Source: Lathyrus oleraceus (taxonomy: Eukaryota > Streptophyta > Magnoliopsida > Fabales > Fabaceae). From it: DNA of 64,000 nucleotides. Made by a program: the position numbers and the translations under genes. The notes under the pieces are model-generated. The model was not told where the DNA came from. It saw only the letters and a program-made list of their open reading frames with translations, and ran no database searches. The stretch lies in the NCBI RefSeq assembly GCF_024323335.1, contig NC_066581.1, positions 460,681,197 to 460,745,196 on the forward strand, read 5' to 3'. Of the stretch, positions 1 to 64,000 are shown one piece after another (positions within the stretch are counted from its first letter, which is position 1; each line of letters starts with the position of its first letter).

Positions 1-1851
1 TGGCATTTGAATCAAATTCAGTTTCTGGTTAATAAATGCTTAGTGAAAAAGTCAATTGGACTTAATTGTTAAACTAAATTATAATCTTTTGTTAGATAAT
101 AAATGTTAAGTTGTTGTTGGTTATTAAGTGTGTAGCTCGATTTTCAAGACCAGTTGGTTAGCTTGATGTTGTTCTGCTTGTGGTTTGCAATATACTTGTT
201 ATGAAATGGTTATTGCAGGGTTTATGTATTGTTGTTGTAGGTGAATGGTGGGTTTGGCTTTGCTGCAGGTTTATTGTTACAGGGTTGCATGCTGATTGAT
301 GTTGGACAGTACATGGCCATGTGAGGTAGACCGCAACGTGGTTTGAATTTGGACAAGTTATTGATGTTGTCTTGCAGGATGGCATTCATGGCTGTGTGAG
401 GTTTGTCATGTATTTGGTAGGTCTATTTTAGGTTTTGGTCATTCTTACTTGGATTGATTTTGTTTGCAATGCCATGGCAGGATGTTAGTGACTGTTTGCA
501 TTGTTTGTGATGGTGAATGGTATGTATTGTATGTAAATGCCTTATTTGGAAGTGCTAGAAAATGTCATGGCTAGCTAAGTTTTAAAATGGTAGTGGTCTC
601 ATGTTAATGCGATGCTTGCAATGTTTGGTTTTGCTCGAGTTGGTTTGAAATGGTTTAGGTTAGGTTGTTGTGTTGGTTTTGGTTATGTATTGACATGTTA
701 ATGGTTTAGAAATGATAATGTGGGTATGTATGTGTGGTATAGGCTTATGATAGTCATGTATGATTCATGTTGTATTAATGGTTGTATTTTAATGCTTTGT
801 CTAGGTTTTAGTTTGGAAAGTTATGACATGATATGGTATAATGAACATGTGCTTGGTTTCTTCTTATAGGTGATAAACAAATGCCAAGATGATCATAAAG
901 AACAAGAACACTATGGTTTTAGGTATGGTAGAATGGTGAGTTTACCAAAAAGTCAACTTATGCAAAAATTATGTACTTTTGTAATTTTCTTTCAATGAAA
1001 TATATATGAATAATGTAATCAATGAATGGAATGTATTTTCTCTACTTAATAATGTTTTAATAACATAATGAAACAATAGGATTCAATTGACCATCTTCCA
1101 AATCCAATGTAACCAATTGAAAATAAATACTTTGAATGAATGAATGGCATTAAAATCAAATGACCATGAAGTGATTTGACCAAATAGACAATGAAACTTA
1201 GACCAATTGACTTTACATTGAACCTTGACACACAGTGAGAGCAATGAATGAAAATGGAATGGGACTTGGACCAAATAATGATGACCATGAAAACCAATGG
1301 ATGAAGTGTGACTTAGATCAAATGAGACTAATAACAACGTGCAATGAAACATGAATGTAAGCATGTCTTAGACCAATCACAAGGCACCATGAACTAGGGT
1401 TCCAACTAGGTCAAAGTTCAAATCCAATCAACAGCCAAAGGCCTCAAACCAAGTGAGTGATCAACACAATCAATGCACCAATAACCTGAGCCACACTAGG
1501 GTTTTCAACCCCTCAAAGCAATCCATAAGGTTCACCAGCTCCAAAACCAAGGATTAGGGTTTGGCATGGAATGAACACCAAGATGCAACCTCTAAGGCCT
1601 AAAACACCTAGTAACTTGGGTCTTGCACTTTGATCACCATGATGGGATCTTAATGTCTGTAGCATCACAACTACTCGGGCTTGATCCTCAAGCAAACCCT
1701 AGGTCCTTGTTAATTATAATCAACCTTAAACCTTTAAATCTATGATGATGTTGGTACACTAGATGATATGGATGTTCATGAATGCAAATGAATCTTAAAC
1801 AAAGAGGTTAGATGAAAATGAAAAGGGGAGGATAATTTTTGGGGTATGACA
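1..1851 (-). repeat. LTR of relic element 0 (runs off left edge)
   Basis: Read on the minus strand, an LTR-like terminus (TGTCATACCCC) begins at 1851 and runs toward position 1. I assign the whole stretch to this LTR because no other boundary is visible; the part below about 900 is AT- and T/G-rich and could belong to something else. No credible gene is seen: the short ORFs here lack recognisable domains. The first 82 or so bases of this LTR are repeated at 3194-3275. Confidence 0.45.
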
Positions 1852-3193
1852 CCTATATGACAAGGGATAAAGAAAATTCCCAGATCTTTGAGCTTAGGGA
1901 TGACCATGTTTTGAATAACGACACTACTATCAAGGGTTATGGCCATATTTTCATAGTCCTCTAGCTTTCTTTTATTGGAATGGATCTCTTTCAAGAACTT
2001 GGCATAAGAGGGCATTTGAGTTAGCACCTTAGTGAAAGGCACATTGAAGTGGATCTTCTTGAGAAGTTCCACAAACTTTTTGAGTTGGGTCTCCATTTAG
2101 GATTTCATAAGCCTTTATGGTTAATGAACAATAGGTTTTTATGGAGTATGAGCAACATAGGGTACTCCCTTCCCAACCTCTTTAGCAACCTCCTTTGTGT
2201 ATGGTGTTGTCACACTCATTTTAACCTCTTTAGCAACCTCCTTTTTGTATGGTGTTGTCACACTTCCTTACCACTATGAGTTGTCACGGCATTCAAATGC
2301 CCCTTAGCTATTCATTCGGGATGCCTTGAAAATGATTCGAGAGGGATGGAAGAAACGGCTTGTTGTTGCACCACTTGGAGATTTGAGTCTCTAACATCTT
2401 GGTGTGAGTAACAACATTATCCAACCTAGTATTCAATTGCCTCAGCGCATCATTGGTGAGGAGGTTTTGATATTTAAACTCACCATTTTGACGGGTTTGT
2501 GTCAAAAAAATATTTTCCATCGAAAGTTCAATGTTAGACTTCTTAGGCTAGGGTTGTGTAACTTTTCGGAAACCTATAGGCCTCATGGCTTATTGGGGGT
2601 TGTTGTTTCTACAAGATAACTTTGGGTGATCACGCCACCATGGGTTGTAGGTGTTAGAGTAAGTCTGTTCCTTTGGTTATTATTCACAAAGTTAGCATTC
2701 TCTTGGGTGGATCCTCCCATGAGGATCATTTAACAATATCTATTGGTATGCCCATTAACTCTGTATATCTCATAGTAGAGTTTGGCAGGGGCACCTGAAG
2801 CAATATGGGATGGAATAATAGGTGTGGAAGGTGTGATTCTAAGGGTATCTATATTTTGGTAAAGAGAATCCACCTTAGCGTTCATGTGACCAAATGCATT
2901 AACCTCATATATACCACCGATTTTAGGAGTATACTTAGCGGTAACTTATCGCACACTTCCCCATGAATGGTGGTTTTTAGCCATCTCTTATATTATAAAG
3001 GACTATTAATTAGGGATCCTCCAGAAGCCACATCTAAGGTCAACCTTGTGGAGTAAAGGAGACCATTGTAAAAATTATGGATAATCATCCGCTTCTCAAG
3101 CCCATGGAAAGGGCATTGTCTTAGCAAATCTTTATAATGCTCCCACGCGTCAAATGAGGACTTCTTTTTCTTGCCTAAAGTTTTTGATGTCAT
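1852..3193 (-). pseudogene. Decayed gag-protease fragment, Athila/Tat-type Ty3/gypsy
   Basis: Minus-strand translation gives separated pieces of a plant retrotransposon gag and pre-protease region. The gag piece at about 2993-3193 contains FDAWEHYKDLLRQCP and FYNGL, typical of the gag of Athila-like elements. A coiled-coil-like linker lies at about 2308-2520 (TRLDNVVTHTKMLETQI). A pre-protease piece at about 1850-2096 contains QMPSYAKFLKEI, KRKLEDYENMA and PKLKDLG..FIPCHIG, which in these elements sits just before the protease DLGAS motif. That catalytic motif is absent because the sequence stops at the LTR terminus at 1851. Several stops and frame changes separate the pieces, so it is not expressed as a protein. 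It is flanked by two copies of the same LTR end, consistent with an element collapsed by large internal deletions. Family assignment is from recognised motifs only. Confidence 0.7.
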
Positions 3194-3275
3194 GGATGTT
3201 CATGAATGAAAATGAATCTTAAACCAAAAGTTTAGATGAAAATGAAAATGGGAGGGCAAAGTTTAGGGTATGACA
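3194..3275 (-). repeat. 82-bp LTR terminus, second copy, element 0
   Basis: On the minus strand this begins TGTCATACCC at 3275 and matches the first 82 or so bases of the LTR starting at 1851, at roughly 85% identity by eye. It ends abruptly at the gag fragment. Unlike the copy at 1851 it is preceded by a polypurine tract. Confidence 0.65.
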
Positions 3276-3441
3276 ACTTCCCCTATTTAATCTTTTCGGA
3301 CCTGAATGTATGAATAACAATGGCTTTCAAACATTCGAAGTATGAGAGGATTAAATACCAAAGTAACCATGAAATTTTCCCACAGGGAATGAATGAAATG
3401 CAATGTAAGGGTACTAAATGGGAAGAAGTTTTAATGGATGA
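3276..3441 (-). other. Polypurine tract and 3' UTR remnant, element 0
   Basis: Immediately outside the LTR terminus at 3275 the minus strand reads AAATAGGGGAAGT, a good plus-strand priming polypurine tract (about 3276-3289). The remaining bases up to 3441 look like retrotransposon 3' UTR, with no ORF. The next element begins at 3442. Confidence 0.5.
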
Positions 3442-6400
3442 TGTAAGACCCCAATTTTGACCCTAAGATCCCTCATGCTATCTCATCATTTGCATTGGCT
3501 TTGGGATCACACCTTGGTATCCTCCTCACCCCTCATTCATTGGGTTTTCATTTGGAGATAACACCAAGCACATTTGGCTGCATCATACTTTATTTTCTCT
3601 GGTTTACTAACCAAAATACCAAAAAAAATATGTCTATTTATAACTTTGTTTCTTTTGTATGTAGTGTGTGCACCCATTTGTGCCCTATCAAGCTCACAAC
3701 TAGGGTTTGAGACTCTCATGATAAGATATCAATCAACGAATGGTTCAAAATAGTTATAAACATCATATATGGATCCCCATGTTTATTATTTGTCATTTTG
3801 ATCAAGAATTCATCAAGAGTTTGATGCTTGTTTGCTTTGGAAGCCCTAATTCATCTGGGTATCTTGTGTGACTTCCTCAACAAGTTTCTTCAACAATTGG
3901 TCAAAGATATCAAGTTATACTTCATTTTACATCATATTATGCATATATGGTCCTCCATGAGTCCCAAAGATCAAGAGAAATTCAAGTTTGCAAGTTGGTT
4001 CAAAGCAGTTGACCAGAGAATGTCAACTGGTCAAAACTAGGGTTCCCTAGACCCTATCTCCTACAATTGTTGTCATATGAAAATGATTCCAATATATAGG
4101 TTACTCCTTAATATATTCCAAACAAATTTCTTGTTGACATAAAGAGCTAATTTTTCTTGAAAAGTCATTGTTTATAGTGAAAGATTATAGGTCCTTTTGT
4201 TTGTGCCCTAGTTAGAAGGTCAACTTCCAAGGACCATAAATTGCTCATTTTTTAATGATATTAAGGCCATACAAGTTTCATGATCAATTTCAAAATGTCT
4301 TATTCAACTTTTATTCTTTGAGAAATTGCATAATCTACTTGCAAGGGCATGTGACAAGAGGAAACATTATAGGTCATTTTTGGGCCATCATCATTGAACA
4401 AGCAATTTTCCCTTATGCCAAATCCAAATGATTCCAAATTTGTGACCAAATTGAAGAGGAATTAAAGAGATACAACTTTGGTGATGAAACCATTTCCATT
4501 TGAAGCTCATAGAAAAAGTTATTCAAGGTGGAAGAAGTGGTCATTTGCCTTTATACTTAAAAAAAATTCAACTATGTTTGATTTCTCCAACTTCTACCTC
4601 AAAATTCATCATGATCCAAGATCCAAATGAACATGTGTTCAATATCAAAGGTGTTCCCCTTGATGTCACATTTCCAAATCATCCAAGATCACTTCATTTG
4701 GACAAGAATTGATGGACTTGTGCATGGTTCCTTTGGTGGGCTTGTTTTGGAAACATTTGAACTCAAATGATTATTTCCTTTTGCATGCTTTCATGCGAGG
4801 ACTTCAGTATCCATTATGCACGAATTGGAGTTGAATTGCATCATTGTTTGGGCCTAATTCAATGCCCATGCACCAATGTCGTTATTTTTGGCCAAAATTG
4901 AAAAGGTTCAAAGCTGAATTCCATAGCCTATAAATACAACTGCATTGCCTCAAGATCATCACACACACCCCGCCCAAGCCTTGCCAAGCTATCTCAGAAC
5001 CCTACTCCATAGAATTCCTTGAAGGTTTATTTGAAATCAAGTTTGAATTTCACCTTCTATTTTGAGATTCAAACTCCAAGAATTCATTGCCATTTTCATC
5101 TCAATTGGTCACTACAAGCAATAGGAGGAAGAACCAAGTGAATTCAGATCAAGATCAAGCCAAATCACTACTACTCAAAGGTGATTTTTCCAAATTTGAA
5201 ACCTTCGATTCTCACTCAATTCTTCTCCATTCTCTTCGATTATTGGTTATCTGAACTCCTACCAATGTAGACAACAAGATTGAGTTTCTTTAAGGCTAAA
5301 TCGAAGCAACTCAAACCGTGTACCTCAAAATTCAATTCCTTATATCTCTCAATATATTTGGAATTGGACAAAATTGAGGCTAGATTCGAGCTCCTGAGCT
5401 TTTTCTCTTTTAAATAGTCTCCTTACTTTTCATTTTCTGATTGGTTGAGGGTGGACCAGTCCGGTGACGTCCACCGAATAAGATGACCGAAGCTAGGGCT
5501 CCGGTGGTATGTTGGCATTGTCCAGACCATCTGAATATTAGTCCAAGTTTTAATCTCAACCCTCCATTCTGATTACCATTGATGTGCACTCGTTGACTGA
5601 GGCCTATGGTGGATGATACGCGCCTGGCCATCAGACCTGTCACCTCAATTAATGAGGGAGATCTGATGACCCTCGTTTTTTCTAATTTCTTTTTTAACTC
5701 AGATTTTTCATTTAATCCCTTTATTTTATTTTATTCGTAGAAATTTCATTTTGAATCCAAAAGATATGGGACTTTCACCAAAAATCTCTAAATATTTTCC
5801 TCTTCTATATTTTGAATTAAAATCATTTTTTGGATTAATTTTGATATTTTTCATGAATTAAATGTTTTTTTGACATATTTTTAATTATTTTAAAATACTT
5901 CCGACTTTCCAAAAATTGTGAATTTTTTTGCCTAAGGTTCTTTGACCTTGTTTGACATAGGATAAATCACTTGGCCATTTATTGGGTGTTTCAAAGGAAT
6001 TTGAGGTTTTGTCCAATTTAAAATGCATTTTAATTCACTTTTAATTTGATTTTTAATTGATTAAATGTTTACAAATTATGTTGAGCCATTTTTATGGTCT
6101 TGTATTGTTTGACTTTCTATTTGGGTCTTGGTCATGGTTGATTTGACTTTTGTTTGATCAATACCATTGGATTTAGGGGATTGATGAAATGTATATTTCA
6201 TCTCCCAAAATGAATGGATGGTATTGATCAGATGAGATTCCTCTCATGATCAATTTGTGTTTCTATTTCCCCTTTTCTCTTCATCTTCATCCCTATTCTT
6301 TCCCAATCCATCATTGACCAATGAAATCTCTTCATATATAATGCTAGTTGATTCATCAATGACCTTATGTCAGATGAATCAACATGAGCCAGACTGAGAT

Positions 6401-7938
6401 AGGTCCTCCCCCTATTTCTTTTATTGTGTGGTGTGTTTTAGGAGTTTGGTTCTTTGTATCAAATCTCTAATATGCATTAACACCTATATTTTCATTGCTC
6501 GACCTCATATAGTTGTGACTTCTACATAAGTCCAATTACAATTGCTTAACATATAGCTAAATTTGTCCCTCAAGGCATAGCATTCTAGTAAGTGAGATTG
6601 TAAGTCTCCCATTCTTCATGGCATTATGTGGAAACTTGACATTTTTTTCCTTTCATGAGAGCTAGTGGCATACTTGTTGATTTATCCAAGTTGGAGCCCT
6701 TCTCATGGATGATGTCTTGGTTCAAGGATTCATACTTGTGAATGAATGGTTGAGTGTTCACCAAAGAATGACTTAATCAATTAAAACTCATCACTAACAT
6801 TTGACTAATCATTGACTAACTTCTTACTTAACATTACTTTACTTTCAAGTTATTTACTTTATGAAATTTAAAGTTCAATACCTTTATTATTCATTTCCAT
6901 TTTACATTTCATGCAACTTGTTTATGTTTCAAGTCTTTTTCACTTTGCTCATTTGAGCCATATCTTGTGATTGTAAATATTGTTTGTGTGTTTTGATTTT
7001 GTTTGTGGTCTTAGGACCTTAAAACGCCTAATAACAACAAAAAAACTCTAAAAAATATGTTGGTGGACTGTTGGACTTGATCTGAACTTTTGGACTTAGA
7101 ATTAGGCAACATTCCCTATTCTAAAGGACTTGGCCAATGCCAACATTTGAGACTGGGCTATCTTTGGCTATGCCTTCATCTAATGCAAGATCTTGGTTCC
7201 CTTTGATTCATCTGTTACTTTGTCTCTGTGCTTAATTGTTATATTGTTATTATTGCCTATGTCTGATGTTTGTTCTTAGTTGATGAAGGAGTATTTCATT
7301 TACTACATTGGAAGATACTGAAGACTGCTAGCTATTGGAATGCTTGCTTGAATATTATGGTCATCTTTATTTGATGCCTTGATCTTCATACGATGCTTGG
7401 ATATTGCTCATTGCTTATTGCTTATGGATTGCCAAAGTCCAAAGAAAAATGGGTTTCTATATGACATTCTTGTATGTTGGATTGCATCCCATTGGTCAGA
7501 TATTTTCAACTCTTAACTTTTAATTTTTGTTTAGGATAATCTCTTCATCTCCTCCCACTTCTTAAATTTCAAAACCTCTCCCTCTTTTTAAAATATTTCT
7601 TTGCTTGCGATTTTAAACTTAGACATGTCTTAATGATTAGAAACTTTGGCCTTATGTCATTGAATTTTCAAACTTTTTTTCTTAAATTAAACTTGTAAAT
7701 AAACTTAACCATATTGGCTTAAATTTCAAAAGACAAAAAAACTAACAACCCCATTCAAATCTCTGTCCTTTTGTGCCTTTTTTTGTTAAACTTTTGTTAA
7801 AATTAATTCACTAATTTCTTTGAAATTTTTACCATGAACTACGGGGTTATGATCCCTCATTTTTATGTTGGTACTTAGGCATAAGACCGAAGGTCTTGTC
7901 AAACACAAAAATATAATTAATGAATTCTTTTCAAATCT
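3442..7938 (+). repeat. Ogre-type LTR, truncated at 3' end (LTR-1)
   Basis: The segment starts with TGTAAGACCCCAATTTTG and is collinear over its whole length with the LTR at 7939-12560. Shared blocks include the start, the GC-richer stretch near 5459, a block near 6420-6600 and the block near 7850-7935. It stops about 300 bp before the expected LTR end, exactly where the next LTR starts. The simplest reading is that element A inserted near its 3' end. No gene lies within it; the short ORFs are not conserved between the two LTR copies. Confidence 0.8.
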
Positions 7939-10900
7939 TGTAAGACCCCAATTTTTACCCTAAGATCCCTCATGTTATCTCATCATTTGCATTGGCTTTG
8001 GGATCACACCTCGGCATCCTCCTTACCCCTTATTCATTGTGTTTGCATTGGGAGAGATCACCAAGAACATTTGATTGTATCATACTTTATTTTTATTTAT
8101 TTACTAACAAAAAATACAAAAATATGTCTATGTATAGCTTTTTTCTTTTATTGGTAGTGTGTGCATCCACCAATGCCTCATTAAGCTCACAACTAGGTTT
8201 GAGACCCTTAGTGCACAAGATCAATCAAGGAAAGATTGAAATTGGTTCTAAACAACATATATGGATACCCATGTTCTTTATTTGTAATTTTGATCAAGAA
8301 TTCATCAAGAGTTTGAAACTTGTTTGCCTTGGAAGCCCTAATTCATCTAGGTACTTGTGTGACTTCCTTAGCAAGTTTCTTCAACAATTGGTCATATATT
8401 TCAAGGGATAATTCATTTTACATCATCTTATGCATATATTATCCTCCATGACTCCTAAAGATCAAGATAACTTCAAGTTTGCAAGTTGGTTCAAAGAGAT
8501 TGACCAGAGAAAGTCAACTAGTTAGAACTAGGGTTCCCTAAACACTATCTCCTACACGTTTTGTCATATGAAAATGATTCCAAGAGAAAAATTACTCTGT
8601 GTCACATTTCAAACAACTTTTATGTTGACATCAAAAGCTAGTTTTGCTTGTAAAGTCTTTTTTATGATGAAACATTATAGGTCATTTTATCTCTGCCCTA
8701 GTTAGGAGGTCAACTTCCAAGGACCATAACCTGCTCAATTTGTATGAGATGAAGGCCATCCAAGTTTCATGATCAAATTCAATATGTCCTATCTAATTGT
8801 GATTCTTTGAGAAATGTCAAAATCAACTTGCAAGGTAATGTTCCAAGAGGAAAAAATATACGTCATTTTGGGCCATCATCATTGAACAAGCATTTTTTCT
8901 CAACTTCTAAAATGCATAACTCCCTCATGAAAAATCTAAATGATGTCAAATTTGTGACCAAATTCAATAGGTATGAAAGAGATACAACTTTGGTGAAGGA
9001 ACCATTTCCATTTAAAGCTCATAGTAAAAGTTATTAAAGGTGGAAGAAGTGGTCATTTGACTTGGTACTTAGAAAAATTTCAATTATGTTTGATTTCTCC
9101 AACTTCTATCTCAAAATTCATCTTGATCCAAGCTTCAAATTGAAAAGTTTTTAACATCAAAGTTGTTCTGCTTGATGCCTCCTTTTCAAAAAGTCCAAGA
9201 CCACTTCATTTGGATAAGATTTAAGGGAGTTATGCATGGTTCCTTTCATAGGTTTGTTTTGGCAAGTTTTGAATTCAAATAACCATTTCAGATTGCATGC
9301 TTACATGTTATTGTTTTAATACTCATTATGCACGAATTGGAGTGAGATTACATCATGGATTAGGCCTAAATCATTTCCCATGCATCCATGCACCAATGTT
9401 ACTAATTTTTGCAAAATTTCAAAGGATGCAAAGACGAATCACATTGCCTATATAAACAAGTGCATTGCCTTAAGATCAATACACAGACTTTGCCCAAGCC
9501 TTTCTAAGAGATCCAAGAATCTTACACCATAGAATACCTTGAGGATTTCTTTGAAATCGAGTTTGAATTTCACCTTCTGTTTTGAGATTCAAACTCCAAG
9601 GAATCATTTCCTTTTTCATCTCAATTGGTCCTTGCAAGCAAGAGGAGGAAGAACCAAGTGAATTCAGATCAAGATCAAGCCAATTTGAAGCTACCCGAAG
9701 GTGAATTTTCTCAAACATCTCTTCTTCGATTCTCCCTCATTTCTTAACTATTTTGCTTGATTATTGGTTGTTTGAAGTCCTACCAATGTAGGCAACAAGA
9801 TTGAGTTGCTTTGAGGTTAAACCGAAGCAACTCAGTTCATGATCCTCAAAACTCAAATCCATGTATCTTTCAATATACTTGGAATTGGAAGAATTTGAGG
9901 CCAGATTCGAGCTCCTGAGCATTTTTCCTTTAAAACTGATGTCCTTACTTTTTATTTTGGTGATGGTTTATGGTGGACTAGTCATGTGAGGTCCACTGGA
10001 GAAGATAACTGGAGTTAGGGCTTTGGTGATGTGCTGGCGTGCATCATGGCCATCTGATCAATTTGAAATGTTTTAATCCTGACCCTCCTTCCTAATTTCC
10101 ACGAGTGTACATGCGTTGACTGCAGAACATGATGAAAGCGCGCGCTTGGCCATCTGATCTGCCACCTTAATTAATGAGGGAGATCTGATGGCCATCGTTT
10201 TTTCTATTTTCTTTTTATTTTCTGAATTTTCATTTAATACACTTATTTTGTTTAATTCATATTAATTTCAGTTTTAATCCAAAAAATATGGGACTTTCAC
10301 CAAAAATCTTTAAATATTTTTCTCTTTCATATTTTGAATTAAATTTTTTGGGGGGATTAATTTTGGTATTTTTCATGAATTAAATGTTTTTGTGTATATT
10401 TTTAATTGTTTTAAAATACTTCTGACTTTCCAAAAATTGTGAAATTTTTTGTCTAAGGTCTTTTGACCTTGTTTAACCTAGGATAAATCCCTTGGCCATT
10501 TATTTTGTGTTTTTGAAGGGATTTGAGGTTTTGACCAAATTAAAATGCATTTTAATCCATTTTTAATGTAATTTTTAATTGATTAAATGTTTAAAAATTA
10601 TATGGAGCCATTTTTATGGTCTTGTAATGTTTGACTTTTTGTTTGGGCCTTGGTCATGGTTGATTATACTTTTGTTTGTTCAAAACCATTAGATTTAGGG
10701 GATTGATGAAATGTACATTTCATCTCCCAAAATGAATGGATGGTATTGATCAAATGAAATTCCTCTCATGATCAATTTGTGTTTCTATTTCCCCTTCCCT
10801 TTTCATCTTCATCCTTATTCTTCCCTATTCCCTCATTTAAATAATGAAATTCCTAATGTTTAAATGTTAATTAATTCCTTAATGACCTTCTGTCAGATAA

Positions 10901-12560
10901 ATCAATACAAGTCTGACTGAGATAGGTCCCTCCCATTTTCTTTTAGTGTGTGGTATGTTTTAGGAGTTTGGTTCTTTGTACCAAATCTCTAACATGCATT
11001 AACACCTATATTTTTATTGCCCGACCTCAGATAGTTGTGACTTCTACATAAGTCCAATTACGATTCCTTAACATAAAGCTAAATTTGACCCATAAAGCAT
11101 AGCATTCTAGTAAGTGAGATTGTAAGTCTCCCATTCTTCATGGCATTGTGTGGAAACTTGACCTTTTTTCCTTTCATGAGAGCTAGTGGCGTACTTGTTG
11201 AATTATCCAAGTTGGAGCCCTTGTCATGGAAGGTGTCTTGGTTTAAGGGTTCATACTTGTGAAGAATGGTTGAGTGTTCTCCAAAGAATGACTTACCATT
11301 GACTAACCATTGACTAACTCTTATTCATTATGCTTTTACTTTCAATTTATTTACTTAATGCCATTTAAATCTCAATCATTTATCATTCATTTCCATTTAC
11401 ATTTCATGCAACTTATTTATGTTTCAAGTCATTTGAGCCATATCATGTGATTGTATATATTATTTGTTTGCCTTTGTTTTGTTTGTGGTCTTAGGACCTT
11501 AAAACACCTAATAACAATAAAAACCCTAAAAAAACATTTTGGTGAACTGTTGGGATTTGATCTGAATTGTTCGACTAAGGACTAGGCAACATTCCCTATG
11601 CTAAAGGGCTTGGCCAATGCCAACATCTGAGACTGAACTATCCTTGATTGTGCCTTCATTTAATGCAAGACTTTGGATCTCTATGATTCATCTTTAATTA
11701 ATGCCTTGATCTTCAGATTATTCTTAGATGTTGCTCTTTGCTTATTTCTTAATGCTTGTCAAATTCCAAGGGAAAGTGGGTTTCTATATGACATCCTTGT
11801 TTGTTGGATTGCATCCCATTGGTCGGATATTTTCAACTCTTAACTTTTAAATTTTTTCTTAGGGTAATCTCTTAATCTCCCCCCACTTCATTAATTTCAA
11901 AATCTCTCCCTCTTTTCAAAAACTTTTCTTTGCTTGTGATTTCAAACTTATACATGTTTTAATGATTAGAAACTTTAGCCTTATGCAATTGAATTTTTAA
12001 ACTTCTTTTCTTAAATCAAATTTGTAAATAAACTTAACCATATTGACTTTAATTTCAAAATACAAAAAGAACTAACAACCACATTCAAATATTTGGCTTT
12101 TTATGCCCTTTTACTTTAACTTTTGTTAAAATTAATTGACCAACTTCTTTGAAATTTTTATCACGAACTACGGGGTTTTGATCCCTCATTTTTATGGTGG
12201 TACGTAGGCATAAGACCGAAGGTCTTGTCAAACACAAAAATATAATTGATGAATTCTTTTCTCATCTTCATACTCTTAATTTTATCAAACATCATTTAGA
12301 CCAAAAAACACGTGCACACAAAAAAGGGCTCCCTAGGAGTACCTAGGATACTTTGGGTGTTAGCACCTTCCCTCTGTGTAACCAACCCCCTTACCTGTAA
12401 TCTCTGGCATTTTATTAGTTTTGATTTGAAAACCTCTTATCTTTGGGTTTTTTCTGTACTTTTCCCTTTTCCTTTGGAAACAATAAAAGCGTGGTGGCGA
12501 CTCTGGTTTTATTAATATCAAGTTTATCCATAGCTTGATGGTCATGGATTTACCGCTACA
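7939..12560 (+). repeat. 5' LTR of element A (LTR-2)
   Basis: This LTR of 4,622 bp begins TGTAAGACCCC and ends CCGCTACA, so it has the canonical TG...CA ends. It is followed nine bases later by an Ogre-type primer-binding site, which fixes it as a 5' LTR. The last 250 bases carry a conserved Ogre-type LTR end (a block ending in GTGGTGGCGACTCT) also seen in reverse in the LTR at 22902-27815. It holds no gene. Confidence 0.85.
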
Positions 12561-12569
12561 TAAATTAAG

Positions 12570-12587
12570 TGTCGACTCTGCTGGAGA
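12570..12587 (+). other. Primer-binding site, element A
   Basis: The sequence TGTCGACTCTGCTGGAGA differs at two positions from the PBS of element E (TGGCGACTCTGCTGGGGA). Ogre elements are reported to use a tRNA-Arg primer; I recall this from the family and did not check it. The spacer to the LTR is nine bases here against two in E. Confidence 0.75.
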
Positions 12588-13447
12588 ATAGTTATCAGTG
12601 GGTTTAGCCTACTTTTTGTGTGCATATATTTGTATATTTGATTGTTTGTTTGTATATGGTTGTGTGATACTCTGTCTGTTGTGCTTGGTGATCTCTGTAT
12701 GGTGAGATAAGTTCTAACACAAACTTGAGTATAATTAAGATAGGAGGATGGTATAGTCATGTTTAACTCGTGTTGAGTAGTCATTAACGAGTTGGCTTGA
12801 GACCCATCTACTCAGTGGAGACCTCTTTAGAGTTACTGATGTCACACAAGTTATTTGTGGATAGGCATTACTTTCTCTAATTTACTGGTCTGAGAAGCTG
12901 AGGACTTTAGAACATTTAACCCAACTTGTCCTATTTAGGATGTAGTGCAGAGACTATTCAAGTGTAGACTTGATAATAGTTGTTACACGATACTACACTC
13001 AGACGAGTTTCTCTTGAGAATATTATGGATCGATGAGTCAGTCATCCTAACGTATAATATATGATAAATGGGATTAAGACTCTGGGAACTTTTGTAGAAC
13101 ATGCTCTGCAGGTTTTTACCCTTAGTACACTCCTTTGGGATGGTTCTTAACCTGACTCCATGCTCGTGACTCGCAACAAACCCTTTGATTCTCAATTGAT
13201 TCGATCAAGTCTCATCAATATCAATGGAACTTGGGTGTTGATAAGGTGAAAACCATGATCCACTAACATGGATGATTGATCTTGATGATGACTTGATTCA
13301 TCCCTTGACTTTTGTTTGTATTTTCCTTGTGTGTGATCCCTTGTTTGTGATTGTTGCATTCATACATTCATACGCATCATGACATTCATCACAGAAAAAT
13401 AAATTTCAAGGAAATTAAGGTCTTATTTGCAAATATTTTTTCAGACC
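12588..13447 (+). other. Leader (5' UTR) of element A
   Basis: This is non-coding sequence between the PBS and ORF1. It ends with a strong 3' splice-site-like tract (T-rich then CAG at 13442-13444) directly before the ORF1 start codon, preceded by repeated CATTCAT/GCATCAT motifs at about 13353-13393. The short ORFs inside it have no conserved features. Confidence 0.55.
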
Positions 13448-14744
13448 ATGGATATTGGACGAAGGAACACTAAGAAGTACATTTTCAGATGTCCTGATTT
13501 GAAAGAGTTAAGGAAATTGTCATCCTTTGTATTATATCCCTTGGACTTCAAGCAACATCATGGAAATCTTTTGTCTGTGTTATCTACTGATGTGGTTCTA
13601 GGACTTTTGAGTGTTTTGGTTTAGTTTTATGACCCTCTCTACCGGTGTTTCACTTTTCCTGATTATCAGTTGGTGCCTACGTTAGAGGAGTATGCCCATC
13701 TCTTAGGTGTGCCCGTATCTAACAAAGTACCTTTCAGTGGATTGGATGAGATCCTGAGATCTCATGTCATAGCTGAAGCTCTTCATCTGAAGAAATCTAA
13801 GATTGATGCATATTTGGTGAAGAAAGGAGGTATTCTTGGGTTAACTTTTAAGTTCCTCATTAGTAGAGCTGATGTTTTTGCTCAGGCCGGTATCATGGAT
13901 GCTTTTGAAGCTATTTTTGTTCTGTTCATCTATGGTTTAGCCTTGTTCCCTAACATTGACAATTTGTTGATGTTAACGCTATTAGAATCTTCTTGATTGG
14001 AAATCCCGTTCCAACTTTGTTAGGTGACATGTATTCCAAGGGTGGTGGAGCTATTATGTGGTGTGTTCCTCTTCTGTACAAGTGGTTTATTTCGCACTTG
14101 CCTCAGACGCTTGCTTTCATAGAGAACTGGCAATGTCTACGGTGGTCTCAGAGACTTATGTCTCTCACTAATCATTATATTTTTTGGTATGATTCTATAT
14201 TGGGTAATTTGGACATTATTGATAGTTATGATGAGTTCTCTAACGTGCCTCTCATTGGTACACAAGGAGGAATCAACTACAACGCGGCATTAGACCGTCG
14301 TCAACTTGGGTTCCCCTTGAGAGATAAGCCTAATAACGTTCAATTAGAGAGTTTATTCTATCAGGAGGGTAAATATTCTCAACTTTTGAAGAATAGAATG
14401 GTGTGTGCTTGGTATAATGTGCATAGGAATGGGAAAGAGAGAGAAATGTGGGAAGAGCGGTTCCATGATTTGAGCCAAAAGCATGAAGAGTTGCAACTTG
14501 AGTCGAAAGACAATGATGCACTTATGAGATTCTTGAAGACCGTGCACTAAAGAGACAGAGAGAGCCAGAGGATTTATTCTCCTATAGCATGCCTCCATCT
14601 TCCGGTGCTTGGAAGAAGATTGTTGACCAGGTAGTCCTCGAGAAGGCTCAGATGAAGACATCCTTTGAGTTAGAGATTCGATGCATTCGTAGGAAGTATG
14701 CACCCATAGCCAGATCGTCTAATGCAGTTGCTAGGGGTCCTTAG
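13448..14744 (+). pseudogene. Ogre ORF1 pseudogene (element A)
   Basis: This is a degenerate copy of the extra ORF that Ogre elements carry upstream of gag; its function is unknown. It corresponds to the ORF at 42021-43385 and belongs, as far as I can tell, to the plant DUF7745-like group. Shared blocks include FYDPLYRCFTFPDYQLVPTL, EYAHLLGVPV, GNPVPTLLGDMY, MSLTNHYIFWYD and NVPLIGTQGGINYN. The start is the ATG at 13448 just after a splice-acceptor-like CAG. A TAG at 13622-13624 interrupts the frame, a frameshift near 13985-13996 moves the reading to another frame, and a further break follows near 14550. The C-terminal coding signal then continues to a TAG at 14742-14744. It cannot make a full protein. 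Confidence 0.8.
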
Positions 14745-15001
14745 GTTGATAGTTTCCTTTTCTCTTGTATTTGTACTTTGGTTTATGAAGTTATACTCAG
14801 TGTAATCCTTCCAAATTTTATGAATAAAAGAGATTTTATGGTCAATCGAATTGTTATTTCTAATTGAATATATTTGCAAATGAGACTTCATATATTCCTT
14901 GAAATAAAATAAAAACAAATCAAAAATATTACATTTCATGCATCCTTTTCATAACAGGGTTCTTCCTCCAGGTGTCTTATCATTTCTTCTTCTTTGTATC
15001 A
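14745..15001 (+). other. ORF1-gag spacer, element A
   Basis: This is an AT-rich non-coding spacer. It contains a splice-acceptor-like TTTTCATAACAG ending at 14957, closely matching TTTTGCATAACAG at the equivalent place in element E (ends 43855). Confidence 0.5.
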
Positions 15002-17894
15002 GCCAAGCTGACTCACCACTACAACACTCGAGCTAATCGACCGCGAAGAATAGAGCCTCTAGAGCAAGAGAATAGAGAGGAGAAGGATGAGATTGCCAGA
15101 CTTACGGTGCTGATGGAATTCGTGATTGTTGCTCGGAACCAGCCGTCATCGTCTCCTACAGCTCCTCCTCCTCAAAGAATTGTCGTTTCTGAGATTGCTT
15201 TGCCATCTGTAACTGTTATTGCTGCCAGCCAGTCTGTTCCTACTATGCCGGTTGGATTCCCTTAGGGAATGCCACCAAACTTTGTGCCTGAAGGGTATGC
15301 CCCCACTTTTGTCTCTCTTCCAGCATCTAGTCCGGTCATGTCAGTGCCTCCTCCTGTTGTTCACACTCTTCCTCGTGCCGAGGAAACTATCTACCACTTT
15401 GAGCCGTCTGAAGGTCTAGATGTCTATGAGAAGATGGATGAGATGAAAGATCAATTTCTTTAGCCGCGCAAGGAATTAATAACTCTAAGAGGAAAAGATT
15501 TGTTTGGAAAGAATGATGTTGAACCCTGTTTGGTTCCCAACGTCAAAATTCTGGTGAAATTCAAGGTCCCAGACTTTGGAAAGTACAAAGGGAATACATG
15601 TTCGTTGATCCATCTTGTCATGTATTCCAGGAAAATGTCTACTCAAACTAATAATGATCAACTGCTGATTCACTACTTCCAAGATAATTTAACTGGAACT
15701 GCCCTGAGATGGTATGTGGGCCTGGATAGTGCTAACATCCATACTTTCAATGACTTGGGCAAGGCCTTTGTCAAGCAGTATAAGTACAATGTTGATATGG
15801 CACCAGAGAGAGATCAATTGAGGTCAATGCCTTAAAAGGATAAGGAGACATTCAAAGAATATGCTCAGAGATGGAGAGAGTTAGCTGCTCGAATCAGTCC
15901 ACCTTTGGAAGAAAAGGAGATGGCCAAGATATTCCTGAAGACGTTGAGTTCATTTTATTATGAACGCATGATTGCAAGTGCCCCCAATGACTTTACTGAG
16001 ATGGTAAACATGGGAATGAGATTAGAGGAAGGAGTCCGTGAAGGGCGTCTCTCCAAAGAAGAAGCGTCGACTAGCAAGAGGTATGATGGGAATTTGTCTA
16101 AGAAGAAAGAAGGAGAGACTAATGTAGTGTCAACTGGAAGGCAGAGGGGGCCCCATGTGAGGAAGAATTCTCAGTCACGTCAGCATCAATACTAAGTTTC
16201 TTCAGTGATTCTAGTTTTTTCCTACAATTCAACCAATCAATCAGTTCCAATTCAGCAACAACAACATCGACAACAACCACAACAAAGAACCAACAACAAC
16301 AGCAACAACAATAACAATCATGATAGGAAAAAGGTCTCTTTTGACCCTATTCCTATGATGTATGTAGAGTTGTACCCGTCTTTGGTAATCAAGAATCTTA
16401 TTTAGCAAAGAAACCCTTTGCAAATTCCTGAGCCACTGCCATGGTGGTTCAAGCCTGATCTTCATTGTGCTTTTCACCAGGGAGCCCTTGGTCATTATAT
16501 AGAGAATTGTTATCCACTAAAGTATGAAGTTCATAAGGTTGTGAAAAGTGGTATGGTGTCCTTCGATGACATGGCGCTGAATGTAAAAGCCAATCCATTG
16601 CATGCTCTTGGTAATGCTTCTATCAACATGGTGGACGACTGTCCCAAAAATGTCAGAGTTTTTGATGTGAGGCGTATCCGTAGATCTTTGGTGGAGATGC
16701 ATAAAACTCTGTGTTTGATTAGTAATTGTGAACATGACCATGATGGTAGTGCCATTTGCAGTGTGAATCCCCGTGGGTGTATGATTGTCAAAAGGGATAT
16801 CCATAAGTTCATGGATGAGAATGTAATCCAGATTCAATAGTCAAGGGATATAGGAGATGATGTGAATGTCATTGTACCAGTGTTTAAGACCCCTGAGCAG
16901 GTAGTCATTCGGTATGATAGCAACAACAACAATAATGTCAACAGATAGGTATCGACGTTAGTTATACTGTTAGCGGGCCCTGTCCCCTATGCATCCGATA
17001 AAGCTGTACCATATCAGTATAATGACACTATGATTGAAAATGGTCAAGAGGTTCCTCTACCACTTGCAGACTAAGTGGTAAATATTGCAAATATTGCGAA
17101 GGTGACCCGTAGTGGTCGGGTGTTCAGCCCGGTTTTTCCTAAGATGGTGGAAGATGTTTTCGTGGGGAAGAAGGCAAAGATTCCTGCAGTTGATCCAGTC
17201 AGTGCTCCAATGTGTCAGTCTGGTGAATCCAGTAAATTAAAGACTAACAATGATGATGAGGTGTTACGCCTGATAAAGTGGAGTGAATTTAACATTGTGG
17301 AGCAACTGCTCCAAACACCGTTAAAGATCTTTGTGCTGATATTGTTGATGAATTCTGAGGCACACAGAGAAGCATTGTAGATAGTGTTGGAACAAGATTA
17401 TGTTGAACACGATGTTACTACGGATCAGTTTGACCATATTGTTTCCAACATTACCTCTTGTAACAATCTGAGCTTTTGTGATGAAGAGTTTCCTGGAGAA
17501 GGCAGGAATCACAGTTTGGCATTACATATTTCGATGAATTGCAAGGAGGACGCTTTGTCCAATGTTTTGGTTAACACAGGTTCATCATTGATTGTATTAT
17601 CAAAGTCAACTCTATCAAGACTCTCTATCCAGGGCGCCTAGATGAGGTTTAGCGGCATGGTTGTTAAAGCGTTTGACGGTTCTCGTAATACTGTCATTGG
17701 AGAAGTGGACCTTCCGGTGAAGATAGGTCCGAGTGATTTCCTAATTACTTTTCAAGTAATGGATATCCACCCGATCTATAGTTGTTTATTGGGAAGGCCT
17801 TGGATTCATGAAGTTGGAGTTGTGACGTCTACTCTTCACCAAAAGCTGAAATTTGTAAAAAACAACAAGCTTGTCGTTGTTGGTGGAGAGAAGC
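15002..17894 (+). pseudogene. Ogre gag-protease pseudogene (element A)
   Basis: One reading frame carries the whole gag-protease for about 2.9 kb, interrupted by about ten in-frame stops but, remarkably, no frameshift. In order: a coiled-coil N-terminus; the retrotransposon gag domain at about 15500-16080 (VKFKVPDFGKYKG, FQDNLTGTALRWYVGL, TFKEYAQRWRELAARI); a Gln/Asn-rich linker near 16240-16320; a zinc-knuckle-like CAFHQGALGHYIENC at about 16468-16512; and the protease at about 17500-17890 with LLGRPWIH. The protease catalytic DTG has become NTG (AAC at 17573-17575), so the enzyme would be dead even without the stops. The expected start codon appears lost (AAG at 15005). It is cut at 17895 by the LTR of element B. 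Confidence 0.85.
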
Positions 17895-18643
17895 TGTAGC
17901 ACCTCAAATTTGCCCTCCTCATTCATGCATTCATTTTTAGTTTATTTAACATTTCATATTGCATTTCATCATGTCAATCAGAATTAGCTCCAAGAGTTTG
18001 TCTTCCAAGAAGCTTGGATATCATCCAAGTCACTTTGTGGATTCTATCTGAATGATCAGTCAACACAAGGGAAATTGTGCATCAACTAGGGTTTTTCTCA
18101 ACACTCAAGGAAGTTTGTATTCATCTGGGTATCAAGGGTGCATCACCATCCTCATGATCTTTCTTTCCTCAAATTTTCATTTCTTATCAGTAAAGTTCAT
18201 CTGAATTAGGGTTTGACCTCTGGTCAACTTTGGTCTACTGAAGCAGTCAAAGTAGGGTTCCTCAAGGATTGAGATGCATTCTTGGTTTGAAGGTCTTATA
18301 GATGTTGTGTAGAGCTCTTGGGATCTAGGGTTTCATTTTCAGAGGTTTTCTTTAAAGGATCAAGCTTAATGGGATCAGTACAGTTCAAAATTCAACTGTG
18401 AAGTCAAAAGTCAATTGTTGGTCAACTGAGGGTCAAATGGCTAAGGAATGACTTGAGATACTTCCAACATGTTCAAATGGGATCTGTTCATCATTCAAAA
18501 CATTAATCTTGAAGGAACAAAGGTCCAGTGCACAGGTTACCAAATTTGGAAAGATGACCTGTATTGTGAAGTTTCCAAATTTGGAAGGATTTTGACCTAG
18601 CTTCAACTTTATTTTTCATCACCAAGGAAGCTCCAAATGATTT

Positions 18644-18694
18644 TTTTTCTCAGACATGAAAGTTGTAGATCTTTGTCTCCCCTTTCCAAAAAGT
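18644..18694 (+). repeat. 51-bp direct repeat, left copy, in LTR B
   Basis: These 51 bases are identical to 19102-19152. The equivalent place in E's LTR (around 34180-34225) has a single related copy, so the duplication came with the 407-bp insert between the copies. Confidence 0.85.
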
Positions 18695-19101
18695 AGCCCC
18701 TGCTACTTATAGGACTGGTTCCTGAGCTGTCATGCTCGCTAGGCAAGCAGAATGGTTCGCCTAGCGAGCCCCAAAATAAGCCACCAGAGGCACCTGCTCC
18801 CAGAAGAAACTTCCCAGAAAAGTTGCATATGTTCGCTAGGCGAACAATCGTTCGCTAGGCGAAGACCACGCTTCCTCCTTCGCTCCAGCGAGCCTTGATG
18901 ATGTTGCTACTGGAATTGCTCGCTACCTGCTCGCTGGATGCTCGCCTAGCGAGTAATTGCTAGCTATGCTTTTATCCAAGTCTGGGAGTGTTCGCTGGAA
19001 TCTCGCTGAGTGCTCGCCTAGCGAGCCCTTCGCTACCTCACTCGCCTAGCGAGCTTGCTGATGTACCAAGCAAATCATCAAAAGCAAGGGCGGTTTTGAA
19101 C
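18695..19101 (+). repeat. 407-bp insert rich in CGCTAGGCGA-type hairpins
   Basis: This segment has no counterpart in E's LTR. It contains about ten variants of short inverted repeats such as GTTCGC-TAG-GCGAAC and GCTCGC-CTA-GCGAGC, plus half-sites like TCGCTGG and CCAGCGAG. No ORF of interest. It lies between perfect 51-bp direct repeats. Confidence 0.75.
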
Positions 19102-19152
19102 TTTTTCTCAGACATGAAAGTTGTAGATCTTTGTCTCCCCTTTCCAAAAAGT
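19102..19152 (+). repeat. 51-bp direct repeat, right copy, in LTR B
   Basis: Perfect copy of 18644-18694. After it the LTR resumes its normal course (CCTATTTCAAGGCC..., compare E at 34226). Confidence 0.85.
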
Positions 19153-22100
19153 CCTATTTCAAGGCCATATGATGAATGGTTGAAGAGTTATGGTTCTTGA
19201 ATGACGAAGTGTGCATGAAGGCTTTAAAAAGGCATAACTTGAGGTTGACAAGTCCAATTGGTGTGGCTCTTTTTGCTATGGTTTTGTTTTGAGAAATACT
19301 TCAAAATGGCATGCAAAATGACCTATAATTTTGCATGATTCATCAATGGTGCAAGTCATTTTTCAAGCTTTCTTTCATGAAAACTCAAAAGGACACAAGA
19401 TGACATCATGGAATATTCTCACGTGCCAATCATTGGGAATTTATTCAACATTGTTTTTTGGGCCAAATCCACCTTGGAATTTGAGCCCATGCATTCCCAC
19501 ATGTGTGGAAAATTCATACATGCACAAAAATTACACCTTTGTAAAATTGTCATTAAATATCATTTTGTGTTATTTCTTTCATATAATCATGATTAATCAA
19601 GTCTCAAGAGAGGATTAATGCATTAAACAAGGTTGTTCATGTGCAAATAAGGGGGGGCATTTCCAAAAATAACAAAAATAATCATGGACTTGAAACTCCT
19701 TCATTTGAGCCCACCAAGCCACAAAAATCAGAGTATAAGCTCTAAAAATATCATTGAGCAAAACCCTAATTCGTGCAACCTCCATACATACTGAAAATCT
19801 CACTTTCCAAAAATAATATCATACTTTATTCTCATCAAATCTCTCCATACATCCATGGGAAATGAAAACCAATAGCATATTCTTGATCTGCACACTCTAA
19901 GGATCACAAACCACCCACGATTTGAGCCATTCCAAGCAGTTTCTAAACAGAGCTTTAATGGAGGTTGCTTCTTGAATCTCAAGATCTGGACCGTTTCAAG
20001 CACAACCAAAGGTAGCAAACATTCATAGAAGTTCAAGGGAGGTATTCTGGAGCTTATCTCATCACCATACTGAAGTTTCAGAAGGTGCCATTTTTGGTAA
20101 CTCAAATTTCGACTCTCTTATTTCGCTCATTTTCTATGCCTAAATGAAACTACATGCTATGGTGATGATGTAGATGTGTTTACTTTTTAAAATGGTGCAA
20201 TATTGAGTGAGAAATCTTGATTTAAAGTTTTGATATTCAAACTTGTTGTTTCTGATTTGAGAGATTGGTGAAGATTCATGAAAAACTAATAGGATTTTTG
20301 AGTTCCTAGCATGTGGTTTAGGGGGGGTAGCCCCATTTTCGTGGAGTTTTGGGCCGCGCGTGGAGGAGGCCGCCGCCGTGGGTGGCCGGAATCCTACCGG
20401 CGTTACTGTTCATGGCCGGATTGTCTTGAGGAAGAAGAAAATCCCATGGCCGTTGGAATGCTTTGACTTTTTTTTGATCCAAAGGCCCACATATTTTCTG
20501 AATTTTGTTTTTATTGATTTTTATTAGTCACTTAAGTGACTTGTGTGACCAATTGATATTGTTACATATGTGTCACATGTCATGTACATATTTTACCTTG
20601 TTTTATTTTATTTTTTAAAAATAGCAAAAATACTTAAAAAAATATGAAATGTTTTGTGAGTGATCTCTGATGAGTCCTTGATTTTTTGGTACTATTGCCC
20701 AATTATTTCATGACACGTGGAATTTAATATGAATTTCTGATTCATTTATGTGCATTTTTGACCATTTGCATTCAAACCTTCATGAAATTCCATATTTTAA
20801 TCATTCTGACCCAAGCCTTTGCACACACCATCCTCATACATGATACTAAGATGTGGTAACTGGTTTGGTTATTTTCTATGTCATTTTGCTAGGGTTTGAC
20901 ACATGAATTTAAATGTTGCATTTTAGGACATGTTTTTGCATTCTCAATTTCTCCATTTTTGTTTTCATATCAAATGAATCTGGATGCTCCTGATTTTTTG
21001 CATGACGTTTATATATGCTTAGTGGAACCTTATGTTAAATTCCCATGAATTTAGGATGCATTTTCAATTTGATTTGGGTTTTTGAAGTTGATGTTTGCAT
21101 TTTAGTCCCTATTTTGACGCTTGCTTAGCATGAGGCACTTGTGCCACTTCCTTTGAATTTTGAAACCAATCCTTTTGCAAATGTTTTAGTATGTATGTCA
21201 TGTCTTGATGTGAGGATCCTTGCCCCATGACTTTGAGTTTTGATACCCTTTTGATGCATTTGTTTGACAAGAGGTTTAGGCCTCATATCCTTGGTTGTTT
21301 TTGCGAACTTTTGTGAACTTTAATAGCATGATTCATGTGGTTACACTTTGATTCTGGTTTGGTGCCTTTGCACATGTGTTCTCCCCTGTTCTATGATGCT
21401 TCTACCAAGTCTTTGTGCATTTATTCATAATGAGCTCCTTTTTGCATTCATTTGAGCATGAAAGACGCATTAGGGTTTCATGATACACTTTGTTTGATTT
21501 TGATCCAAAAGTGATTCTATGCTTATGATATGAACTTGGAGGTTTGCATATTGATTACATAGCTCATTTGACATGCTTATGATGTGCATACCTTGCTGCC
21601 ATGTTCATTTCATCTTGACACATAATTGCATGAACTTGTCTATAATGCTTTTGTTGCATTTTGAGGTGCTTAGGACATGATTGACTTTCACTTTGCTAAG
21701 TTGGATTTAAATGACTTTTGATTGATATTTTAGGAGTCATTTGGTTCTGTTTGTGTGCTTGATTGTCTAATCCTTGACCCTTGCCTAATGTCTTTACCTT
21801 TTATGACTCATTGTTGAAGTTGAAGCACTTTGAACTTGTATGTTGACTTGTTTGACTTTGATGCATCTTTGGATGTTTAGTGCTTTTGCTTTGATCTTGT
21901 TGAGTTGAGTTCTTGAGACACTTATTGAATTGACGTCGCTTCTGACTTGGTGCTATTGTATCCTCCTTTCATCATTCATGCTTTGTTGTGACATACTTTC
22001 TATTGCATCCGTGCACTGTTTACCTGACACTGTTGTTGCTATGATTCTTTTGTTTGGTGCAACTCTTGATTGCACCCCATCTTGTTATTCTAACTTGTTT

Positions 22101-22635
22101 GTTGAGTTTTTGTGAGGGCTCACATGACTCTTGAAGAGATAGCTTGCTTGGTATCCCACTTTATTTGTGGGATATCATTTGGAGATTTATTCTGATTGCT
22201 TTGTTGACTTGCTTTCTTTGGTGGTGCTAGCTTGAGAGATCTCTGGGTTTCTTGTTTCTTTAGTTGTTGTTACTTTGGATCTTTATCCGTGTGGTAGATC
22301 TCTTGATCCCTTTTATGACTTTCCAGCATTTTACCGCTTTCTTAGCTGGAAGACCTCGATAGGAGGCAATGTTTTTGTGTGTTTACTTTTGTGCCCAAAG
22401 ACCTCCAAGAGGAGGCACCAGTGCTAAAGACCTTCGTGAAGAGGCAATTGACGGATAAAAGGGATTAGTAGTCAATCCCCCGTTATTCAGTGTGTCGTTC
22501 TTTATGATCGCACTACGTGTCGATGCTTCAGAACAAAAGACCAAGATCTTTTGTTCGGTCAGTCAGTGGAGAGAGTTCCATCTTTCTGAACCCCCACGCT
22601 TTGTCATGAGCTCACCATGTCCAGGGTTAAGAGCT

Positions 22636-22653
22636 ATGGGGTCTTATCCTCAT
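22636..22653 (+). promoter_or_regulatory. Conserved LTR hairpin (B version)
   Basis: Stem ATGGGG/CCTCAT with a TCTTAT loop. The same hairpin is found in the LTRs of C (24411-24428) and E (39857-39874, 60371-60388) with compensating changes. Its role is unknown; transcript structure is a guess. Confidence 0.5.
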
Positions 22654-24410
22654 TACACTTTTGATCTGCTCACCCTGACGTTCAATGTCAGTGGTTAAGA
22701 GCCCATTTGATTACCGTTCCATGGCTTGTTTGTCGAGGTTGATATGACCCTTCTTGACTAAAGCCCTACCCATGTATGTTTGAGCCCCCTTGTTGGTACG
22801 TTTACTTTATGTTATATGTTTTTGTGTGGTGTGATCGTCTCCCCATAGGACTGCTAGGCTTCGTATAGTCTCTCGTTTGCATATCAATTTAGGTAGCACG
22901 GTGTAGCGGTGTATTCGTTACCATTGGAGATATTGACTAAATCCAAGGTAAATCATACAAAGTCGAGTCGCCACCGTACTTCTATTTATCCAAAGGAATG
23001 GATAGAAAGCGAACAAAAACCTATAAAGTTTTACAAACAAAACTAGCAAAAGATGGTCAGAGATCTGGGTAAGGGGGTTGGTTATGCAATGGGAAGGTGT
23101 TAGGCACCCAAAGCATCCTAGGTACTCCTAGGGAGCTCTTTTCACGCTTGTTGCAAAAGGTTATTGTTTATGAAATTATTTTGTGCAAACATGATTGAAG
23201 AGATGAGAAAAGAATATACAAGTTTATTTACATTTTGTGTTTGTATGGATGAACCCATTGCCTACGTACCCTCTCATGAAAGATAAGGATCAAAACCCCG
23301 TAGTTCGGGTAAAAGATTTCAAAATAGTGAGTGGATTGGTCCAAAAGCCTTAAGGTCTTTTGTTATCAAAGGGAGAAAACTCGACCTGAAAAAACCACAA
23401 GTCCACCATGTGAGGATAGCTTCGACATGCTAGTGAGGGGTTAGCCCTATAATAAGCATGGAAGACTTATTGTCCAATCACTAAGGACATAGGTGAGTAT
23501 TACATCTACCACAAAGATAACTCAAACCTAATAGCTAAAGGTTATGAAAAGTTTGATTAAGAAGTGGACATGGAGCCACAAAGAAATACATTTGAGTGAG
23601 TTGCATTAACCAATTAGAAGTATGTACAAAAATGGTCAAAGTTGACTTAAAGATTCAATTCAAAATGAGTATTATGAAAAGAAAAATTGAAAATCAAAGG
23701 CATAAGGCCTAGGTTTCTAATGTTGAAAACAAGTCAAAATGTTTGCACAAAAAGTTTTGGTTTGGGTTAAGGATGAAAAAGGATCAAGGTTAAGCATGCA
23801 AGAGGTGGGGAATAAAGGAATGCAATCACAAGTAGGGTTGCTCTCTTGAGATCATATGGATGATCCAAGTAAATCCCATCCTTTGGAATAAGGCAACACA
23901 AGGTATAAACAAAGAGCAAGTCTCATAAGAGAACCACAGAAAGAGGAAACAGAATGCCAATCAATGGACTTACATCCAACTCCTAACAAAACAAAAGAGG
24001 AAACAAAATGCCAATCAATGGACTTACATCCAACTCCTAACAAAACAAAACTGGAAACAGAATGCCAATAGATGGGCTTATATCTAACTCCTCAAAACAA
24101 AACAGGAAAAAGAATGTCAATAGATGGACTTATATCTAACTCCTCAAAACAAACAGGAAACAGAATGCCAATAGATGGACTTATATCTAACTCCTCAAAA
24201 CAAACAAATGAGCAAAAGCAAACACAATGCAAAGTAATCAAGCAAACAATCCATCACACTCTATATACAAACAAGAGGCTCAAACAAATAGGTGGGCTTT
24301 AGTCAAGAAGGGGTCATATCAACCTCGACAAACAAGCCAAACTGTAATGGTAAGCTGTGAGCTCTTAACCACTACCATTGAGAGTTAGGGTGAAGCTAAT
24401 GAAAATGGAA

Positions 24411-24428
24411 ATGAGGATGAGACCTCAT
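24411..24428 (-). promoter_or_regulatory. Conserved LTR hairpin (C version)
   Basis: On the minus strand, stem ATGAGG/CCTCAT with loop TCTCAT. It is the counterpart of GTGAGG/CCTCAC in E; the outermost G-C pair of E is A-T here. Confidence 0.5.
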
Positions 24429-26017
24429 GCTCTTAACCCTGGCCTGGGTGAGCTCATGACAAAGAAAGCGTGGGGATCCAGAATGTGGGATCCTATTCCA
24501 CTTGATAGACTCTAAACAAGATCTTGGGTGTTTATTCAAAAGCATCAGCACGTAGTGCGAGCATAATGAAAGACTCACTGAATAACAGGGGATTGATTGA
24601 TAATCCCTTCTATCTGTCAATTGCCTCTTCACTTAGGAGGACTTATCAAGTAACATGCCTCATTTAGAGGTCTTTGGCACAAATGTAAACAATCACAAAC
24701 AGAGCCTCATAAGGAGGACTTCAGCCAAAATGCCTGCCAAAAGGTGACAGGACTTCCAGACTACATGGAGTAAGAGAGTAGCTACCTAAGTGGTGTGTCA
24801 ACCACAATCCAAAGCTCAAGCAAGAGCTAAAAGCAAGCAACTAATATACCTGTACAAAAGCTAAACAGTTAATATCTCAGACAGAAAACCAACAGACAAA
24901 CAGTGGAACTTTCCAATATTCACAACTTAATGAACAATGCTCAAGCAATCAAGTGAAGCAATGAGCTCAAGCCTATCACTTAGAATCCTACAAAACAGCA
25001 AGAGTTAGTACTCAAAGGCATTTGTATCTCACAAAGTGAGATCAAACCAACCATCAAAGCTAAATGTCCAAACCTGAAACACAAAGCACAATTAGTTTAT
25101 GTACAAAACACTAGTACAAAGACTAGGTTCAAAACCAAACCAAATGATCAAAACAAAAGTCAATCTTTTGCACAAAGCAAGTTCAAACATGTCACAAGAT
25201 ATCCTGAAAAGGACCAGCATCAACTCACAAGGCAAAGGCATCAAATGATCAATGTAAAGCAAAGGCAAGCAAAGGTGCACAAAATGGACAATCCAAATTA
25301 GAAAATCCAAATCAAAACAGAAAAGCATCCAATGACCTTGATATTTTTTATGCAAGTTATTCGTGTTATGAACAAGCATCATGCAAAAAATTAAATCCAG
25401 AAGAGCTCAAATGATAGGTGAACAAAAATGCACAAATGCAAGGCACAAAATGTGACACAAATTGTCACACTATATCTTCATGTGTCAAAAACAGTGATAG
25501 CATATGATAAAAATTCCAAACCAATTCTCAAAAATCATGTCACATGTGAAGATTAAGCACACCAAATTTCAGATCAATTGGAATAAAGATGAGCATTTCA
25601 CAAGGCATTTATCATGACATATCAATTTGGCATAAGGTTCAATCAAAAATTCACAGTTAAAAATCCAGAATCAAACAAATAATGAAATAAATCCTATAAG
25701 AAAGTAGAGATTAAAACAAGAATGTGAAAAAAATTGGGATCAATTTGAAGCATTTTTCAATTTTTAATGATTTTTTTGAAATGAACAAAATAATGAAATA
25801 ATATGAAATAATGGAGGGAAAATAAAAATTCAAATTAATTCAAAAAACAAATATTAGAAGCGCTCATGAAACGCTGCATTTCATTTAATATGTGGCAGCC
25901 ACATAAGCGAGTCAAAGCTCGCGTGAACTGGTCAAGTGATTCAAGGCCAATGGAACAGCCATGCCAACGCTCACGTGGAAGCGTATGTGGACAAAACCCT
26001 AGGCAACATAACCAGAC

Positions 26018-26037
26018 GCCGGAACAGTAGTTCCGGC
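26018..26037. repeat. Perfect 8-bp GC-rich hairpin in LTR C
   Basis: GCCGGAAC, loop AGTA, GTTCCGGC, extended by AGAC/GTCT with one bulge. A second hairpin CCGTC-TCC-GACGG follows directly. It stands out in an otherwise AT-rich LTR. Confidence 0.6.
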
Positions 26038-27815
26038 CGTCTCCGACGGAGATGCGACAAAAAATTTCCAGATCTTGATAAATCTTATATGGTTCGGAAG
26101 CTCTTGCAACATAGATCACGAATATCACATTAAAACAACCTAAAACCTCATGGATTCTACGGATCGAGCAAAAACATATTCCTCATCAAAACTTTAATTC
26201 AACATATCAAACTCATTATTCATCCATTTTCAAAATAGAACATATCAGCATGCTTAGGGGAACTAGATCTACACATTCATGGCAAGAAATTGGCAAAAAG
26301 AGAAGATCAATTTTCAACCTACTTGAGATGAAGGTTGCTGGAATCGCGTGTTCAAGCTCTCCAAAGTTCCAGATCAACTCCGATATCCTTGCCTTGAAGC
26401 TCTAAGCAAAAAGAAACCGTTGAAAACTCCTAGATCTGCTTCAATTTCAAGCTTCCATCTCCATGTTCATGTACTTGTGTAGCTTGAGTTCTTGCTCAAT
26501 TCTTCAAACCAGTGGTTGGATCTTGCTTAAAATTCTTCCATGATCATGAATGTGCAAAGAAACTGAAGGTTTGTGTGGAGAATTGAGAGATTCGAAGAGA
26601 GAGAAAAATTGGAGGGAATGTGAAATTTGAGATCTGAAATGCTTTTTTTTTCTGCAAAACAATTATGATTTGGCTTATATATTCCTTGTTAATGATGCTG
26701 CTAATCACAATTTGAATTGGCTAATCAAGATTAAGGAGATGTGAGATGTTTTGCAAAATTGCAAGTGTGCTTAGCATGGACATGCTACACGTGAACAGTA
26801 CCCATGCAAGGTCCAAATTCACTTAAAATCATTCAATAATCATCATGGAATTGGTAATTTGCTTGCATCATCAACCAAATTTGAATTATGGAATTTTCCT
26901 CCATTTTGCACATGTATGAACAAGTGATCATATGAGCTTCTTTCATGCAAGGCAATGATTCATTTGGAAAGTATTGGTCACAAGGAGCATTTTGCAAAAA
27001 GAGTACACCAATTTGGAGTTTTGAATCAAAAGTTATGGCATTTTGAACTTCCATGCATGCTTTGTGATCATTTGGCCATAACTTCTCAACCAATTATCAT
27101 ATAGACATGATATAGGACTTTTTGAAAAGAGAAGAGAAACATCTTCAACTTTCATGTTCACCAAAAATCCATTTGAAGCTTCTTTGATGTTGAAAAGTCA
27201 AGTTGAATGTGGACCAAAAACATGCCATTTTTGGAAACTTGAAATTACAGGTCACTTTCCATTTTTGGAAACTTTTGCCATGACTTCAAAATCTTCAAGA
27301 TAGATGTTTGAAATGACAAATGGACTTTGTTTGAATATGAATGAAGTGTCTCAACTCAATTCCCACCTCAAAGCCCTCAGTTGACTGCACAGTTGATTCT
27401 ATTGGTCCTCAGATGACCTTGGAATGACTGAATGAATTTGGGCCTTTACCACTTGATGAAATAGCTCCAAAATGGAACCCTATCTCATGTAAGATCAATA
27501 TGATGATCATGTGGTTCTTATACCAAGGAAAATATCTCAGCTCTTGTACAAAGGGTGCTTTTGAAGTGCTTGACCTGTGCTTGATTGATGCTACAAAACA
27601 AAAAGGTTAATGACATATTTTTGTGCTTTTGGTTAGTGAACAAAATGATAAAAGCAATGATATATAATACAAGCATTCCTGGTGATCTCAACCACTCAGA
27701 AGAGATCCCAACCCAAAGGGAAAGGAAGCCAAGATGTTCAAATGATCCTTGAGGCTATGCAATGCAATGCTTATGATGCCATGAGGGATCTTAGGGACAA
27801 AATTGGGGTCTTATA

Positions 27816-27828
27816 GATGCCCCTATTT
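27816..27828 (-). other. Polypurine tract of element C
   Basis: On the minus strand AAATAGGGGCATC abuts the LTR start at 27815, closely matching AATAGGGGCAGC before the 3' LTR of E. Confidence 0.8.
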
Positions 27829-28503
27829 AAGATCATTCTAGCCGGAGAAATGAAGGTTAAAATCTTCGTCTCGAAGAGATAGAATGGGCTTAAATAATAA
27901 CAAAGAGACAAATTTTGGTCCCTGAGAGACCTCATGATGCAAATGTATGTATGCAAAACAAACAAAACTCTGTGAGGATATGGGTCCACAAAGAAGAAAA
28001 GAAATGAAAATCCATAGGAGTAATTCACTCCATGGGACAGAGACTCTAGCAGGGACTCCTGTGGGGAACAAGAAGAAAATGCGTGAGCAGGACACGACTT
28101 GAAACTGGGAAAAAGAATTCCAAAGGGACAAATCCAATGGAAAGACTAAGCGGAAAATGACGACTCTCATGGATAATTCAATCCATGGAGCAGAGACCCT
28201 ACTGGGGAGTAAAACAACTCAAAACTGGGGAAAAGAATTCCCAAGGGAAAATAAATCCAATGGAAAGACACAAGCTGACTCAAAACTGCATACGTTAGGG
28301 AGAGCGCCAACACAGCACAACTATCCACAAAGGATACTTAGGATAAAAATCCGGACTCGGGTTGGGGAAAGATTGGAACAAAACAACTCTGCCGGGGAAA
28401 ATGCATGTATTGGGGAATATGCCAACACAGCAAAAAGCGAATCACAACAGAAACTTCGCTGGGGAAATCTAAAAGACTCTCCAGGGGAAGCAAGGGGATG
28501 AGG

Positions 28504-30172
28504 TGTTACCGGTTACTGGGTAACAAACTCAGGAAAATCTGACTCCACAGGGGACCAAGGTCATAATAGGGAGCAGAAAGGAAGGAACACCAGGGATACC
28601 GGTTACTGGGTATATAATAGGTGACCGACCAAGACGTGAATTGGTGTGTGTGCCAAAACACTCATCATCCTGAAGAAAGCTGGAAAAGCAGACTTGTTTA
28701 TAGGAGGGACATTCGATTCTGCAAAAGGAAATACGAATCTTACTCGATTGAGGAAGAACAAAACTTCGACCAAGGAGCGCATGAGACATATTATCTATTA
28801 CCGTCAGAACGTAGATAATATACTCGCATGGAAGATTATCCACAACCGTTTACTGGGTCAATAAAGGATAAATCAACCAAAGAGGAGAAACAATCGTTAC
28901 CAACAATAACAGGGTAGACGAAAGATGACTCGCTGGGGATAAATTGCAAGCATACGACAATTATCCAGGAGACATATCACCGGTTACTGGGAGATACGCT
29001 CAAAAAGGGGTAGAAATGAATATTCGATACCGCAAAGGAACACGAATCTTACTCAATTGGGGAAACACAACAGGCTTCGACTGGAGAGTGCATGAGATAT
29101 ATTATCTATTACCATCAAAACGTAGATAATATACTCGCATGGAAGATTATCCACAACCGATTTGTAGGTTAACAAAGGATAAATCAACCGAAAAGAGAAA
29201 GGCATCGGGATACCAAACTAGGTATATAAAGATGACCAATCAAGGGAGAAACAATCGTTACCAGCAACAACAGGGTAAACGAGAGATGACTCACTGGGGA
29301 TAAATTGCGCAAACAAGGCAACTATCTCAGCAAAATGGGGTAAAATGAATATTCGATTCCGCAAAGGGAGAACGAATCTTACTCAACTGGGGAAACACAA
29401 AAGGCTTCAACCAAAGAGTTCACGAGATATATTATCTATTGCCGTCAAAACGTAGATAATATACTCGCATGGAAGATTATCCAAAACCGGGTTGTAGGTT
29501 CACAAAGGATAAATCAACCGAACAAAGAAAGCATCGGGATACCAAACTAGGTATATAATGATGACCAATCAACAAGGGGGGAGCAACAATCGTTACCGGC
29601 AAACGGTAAATGAAAGAGGACCCGCTGGGGATAAATTTGCTTACTCTGAGCAATCATCCACAAGAAGGAAGGAATATCAATACCGAATACTAGATAATGA
29701 TAACCAACAAAGAGGGGATTACATCTACCGAATACTGGGCAGAAAACCACAGAAGAGTAACTGTCATCAGTTAGGATGAACAACAAAGGTTAACTCTGCA
29801 AAGGGGAGAAATAGGATTTACAACTACCGGATACTGGGTAGAAGACCAAAGACTCAGCTGAGGATAAGGATAGGGTTTACAACTACCGGATACTGGGTAG
29901 AAAACCACAAATTCCACTGGGGATAAGATGAATGATTGCCGATTACTGAGCAGTTATTTATTTATACCGCGGGGAAGCACAGACTCCGATGGGGAGGGAG
30001 AAACAATAGGATTTACGACTACCGAATACTGGGTAGAAGACCACAAAATCCGCCATCAACCAGAATGAACCACAAAGGTTACCTCTGCTAGGGGATGAGA
30101 GTAGGATTTACAACTACCGGCTACTGGGTAGAAAACCATAAAGATAGGACTTACAACTACCGGTTACTGGGT
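28504..30172 (-). repeat. Hairpin series with conserved loop and varied stems (C)
   Basis: At least ten hairpins share a loop that reads GGTTACTG or a close variant (GGATACTG, GAATACTG, GGCTACTG) on the plus strand, while stems differ: GTTACC/GGTAAC at 28505-28524, ATACC/GGTAT at 28596-28613, CTACC/GGTAG near 29823, 29883, 30020, 30111 and 30151, and TATCACC/GGAGATA (one mismatch) near 28979. Related ones have other loops: ATACC/GGTAT with AAACTA near 29213 and 29538, and TTACC/GGTAA with GGCAAAC near 29595. In the element's RNA the loops contain CAGTAACC-like sequence. Confidence 0.7.
28620..29580 (-). repeat. Tandem repeat, about 311-330 bp, three copies (C 3' UTR)
   Basis: The anchor ATATTATCTA begins at 28788, 29099 and 29429, giving periods of 311 and 330 bp. 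In each copy it is paired with TAGATAATAT about 14 bases later, a 10-bp perfect inverted repeat. Other shared landmarks are GACTCRCTGGGGATAAATTG and CGCATGGAAGATTATCCA. Confidence 0.75.
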
Positions 30173-32259
30173 AGAAGCCACAAAAATCCACTGAGGATAA
30201 GGTGAATAATATTGGCGACCTTACTGGGGAACACCCGAAACAGTCACAAACGGCCAATTTAGGATCAAACCAAAAAGGTAAACTGAATCAAGACTCATCC
30301 TAATGAGGACATAACTCAATAGGGAAATTCATCCCAATATATGTGTTGGGAGGAAACGGAAGCAACCGTCGTCCACGAGGATAGAACTCAGTGGGGAAAT
30401 GGCAGGAAAGATAAACACTTTCTGCTTATGGGGCTGACTCTACATGGAGGGATCAGACACCAACCTCTGCTTGGGGAGATATATCACCAACCAGCAGGAG
30501 ACAACAACAAAAGATATATGGCAAAAAATGCAACATGAACATTTGGATGTTAATGATTATGCATGTATATGTGTGGTTTATGTATGATGAATGTTGACAA
30601 ACAGACATATCTAACACAAACAGGCCCAGGAATCAAACGCCCGGTACTACATCTCAAGAGAGAAAGCCAGAAACTCCAATGGAGAGTATCCAATCTGCTG
30701 GAGATCTAAGATGCTAGGAAGCAAAGAACCTTGCAGGAGAAATCAGAGATATCAGGAAATCACAAAAATCTTTGAGTGATGAATCATCAATCAATCCGGC
30801 TAGGAAAAAGAGTCATCGCACAGGCAGAAACTGCCACAAAAGCAACTCTACTAGAGAAACCATCAGCAACTCTACTGGGGAATTCCACTGAGAGATAAAA
30901 GAGGAAACTGGTGATCAACCACCAAGTACCAAACTCACCAAGGAGATCACACCTGCTGAGGAGGAGAAATCGGGACGAACCATCAGTCTCAGCTGGGAAA
31001 AAAATATTCATTGCACAGGGCGAATCTACTACAGCCGTAACTCCTTTGGGGAAACAGTGAAATCCCAAAATCTCCGCAGGGGAGAAGTGCTTAATTGTGC
31101 AAGTAGAATCTGCCACAAAAGCAACTCTGGTTGGGGAAACTATCGAAACAGATAAGATCCACCACACCAACAACTCTACTTGGGGATGAACTATCAGAGA
31201 TAAAATCCATCACCAAAAATCTGCTGTGGATCAGAGATACCAGGACACAGCAATATCTCTGCAGGGGATAACACCAGCATAGATAAGATCCAACACACCA
31301 ACAACACCGCTGGGGATCTATCTGAGGAAACTGAAGGAATTCTGGGGATCAACCACCAAATACCAAACCTTCCAACGAGGACACATCTGCCGAAGAGGGA
31401 AGTACCACTATTCTTCTGCTAGGGGAGGAATCAATGAACATTCCAATCGGGGATAGGGGTTAATATGAGACCACTTCTATCACATGAGCAGCTCTACTGG
31501 GGAATCTACCCGATGGATAAAGGGATTCTGGGGGCCCACCACCAAAACAAGTCTTCCAGAGATAACACATCCGAGGAGAGAAAAATACTGCTCTACGGAA
31601 GTGAAAATGGATGAATCCTCCCAATCACTTGTTAGGGGAAGAAGCCAAGAAAGGCACCCTGCTAGGGAGAAAAAAATCACAGAAAGTTCCAGAGGAATAG
31701 GATACAATCATGCCAGAGATATGAACCAATGTCTTACCCTGTTGGGAATCATACCACCCTTGGGAGAGCACTGAGGATCTCCTAAGTATCTTTTTATCAT
31801 CGTGAATGTTCACTTTGTTTAAAAACAATTTGTGAAAAGTTCGTTTGTTTAAAACAATGACATTTTATCAATTGAAACATGCAAAACATTTGTTGAATAG
31901 AAACAAATCAGAGTGCAAATAATTGGATAAAGACTCAAATTTATTTGATGGAATGGTAGCCTGCAAATGGCAAGACTCCATAGATTTTTACAAGTTTGAA
32001 ATTGGTGATATATATTGGAAAAGGGCTACATTGAACATAATGACCATTTCTCAACCAATTTCGGATTCTATGTATTCGAAGCTTCAGTTGATGACGAATG
32101 AACAAGAATCTCTGATAGATGACAGATGTAGAACACAGTCTTGTCAGGATGCAGTTACTTGCCAAATCCCTAATTTTTTCCTAGATTGCCCCGGGATGAG
32201 GTACTCAATCTAGCGGGATGAAAATATATTCATTTTTTTTCATGTCTCTTACTTTTGCC

Positions 32260-32336
32260 TGAATCGCCCTTTCGGGTTTTCAATCCACCGAGACGCTCAT
32301 TTTTACCTAAGCTGCCCTTTCGGGTTTTCAACTTAG
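32260..32336 (-). repeat. Two GNRA-type hairpins next to the integrase stop (C)
   Basis: On the minus strand, 32336-32307 forms CTAAGTTG/CAGCTTAG around AAAA, then CCC-GAAA-GGG. 32287-32260 forms TGGATTG/CGATTCA around the same core. Both have the layout found in E at 51165-51239, at the same distance class from the integrase stop. Confidence 0.75.
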
Positions 32337-32357
32337 CGAGCTATTCTGTTTTTGTTT

Positions 32358-32490
32358 TTAGGAGAAGTATTTCTTGACTGCATCTGAATTCACAGGACGA
32401 GTGAAATCCTCCCCATCCATTGTTGTAAGCATCAAAGCACCGCCTGAAAAGGCTCTCTTAACAACATATGGACCTTCGTAGTTTGGAGTC
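32358..32490 (-). pseudogene. Integrase C-terminal fragment (element C)
   Basis: The minus strand encodes the last 42 integrase residues and a TAA at 32360-32358. Recognisable blocks are PNYEGPYVVKRAFSGGALML, TMDGEDF and PVNSDAVKKYF, matching the C-terminus of E's integrase (about 50906-51028) at about 85-90% of residues. This is the DNA-binding tail, so no catalytic residue is present. The frame is open across the fragment. The gene is broken at 32490/32491 by the LTR of element D; the rest lies outside the window. The fragment fixes the orientation and family of element C and shows D inserted in a coding region. Confidence 0.9.
32486..32490. other. Candidate target-site duplication of element D (left)
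   Basis: GAGTC directly precedes the LTR start of D. The matching copy after D's 3' LTR is beyond the window. Confidence 0.5.
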
Positions 32491-33062
32491 TGTAACACCC
32501 CGATAATAATAAAATAATTATTTAAATTGAGTTAATAATATATTTATTAATTTAATTAAATAATTGGAAATTTACTATTATTATTATTGGATTATTATTA
32601 TTATTGGAAAATATATATAAGTTGGAAATAAGGAAAAGAGCCCATTTGGAGTAAAAAGGTTTTTACGTGAAAAGCAGAGAAGCGATCGTGAAAGAGGAAA
32701 AGGGCAAAGAGGCAGAGCAAGAGGAAGAAGGTTGGAGAAGAGAAAGCTTGAAGCTCCAAGATTTGCCGGATAAATCAGGTAAAGGGGGTTTATCGTCGAT
32801 TAATGGGTATTATGGGATAATATGTAATGGGTAGTGATAAGCCGTTGATTTGACCCTAATTGGGATTTTGAAATGCTGAGAAATTTTGATGAATAAGTTG
32901 TGTTAGACTGTAATTGAATATGTGTTTGGGTTAGTGGTAAATTTCCGAAAGTGTAGCTTTTTACGGAATTGGAATCGGAGGTCCGGAAGTCCTCCAATGG
33001 CGGAAAATGCGGAGAATTCTGCATTCTGCCTTGAGTTAGCGCAGGAACAGCTTCTGTCTTGC

Positions 33063-33313
33063 GTTAACCGGTTAACCCAGGGTGTTAACCGGTTAACACT
33101 GTTTTGAATTGTGAAAATTTGTTGTTTTGTCTGCGTTAACCGGTTAACCCAGGGTGTTAACCGGTTAACACTGTTGTGATTGCTGAAATATTGCTGTTTG
33201 TGCTGCGTTAACCGGTTAACCCAGGGCGTTAACCGGTTAACACTGTTAAGTTTTGGAACAGGAGGCGCGTTGTGCTGCGTTAACCGGTTAACCCAGGGCG
33301 TTAACCGGTTAAC
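33063..33313. promoter_or_regulatory. Eight-copy palindrome array in LTR D
   Basis: The 14-bp perfect palindrome GTTAACCGGTTAAC starts at 33063, 33084, 33135, 33156, 33207, 33228, 33279 and 33300. Pairs are 21 bp apart and pairs repeat every 72 bp exactly, although the 37-bp linkers differ in sequence. The palindrome contains GGTTAA (GT-factor-like) and CGGTTA (MYB-like) cores on both strands; these are textbook motif resemblances, not tests. Confidence 0.85.
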
Positions 33314-33463
33314 ACTGTTGCAGAAGGGAAAATTGGTGTTTTAAATGTTGTGTGCCTAATTGAGGGTTGGCCTATGTTGGCCTATGATGTAACAGGGATT
33401 AATTCCCGCTGTTTGAGCAGTATAGGTATTAGTAGAGTATGCTAATACTGTGTTCAATTATTT

Positions 33464-33468
33464 GACAT
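33464..33468. other. Target-site duplication of element E (left)
   Basis: GACAT directly before the LTR start at 33469; the same five bases follow the right LTR at 61689-61693. Confidence 0.95.
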
Positions 33469-36400
33469 TGTAGCACCTCAAATTTGCACCTATCATTATG
33501 CATACATTTTCATATTAGGTCATAGCATATCATGATCCATTGCATAGCATTTGCATTGTCCTTCAGTTGCCTCAAGAGCAAGCAATCAAGAACTAGGTCA
33601 AACTAATCTCCTGATCAGTCAATCAAGCAAGCAAAAGAATTTTTCATTGAACCAAGGCCTTGGGGTTTGTCCAACAAGTTCACATGACTTGGAGGTCTAT
33701 TTGAAGTGTTTTGGTCAAGGGTTGAGGGCTCAGAGGTCAGCAGTTCATGCCCAGACAGTCAAAAGTCAAAGAAAGTCAACTGTCCGTCAAGGCAGTGGAT
33801 GGTGGTCATTCTTGTGGAATTTGGGCACCATGGTCAATAATCAAGAGTTCATACAACTTGGGACATCACTTGAAGTCAAATTCTCAAGGAATTAGGGTTT
33901 GGAATTCATCAGTCAACGCATAATCAGTCAGAAACCCTAAAAGTCAACTGTTGGTCAACTGTCCATTTAATCAGCGATTGGATGATTGGGATTGATTTGT
34001 GAGAGTTCATTCATGTCCAAATAGTCATCATATATCATGCCAAACACCATCATGGAGGAATTTGAAGCCAGATCAGAAATTTCCCAAAACGGAAACTGGG
34101 CCTGTAACTGAAACTTGCCATAAATGGAAAGTTTTGATCCTCAAACTTACATCATGATACAAGCCTCAAATGAATTTTTGCCCAACATAAAAGTTGAAGA
34201 TCTTGTTCTCCCATTTCCAAAAAGTCCTAGAACTCTCAATTCCCATGTGTGGTTGGCAAGTTATGATCGAATCGATTTCAGAAAATCTTGAACTTCAGAA
34301 GGCCATATCTCCCAAACCGTTTGGCCAATTTTGGTGGGGTTTTTTCCTACAAGTCACATTTGATCCCCTCTTTCCAAAAATATAAGTTTCATGAGCCAAA
34401 ACTTCACCAATCAAAATGGCATATTTTGACCTTTTTCATTTAAATGTAAGTTTGACCAAGAGTTGACTTTTTGACTCAAACATTTTTTCAACATTTGGCC
34501 AATTGGAACAGCTCATAAATATCATTTTGAGTGTGTTTGCAAAGTCAAATTATGCAGCACATGTGAATCTATACTTGGTTGCTTGAATTGTAAGAAAAGT
34601 ACAAGTTTCACTATACCACTCCATGCTTGCATTTGAACCATGCCTTGGTACTTTCAAGCAGAGTTTTTAGAGGCTATTGGCTGTCATTTTGAACACATAT
34701 TTGTAAGAAAAACCAGTAGTACAAAAGGCCATTCACTATTTGCTTGATTTTTGAGCAAAAGGACAAATGTGACCATGTCCTCCATACCTCCATGCCATGA
34801 TTTGAACTGGCCAACAGCAACACAGCAGCAAGGGTAGCTTTTCTTTCTGTCAGCTGTTGGGATACACAAAAAGGCTACAGGATACCACAGAATTTCAGGC
34901 TGCAAAAAAATCTCATCTTGGCTTTGGCATTCCTTCTTTTTTTTTTCTGTCAACAAACATAGCAAAACCTGCAGCAGCATAACCTAACCTGCAGCAGCAT
35001 TCTAAACTTCAAAAAAACCTGTCACCACATCCAACAACAAAAAAAAAGCCTGGCTTAATTCCCTCATCCTACAACTGCCCTCATTTTTGCTATTTTGATT
35101 TCCAATTTTTCTGTCCAAGCACCTAAGCCCAAAACCCTTGGCATTTTTCTGTCATACACACACATAGGACAATAGAAAACCTGCTGCAGCAGCTCAAAGC
35201 CTCACCCTGCTGTGCAACTAAAAGGACAACCATACCATGCCATTTTTAATGCAGCAAAGTACAAGCAATTTTTCTGTCATTTTTGAAGGACAGTAGTAAC
35301 AGCAGGGCATGGTATTTTGGCTTGCACTAGTAATGGCAGTTGCAGCAGAAAAGACCATTTGGCCAAGGCAAATAAAAAAAAGGCATTCTGATTCTAAAAA
35401 GCACATGGCAGCAGGGGATGATCCGAGACCTTACCTTGGCCATGACAAAAAAAAAACACACACCTGTCATAAGAAAACCAAGGGCAGACACAAAGAAGGG
35501 CCAACACTCAAGAGTAGGGTTTTTTTCTCTTTGCTGAAAAGGGGCAAGGGCATTTTAAAAGAAAACAGGAGGGCAAGATCTCAACTCTATTCTTTTTCTG
35601 TCAATGAGAAACCATGAGCATACCATAACACTTTCACTAATTCTCAAACCTCACTTTGCTTGTGCATTTTCTGCAAAAACCTTGTCCACCCCAACCAACT
35701 TGACCTAGCCTTGCCAATACAACCAAATGCATGCATTCCCTCACCCTAAGACTGCATCAACTCACTTGGCCATTTGCATTTTTTCTGTCATCAACACAGT
35801 AGAACAAACATCCATTCAACCTTGCTTGGCAACCAAGAACTCACTTGCATTATGCCAAACCTTGCCTTGCATTGTCTAAAAAAAAACTGCACCATTTCCC
35901 TGCCATAACAAGACCATTAGCAGACAAAAACAAGCTGACTGAGGCCAAAATCTTGATTTCCCTCTCATTTGGCACTGTTGGAAAACTGTCAAAAACTCCA
36001 TCTTTCATGGCTATGCTTGGTACTGCAGAGACCAATCTTGTTCATTTTTCTGCCACACCACAAAATCCTAGCAGCAGACCAACCAAAGGTTCTTGGACCT
36101 GGCCTTGCATTTTCTAAAAATTGTCCAAACACAAGAGTGCCAAAACCTTGCCAACAAACTTGCTAGCAGCATACCACCATACAGCAGCCACAGACCAAAA
36201 CATCCATTCTCCTCTCATCTTGCATTTTTTGCACAAAGGGAGTTCTGAGCAAAACATCAAAAAACCCTTGAACCACCTTCATTATTTCTTCATCTGGACC
36301 CCATTTGGAAGTGATTTGCTGCATCAGACATCCTCTGCATAGCCATCTTCATGTCCTGTTTTCTCAAAGCTCAACAAATGGCAAATCGAGCTGTGAGATT

Positions 36401-39400
36401 TTCCAAGCATTCTTGAGCTTGTCTACACCAAGTATCCTTCATTGCCAAGCACAAGGAAGGACTGTTCGAGCACAACAACTTCAAAACACCACTGCATCAC
36501 CATTGTGCTTCAAATTTGGTAATATTTCGAACTTCATCATTCATTAAGCCATGCCATGTTTCATATAGGTCTTACTTAGTAGGATGATTTAAGCTTTGAA
36601 TCACATTAAATGGATGACTATGCTGTGAGATATCGTGATTTTCATTTTGGTGAACAAATGCATTTTTCATCGATTTAGCTTGGTTATAATGATTTGGTGA
36701 AAAGTGGTGCCATGTTTGTGATACTGAATGTTTGATGATGCTATTGGTGCAATTAATTTTAGGATCTGAGCATTTTGATTTTCCTGCTTACATGAAAATG
36801 ATGATCATGCTGTTACCTTAAAACCCTAATTCTGTCCAGAGTTTCTCACTATTAATGCTTGTTTGGTGGATGGTTGATGTTGCTTGATGGTCACTATGCC
36901 ATGACATTGTGTGTTTGTGTTTGAAACTTGTTGGATGTTGATGAATCATAAACATGAAATTGGTGTTGCTTACCCTGCTAAGTGATTTTTGTTTTCTTTG
37001 ATGTTGATTAAGCATGAGATGAGTTTATGCAGGCTGCTGTTTAAACCCTAGTCTTCCAGAAGCCTACATGAATTTAGTGGCTTACTATTGTTCTAGTTGT
37101 GTGAGAGCCAATACTATGCTATGCCCTGCTGTTGTTATTAGTATTTGCATGATCATTTGTTACTGCTATGCTGAAAATGATGTGTACCCCTGCTGTTTTG
37201 CTGCCTTAAGCTGCCAAGGAAATCTCATGAATATGATGTATGCTGTTGTTCATGATTGGTGGTTTGAATGATGATTAGTGATGAATACATGTTACCATGC
37301 TGCTAAACCCTGCCATGATAAATCCTGTGATTTTTCCAGAAAACTAGATCATGTATGTTGGCTGATGTTTGTCTGTTGGTGTTAGAAGTTTGTTTTGATG
37401 TTGGTAAATACACAATGAACCATGCCTAGAAAATCCATGTGAATCATGTTTGAATGCTGTTTGATTGGTTGTTTATTTGTTGGAATTTCAATTGATTACT
37501 TGATGCTGTCAATGCCCTGCTGTTTGAAAAAACCTTTAAACTTGCTTGTAAAATCCACATGATTGATGTTTGGTTGTGTTGGTCGTGGATGCTTGACTTA
37601 TGTATTGTTACATGTTGCTGTTCATTTGTTGTTGTTTCTGGTTGATTGATCAAGCTGAATGATGAGCCATTGCTGTTGTTTGTTTTGTTTTGGATCGATA
37701 CCATGAGCTTGATGCATTGCCCTGCTGTTTTGAGTTTGTTTGTTGGACTTCATTTTGATTAATTGCATGAAGTTACATGAGTGAGAATGCCAAGCCATGA
37801 TGCTAAAACCCTGTTGCTGTCTTGAACTTAGCCCAGAAATCCATATGTTTTGTGTTACCATGCTGTTGATTGCTTGCTGAATAAATGCTGTTGTATGCTA
37901 GTCAAGTTTTTGTGTTGCTGTTGATTGCCATATGCCATGTATGCTGTAAAACCCTAAGGGTTTATGAGAAAAACCAGAAATTTGAGCTCCTTTGGCCAAT
38001 ACACTGTTCCATTGGCTGAGAGCCAATGGGAACATTTCATTTCTTTCCCCAAAACGCAGTAGTTTAGATTAGTGAGTCCCAAATTACGCTTATGCCATCG
38101 TTGACTCTTATGTTGACCAATTGCCATGCCATGTTCTTCATGTTTCCATTCAAATGTTCATCAACTTCCATAATTAATTTTAAATTCATTTTAACCCCAA
38201 AAATTATGAAATTTTTTGCATGATGATCACAAATGAGTCTAGTATTTTATTGTGAATTTTAATTAATTTTTCAGTGGCTGGATTTTAAATGATAATTGTT
38301 TTCCCAACATGTATGCCAAAATGATACATTGTGCCATTCCTTTTGTGAAATTGTCATATTGCATCCAATGAGCTTGAAATTTCTTGTGGTAAAACTAGAC
38401 ACATTGACCTTCATTTTCATATAAAGTTTGTGCATTTATCATTTGTGGATTGAGAGTTATGATTTTTTGAAGTCATGTGTTGCATTTGGTGTCATACCAT
38501 GATCATGTATTTTCACAAATTTTGTTCACACACTTCCCCACATCCAAATGACTCCAAATTTTGCATGAATGATCCCTTGTATGTCTAATTGATGTATGAT
38601 TTTTCTTGGAATTAATCATGCTGTTTTCCATTTGATTGAGAATTTTCTTCCATATGTGGTCATTTGTTGACTTTTTGTGCTATGCCTTGCCAAATCTTTT
38701 GTGAAATTCTCAAATCTTATTGTATGACCATGAAATTTCATATGTGATAACTAGACATCTCAAGCTTTGCATTGGTGTTAATCTCATTCATTTCTCTTCT
38801 GTTTTCAAATTGATATGATTTTTTTTGAAGTTGACCCATGCTTGTTGACTTTCACCATGCTTACTTGAATTTGATTTGACTTCATGATTTTTTGTTGACT
38901 GCCTTCCTCTCATCCAAATGCCATGAAATTTTACATGTCTACCATGTTGGATGTTAGGATTGAGTGTGATTTATTTGATGATTTTTGAGATTGTTTAGGT
39001 TGACTTTTGATGCAAGGCATTCTGTTGACTTTTGTATGCTTTCCTTTGCCTTACTTTGATTTCAAATGTTCATGAAATGATAATGATGCATGATATGATT
39101 GTGGGCCCAATTGTGATTGCTTTCTAATTGGTTGACTTTGACTTTGAGTTGACTTTTCCTTGCTGCCTTGACTTTTTCTTTCATCTTTGACCCTAGGCTA
39201 GCCCTAGTGGTCCTTTGGACTTATGTTGAGTTCATCTGTTTCAGGTTGAGCATAGTGCTTCCAAGATCATACCAATTTGATTGATGTTTGTTTGTCTATA
39301 TTGTGCTAACCTTTTGTTTTGTAGGTGACTCATGTGTTTGAGTCTTACTTTGCACAGTTGACCTTCTGTGGTTGACTGTCTATCCATTCCTTTTGGTTTT

Positions 39401-39535
39401 AACTTTGAAACCGTTTACTGATTGGTTTGACTTTTTCAGGTACCTTAGTTGCTTAAGTTCTCTGAACTTGCTTTGCTTTGCTTTTTAGCAACTTGCTTGA
39501 GGTATAATCTCTTTTACTCCATGTAGTCTGGAAGA

Positions 39536-39646
39536 CCTGGCCTGTTACTTGGCCAGGCAACTGTCTGAAGTCCTCCTTAAGAGGCAATGTTTGTGGATGT
39601 TTACTTTTGTCCCTGCATAGAGTCAAAGTCCTCCTAAGTGAAGAGG
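39536..39646 (+). promoter_or_regulatory. Cluster of GAGG/CCTC hairpins in LTR E
   Basis: CCTGGCC-TGTTACTT-GGCCAGG (39536-39557) is followed by CCTC-CTTAA-GAGG (39572-39584) and CCTC-N9-GAGG (39630-39646). LTR B has three equivalents at about 22345-22445 and LTR C has them in reverse at about 24625-24730, with different loops but the same stem bases. The right LTR repeats them about 20,513 bp further on. Confidence 0.5.
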
Positions 39647-39856
39647 CAATTGGTGGAAGGTAGGGATATGCAATCTATCCCCCACTATTCAGTGTGTCAT
39701 CTGCCTTGCTCACACCACTGTGTTGATGCATTGCAGATACAAACCCAAGATCTTGTACAACTGTACAGTTGAGTCAGTTTTAATGTGTAGAAGGGTTCCC
39801 ACTTTCTGAACCCACACATTCTTGTCTTGAGCTCTCCCAGGCCAGGGATAAGAGCT

Positions 39857-39874
39857 GTGAGGTCTCATCCTCAC
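39857..39874 (+). promoter_or_regulatory. Conserved LTR hairpin (E version)
   Basis: Stem GTGAGG/CCTCAC, loop TCTCAT; counterparts in B and C keep pairing with different bases. Confidence 0.55.
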
Positions 39875-40039
39875 TTCATCCTTTCATCTGCTTCACCTTA
39901 GCCCCTCAATGGCAAGGTTAAGAGCAACATTCACCCAGTTCCAGAGGTTTGTTTGTTGAGGTTGATATGACCCCTTGACTAAAACCTAACCCTTGTTTGA
40001 GCCACTTGTTTGTGTATAGCGTGTGCTATCTGTGCTTGT

Positions 40040-40198
40040 AGGATAGTTTGACTTGCTTCCTGTGCAAGATAGGATAGTTTGACTTGCTTCCTGTGCAAGT
40101 TAGGATAGTTTGACTTGCTTCCTGTGCAAGTTAGGTTTTGCTTGGCTTGCTTCCTGTGCAAGTTAAGTGTGTGTGGCTTGCTTCCTGTGTGAGCCATA
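40040..40198 (+). repeat. 31-bp tandem repeat forming ACTTGC/GCAAGT hairpins
   Basis: Three near-perfect 31-bp units and two diverged ones each contain CTTGC-TTCCTGT-GCAAG. The last unit reads GGCTTGC-TTCCTGT-GTGAGCC, where wobble pairs and a new G-C pair keep the stem. The same array lies in the right LTR at about 60552-60710. Confidence 0.7.
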
Positions 40199-41176
40199 CT
40201 TAGGATAGGTTGGCCCTTGTGCCATTTAGCTAGAAACCATAACTTAGGGTTGATTTTGCATGACAACATCTAGGCTCGAGTCGTAGTCTCCCTAGAGTTG
40301 TGTCTCCCTCTGTTATCTGGTTAGGCTAGTCCTTTATCCCTCCGTAGGGGAACTACATCGCCCTGATCTTCCTACCAGATGAAGTATGTAGGCAGGAGAT
40401 TGAGCTGATCTCTCCGGGCGCCCTTTTTTTCTTTTTGTGTGTTGTTTGACCTTTGCTAGGCTCGAGTCCCCGTACTCCTTAGCATTTGCTGTCTGTTTGT
40501 GTGCGTTTGACAGTTATAGGCTGAGTCCCCGACTCCCTATCTATCTGTTGTGTTGTTTAGGTTCGGATGTCAATGTAAGTCCAGTGATTGGCATTTGGGC
40601 TCCACGTTCGCCTCTTTGCGTGTGTTTAGGTTCGGATGCTGACATAAGTCCAGCGATTGGCAGTCGGGCTCCACGTTTGCCTTTGTCCTGTTTGTTTGTG
40701 TGCGTGTCGGCCGAGCTACGAATGCTCTGATTCTTCTCTCGTCCGAGAAGATACGTATGCATAGGATGCGATATCCTAGCGAGCATGTGTCGTTTCCCCA
40801 GTCCGAACTACTTGGACTCTGATGTCTATGCCTGATAGACTAAGTAGGCCCAGGATGCGACATCCTGCCGAGTTCAGTTTCAGTCAGTCTCTTTCCTTTC
40901 TTTCAGCCAGTGTGTGTGTGAATATTTGAGCAGTGTTTAGCAACCAATTTTCCTTTCTAGTGTGCGTGGATCCCGTAGAGTACTACGGATGCGTAGGGGT
41001 GCTAATACCTTCCCTTCGCATAACCGACTCCCGAACCCATACTCTTTGGTCGCGAGACCATGTTCTTTCCTAGGTTTACTCTGAGCGTTTCCTTTCCCTC
41101 TTTTGGGATAAATAACGCACGGTGGCGGCTCTGTTGTTCTTTCTTTTCCCGCCGGTTTTTCGCGCGATGCGACAGC

Positions 41177-41194
41177 TGGCGACTCTGCTGGGGA
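41177..41194 (+). other. Primer-binding site of element E
   Basis: TGGCGACTCTGCTGGGGA, two bases after the LTR end. The complement ends in CCA like a tRNA 3' end. Ogre is reported to be primed by tRNA-Arg (from memory). Confidence 0.85.
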
Positions 41195-42020
41195 ATATTA
41201 GAGAAGTTGACCTATGCTGGTCCATCTTCCCTGAGCGAGTCTCTCCTAGCGCTCTCTAGGTTAGGGTTTGGTTGCTTTGTGCTGTGTTTATTTATTGCAT
41301 TCATTATTTACTGTTTGCATTCATTGTTTATTGTTTGCATTTATGTTTGCATTAATGTTTGCATTTATTCATCTGTTCACCTGGCTGGTTGTCTGTTTCT
41401 CTCTGTTGGGGTGGGAGTTCTATGAGGTAAAAGGCCCAATACCCAGGCTATGAGTGAAATCTAGGAAACCTAGGAATAGAGTGATTCATGGGAAGCGGGT
41501 GGTGTACGCCACTTAGCGGAACATTGATATCACGAGCAGTTCAGACTCTGATGGGGTATTATCGGTGCATACATCGGGTGTGCACAGGATGATATTCTTG
41601 AAAGGGTTGTTTATCCTGCGTTTCTCTTGACCTTACCTTGGCCTAGACTACACCCGTGAGTGGGGAAGGGTTATTCATTACAGGTACTGTTGGTGACTTA
41701 TGGTTCTGTTGGTGACTTATGGTTCTGTTGGTGACTTATGGTTCTGTTGGTGACTTTGGGTTCAGACAACAGTATATTCAGTTGACCTTGGGTTTTCAAG
41801 TTGGATTTGGGTTCTGAGTTTAGACCGAAGCTTCGACTTTGTGATCAGAGATGCACCGCCAGCCAGTTGTGTCTGCATCATGTGCATCATAGCATATTTA
41901 TTTTCAAAAAGAAACGCAAAAAAAAAAAAGAAAAAAAAAAGAAAAAAAAAAGAAGAAAAAACTAATCCCTGCATGCATATCATTTCTCAGGTACATTCCA
42001 GAGCTTGTTCACTGATAGAG
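41195..42020 (+). other. Leader (5' UTR) of element E
   Basis: This is a non-coding leader. It holds about four copies of a 19-bp tandem repeat (GTTGGTGACTTATGGTTCT) at about 41687-41763, a long A-rich tract at about 41919-41960, GCATCAT repeats near 41874-41895, and a splice-acceptor-like CATTTCTCAG ending at 41990. An ATG at 41841 is in frame with ORF1, but the extra N-terminus would be mostly the A-run Lys tract, so I prefer the ATG at 42021. Confidence 0.7.
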
Positions 42021-43385
42021 ATGGCAACAGTCCCAGAATTGAAGCGGAAAACTTGTATCTACGTTTTTCACCGGGAGCCTTTAACGCCTCTGATTGAGTT
42101 GGGCAGTCTTGTGACCAGTGATCGTCTAGGGGGGTTCGTGAACCAGTATGGGGATATCCTGACAGTGTTGAAGACAGTAGTTGACCCGGTGCCGCTGCAG
42201 ACACTTCTTCAGTTCTATGACCCGGAGCTTAGATGTTTCACGTTCCAAGATTACCAGTTAGCACCTACTCTCGAGGAGTATTCTATATTGTTGAGCATCC
42301 CGATTCAGCATCAGGTTCCTTTCTTGGACGTACCAAAGGAGGTTGACTTTAAGGTTGTTGCCAGAGCTCTCCGGTTGAGTGTTAAGGAAGTTTGTGATAA
42401 TTGGAAGCCCAGTGGGGGAGTTGTGGGTCTGCCGTTGAAGTTTCTTCTGAGAATAGCCAGAGTTGAAGCGGAAAAGGGGAATTGGGAAGTTTTTCACGCA
42501 CAGCTAGCTGCCATGATCTATGGGATCATCCTATTTCCCAGTATGCCAAATTTCATTGACTTCACTGCTATCAGCATTTTCATCAGAGGGAATCCAATCC
42601 CTACTCTTCTAGCAGATACTTACTATGCCATTCACAGCAGGCATGGTAAGGGTGGAGCCATCAGGTGTTGTCTACCTCTTCTGTTCAAATGGTTCATGTC
42701 TCTTCTGCCAGCCAGTGGACCGTTTGTGGATACCCAGAGCACTCTGAAGTGGACTCAGAGGATCATGTCGCTCACATCTTATGACATCAGATGGCAATCT
42801 TACCGGATGAATGTGAAGAATGTTATTATGAGCTGTGGAGAATTCCGGAATGTGCCACTCGTGGGGACCAAGGGTTGTATAAATTATAATCCAGTTCTTT
42901 CTCTTCGCCAGTTAGGTTTTGTTATGAGTAGAAGACCACGTGAAGCTGAGATAGCCGAGAGTGTGTACTTTGAGAAGAAGGATGACCCTGTTAGGTTGGA
43001 GCAGATTGGGAGAGCTTGGAAGTCCATTGGTGTCAGAGATGGATCCGTCTTAGGGAAGAAGTTTGCCATAGCCATGCCCGATTACACTGAGTGGGTCAAG
43101 AAGAGAGTGGAAACTTTGTTGTTACCCTATGATAGGATGGAGCCGTTGCAGGAGCAACCACCTTTGATTCTTGCTGATAGTGTGCCTGCTGAGCACTATA
43201 AGCAAGCCCTGATGGAGAATCGTCGGTTGAGGGAGAAGGAGCAAGACACCCATATGGAGCTGTACAAAGCTAAAGCTGATAAGCTGCACTTGGCCCATCA
43301 ACTCAGGGAAGTGCAAGGAGAAGATGCTAGCAGACTGAGAAGCAAGAAGAGATCCTACGAGGAGGTGGAGAAGTCTTGGAGCTGA
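42021..43385 (+). CDS. Ogre ORF1 protein, function unknown (DUF7745-like)
   Basis: This ORF of 454 residues is characteristic of Ogre elements and precedes gag. Its function is unknown. The body (residues about 1-360) has well-preserved blocks also seen in element A: FYDPELRCFTFQDYQLAPTL, LLSIPIQHQVPF, GNPIPTLLADTYY, GGAIRCCLPLLFKWFM, MSLTSYDIRW and NVPLVGTKGCINYNP. I associate this with the plant DUF7745 group; the name is from memory. Residues about 385-450 are strongly charged and look like a coiled coil. The start is the ATG at 42021, 30 bases after a splice-acceptor-like CAG. Coding signal appears to continue in another frame to a TAG at 43496-43498 (Cys-rich CSECSLLIDQCHYL), so a single-base deletion near 43370 has probably shortened this copy by about 40 residues. 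Confidence 0.85.
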   Translation: MATVPELKRKTCIYVFHREPLTPLIELGSLVTSDRLGGFVNQYGDILTVLKTVVDPVPLQTLLQFYDPELRCFTFQDYQLAPTLEEYSILLSIPIQHQVPFLDVPKEVDFKVVARALRLSVKEVCDNWKPSGGVVGLPLKFLLRIARVEAEKGNWEVFHAQLAAMIYGIILFPSMPNFIDFTAISIFIRGNPIPTLLADTYYAIHSRHGKGGAIRCCLPLLFKWFMSLLPASGPFVDTQSTLKWTQRIMSLTSYDIRWQSYRMNVKNVIMSCGEFRNVPLVGTKGCINYNPVLSLRQLGFVMSRRPREAEIAESVYFEKKDDPVRLEQIGRAWKSIGVRDGSVLGKKFAIAMPDYTEWVKKRVETLLLPYDRMEPLQEQPPLILADSVPAEHYKQALMENRRLREKEQDTHMELYKAKADKLHLAHQLREVQGEDASRLRSKKRSYEEVEKSWS

Positions 43386-43955
43386 GAAGACAGTTGAAGG
43401 AGAAGATTACCCCTCTACCAGAATGCTCAGAATGCTCACTGTTGATAGACCAGTGCCATTACCTGAGGACCCTCATTCCGGAAAACCGTCTGTCTTAGTT
43501 TGTATCTCTGATTGTATTTTGTTGAGAATCACCTCCAGGCTTGTTGGATGGGATTCATTTGCGTGTAAGCCATCTCTTGGATCTTTTGTTAAGAATCACC
43601 TCCAGGTTTGTTGGATGGGGATTCTTTTTCTTTGTACGTTGTTTATTCAGATATTCTGTTGACATTGGTTGTATGCCTTTTTATCCTTATGTATGTATAA
43701 GGATGTCAGCATTTCCCTGTATCTGTTTGTCCTCTTGTTGCTGCAGGTTGCCATCTTTTCAGGATGGGTCAGGCTCTTTGAATGCCTGAGAAATGAGCAT
43801 ATCATGTGCATCATACGCATCATTAGCATCATACTCATGTCATTTTGCATAACAGGTGTTCTTGATCGTGACTTCTCACTCTTGGTTCCTGTTCAGGCAG
43901 GATAGCTGATCAACGTCCGCACCGCTACCCAACAAGACTGAATCAACAGAGAAGT
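43386..43955 (+). other. ORF1-gag spacer of element E
   Basis: The first 110 bases probably encode the frameshifted ORF1 tail. A 40-bp direct duplication (AATCACCTCCAGGYTTGTTGG) lies near 43527-43630. From 43798 there is a run of GCATCAT-like repeats ending in TTTTGCATAACAG at 43855, a good 3' splice site that is also present before gag in element A. Confidence 0.6.
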
Positions 43956-46900
43956 ATGGATCAATTTCAAGCTGAGTTGGCTGAGATGAAGGCTAGCATG
44001 GCCCAGTTTATGAATATGATGCAAGGGGTTGCGCAAGGTCAAGAAGAACTTCGAGCTATGGTTCAGAGACAAGAGGCTGCAAATCCACCGATCAACCATG
44101 CTCCGCCAGAGGGAGGCCCAGTCGATGATAACAATATTGCTGCTGCTGTACCCGTCAACAACTATGCTGTAGGTGATGAGTTAGGGGGTATTCGAATCAA
44201 CGGTCAACCTATTGTTCCAGATGCCGCTAATGCCAGAGTAGTCCGTGCTCCGGCCCGCAATCCTGTTCCGATTGTTGACAGACAAGAGGATTTGTTCTCT
44301 CTGCTCAGTGAAGACGAAGACGTTCTGGGAAGGGTTAATGAGAGAGACCGCAAAGTTGAAGCTCTTGCTGAGAAGATCCGTGCAATGGAAAGTCAGAATT
44401 CTCTCGGTTTTGATGTTACTAATATGGGGTTGGTAGAAGGTTTGAGAATCCCTCACAAGTTCAAAGCACCGTCATTCGACAAATACAACGGTACTTCTTG
44501 CCCTCGCACCCATGTGCAGGCTTACTACAGGAAAATCTCTGCGTATACCGATGATGAAAAGATGTGGATGTATTTTTTCCAAGATAGTCTATCTGGGGCT
44601 TCTTTGGACTGGTACATGGAATTGAAGAGAGATTCGATCCGATGCTGGAGAGATCTGGGTGAGGCCTTCTTGAGGCAATACAAACACAACATGGACATGG
44701 CGCCTAGCCGGACTCAGCTGCAGAGTCTTTGTCAGAAATCCAATGAAAGCTTCAAGGAGTATGCCCAGAGGTGGCGTGAACTAGCTGCTAGAGTTCAACC
44801 CCCTATGCTGGAGAGGGAGTTGACAGATATGTTTATTGGTACTCTTCAAGGTGTGTTTATGGACCGGATGGGGAGTTGCCCGTTCGGTAGTTTTTCTGAT
44901 GTTGTCATTTGTGGAGAAAGGACTGAGAGTCTAATCAAAGCTGGTAGGATCCATGATGCTGGTTCCTCGTCTTCATTAAAGAAACCCTTCTCTGGGGCAC
45001 CTCGCCGTAGAGAAGGAGAGACCAATGCTGTACAGCACAGAGGGGGTGTGTACAGAACAAATGCTAACAGAGATCAATATCGTCCAGTAGCTGCAGTGAC
45101 TATTCCGGCACCTCAACCTCGTCAACAACAACAACCAAGAGTTCAACAACCGCAACAACAACAACAACAACAGCAACGTCCTTATCAGCCTAGGCAGAAA
45201 TTACAGGCTGATAGAAGATTTGATCCTCTGCCCATGTCCTACGCAGAGTTACTACCCGAACTACTCAAGTTGGGGATGATTGAGTTGCGTACAATGGCTC
45301 CGCCTACAGTGCTGCCTCCTGGCTATGATGCTAATGTTAGATGTGACTTTCATTCTGGGGCACCAGGCCACCATACTGAGAAGTGTCGAGCTCTCCAGCA
45401 CAAGGTTCAAGATTTGATCGATGCCAAGTCGATCAACTTCGCTCCAGTGCCTAACGTCGTAAACAACCCTATGCCTCAACATGGTGGGCATAGAGTGAAC
45501 AATATTGAAGGGAAAGAAGCTGAAGATCTGGTTGTTAATGTTGATGATGTTCAGACCTCTCTGCTAGTCGTGAAGGGCCGTCTGTTGAAAGGGGGTGTCT
45601 ACTCGGGCTGTGATGAAGATTGTTTGGGCTGTGCAAAATCTGAGAATGGCTGCGACCAGTTGAGGGCCGGTATCCAGGGTATGATGGATGAGGGTTGTTT
45701 GCAATTCAGTAGGGCTGTAAAAGATCGTGGAACAGCGTCAACTATCACCATTTACTTTAAACCGTCTGAAGAACGTGGACAAAGGGTCGTCAGTGCACCT
45801 GCAGCAAATGGTACCCCAGTTACCATTCCAGTGCCTGTAACCATCAGTGTTCCAACTACTATCGTCGCGTCTGGAAGAAGGGCTGTTGAGAATAGTAGAG
45901 CCGTGCCGTGGAAGTATGATAATGCTCACCGCAGTTACAGAAGGGCTGAAAGTCAGACAAGACCAGTGAATCAAACTCCAGTGACAATTGGTTTACCGAA
46001 TAGAGTTCCTGCAACTGTTGGTCCGGCTGTGGATAATGTAGGAGGTCCAGGAGGTTTTACCAGAAGCGGTCGTCTGTTTGCACCGCAGCCTTTGAGGGAC
46101 AATAATGCTGAAGCTCTCGCCAAAGCAAAAGGTAAGCAAGCTGTGGTTGAGGAAGAACCTGTTCAGAAGGAGGCACCCGAGGGGTCATTTGAGAAGGACG
46201 TGGAGGAGTTTATGAAGATAATCAAGAAAAGTGACTACAAGATTGTGGATCAGTTGAATCAGACTCCGTCCAAGATCTCTATACTTTCACTATTGATGTG
46301 CTCTGAGGCACACCGTAATGCCTTGCTGAAGATGTTGAATGTGGCTTACGTACCTCAAGAGATTTCTGTCAATCAACTGGAGGGTGTGATGGCCAATGTG
46401 AGCACCAGGCATGGTGTGGGTTTCACCAACCTGGACTTACCACCTGAAGGGCGAAACCATAACAAAGCCTTGCACATCACCATGGAGTGCAAGGGGGCAG
46501 TGTTGTCTCACGTATTGGTAGACACCGGGTCGTCGCTGAATGTGTTGCCTAAGCAGATTCTGAGGAAGATTGATGCGGAAGGGTTTGTGCTTAATCCCAG
46601 TGACCTGATCGTTCGTGCTTTTGACGGATCCAAACGTTCTGTGTGTGGGGAAGTTACCTTGCCTGTGAAAATAGGTCCTGAGGTATTCGATATCATCTTC
46701 TATGTTATGGACATCCAGCCCGCCTATAGTTGTTTGTTGGGGCGTCCATGGATTCATGCAGCAGGGGCAGTCTCGTCGACTCTCCATCAAAAGCTCAAGT
46801 ATGTCTGGAACGGTCAGATTGTAACTGTGTGCGGTGAAGAAGAGATTCTGGTGAGTCATCTATCCTCGTTCAAATATGTTGAGGTGGATGGCGAGATCCA

Positions 46901-47300
46901 TGAAACCTTATGCCAGGCGTTTGAGACTGTGGCTCTTGAGAAAGTGGCGTACGCTGAGCAGAGGAAGCCAGGTGCTTCGATCACTTCTTACAAGCAGGCT
47001 AAGGAGGTTGTTGATTCTGGCAAAGCTGAAGGCTGGGGCAAGATGGTGGATTTGCCGGTTAAAGAAGACAAATTTGGTGTTGGTTATGAGCCTCTCCGAG
47101 CAGAGCAGAATGGTCAAGCGGGTCCGAGTACTTTTACCAGCGCTGGGCTGATGAATCATGGCGACGTCTCTGCAACCGGTAGTGAAGACTGTGACAGTGA
47201 TTGTGATTTGGACAACTGGGTTCGCCCGTGTGCACCAGGGGGGTCTATCAACAACTGGACGGCTGAAGAAGTGGTTCAAGTTACTCTTCTGACAGAGTAA
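43956..47300 (+). CDS. Gag-protease polyprotein of element E
   Basis: This ORF of 1,114 residues would make the particle protein and its maturation protease. The N-terminus (1-50) is a Met/Gln-rich coiled coil. The retrotransposon gag domain spans about 165-345 (FKAPSFDKYNG, FFQDSLSGASLDWYMEL, SFKEYAQRWRELAARV). A Gln-rich stretch lies at about 380-410. A zinc-knuckle-like CDFHSGAPGHHTEKC at 463-477 has a C-H-H-C rather than C-C-H-C pattern, shared with element A. The aspartic protease starts near 840 with DTGSS (Asp856, 46521) and ends with LLGRPWIH. The ATG at 43956 is the first long start after the acceptor at 43855. The TAA stop at 47298-47300 lies inside the intron donor (GT at 47297), so this product comes from unspliced RNA; spliced RNA would continue into pol. 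It is intact. Confidence 0.92.
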   Translation: MDQFQAELAEMKASMAQFMNMMQGVAQGQEELRAMVQRQEAANPPINHAPPEGGPVDDNNIAAAVPVNNYAVGDELGGIRINGQPIVPDAANARVVRAPARNPVPIVDRQEDLFSLLSEDEDVLGRVNERDRKVEALAEKIRAMESQNSLGFDVTNMGLVEGLRIPHKFKAPSFDKYNGTSCPRTHVQAYYRKISAYTDDEKMWMYFFQDSLSGASLDWYMELKRDSIRCWRDLGEAFLRQYKHNMDMAPSRTQLQSLCQKSNESFKEYAQRWRELAARVQPPMLERELTDMFIGTLQGVFMDRMGSCPFGSFSDVVICGERTESLIKAGRIHDAGSSSSLKKPFSGAPRRREGETNAVQHRGGVYRTNANRDQYRPVAAVTIPAPQPRQQQQPRVQQPQQQQQQQQRPYQPRQKLQADRRFDPLPMSYAELLPELLKLGMIELRTMAPPTVLPPGYDANVRCDFHSGAPGHHTEKCRALQHKVQDLIDAKSINFAPVPNVVNNPMPQHGGHRVNNIEGKEAEDLVVNVDDVQTSLLVVKGRLLKGGVYSGCDEDCLGCAKSENGCDQLRAGIQGMMDEGCLQFSRAVKDRGTASTITIYFKPSEERGQRVVSAPAANGTPVTIPVPVTISVPTTIVASGRRAVENSRAVPWKYDNAHRSYRRAESQTRPVNQTPVTIGLPNRVPATVGPAVDNVGGPGGFTRSGRLFAPQPLRDNNAEALAKAKGKQAVVEEEPVQKEAPEGSFEKDVEEFMKIIKKSDYKIVDQLNQTPSKISILSLLMCSEAHRNALLKMLNVAYVPQEISVNQLEGVMANVSTRHGVGFTNLDLPPEGRNHNKALHITMECKGAVLSHVLVDTGSSLNVLPKQILRKIDAEGFVLNPSDLIVRAFDGSKRSVCGEVTLPVKIGPEVFDIIFYVMDIQPAYSCLLGRPWIHAAGAVSSTLHQKLKYVWNGQIVTVCGEEEILVSHLSSFKYVEVDGEIHETLCQAFETVALEKVAYAEQRKPGASITSYKQAKEVVDSGKAEGWGKMVDLPVKEDKFGVGYEPLRAEQNGQAGPSTFTSAGLMNHGDVSATGSEDCDSDCDLDNWVRPCAPGGSINNWTAEEVVQVTLLTE

Positions 47301-47552
47301 TTTTCTGTTGTTTTGTCATTTTGCATGAAAATCCTACGTTCTGCCCAAGGCGTAGTGATTCATTTTTGTAGGGCCTCATCATGTTTTAATGATTATCATT
47401 AATGAAGGACATTTTTTGAACAAACTTTGTGATCCTTGTCTTTCTATTTTTTGTTTTCATTTTCCTTTTTCAAAAACAATAAAAATGGCAATGTTTTTTG
47501 TTTTTGTGACTTTATTGAACTCTTTTTCTAAAACAAAGCATCAAACATGCAG
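47297..47552 (+). other. GT-AG intron between protease and pol
   Basis: The donor AGA|GTAATTT is at 47297 and the acceptor AACATGCAG ends at 47552, 256 bp, AT-rich with T-rich stretches. Removing it joins two bases of the last gag-pro codon to the pol exon in the correct frame, which I checked by position modulo three. An intron at this place is a published hallmark of Ogre elements. Retained, it stops translation after protease; spliced, it gives the long fusion. Confidence 0.85.
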
Positions 47553-50118
47553 AAGCGATCTTATGGCATTCACTATGAACAGTTCTGTTATGGCTCAGTA
47601 TGATTTCGATAATCCCATCTACCAAGCTGAAGAGGAGAGTGAGGAAGACTGTGAACTCCCTGCAGAATTGGCCAGATTACTGAAGCAGGAGGAAAGGGTC
47701 ATCCAACCTCATCAGGAGGAGTTGGAAACTATTAATTTGGGTACTGAGGACGATAAAAAGGAAATCAAGATTGGGGCTGCTTTAGAGGACTCTGTCAAGA
47801 GGAGGCTGATTGAGATGCTGAGAGAATATGTGGAAGTGTTCGCCTGGTCGTATCAAGATATGCCTGGTTTAGATACAGACATTGTGATGCATCGATTACC
47901 TCTTAGGGAAGGATGTCCTTCGGTCAAGCAGAAGCTTCGTAGAACGAGTCCTGACATGGCAACTAAGATCAAGGAAGAGGTTCAGAAGCAGTGGGATGCA
48001 GGTTTTCTGGCTGTTACCAGTTATCCACCGTGGGTGGCCAACATCGTTCCTGTGCCGAAGAAGGATGGTAAAGTCAGAATGTGTGTCGATTACCGGGATT
48101 TGAATAGAGCGAGTCCGAAAGATGATTTCCCATTACCTCACATTGATGTATTGGTTGATAATACGGCTCAATCCTCGGTATTCTCTTTCATGGATGGTTT
48201 CTCCGGATATAATCAGATCAAGATGGCGCCAGAGGACATGGAAAAGACGACATTCATTACACCTTGGGGCACGTTCTGCTATAAGGTGATGCCATTTGGG
48301 CTAAAGAATGCTGGTGCTACCTATCAGAGGGCAATGACGACTCTCTTTCATGACATGATGCACAAAGAAATTGAAGTGTACGTAGATGATATGATTGCGA
48401 AGTCGCAGACAGAAGAGGAGCACTTGGTTAATTTGCAGAAGCTGTTTGATCGGTTGAGAAAGTTCAGACTAAGGTTGAATCCGAACAAGTGCACGTTTGG
48501 AGTGAGATCCGGGAAGCTCTTAGGCTTCATTGTCAGTGAGAAAGGGATTGAGGTCGATCCGGCTAAAGTCAAAGCTATTCAAGAGATGCCTGAACCGAAA
48601 ACGGAGAAGCAAGTCCGTGGGTTTTTAGGGAGATTGAACTACATTGCAAGGTTCATATCTCATCTAACTGCTACATGTGAACCAATTTTCAAACTGCTCA
48701 GAAAGAATCAAGCGATCAAGTGGAATGATGACTGTCAGAAGGCTTTTGACAAGATTAAAGAGTATTTACAGAAACCTCCAATCCTTATACCTCCAGTTCC
48801 AGGGAGACCTCTGATAATGTACCTGTCAGTGACTGAGAACTCGATGGGGTGTGTATTGGGACAGCATGACGAGTCTGGTCGAAAAGAGCATGCCATATAC
48901 TACCTTAGCAAAAAGTTTACCGACTGTGAAACAAGATATTCACTGCTCGAGAAAACTTGCTGTGCTTTGGCCTGGGCTGCTCGCCGACTAAGACAGTATA
49001 TGTTGAACCATACTACTTTGTTGATTTCTAAGATGGATCCAGTAAAGTACATCTTTGAGAAACCAGCTCTCACCGGACGTGTTGCCCGTTGGCAGATGAT
49101 TCTAACAGAATATGATATTCAGTACACGTCTCAGAAGGCCATCAAGGGTGGTATTCTGTCAGACTACCTTGCCGAACAACCGATTGAAGATTATCAGCCT
49201 ATGATGTTTGAATTCCCTGACGAAGACATCATGTATCTTAAGATGAAAGATTGCGAAGAGCCTCTTGTCGAGGAAGGACCGGACCCGGATGACAAATGGA
49301 CACTGATGTTTGATGGGGCTGTGAATATGAATGGTAACGGTGTTGGTGCAGTGTTGATCAATCCTAAAGGTGCTCATATACCTTTTTCTTCCAGATTGAC
49401 GTTTGACGTCACCAACAACGAAGCTGAGTATGAGGCTTGTATCATGGGGATAGAAGAAGCCATTGATCTGAGGATCAAAACCCTTGATATATTTGGAGAT
49501 TCAGCTCTAGTGATCAATCAAGTCAATGGAGATTGGAATACGAATCAGCCGCATTTGATTCCGTATAGAGATTACACCAGAAGAATACTGACGTTCTTCA
49601 AGAAGGTGAAGTTGTATCACGTCCCCCGGGATGAGAATCAAATGGCTGATGCCTTGGCTACTTTGTCGTCTATGATCAAAGTTCATTGGTGGAATCACGT
49701 GCCACATGTTGCGGTGAATCGACTTGAGAGGCCTGCGTATGTGTTTGCAGCCGAGTCTGTTGTGATTGATGAGAAGCCGTGGTATTATGACATCAAGAAT
49801 TTCCTCAAGACTCAGGAGTATCCTGAAGGTGCGTCGAAGAATGACAAGAAAACCCTGAGGAGGCTAGCTGGAAGCTTTTATTTGAATCAGGATGATGTGT
49901 TGTATAAGAGAAACTTTGACATGGTCTTGCTCAGATGCGTGGACAGACCCGAGGCAGACATGTTAATGCAAGAAGTTCATGAAGGTTCCTTCGGTACCCA
50001 TGCCGGCGGACATGCAATGGCTAAGAAATTGTTGAGAGCGGGTTATTACTGGATGACTATGGAATCCGACTGTTTCAAGTATGCTCGGAAGTGCCATAAG
50101 TGTCAAAATCTATGCTGA
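47553..50118 (+). CDS. Pol: RT, two RNase H domains, integrase N-terminus
   Basis: This is the exon downstream of the intron; the frame is open upstream to 47389 but the natural entry is by splicing. Reverse transcriptase occupies about 47980-48560, with VPVPKKDGKVRMCVDYRDLN, FMDGFSGYNQIKMA, MPFGLKNAGATYQRAM and the catalytic YVDD at 48379-48390. A first, Ty3-type RNase H follows (about 48800-49000); its first catalytic Asp position reads YLSVTENSMG, so it looks degenerate. A second, archaeal-type RNase H spans about 49290-49670 with all four acidic positions: FDGA (Asp at 49312), NNEAEYEA, GDSALV (Asp at 49498) and QMADALA. This double arrangement is typical of the Tat branch. The integrase HHCC zinc finger ends in CHKC near 50100. 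A one-base excess in the A-run at 50105-50108 then shifts the frame, giving the stop at 50118. Confidence 0.92.
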
Positions 50119-51031
50119 TAAGGTGCATGTACCACCAAGCCCTCTGAATATCATGAATTCGCCTTGGCCGTTTGCCATGTGGGGCATTGATATGATTGGG
50201 AAGATTGAGCCTACTGCTTCGAATGGACATCGCTTCATCTTGGTTGCGATTGACTATTTCACCAAGTGGGTGGAAGCAGCTTCCTATGCTAATGTTACCA
50301 AACAAGTGGTTACCCGGTTCATCAAGAAAGAGATCATATGTCGCTATGGAGTTCCTGAGAGAATCATCACTGACAATGGTTCGAATCTCAACAACAAGAT
50401 GATGAAAGATCTTTGTAAAGATTTCAAGATCGAACATCACAATTCTTCTCCTTACAGACCGAAGATGAATGGTGCTGTAGAAGCGGCAAACAAGAATATC
50501 AAGAAGATTGTGCAGAAGATGGTCGTTACGTACAAGGACTGGCATGAGATGCTGCCTTTTGCTTTGCATGGGTATCGTACCTCAGTACGTACGTCGACCG
50601 GGGCAACCCCTTACTCCCTTGTGTATGGTATGGAAGCTGTCCTACCTGTTGAAGTGGAGATTCCTTCTCTGAGAGTTTTATTGGATGTCAAACTGGACGA
50701 AGCCGAGTGGATTCGAACAAGGTTTAACGAATTGAGCCTTATTGAGGAGAGACGGTTAGCAGCTGTATGCCATGGACAGTTGTATCAGAGAAGGATGAAG
50801 CGAGCCTTTGATCAGAAAGTGCGTCCTCAAAGCTATCAGACTGGTGATTTAGTTTTGAAGAGGATCCTCCCTCCCGGTACAGATAACAGGGGCAAGTGGA
50901 CTCCTAATTATGAAGGTCCGTATGTTGTGAAGAAGGTCTTCTCCGGTGGAGCCTTGATGCTTACAACTATGGATGGTGAAGATTTTCCGTCTCCTGTCAA
51001 CTCAGATGTAGTCAAAAAATACTTCGCATAA
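50081..51031 (+). CDS. Integrase core and C-terminus, frameshifted from pol
   Basis: This frame carries the rest of integrase, which joins retroelement DNA to the host. The true coding signal starts around 50106; the ATG at 50081 is only where the frame opens, so this is not an independent gene. Catalytic residues are Asp (GAT 50189, WGIDMIG), Asp (GAC 50372, TDNGS) and Glu (GAA 50480, GAVEAANK), giving 35 residues between the second Asp and the Glu as in D,D-35-E enzymes. The C-terminal domain has YQTGDLVLKRI and PNYEGPYVVKKVFSGGALML. There is no chromodomain. The stop is TAA at 51029-51031. With the frameshift this copy cannot make full-length pol unless a ribosome shifts or the base is a sequencing error. 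Confidence 0.9.
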   Translation: MLGSAISVKIYADKVHVPPSPLNIMNSPWPFAMWGIDMIGKIEPTASNGHRFILVAIDYFTKWVEAASYANVTKQVVTRFIKKEIICRYGVPERIITDNGSNLNNKMMKDLCKDFKIEHHNSSPYRPKMNGAVEAANKNIKKIVQKMVVTYKDWHEMLPFALHGYRTSVRTSTGATPYSLVYGMEAVLPVEVEIPSLRVLLDVKLDEAEWIRTRFNELSLIEERRLAAVCHGQLYQRRMKRAFDQKVRPQSYQTGDLVLKRILPPGTDNRGKWTPNYEGPYVVKKVFSGGALMLTTMDGEDFPSPVNSDVVKKYFA

Positions 51032-51040
51032 ATTGACCCG

Positions 51041-51262
51041 CTGGACAAAAAGAATAAAAGAGTCCAGGCAAAAAATGGGCATCCCGGCGAACCAAAAAAA
51101 AAAAACAGAAAGAAAAGGTTCGGGCAAAAATTAGGGATAAAATGAAAAGAATTTGTACACCCGGTAAGTCGAAAACCCGCAAGGGCGGCTTAGGCAAAAA
51201 TGGGTATCCCGGTGGATTGAAAACCCGAAAGGGCGATCCAGGCAAAAGTTAGGGATTAAAGC
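51041..51262 (+). repeat. Duplicated two-hairpin module after pol stop (E)
   Basis: There are four hairpins, each followed by GGCAAAA: CTGGAC/GTCCAG (51041-51067), CGAACC/GGTTCG (51088-51122), TAAGTCG/CGGCTTA (51165-51192) and TGGATTG/CGATCCA (51213-51240). The last two enclose AAAA, then CCC-GCAA-GGG or CCC-GAAA-GGG. Spacer text alternates between TGGGYATCCCGG and TTAGGGAT, so the module is a two-fold duplication. Confidence 0.8.
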
Positions 51263-52349
51263 GAAGACTACAGTCTGAGTTGTCTGTACTTCATCAAGCT
51301 TTGTCATCCGCCATCTCGAAAGATGTGATCCGTCCAGTCATTCTTCTCAGAAAGCAGGGAGTTGGGAGGAAAACTGATGATCTGTGAGTTATAACAGAAT
51401 TGGGAAATAGTGGATGCCGTATTCACATTGCCATTAGGATAGATTTTTTCCTTTTATGCGCAATTACCTCTTTCTAGGAATTGCTTCCCTATGTATTTGC
51501 CTCTTCAGGCACATTTTCAATCAATAAAAGTCGTTATTCAGATAAATAGCTTTTCTGTTTTTATTTTTACTGTTTTGTTTGCAAAATGTCCGAATTTTTG
51601 ATAAGCATTGCGTATAAGAACATGGAGGCTACACAATAGCTTGCAGGATGACGAAACATTTGAAAATCATTTTGAATGTTGAGGACACTTGAGCGTATCT
51701 TGCCCACGTACCCCCTGGGGGCATTTTGTTGTGCTGTTTTTCAGGTTGGCATCTGTGAGGACGTTTCCTCAACAGATATTTTCCCCAAGCAAGTTTGGAG
51801 GCTATCAGAGCTATGTTCCCCCGCGAAGACGTCTGTGGATAGTGCTTTCTATTCCCCAACAGATTTAAGAATTGCCTATCCCCAGCAGGCCTGTATTTGC
51901 CAATTTCCTCCCCGAGTGAGGCAGGTCCATTGAATTTTATTTCCAGCATTTATCCTACCTGTGGACTGAAGGATATCCCCAGCGGAGTTTATCTTTCCCC
52001 AGCAGCAGTGCTTTTCTTCAACATGAGTGTGAAGTCGCTTTACCATTCCTCAAGCAGAGTTCCCCGCAGAGTATTTCCCCAAGAGGAGTCTCCCCACAGA
52101 GTCAGAGTATCTGATCATTTTGGCTCCCTAGCCAGGGTTCATTTGCATTTTGCATGTAGTAATCATTGCATCCTCAAACTGCGTAGCATTCCCATTCAAA
52201 TATGGAGCATTACGCCATAGAAAAATTCAAACATATGCATTCATGTGTTAACTTCACCAGACCGTATCCCCGGCAGAGGCGGATCATTTCATTCAACATC
52301 AGCACAGCAAGTCTGCTACAGTTGCCCTTGACAGCATTCAGATTTGATT

Positions 52350-52485
52350 ATCCCCGCAGAGGTTTATTTCCTCACCCGATGGTGACAGAGGTTTATTTCC
52401 TCACCCGATGGTGACAGAGGTTTATTTCCTCACCCGATGGTGACAGAGGTTTATTTCCTCACCCGATGGAGACAGAAAGTTTGTT
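52350..52485 (+). repeat. 29-bp direct repeat, four copies (E 3' UTR)
   Basis: The unit is AGAGGTTTATTTCCTCACCC plus GATGGTGAC, with GAGG-TTTATTT-CCTC able to pair. The last copy has GATGGAGAC. Confidence 0.8.
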
Positions 52486-52598
52486 TTTCCTCAGTGAGAC
52501 CCCCAGCAAGTGATCAGCCTTGCCTTGACATATCTAAGATGTCGTTCTTGTGATACCAGTAAGTGTCATGCTAGCACCCGCGCGTGTTTTCTTTGTTT

Positions 52599-53850
52599 GG
52601 TGTCGGTAAACACCATTGTTTCGGTGTCTGTAAACATCGAGTCTTCCTCCAGTCATCGGTAAATGTCTGGTCATCATTTTTTGGTGTCAGTAAACACCAT
52701 TGCGTCGGTGTCTGTAAACATCGAATTTTCTCTCCAGTCATCGGTAAATGTCTGGTCATCATTTTTTGGTGTCAGTAAACACCATTGTTTCGGTGTCTGT
52801 AAACATCGGATATTTTATCCAGTCATCGGTAAATGTCTGGTCATCATTTTTTGGTGTCAGTAAACACCATTGTTTCGGTGTCTGTAAACATCGAGTCTTT
52901 TCTCCAGTCATCGGTAAATGTCTGGTCATTTTTGATGTCGGTAAACATCATCTTTCGATGTCGGTAAACATCGAGTCTTTCTTTCAGTCATCGGTAAATG
53001 TCTGATAATCCCCAACTAGAAATCCCCAGTAGAGTCATCTGTAAATGTCCTATCTGGTTTCCAGTGGCAAATATTCGTATCTCCCCAATAAATTTCTCAT
53101 TCCCAGTCATCGGTAAATGTCTGGTCATTTCTTTAGATGTCGGTAAACATCATCTTTCGATGTCGGTAAACATCGTGTCCCATCCCAGTCATCGGTAAAT
53201 GCCTGGTCATTCTTTTGATGTCGGTAAACATCACCTTTCGATGTCGGTAAACATCGTGTCCCACCCCAGTCATCGGTAAATGTCTGGTCATTCTTTTGAT
53301 GTCGGTAAACATCATCTTTCGATGTCAGTAAACGTCGAGTCTCATCCCAGTCATCGGTAAATGTCTGGTCGTGAAATCAAGATCCCCAGAAGTCGTCGGT
53401 AAACGTCTCGTCTGGTATCACCACAAGGATTTTGTTCCTCCCCCAAATGGAGATGCCATCGGTAAATGGCCCCGTTTTCTTCGATATCGGTAAATATCGG
53501 ATCCCCAGTTGCAGCAGCCATCGGTAAATGGTCTTGCTGAGTTGACATTGGTAAATGTCAAGTTTCTTCGAAGCCACCATCGATAAATGGTCTTGCTTCC
53601 CTTTTACATCAATTCGTTTTTCCCAGCAGCCATCGGTAAATGGTCGTGCTGAAGTTGATATCGGTAAATATCAAGTTCTAACCATCGGTAAATGGTTTTT
53701 GTTTTCCAGAAGTTTGTTTTCCCCAGCCGCCATCGGTAAATGGTCGTGCTGAAGTTGATATCAGTAAATATCAAGATTCCAGTTCCTCAACCATCGGTAA
53801 ATGGTTTTGCTTTTCTGAAGCTGTCATGCAGTTTGTCATCGGTAAATGAC
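52599..53850 (+). repeat. Array of 39 constant-loop, variable-stem hairpins (E)
   Basis: Each unit is a stem, a six-base loop and the complementary stem. By hand count the loop is CGGTAA in 27, CAGTAA in 5, CTGTAA in 5, TGGTAA in 1 and CGATAA in 1; the closing pair is always T-A. Stems include GGTGT/ACACC, CCAGTCAT/ATGTCTGG, CGATGT/ACATCG, CGATAT/ATATCG, TTGATAT/ATATCAA, TTGACAT/ATGTCAA, AACCAT/ATGGTT, GCCAT/ATGGC and GTCAT/ATGAC. The first part repeats every 85 then about 81 bp in triplets of hairpins; the last part is irregular. Confidence 0.9.
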
Positions 53851-53970
53851 GTGGTTCTTTTGTATTATATCCAGTCTGTGCAAATTCTACGGTTCTTTGG
53901 TATTCAATCCCTGTTTACCCTGAAAGTCTGACAGCCGGCGCTCTCATCCATTCGGGTTCCCAGCTGATTG

Positions 53971-53982
53971 AATAGGGGCAGC
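53971..53982 (+). other. Polypurine tract of element E
   Basis: AATAGGGGCAGC abuts the 3' LTR at 53983; nearly identical to the PPT of element C. Confidence 0.85.
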
Positions 53983-56900
53983 TGTAGCACCTCAAATTTG
54001 CACCTATCATTATGCATACATTTTCATATTAGGTCATAGCATATCATGATCCATTGCATAGCATTTGCATTGTCCTTCAGTTGCCTCAAGAGCAAGCAAT
54101 CAAGAACTAGGTCAAACTAATCTCCTGATCAGTCAATCAAGCAAGCAAAAGAATTTTTCATTGAACCAAGGCCTTGGGGTTTGTCCAACAAGTTCACATG
54201 ACTTGGAGGTCTATTTGAAGTGTTTTGGTCAAGGGTTGAGGGCTCAGAGGTCAGCAGTTCATGCCCAGACAGTCAAAAGTCAAAGAAAGTCAACTGTCCG
54301 TCAAGGCAGTGGATGGTGGTCATTCTTGTGGAATTTGGGCACCATGGTCAATAATCAAGAGTTCATACAACTTGGGACATCACTTGAAGTCAAATTCTCA
54401 AGGAATTAGGGTTTGGAATTCATCAGTCAACGCATAATCAGTCAGAAACCCTAAAAGTCAACTGTTGGTCAACTGTCCATTTAATCAGCGATTGGATGAT
54501 TGGGATTGATTTGTGAGAGTTCATTCATGTCCAAATAGTCATCATATATCATGCCAAACACCATCATGGAGGAATTTGAAGCCAGATCAGAAATTTCCCA
54601 AAACGGAAACTGGGCCTGTAACTGAAACTTGCCATAAATGGAAAGTTTTGATCCTCAAACTTACATCATGATACAAGCCTCAAATGAATTTTTGCCCAAC
54701 ATAAAAGTTGAAGATCTTGTTCTCCCATTTCCAAAAAGTCCTAGAACTCTCAATTCCCATGTGTGGTTGGCAAGTTATGATCGAATCGATTTCAGAAAAT
54801 CTTGAACTTCAGAAGGCCATATCTCCCAAACCGTTTGGCCAATTTTGGTGGGGTTTTTTCCTACAAGTCACATTTGATCCCCTCTTTCCAAAAATATAAG
54901 TTTCATGAGCCAAAACTTCACCAATCAAAATGGCATATTTTGACCTTTTTCATTTAAATGTAAGTTTGACCAAGAGTTGACTTTTTGACTCAAACATTTT
55001 TTCAACATTTGGCCAATTGGAACAGCTCATAAATATCATTTTGAGTGTGTTTGCAAAGTCAAATTATGCAGCACATGTGAATCTATACTTGGTTGCTTGA
55101 ATTGTAAGAAAAGTACAAGTTTCACTATACCACTCCATGCTTGCATTTGAACCATGCCTTGGTACTTTCAAGCAGAGTTTTTAGAGGCTATTGGCTGTCA
55201 TTTTGAACACATATTTGTAAGAAAAACCAGTAGTACAAAAGGCCATTCACTATTTGCTTGATTTTTGAGCAAAAGGACAAATGTGACCATGTCCTCCATA
55301 CCTCCATGCCATGATTTGAACTGGCCAACAGCAACACAGCAGCAAGGGTAGCTTTTCTTTCTGTCAGCTGTTGGGATACACAAAAAGGCTACAGGATACC
55401 ACAGAATTTCAGGCTGCAAAAAAATCTCATCTTGGCTTTGGCATTCCTTCTTTTTTTTTTTCTGTCAACAAACATAGCAAAACCTGCAGCAGCATAACCT
55501 AACCTGCAGCAGCATTCTAAACTTCAAAAAAACCTGTCACCACATCCAACAACAAAAAAAAAGCCTGGCTTAATTCCCTCATCCTACAACTGCCCTCATT
55601 TTTGCTATTTTGATTTCCAATTTTTCTGTCCAAGCACCTAAGCCCAAAACCCTTGGCATTTTTCTGTCATACACACACATAGGACAATAGAAAACCTGCT
55701 GCAGCAGCTCAAAGCCTCACCCTGCTGTGCAACTAAAAGGACAACCATACCATGCCATTTTTAATGCAGCAAAGTACAAGCAATTTTTCTGTCATTTTTG
55801 AAGGACAGTAGTAACAGCAGGGCATGGTATTTTGGCTTGCACTAGTAATGGCAGTTGCAGCAGAAAAGACCATTTGGCCAAGGCAAATAAAAAAAGGCAT
55901 TCTGATTCTAAAAAGCACATGGCAGCAGGGGATGATCCGAGACCTTACCTTGGCCATGACAAAAAAAAAACACACACCTGTCATAAGAAAACCAAGGGCA
56001 GACACAAAGAAGGGCCAACACTCAAGAGTAGGGTTTTTTTCTCTTTGCTGAAAAGGGGCAAGGGCATTTTAAAAGAAAACAGGAGGGCAAGATCTCAACT
56101 CTATTCTTTTTCTGTCAATGAGAAACCATGAGCATACCATAACACTTTCACTAATTCTCAAACCTCACTTTGCTTGTGCATTTTCTGCAAAAACCTTGTC
56201 CACCCCAACCAACTTGACCTAGCCTTGCCAATACAACCAAATGCATGCATTCCCTCACCCTAAGACTGCATCAACTCACTTGGCCATTTGCATTTTTTCT
56301 GTCATCAACACAGTAGAACAAACATCCATTCAACCTTGCTTGGCAACCAAGAACTCACTTGCATTATGCCAAACCTTGCCTTGCATTGTCTAAAAAAAAC
56401 TGCACCATTTCCCTGCCATAACAAGACCATTAGCAGACAAAAACAAGCTGACTGAGGCCAAAATCTTGATTTCCCTCTCATTTGGCACTGTTGGAAAACT
56501 GTCAAAAACTCCATCTTTCATGGCTATGCTTGGTACTGCAGAGACCAATCTTGTTCATTTTTCTGCCACACCACAAAATCCTAGCAGCAGACCAACCAAA
56601 GGTTCTTGGACCTGGCCTTGCATTTTCTAAAAATTGTCCAAACACAAGAGTGCCAAAACCTTGCCAACAAACTTGCTAGCAGCATACCACCATACAGCAG
56701 CCACAGACCAAAACATCCATTCTCCTCTCATCTTGCATTTTTTGCACAAAGGGAGTTCTGAGCAAAACATCAAAAAACCCTTGAACCACCTTCATTATTT
56801 CTTCATCTGGACTCCATTTGGAAGTGATTTGCTGCATCAGACATCCTCTGCATAGCCATCTTCATGTCCTGTTTTCTCAAAGCTCAACAAATGGCAAATC

Positions 56901-59900
56901 GAGCTGTGAGATTTTCCAAGCATTCTTGAGCTTGTCTACACCAAGTATCCTTCATTGCCAAGCACAAGGAAGGACTGTTCGAGCACAACAACTTCAAAAC
57001 ACCACTGCATCACCATTGTGCTTCAAATTTGGTAATATTTCGAACTTCATCATTCATTAAGCCATGCCATGTTTCATATAGGTCTTACTTAGTAGGATGA
57101 TTTAAGCTTTGAATCACATTAAATGGATGACTATGCTGTGAGATATCGTGATTTTCATTTTGGTGAACAAATGCATTTTTCATCGATTTAGCTTGGTTAT
57201 AATGATTTGGTGAAAAGTGGTGCCATGTTTGTGATACTGAATGTTTGATGATGCTATTGGTGCAATTAATTTTAGGATCTGAGCATTTTGATTTTCCTGC
57301 TTACATGAAAATGATGATCATGCTGTTACCTTAAAACCCTAATTCTGTCCAGAGTTTCTCACTGTTAATGCTTGTTTGGTGGATGGTTGATGTTGCTTGA
57401 TGGTCACTATGCCATGACATTGTGTGTTTGTGTTTGAAACTTGTTGGATGTTGATGAATCATAAACATGAAATTGGTGTTGCTTACCCTGCTAAGTGATT
57501 TTTGTTTTCTTTGATGTTGATTAAGCATGAGATGAGTTTATGCAGGCTGCTGTTTAAACCCTAGTCTTCCAGAAGCCTACATGAATTTAGTGGCTTACTA
57601 TTGTTCTAGTTGTGTGAGAGCCAATACTATGCTATGCCCTGCTGTTGTTATTAGTATTTGCATGATCATTTGTTACTGCTATGCTGAAAATGATGTGTAC
57701 CCCTGCTGTTTTGCTGCCTTAAGCTGCCAAGGAAATCTCATGAATATGATGTATGCTGTTGTTCATGATTGGTGGTTTGAATGATGATTAGTGATGAATA
57801 CATGTTACCATGCTGCTAAACCCTGCCATGATAAATCCTGTGATTTTTCCAGAAAACTAGATCATGTATGTTGGCTGATGTTTGTCTGTTGGTGTTAGAA
57901 GTTTGTTTTGATGTTGGTAAATACACAATGAACCATGCCTAGAAAATCCATGTGAATCATGTTTGAATGCTGTTTGATTGGTTGTTTATTTGTTGGAATT
58001 TCAATTGATTACTTGATGCTGTCAATGCCCTGCTGTTTGAAAAAACCTTTAAACTTGCTTGTAAAATCCACATGATTGATGTTTGGTTGTGTTGGTCGTG
58101 GATGCTTGACTTATGTATTGTTACATGTTGCTGTTCATTTGTTGTTGTTTCTGGTTGATTGATCAAGCTGAATGATGAGCCATTGTTGTTGTTTGTTTTG
58201 TTTTGGATCGATACCATGAGCTTGATGCATTGCCCTGCTGTTTTGAGTTTGTTTGTTGGACTTCATTTTGATTAATTGCATGAAGTTACATGAGTGAGAA
58301 TGCCAAGCCATGATGCTAAAACCCTGTTGCTGTCTTGAACTTAGCCCAGAAATCCATATGTTTTGTGTTACCATGCTGTTGATTGCTTGCTGAATAAATG
58401 CTGTTGTATGCTAGTCAAGTTTTTGTGTTGCTGTTGATTGCCATATGCCATGTATGCTGTAAAACCCTAAGGGTTTATGAGAAAAACCAGAAATTTGAGC
58501 TCCTTTGGCCAATACACTGTTCCATTGGCTGAGAGCCAATGGGAACATTTCATTTCTTTCCCCAAAACGCAGTAGTTTAGATTAGTGAGTCCCAAATTAC
58601 GCTTATGCCATCGTTGACTCTTATGTTGACCAATTGCCATGCCATGTTCTTCATGTTTCCATTCAAATGTTCATCAACTTCCATAATTCATTTTAAATTC
58701 ATTTTAACCCCAAAAATTATGAAATTTTTTGCATGATGATCACAAATGAGTCTAGTATTTTATTGTGAATTTTAATTAATTTTTCAGTGGCTGGATTTTA
58801 AATGATAATTGTTTTCCCAACATGTATGCCAAAATGATACATTGTGCCATTCCTTTTGTGAAATTGTCATATTGCATCCAATGAGCTTGAAAGTTTTTGT
58901 GGTAAAACTAGACACATTGACCTTCATTTCCATATAAAGTTTGTGCATTTATCATTTGTGGATTGAGAGTTATGATTTTTTGAAGTCATGTGTTGCATTT
59001 GGTGTCATACCATGATCATGTATTTTCACAAATTTTGTTCACACACTTCCCCACATCCAAATGACTCCAAATTTTGCATGAATGATCCCTTGTATGTCTA
59101 ATTGATGTATGATTTTTCTTGGAATTAATCATGCTGTTTTCCATTTGATTGAGAATTTTCTTCCATATGTGGTCATTTGTTGACTTTTTGTGCTATGCCT
59201 TGCCAAATCTTTTGTGAAATTCTCAAATCTTATTGTATGACCATGAAATTTCATATGTGATAACTAGACATCTCAAGCTTTGCATTGGTGTTAATCTCAT
59301 TCATTTCTCTTCTGTTTTCAAATTGATATGATTTTTTTGAAGTTGACCCATGCTTGTTGACTTTCACCATGCTTACTTGAATTTGATTTGACTTCATGAT
59401 TTTTTGTTGACTGCCTTCCTCTCATCCAAATGCCATGAAATTTTACATGTCTACCATGTTGGATGTTAGGATTGAGTGTGATTTATTTGATGATTTTTGA
59501 GATTGTTTAGGTTGACTTTTGATGCAAGGCATTCTGTTGACTTTTGTATGCTTTCCTTTGCCTTACTTTGATTTCAAATGTTCATGAAATGATAATGATG
59601 CATGATATGATTGTGGGCCCAATTGTGATTGCTTTCTAATTGGTTGACTTTGACTTTGAGTTGACTTTTCCTTGCTGCCTTGACTTTTTCTTTCATCTTT
59701 GACCCTAGGCTAGCCCTAGTGGTCCTTTGGACTTATGTTGAGTTCATCTGTTTCAGGTTGAGCATAGTGCTTCCAAGATCATACCAATTTGATTGATGTT
59801 TGTTTGTCTATATTGTGCTAACCTTTTGTTTTGTAGGTGACTCATGTGTTTGAGTCTTACTTTGCACAGTTGACCTTCTGTGGTTGACTGTCTATCCATT

Positions 59901-61688
59901 CCTTTTGGTTTTAACTTTGAAACCGTTTACTGATTGGTTTGACTTTTTCAGGTACCTTAGTTGCTTAAGTTCTCTGAACTTGCTTTGCTTTGCTTTTTAG
60001 CAACTTGCTTGAGGTATAATCTCTTTTACTCCATGTAGTCTGGAAGACCTGGCCTGTTACTTGGCCAGGCAACTGTCTGAAGTCCTCCTTAAGAGGCAAT
60101 GTTTGTGGATGTTTACTTTTGTCCCTGCATAGAGTCAAAGTCCTCCTAAGTGAAGAGGCAATTGGTGGAAGGTAGGGATATGCAATCTATCCCCCACTAT
60201 TCAGTGTGTCATCTGCCTTGCTCACACCACTGTGTTGATGCATTGCAGATACAAACCCAAGATCTTGTACAACTGTACAGTTGAGTCAGTTTTAATGTGT
60301 AGAAGGGTTCCCACTTTCTGAACCCACACATTCTTGTCTTGAGCTCTCCCAGGCCAGGGATAAGAGCTGTGAGGTCTCATCCTCACTTCATCCTTTCATC
60401 TGCTTCACCTTAGCCCCTCAATGGCAAGGTTAAGAGCAACATTCACCCAGTTCCAGAGGTTTGTTTGTTGAGGTTGATATGACCCCTTGACTAAAACCTA
60501 ACCCTTGTTTGAGCCACTTGTTTGTGTATAGCGTGTGCTATCTGTGCTTGTAGGATAGTTTGACTTGCTTCCTGTGCAAGATAGGATAGTTTGACTTGCT
60601 TCCTGTGCAAGTTAGGATAGTTTGACTTGCTTCCTGTGCAAGTTAGGTTTTGCTTGGCTTGCTTCCTGTGCAAGTTAAGTGTGTGTGGCTTGCTTCCTGT
60701 GTGAGCCATACTTAGGATAGGTTGGCCCTTGTGCCATTTAGCTAGAAACCATAACTTAGGGTTGATTTTGCATGACAACATCTAGGCTCGAGTCGTAGTC
60801 TCCCTAGAGTTGTGTCTCCCTCTGTTATCTGGTTAGGCTAGTCCTTTATCCCTCCGTAGGGGAACTACATCGCCCTGATCTTCCTACCAGATGAAGTATG
60901 TAGGCAGGAGATTGAGCTGATCTCTCCGGGCGCCCTTTTTTTCTTTTTGTGTGTGTTGTTTGACCTTTGCTAGGCTCGAGTCCCCGTACTCCTTAGCATT
61001 TGCTGTCTGTTTGTGTGCGTTTGACAGTTATAGGCTGAGTCCCCGACTCCCTATCTATCTGTTGTGTTGTTTAGGTTCGGATGTCAATGTAAGTCCAGTG
61101 ATTGGCATTTGGGCTCCACGTTCGCCTCTTTGCGTGTGTTTAGGTTCGGATGCTGACATAAGTCCAGCGATTGGCAGTCGGGCTCCACGTTTGCCTTTGT
61201 CCTGTTTGTTTGTGTGCGTGTCGGCCGAGCTACGAATGCTCTGATTCTTCTCTCGTCCGAGAAGATACGTATGCATAGGATGCGATATCCTAGCGAGCAT
61301 GTGTCGTTTCCCCAGTCCGAACTACTTGGACTCTGATGTCTATGCCTGATAGACTAAGTAGGCCCAGGATGCGACATCCTGCCGAGTTCAGTTTCAGTCA
61401 GTCTCTTTCCTTTCTTTCAGCCAGTGTGTGTGTGAATATTTGAGCAGTGTTTAGCAACCAATTTTCCTTTCTAGTGTGCGTGGATCCCGTAGAGTACTAC
61501 GGATGCGTAGGGGTGCTAATACCTTCCCTTCGCATAACCGACTCCCGAACCCATACTCTTTGGTCGCGAGACCATGTTCTTTCCTAGGTTTACTCTGAGC
61601 GTTTCCTTTCCCTCTTTTGGGATAAATAACGCACGGTGGCGGCTCTGTTGTTCTTTCTTTTCCCGCCGGTTTTTCGCGCGATGCGACA
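53983..61688 (+). repeat. 3' LTR of element E (7,706 bp)
   Basis: Same ends and length as the 5' LTR, offset by 20,514 bp apart from one- or two-base length changes. All LTR structures listed for the 5' copy recur here, for example the 31-bp hairpin repeat at about 60552-60710 and the hairpin at 60371-60388. There is no gene. Confidence 0.95.
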
Positions 61689-61693
61689 GACAT
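61689..61693. other. Target-site duplication of element E (right)
   Basis: GACAT, identical to 33464-33468. Confidence 0.95.
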
Positions 61694-62725
61694 GATATGA
61701 TGTTTTGATACATGTGTTGGTGATGTTTGATGGTATGCATAATGTTGTGAATGTACATGTTATGTATGCAATTGTAATTAGACTGTTGTATGGCTTAGAG
61801 TGTGAGCATATGTCCATTGTGGATTTTGTTGTTGATGTTGCATTGCTAGATGATTAGCTTGCGTAGCATAGCCTTGGGGCTGTAGCTAATTCCCATGGTG
61901 AGGAATTAGTGAGTGAATCATTGTGGATTTGTTGTTGATGTTTGCATGCTAGATGATTAGTGTGCATAGCATAGCCTTCGGGGCTGTAGCTAATTCCCAT
62001 GGTGAGGAATTAGTGAGTGAGTCATTAGATCTCAAATGAGTGGGACTAGTGAGCTTAGCAGCCGTATCTGGATTTGATCGGTGAGCTTGAACTATATGTT
62101 CAAGAATAGTCGGTACCGCATGTGTGGAGTCTCATTGCATAATGTATGTATGGCGTATAATATGAATGGATGTATTCCAATATTATACGTGTGTTTGTGT
62201 TGTTGTAGAGTATGATTTGAGATTATACTTGTGTGTTATGGAATGTTGAGTATGATGTGAGCTGATGTGCTGTTACTGATTGTATGTTGTGATTAGGGTG
62301 GTTAATGTGTTAAATTACTTAACATTGCATGATATTTTATAATGCTTATTATATCGATTGAGGAACTCACCCTTACAACTATTTTTCAGGTAACGAGAAA
62401 TGACTTGAGTAGAAGCGAATGCTTGGAGTCTAGTGTAGTCTCCTTAGTGGGTCATGCTCTGATAGATGTAACATCGGGAGGGAACCTTTTTAATTATATT
62501 GTTAAAGATTGTTGAACCAGTTTACATGTAGTATGTTACATGTTTTGATTAATTTGATCTATATCCGCTGCGATTTATGCAAATGTTTAATTGATTAAAT
62601 AAAGAGCATGACAGTTATTTTGGAACATGGTGTGAATGATTGTGTGACACCCTTAACTGCATAATTACTCTGATATATGTTTATTATTTTAATTAAATAT
62701 TTGGGGTATTTAGAAGGGTGTTACA
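61694..62725 (+). repeat. 5' LTR of element D, second part
   Basis: Continues D's LTR after the insertion of E and ends GGGTGTTACA, the inverse of the LTR start at 32491. It contains a tandem duplication of about 105 bp at about 61815-62022, each copy with a 7-bp hairpin TAATTCC/GGAATTA. No gene. Confidence 0.85.
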
Positions 62726-62849
62726 TTAGTGGTATCAGAGCATAGTCGGTCGAGTCGAGTCGTAATTATTTTGTTTCCCTGTACGAGATAGGTGTTGTGT
62801 AACCCTATCAGTACTCATTATTTTAGTTGTTTGGGTTTTCAAAATAGAG
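62726..62849 (+). other. PBS and leader of element D
   Basis: TGGTATCAGAGC at 62730-62741 is the usual initiator tRNA-Met primer-binding site of many plant Ty3 and Ty1 elements. The leader to the gag ATG is short (about 110 bases). Confidence 0.85.
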
Positions 62850-64000
62850 ATGGCTGGAAGAGGTAGAGATGATGCTGCGATTGCTGAGGCTCTGGGTATG
62901 CTAGCTGGAGTACTTGGAGGGAATCCGAATGTGGTGGGAATGGGAGCTGCTCGTCAACTGAGTGAGTTCCAGAAGAACAATCCTCCAATGTTCAAGGGAG
63001 CATACGATCCAGATGGCGCTCAGAAGTGGTTGAAGGAGATCGAGAGGATCTTCCGGGTAACTGAGTGTGCCGATAACCAGAAGGTCAGGTTCGGTACGCA
63101 TATGCTGTCAGAGGAAGCTGATGATTGGTGGGTTGCTACCCGCACTGAGTTGGAATCTGCTGGGAATGTTGAGATCACTTGGGCTGTGTTCAGAGAGAGA
63201 TTCCTGAGGAAGTACTTTCCAGAGGATGTCAGAGGAAAGAAAGAGATAGAGTTTTTGGAATTGAAGCAGGGTAACAAGTCTGTTACGGAGTATGCTGCTA
63301 AGTTCACAGAGCTGTCGAAGTATTACACTCCCTATAATGAGGCTGCGGGAGAATTTTCGAAATGTGTGAAGTTTGAGAACGGGTTGCGTCCCGAGATCAA
63401 ACAGGCTATTGGATATCAGCGGATCAGAGTGTTTTCTGACTTGGTTGACTGTTGCAGGATTTTTGAACAGGATTCCAAGGCCAGAGCAGAGAGCTATCAG
63501 CAGAGGGTTGATAGGAAAGGCAAGAATCAGAATGATCGTGGAAAACGGTATGCAGTTGGCAAAGGTTTTCAGAAGTAGGGTGTGATGAAGAGGCCTAGTG
63601 GGGGAGACTCTAGTGCTCCTGTTAAGTGTTATAGATGTGGTCGGGCTGGACATCGTGTCCATGAGTGTACCAGTGCTGAGATGAAGTGTTTCAAGTGTGG
63701 AAAAGGTGGTCATTTGGCTGCAGAGTGTCGGTTGAAGACTGTAACTTGTTTCAACTGTGGAGAGTTGGGTCATATCAGTCCACAGTGTCCTAAGCCGAAG
63801 AAAGAGAATCAGTCAGGAGGCAAGGTCTTTGCTTTATCGGGTTCTGAGACTTCTGCAGATGATCGTTTGATCCGAGGTACGTGTTATATTAATGGCTTTC
63901 CTCTTGTAGCTATTATTGACACCGGTGCTACTCATTCCTTTATATCTTTGGATTGTGCTGTGAAACTTAAGTTAGAGATATCTGAGATGTATGGTAGTAT
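62850..64000 (+). pseudogene. Gag-pol of chromovirus-like element D, one stop, cut by edge
   Basis: This is a single reading frame from ATG 62850 to the window end, interrupted only by TAG at 63576-63578. Gag (residues 1-242) has the retrotransposon gag domain at about 40-190: FKGAYDPDGAQKWLKEIERI, EEADDWW, FRERFLRKYFPEDVR and ELKQGNKSVTEYAAKF. After the stop come three canonical CCHC zinc knuckles (CYRCGRAGHRVHEC, CFKCGKGGHLAAEC, CFNCGELGHISPQC), a linker with GGKVFALSG, and the start of the aspartic protease (IIDTGATHSFIS, about 63914-63949). RT, RNase H and integrase are beyond the edge. The gag style, tRNA-Met PBS and 2-kb LTR suggest a Tekay-like chromovirus; a chromodomain cannot be checked here. 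The stop probably marks a mutated copy, though leaky readthrough is conceivable. Confidence 0.88.

Follow-up and report, generated by a model that had tools for sequence, protein, structure and literature searches.

The 3' untranslated regions (UTRs) of Ogre elements carry tandem repeats, as the earlier note on this DNA correctly stated (PMC7004042, PMC3305785), and these elements account for a considerable share of some legume genomes, with 45% given for Lathyrus sativus (PMC7004042). Published work describes such arrays for Tat/Ogre 3' UTRs and reports that they pass into satellites (PMC7004042, PMC3305785; for Retand, PMC11963269), and the function of the GmOgre minisatellites was stated as not known (PMC3305785). 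The Ogre element analysed here raises the question of why such a region should hold some 40 small hairpins in which the loop is nearly constant while the stem is not. The prior view is that the repeats are by-products of strand transfer and seeds of satellite DNA. The reading preferred here, to which a probability of about one half is assigned, is that the array consists of about 40 loop-specific protein-recognition hairpins on the sense genomic RNA, most plausibly used for export or packaging.

The element carrying the array

All coordinates refer to the window, the whole 64-kb stretch of DNA that was analysed. The following parts of the element were identified.

33469-61688, + strand: full-length Ogre/Tat Ty3-gypsy LTR retrotransposon (LTR pair, TG...CA ends, target-site duplication)
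33469-41174, + strand: 5' LTR (comparison of the LTR pair, inspection of the ends)
41754-43385, + strand: extra ORF1 with DUF7745 (stop-to-stop frame; Pfam PF24924, E=1.7e-117)
43872-47300, + strand: Gag frame with Retrotrans_gag, a CDFH...GHHTEKC motif and a presumably protease-like VDTGS (frame, Pfam, translation)
47359-50118, + strand: pol frame 1 with reverse transcriptase, RNase H, a second RNase H-like domain and the integrase zinc-binding domain (frame, Pfam)
50057-51031, + strand: pol frame 2 with the integrase core, in a frame different from that of pol frame 1 (frame, Pfam)
51176-51233, + strand: two CCC/GGG hairpins with the GNRA tetraloops GCAA and GAAA, right behind pol (hairpin scan)
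52357-52476, + strand: 29-bp tandem repeat of about four copies, three of them with TCACC-CGAT-GGTGA (repeat and hairpin scans)
53971-53982, + strand: purine-rich stretch just before the 3' LTR (sequence inspection)
53983-61688, + strand: 3' LTR (comparison of the LTR pair, inspection of the ends)

The element is young and full-length. Its two LTRs are 99.83% identical over 7.7 kb, its ends were seen to be TG...CA by sequence inspection, and it is flanked by GACAT direct repeats, a 5-bp target-site duplication, at 33464-33468 and 61689-61693. The CDFH...GHHTEKC and VDTGS motifs of the Gag frame were seen in its translation. In pol frame 1, Pfam identified RT_RNaseH (481-585), RVT_3 (651-768), which we take to be the second RNase H, and H2C2 (862-916). 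A second, archaeal-type RNase H between RNase H and integrase is a mark of Ogre elements (PMC6317226) and is present here. The same holds for the extra ORF upstream of gag, represented by the DUF7745 ORF (ORF1 before gag, Figure 1 legend of PMC3305785), and for very long LTRs with a 4-5-bp target-site duplication, the LTRs of Ogre being given as up to about 5 kb in PMC6317226. The gag and pol frames are separate, and the stretch between them probably corresponds to the known Ogre intron; the purine-rich stretch at 53971-53982 is probably the polypurine tract. The nearest named relatives of pol, among 120 matches listed of 5573, were from the legumes Trifolium, Vicia, Medicago, Cicer and Lathyrus. 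The hairpin array is located between the end of pol (51031) and the start of the 3' LTR (53983).

Pol is split over two frames overlapping at 50057-50118, between the integrase zinc-binding domain and the integrase core; this split coexists with the near-identity of the LTRs (99.83%).

The hairpin unit and its arrangement

The array and the units referred to individually are the following.

52550-52569, + strand: 40th hairpin, GTGATAC-CAGTAA-GTGTCAT (motif scan, covariance model, folding)
52595-53411, + strand: first array, 27 units, with an 81-85-bp higher-order repeat of three hairpins (repeats, slots)
53391-53408, + strand: unit AGTCGT-CGGTAA-ACGTCT, with a double change from A-T to G-C at pair 1 (slot comparison)
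53451-53854, + strand: second array, 12 units (unit list, slot assignment)

Between 52595 and 53854, 39 units were identified, all on the + strand, which follow the rule T-CNGTAA-A within a self-complementary stem. Stem pairs are numbered outward, with the closing pair as pair 0. As the earlier note had claimed, the loop is CGGTAA in 27 of the 39 units (otherwise CTGTAA in 5, CAGTAA in 5, TGGTAA in 1 and CGATAA in 1), the closing pair is T-A throughout (39/39), and each stem that it named is present, including AGTCGT/ACGTCT at 53391-53408. Its statement that the flanks pair in every unit holds generally, but not for the 11 units of the AGTCAT/ATGTCT type, which are mismatched at pair 3 (T.T in 10 units, T.C in 1). 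The stem is mostly 5-7 pairs long, and the second loop base is free. The fourth loop base is T(U) in 39/39 units, so that the T and the A of GTAA are both fixed in 39/39. A reading of the loop as GNRA (CN followed by GUAA; compare GCAA and GAAA behind pol) is possible but disfavoured, since a plain GNRA loop varies at its second and third bases, which are the invariant U and A here.

Upstream of the 39 units, the 40th at 52550-52569 has seven positions paired and C-G as closing pair. On both strands of the window, it is the only match to NCNGTAAN with five standard pairs outside 52595-53860 on the + strand. The covariance model scores it at only E=7.5 over the whole window, and its claim to be a unit therefore rests on the adjoining array. 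All 40 units face one direction. With 0.68 occurrences expected in the window, TCGGTAAA was counted 29 times, of which 27 are in the array and 2 on the minus strand outside it. The density of six-pair stems with six-base loops was 12.6 per kb inside the array versus 0.54 per kb outside, which excludes chance.

The 40 units are arranged as two three-hairpin higher-order repeats (27 and 11 units) and two single units, of which the 40th is one, and repeat slots were assigned by the similarity and order of the units. The stems of the first array are GGTGT/ACACC or GATGT/ACATC; GGTGT/ACATC, GATGT/ACATC or GATGT/ACGTC; and AGTCAT/ATGTCT with its variants. Those of the second array are GCCAT or ACCAT/ATGGT and GCCAT/ATGGC; GATAT/ATATC and GACAT/ATGTC; and AACCAT/ATGGTT, with GTCAT/ATGAC as the last. 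Thirteen distinct five-pair stems occur among the 39 units, which are not 39 independent cases, the independent material amounting to about eight stem positions. When units of different slots were compared, the five loop bases differed in 71 of 3255 comparisons (2.2%), stem bases 1-4 in 2776 of 5208 (53%), and the flanks in 4284 of 6510.

Covariation of the stems and its origin

The claim of a constant loop with a covarying stem was borne out, the covariation score lying above both shuffles and neutral simulations on trees. For the shuffle test, 29 distinct units with seven pairs were compared with 500 shuffles. Paired cells amounted to 87.2% versus 66.9% in the shuffles (0/500), and the covariation score was 0.645 versus 0.283 (0/500), while slid structures scored at most 0.198. 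In the same 29 units, neither the number of pairs with a double change (reached by 133/500 shuffles) nor that of further pair types (323/500) was above the shuffles. When the right arms were permuted among the 13 distinct stems, the observed pairing was attained in 0 of 20000 permutations.

The neutral null was based on FastTree trees of the units, with two trees (16-mer and 36-mer), four scales and 300 runs each. The 16-mer covariation score of 0.669 exceeded the simulated maximum of 0.505 across the eight settings. The percentage paired (95.3) was attained in the two 16-mer-tree settings of lowest divergence (maxima 100 and 98.2), the maxima of the other six being at most 93.8; the count of 21 double-change cells was attained by three of the four settings of the 36-mer tree (maxima 31, 45 and 48), and six of the eight settings attained the observed number of four pairs that have a double change. 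From these simulations it follows that the case is carried by high pairing and high divergence together, and by neither of them singly.

Within homologous slots, three double changes were identified in the core (pair 3, G-C/A-T; pair 1, A-T/G-C; pair 2, T-A/C-G) and one outside it (pair 5, C-G/T-A); in addition, the closing pair is C-G in the 40th unit (52556) versus T-A elsewhere. Across the 39 units, pairs 1-4 are only Watson-Crick or G-U, except for the T.T/T.C position of the one mismatched type, and within slots no pair among them is newly broken except for the change from T.T to T.C in that type. Pair 5 shows breaks, with A-C in 3/39 units. The double changes in homologous slots answer the objection, named beforehand as one that would overturn the interpretation, that a few units were copied with no independent change of the stem, although the independent events are few because of tandem copying. 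Copying alone is not enough to explain the array.

A mutational origin without function is the competing explanation that survives best, even if it is rather unlikely. Template switching in reverse transcription or repair would make inverted repeats, which tandem amplification would then spread, and in quasi-palindrome correction it also rewrites one arm from the other; such templated correction would give double changes as well. The arrangement of the units in two higher-order repeats fits this course of events, and bacterial tandem arrays with inverted repeats around TCGGTAAA do exist (L229, L236 and L205, see below). Moreover, arrays are common in Tat/Ogre 3' UTRs, and strand transfer during replication has been proposed for them (PMC7004042). 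However, this explanation does not account for five loop bases and a closing pair which stay while the stems change, nor for the absence of A-C intermediates beside the G-U pairs at pairs 1-4. Selection on the hairpin is well supported within this one element, and the data from relatives are consistent with it.

Related arrays in other sequences

Two antisense frames of the array were used as protein queries, by which 14 small proteins were identified on contigs of 518-2091 bp (sources ena and jgi), 11 of them in one search (E values between 1.3e-21 and 0.037) and the other 3 in a second. The contigs are presumably plant DNA in metagenome samples. Back-translation of all 14 proteins gave 95 motif instances, 46 of them distinct and 28 absent from the window. 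As the peptide instances were selected by the loop, loop conservation cannot be judged from them, and related tags do not count as independent. With cells taken singly, 171/184 were pairable versus 148.3 after permutation, and 101/112 versus 88.4 for the new tags (0/5000 each). With codons taken jointly, which is stricter, 169/184 stem cells were pairable versus 145.6 (sd 4.0; 0/2000), and 99/112 versus 85.8 (sd 3.4; 0/2000) for the 28 new tags. Without the loose tags LILLTR, DVLPTP, DILPMS and RYLQME, 92/96 cells of the new tags were pairable versus 78.5 (sd 3.3; 0/2000). Three of the four missing cells are in look-alikes of the mismatched type (KTFTDDF, KTFTDDS and PDIYRWL), and one is in SIFTDSE, a plain break for which full core pairing is impossible. 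Since the back-translated stems are mostly pairable, related arrays exist elsewhere. One instance, VYGH, implies the loop CCGTAA; with the loops of the window added, each of the four bases is represented at this second position of the loop.

No relative of the pol protein was found in the viral contig collection, and blastn of the array against plasmids and phages gave no match at E 1e-5. Scans of viral, bacterial and archaeal sequence collections with motif patterns gave at least 255 loci, in all of which hairpin units were counted; most well-paired units were present in L229 (11), L203 (5), L236 (5), L205 (4) and L213 (4). L229, L236 and L205 were rejected as relatives of the Ogre array, being bacterial tandem repeats with inverted arms. 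Their inverted-repeat units around TCGGTAAA lie at about 2950-3320, 2810-3020 and 455-520 (minus strand), respectively, on contigs of Thermophagus, Verrucomicrobiaceae and Obscuribacterales. In many of the 106 viral contig matches, three copies of TCGGTAAA lie within 52 bases; this repeat recurs among them and has no connection with the array.

The strand forming the hairpins

In pairs 1-4 of the 39 units, eight cells are G-U when read on the sense strand, and none is A-C. They and the 40th unit comprise four sense G-U events in the window (slot 2, pairs 3 and 2; second group, pair 4; unit 52556, pair 2), and the one-sided core changes within slots are all G-U on the sense strand. Back-translation suggests two further G-U events in relatives, in MAFTDTK and in QYLPIS, where the alternative would be a mismatch. 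Among the 24 clear new tags, sense wobble adds three cells to those with Watson-Crick pairing (92/96), whereas antisense wobble adds none (89/96); one of the three, in NHLPMA, is a change common to the window. The occurrence of G-U without A-C on the sense strand thus favours sense RNA as the selected form, modestly and short of proof.

It is unlikely that the other strand is the selected form, either as an antisense transcript or as single-stranded minus cDNA, where the loop would be UACN closed by an extra U-G. The antisense strand folds slightly better, and the antisense frames of the array are open for up to 97 amino acids; for the related Retand elements, antisense ORFs have been reported in the corresponding region (PMC11963269). 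However, on this strand the one-sided core changes would be A-C, in four events and in two more deduced from relatives, and the lack of any cell added by antisense wobble among the 24 tags also speaks against it. The folding energies do not separate the strands. For 53090-53870, z was -2.5 for the sense and -8.3 for the antisense RNA (20 shuffles each), while the sense RNA of 52590-53080 folds at z=-6.3. The mean unit energy is -4.5 kcal/mol for the sense and -4.7 kcal/mol for the antisense form, and the local stem probability exceeds 0.5 in 28/40 and 33/40 units, respectively. The sense stems are weak: those of the T.T type fold at about -2.8 kcal/mol, unit 53038 shows no fold alone, and unit 53192 folds otherwise.

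Possible role of the hairpins

The fixed loop with its free second base, the exchangeable stem and the tens of copies behind pol in the same direction suggest a series of sites at which a single RNA-binding protein docks. MS2-type operators and retroviral packaging stem-loops likewise have fixed loop letters and a stem that is kept as a stem, and fixed loop letters over a covarying stem are what was found in the Ogre array. Unlike these, the Ogre array is tandem, is present in tens of copies in a 3' UTR, and has a binder which is putative. The repeated binding sites on genomic RNA proposed in the earlier note are thus supported in part, by the covariation, the double changes within slots and the stem-compatible relatives; the binding of a protein and its purpose are what we infer from this pattern.

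In the proposed mechanism, each hairpin would present the near-constant loop U-CNGUAA-A, in which only the second loop base is free, on a stem that mostly has 5-7 pairs. A single RNA-binding protein specific for this loop, be it a host or an element protein, would bind the 3' UTR in many copies, and the protein-loaded 3' UTR might mark the full-length RNA. The CDFH...GHHTEKC motif of Gag is only a candidate for the binder. The purpose would most plausibly be to export or package the RNA that retains the intron and serves Ogre as its genome. The genomic RNA copy must stay unspliced. The Ogre intron is spliced from only part of the transcripts (PMC6317226), and animal retroelements handle unspliced RNA by structured export elements or by a protein of their own (PMC11379458, PMC12786077, PMC10309623). 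Because of the partly spliced intron, the need for an unspliced genome and the animal export elements, export or packaging is placed first among the possible purposes.

Several known systems resemble the array in part. The CTE, RTE and MTE are not, as far as described, arrays of about 40 hairpins with the same loop, in which they differ from the Ogre array. The iron-responsive element has a CAGUGN loop, a variable stem and a bulged C; the six-base loop starting with C-N-G-U is shared, CAGUAA being close to CAGUGN. It was rejected, since the Ogre units are without the C bulge, have A and not G as fifth loop base, and gave no Rfam match. In Rfam, no family was found up to E=1 in 51000-54600, and a new RNA element would not match Rfam. 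Recognition hairpins of Smaug/Vts1 have the loop CNGG on a variable stem and thus share with the Ogre units the C-N-G start, the free second base and the variable stem, but the fourth loop base of the latter is U in 39/39 units. Structured RNAs exporting the unspliced RNA of retroelements include the MPMV CTE, the IAP RTE, the MusD MTE and the SERV-K/MER11 CTE, the last of which is located towards the 3' end of its element, like the Ogre array (PMC11379458, PMC12786077).

Within the same lineage, the FabTR satellites of Lathyrus and the GmOgre minisatellites are likewise tandem arrays between pol and the 3' LTR (PMC7004042, PMC3305785). In contrast to the array of the window, a hairpin or covariation rule is absent from their descriptions in the accessible text of these papers. 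The words 'hairpin', 'palindrom' and 'secondary structure' occur nowhere in the texts obtained for PMC7004042 and PMC3305785, nor does 'inverted repeat' in the former or 'inverted' in the latter, and 'hairpin' and 'secondary structure' are missing from that of PMC11963269. The loop-and-stem rule was not found for Ogre in titles and the starts of abstracts among the matches listed, a coverage without Macas 2009, the primary paper on the 3' UTR. For six unit strings of 12-13 letters searched in printed text, the matches listed were, by title, not on plant retroelements.

A cluster of double-stranded DNA sites, acting like an enhancer for plant trihelix (GT) factors, is an improbable alternative to hairpins acting as RNA. 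GGTAAA is a core for these factors and occurs densely and in one direction in the array, but self-complementary covarying arms are left unexplained, and 10/39 units carry CAGTAA or CTGTAA instead. Still less probable are decoy 5' splice sites, in which GGUAA of the loop would pair with U1 snRNA and thereby prevent splicing or premature polyadenylation. The 5' splice-site consensus is matched by GGUAA at its start, and loop and closing base of the 40th unit read CAGTAAG, with G at +5; extended pairing with U1 includes this G, whereas the equivalent base is A in 39/39 units of the array, GU is preceded by G in only 29/39, and the hairpin would hide part of the site. Kissing-loop dimerisation sites for two genomic RNAs, which retroelements package, are hardly credible, as no more than three complementary bases are found among the three main loops, closing pair included, and the loops are not self-complementary.

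If recognition by an RNA-binding protein is the function of the array, the same may tentatively be extended, though this is rather doubtful, to the tandem repeats in the Ogre 3' UTRs of this lineage as a selected multi-copy recognition array, in which stems drift while the loop code stays fixed; RNA-binding sites would then be the ancestors of some plant satellites. On this reading, a fixed loop code with drifting stems would lead to the hypervariability of the 3' UTR. Such a code, if true, would provide a defined RNA bait for the protein handling Ogre RNA; with it, the reason for the tandem repeats in Ogre 3' UTRs could be tested concretely, and the origin of some satellites would be seen in a new light. 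The export of LTR-retrotransposon RNA has, according to a review of 2025, not been studied directly in plants (PMC12786077).

Other repeats and remnants in the window

Behind pol, the context of the two GNRA hairpins at 51176-51233 is repeated (AAACCCGCAAGGGCGG and AAACCCGAAAGGGCGA). In the 29-bp tandem repeat at 52357-52476, the hairpin is perfect in three copies, and a change in the last copy is uncompensated. A five-pair hairpin with another loop, GACAT-ATCTAAG-ATGTC at 52527-52543, lies shortly before the array and is perhaps a decayed array unit. Upstream of the Ogre element and close to its 5' end, perfect GTTAACCGGTTAAC palindromes are present in tandem at 33060-33320. A partial DUF7745 frame was identified at 13960-14550, perhaps a remnant of a second Ogre-like element.
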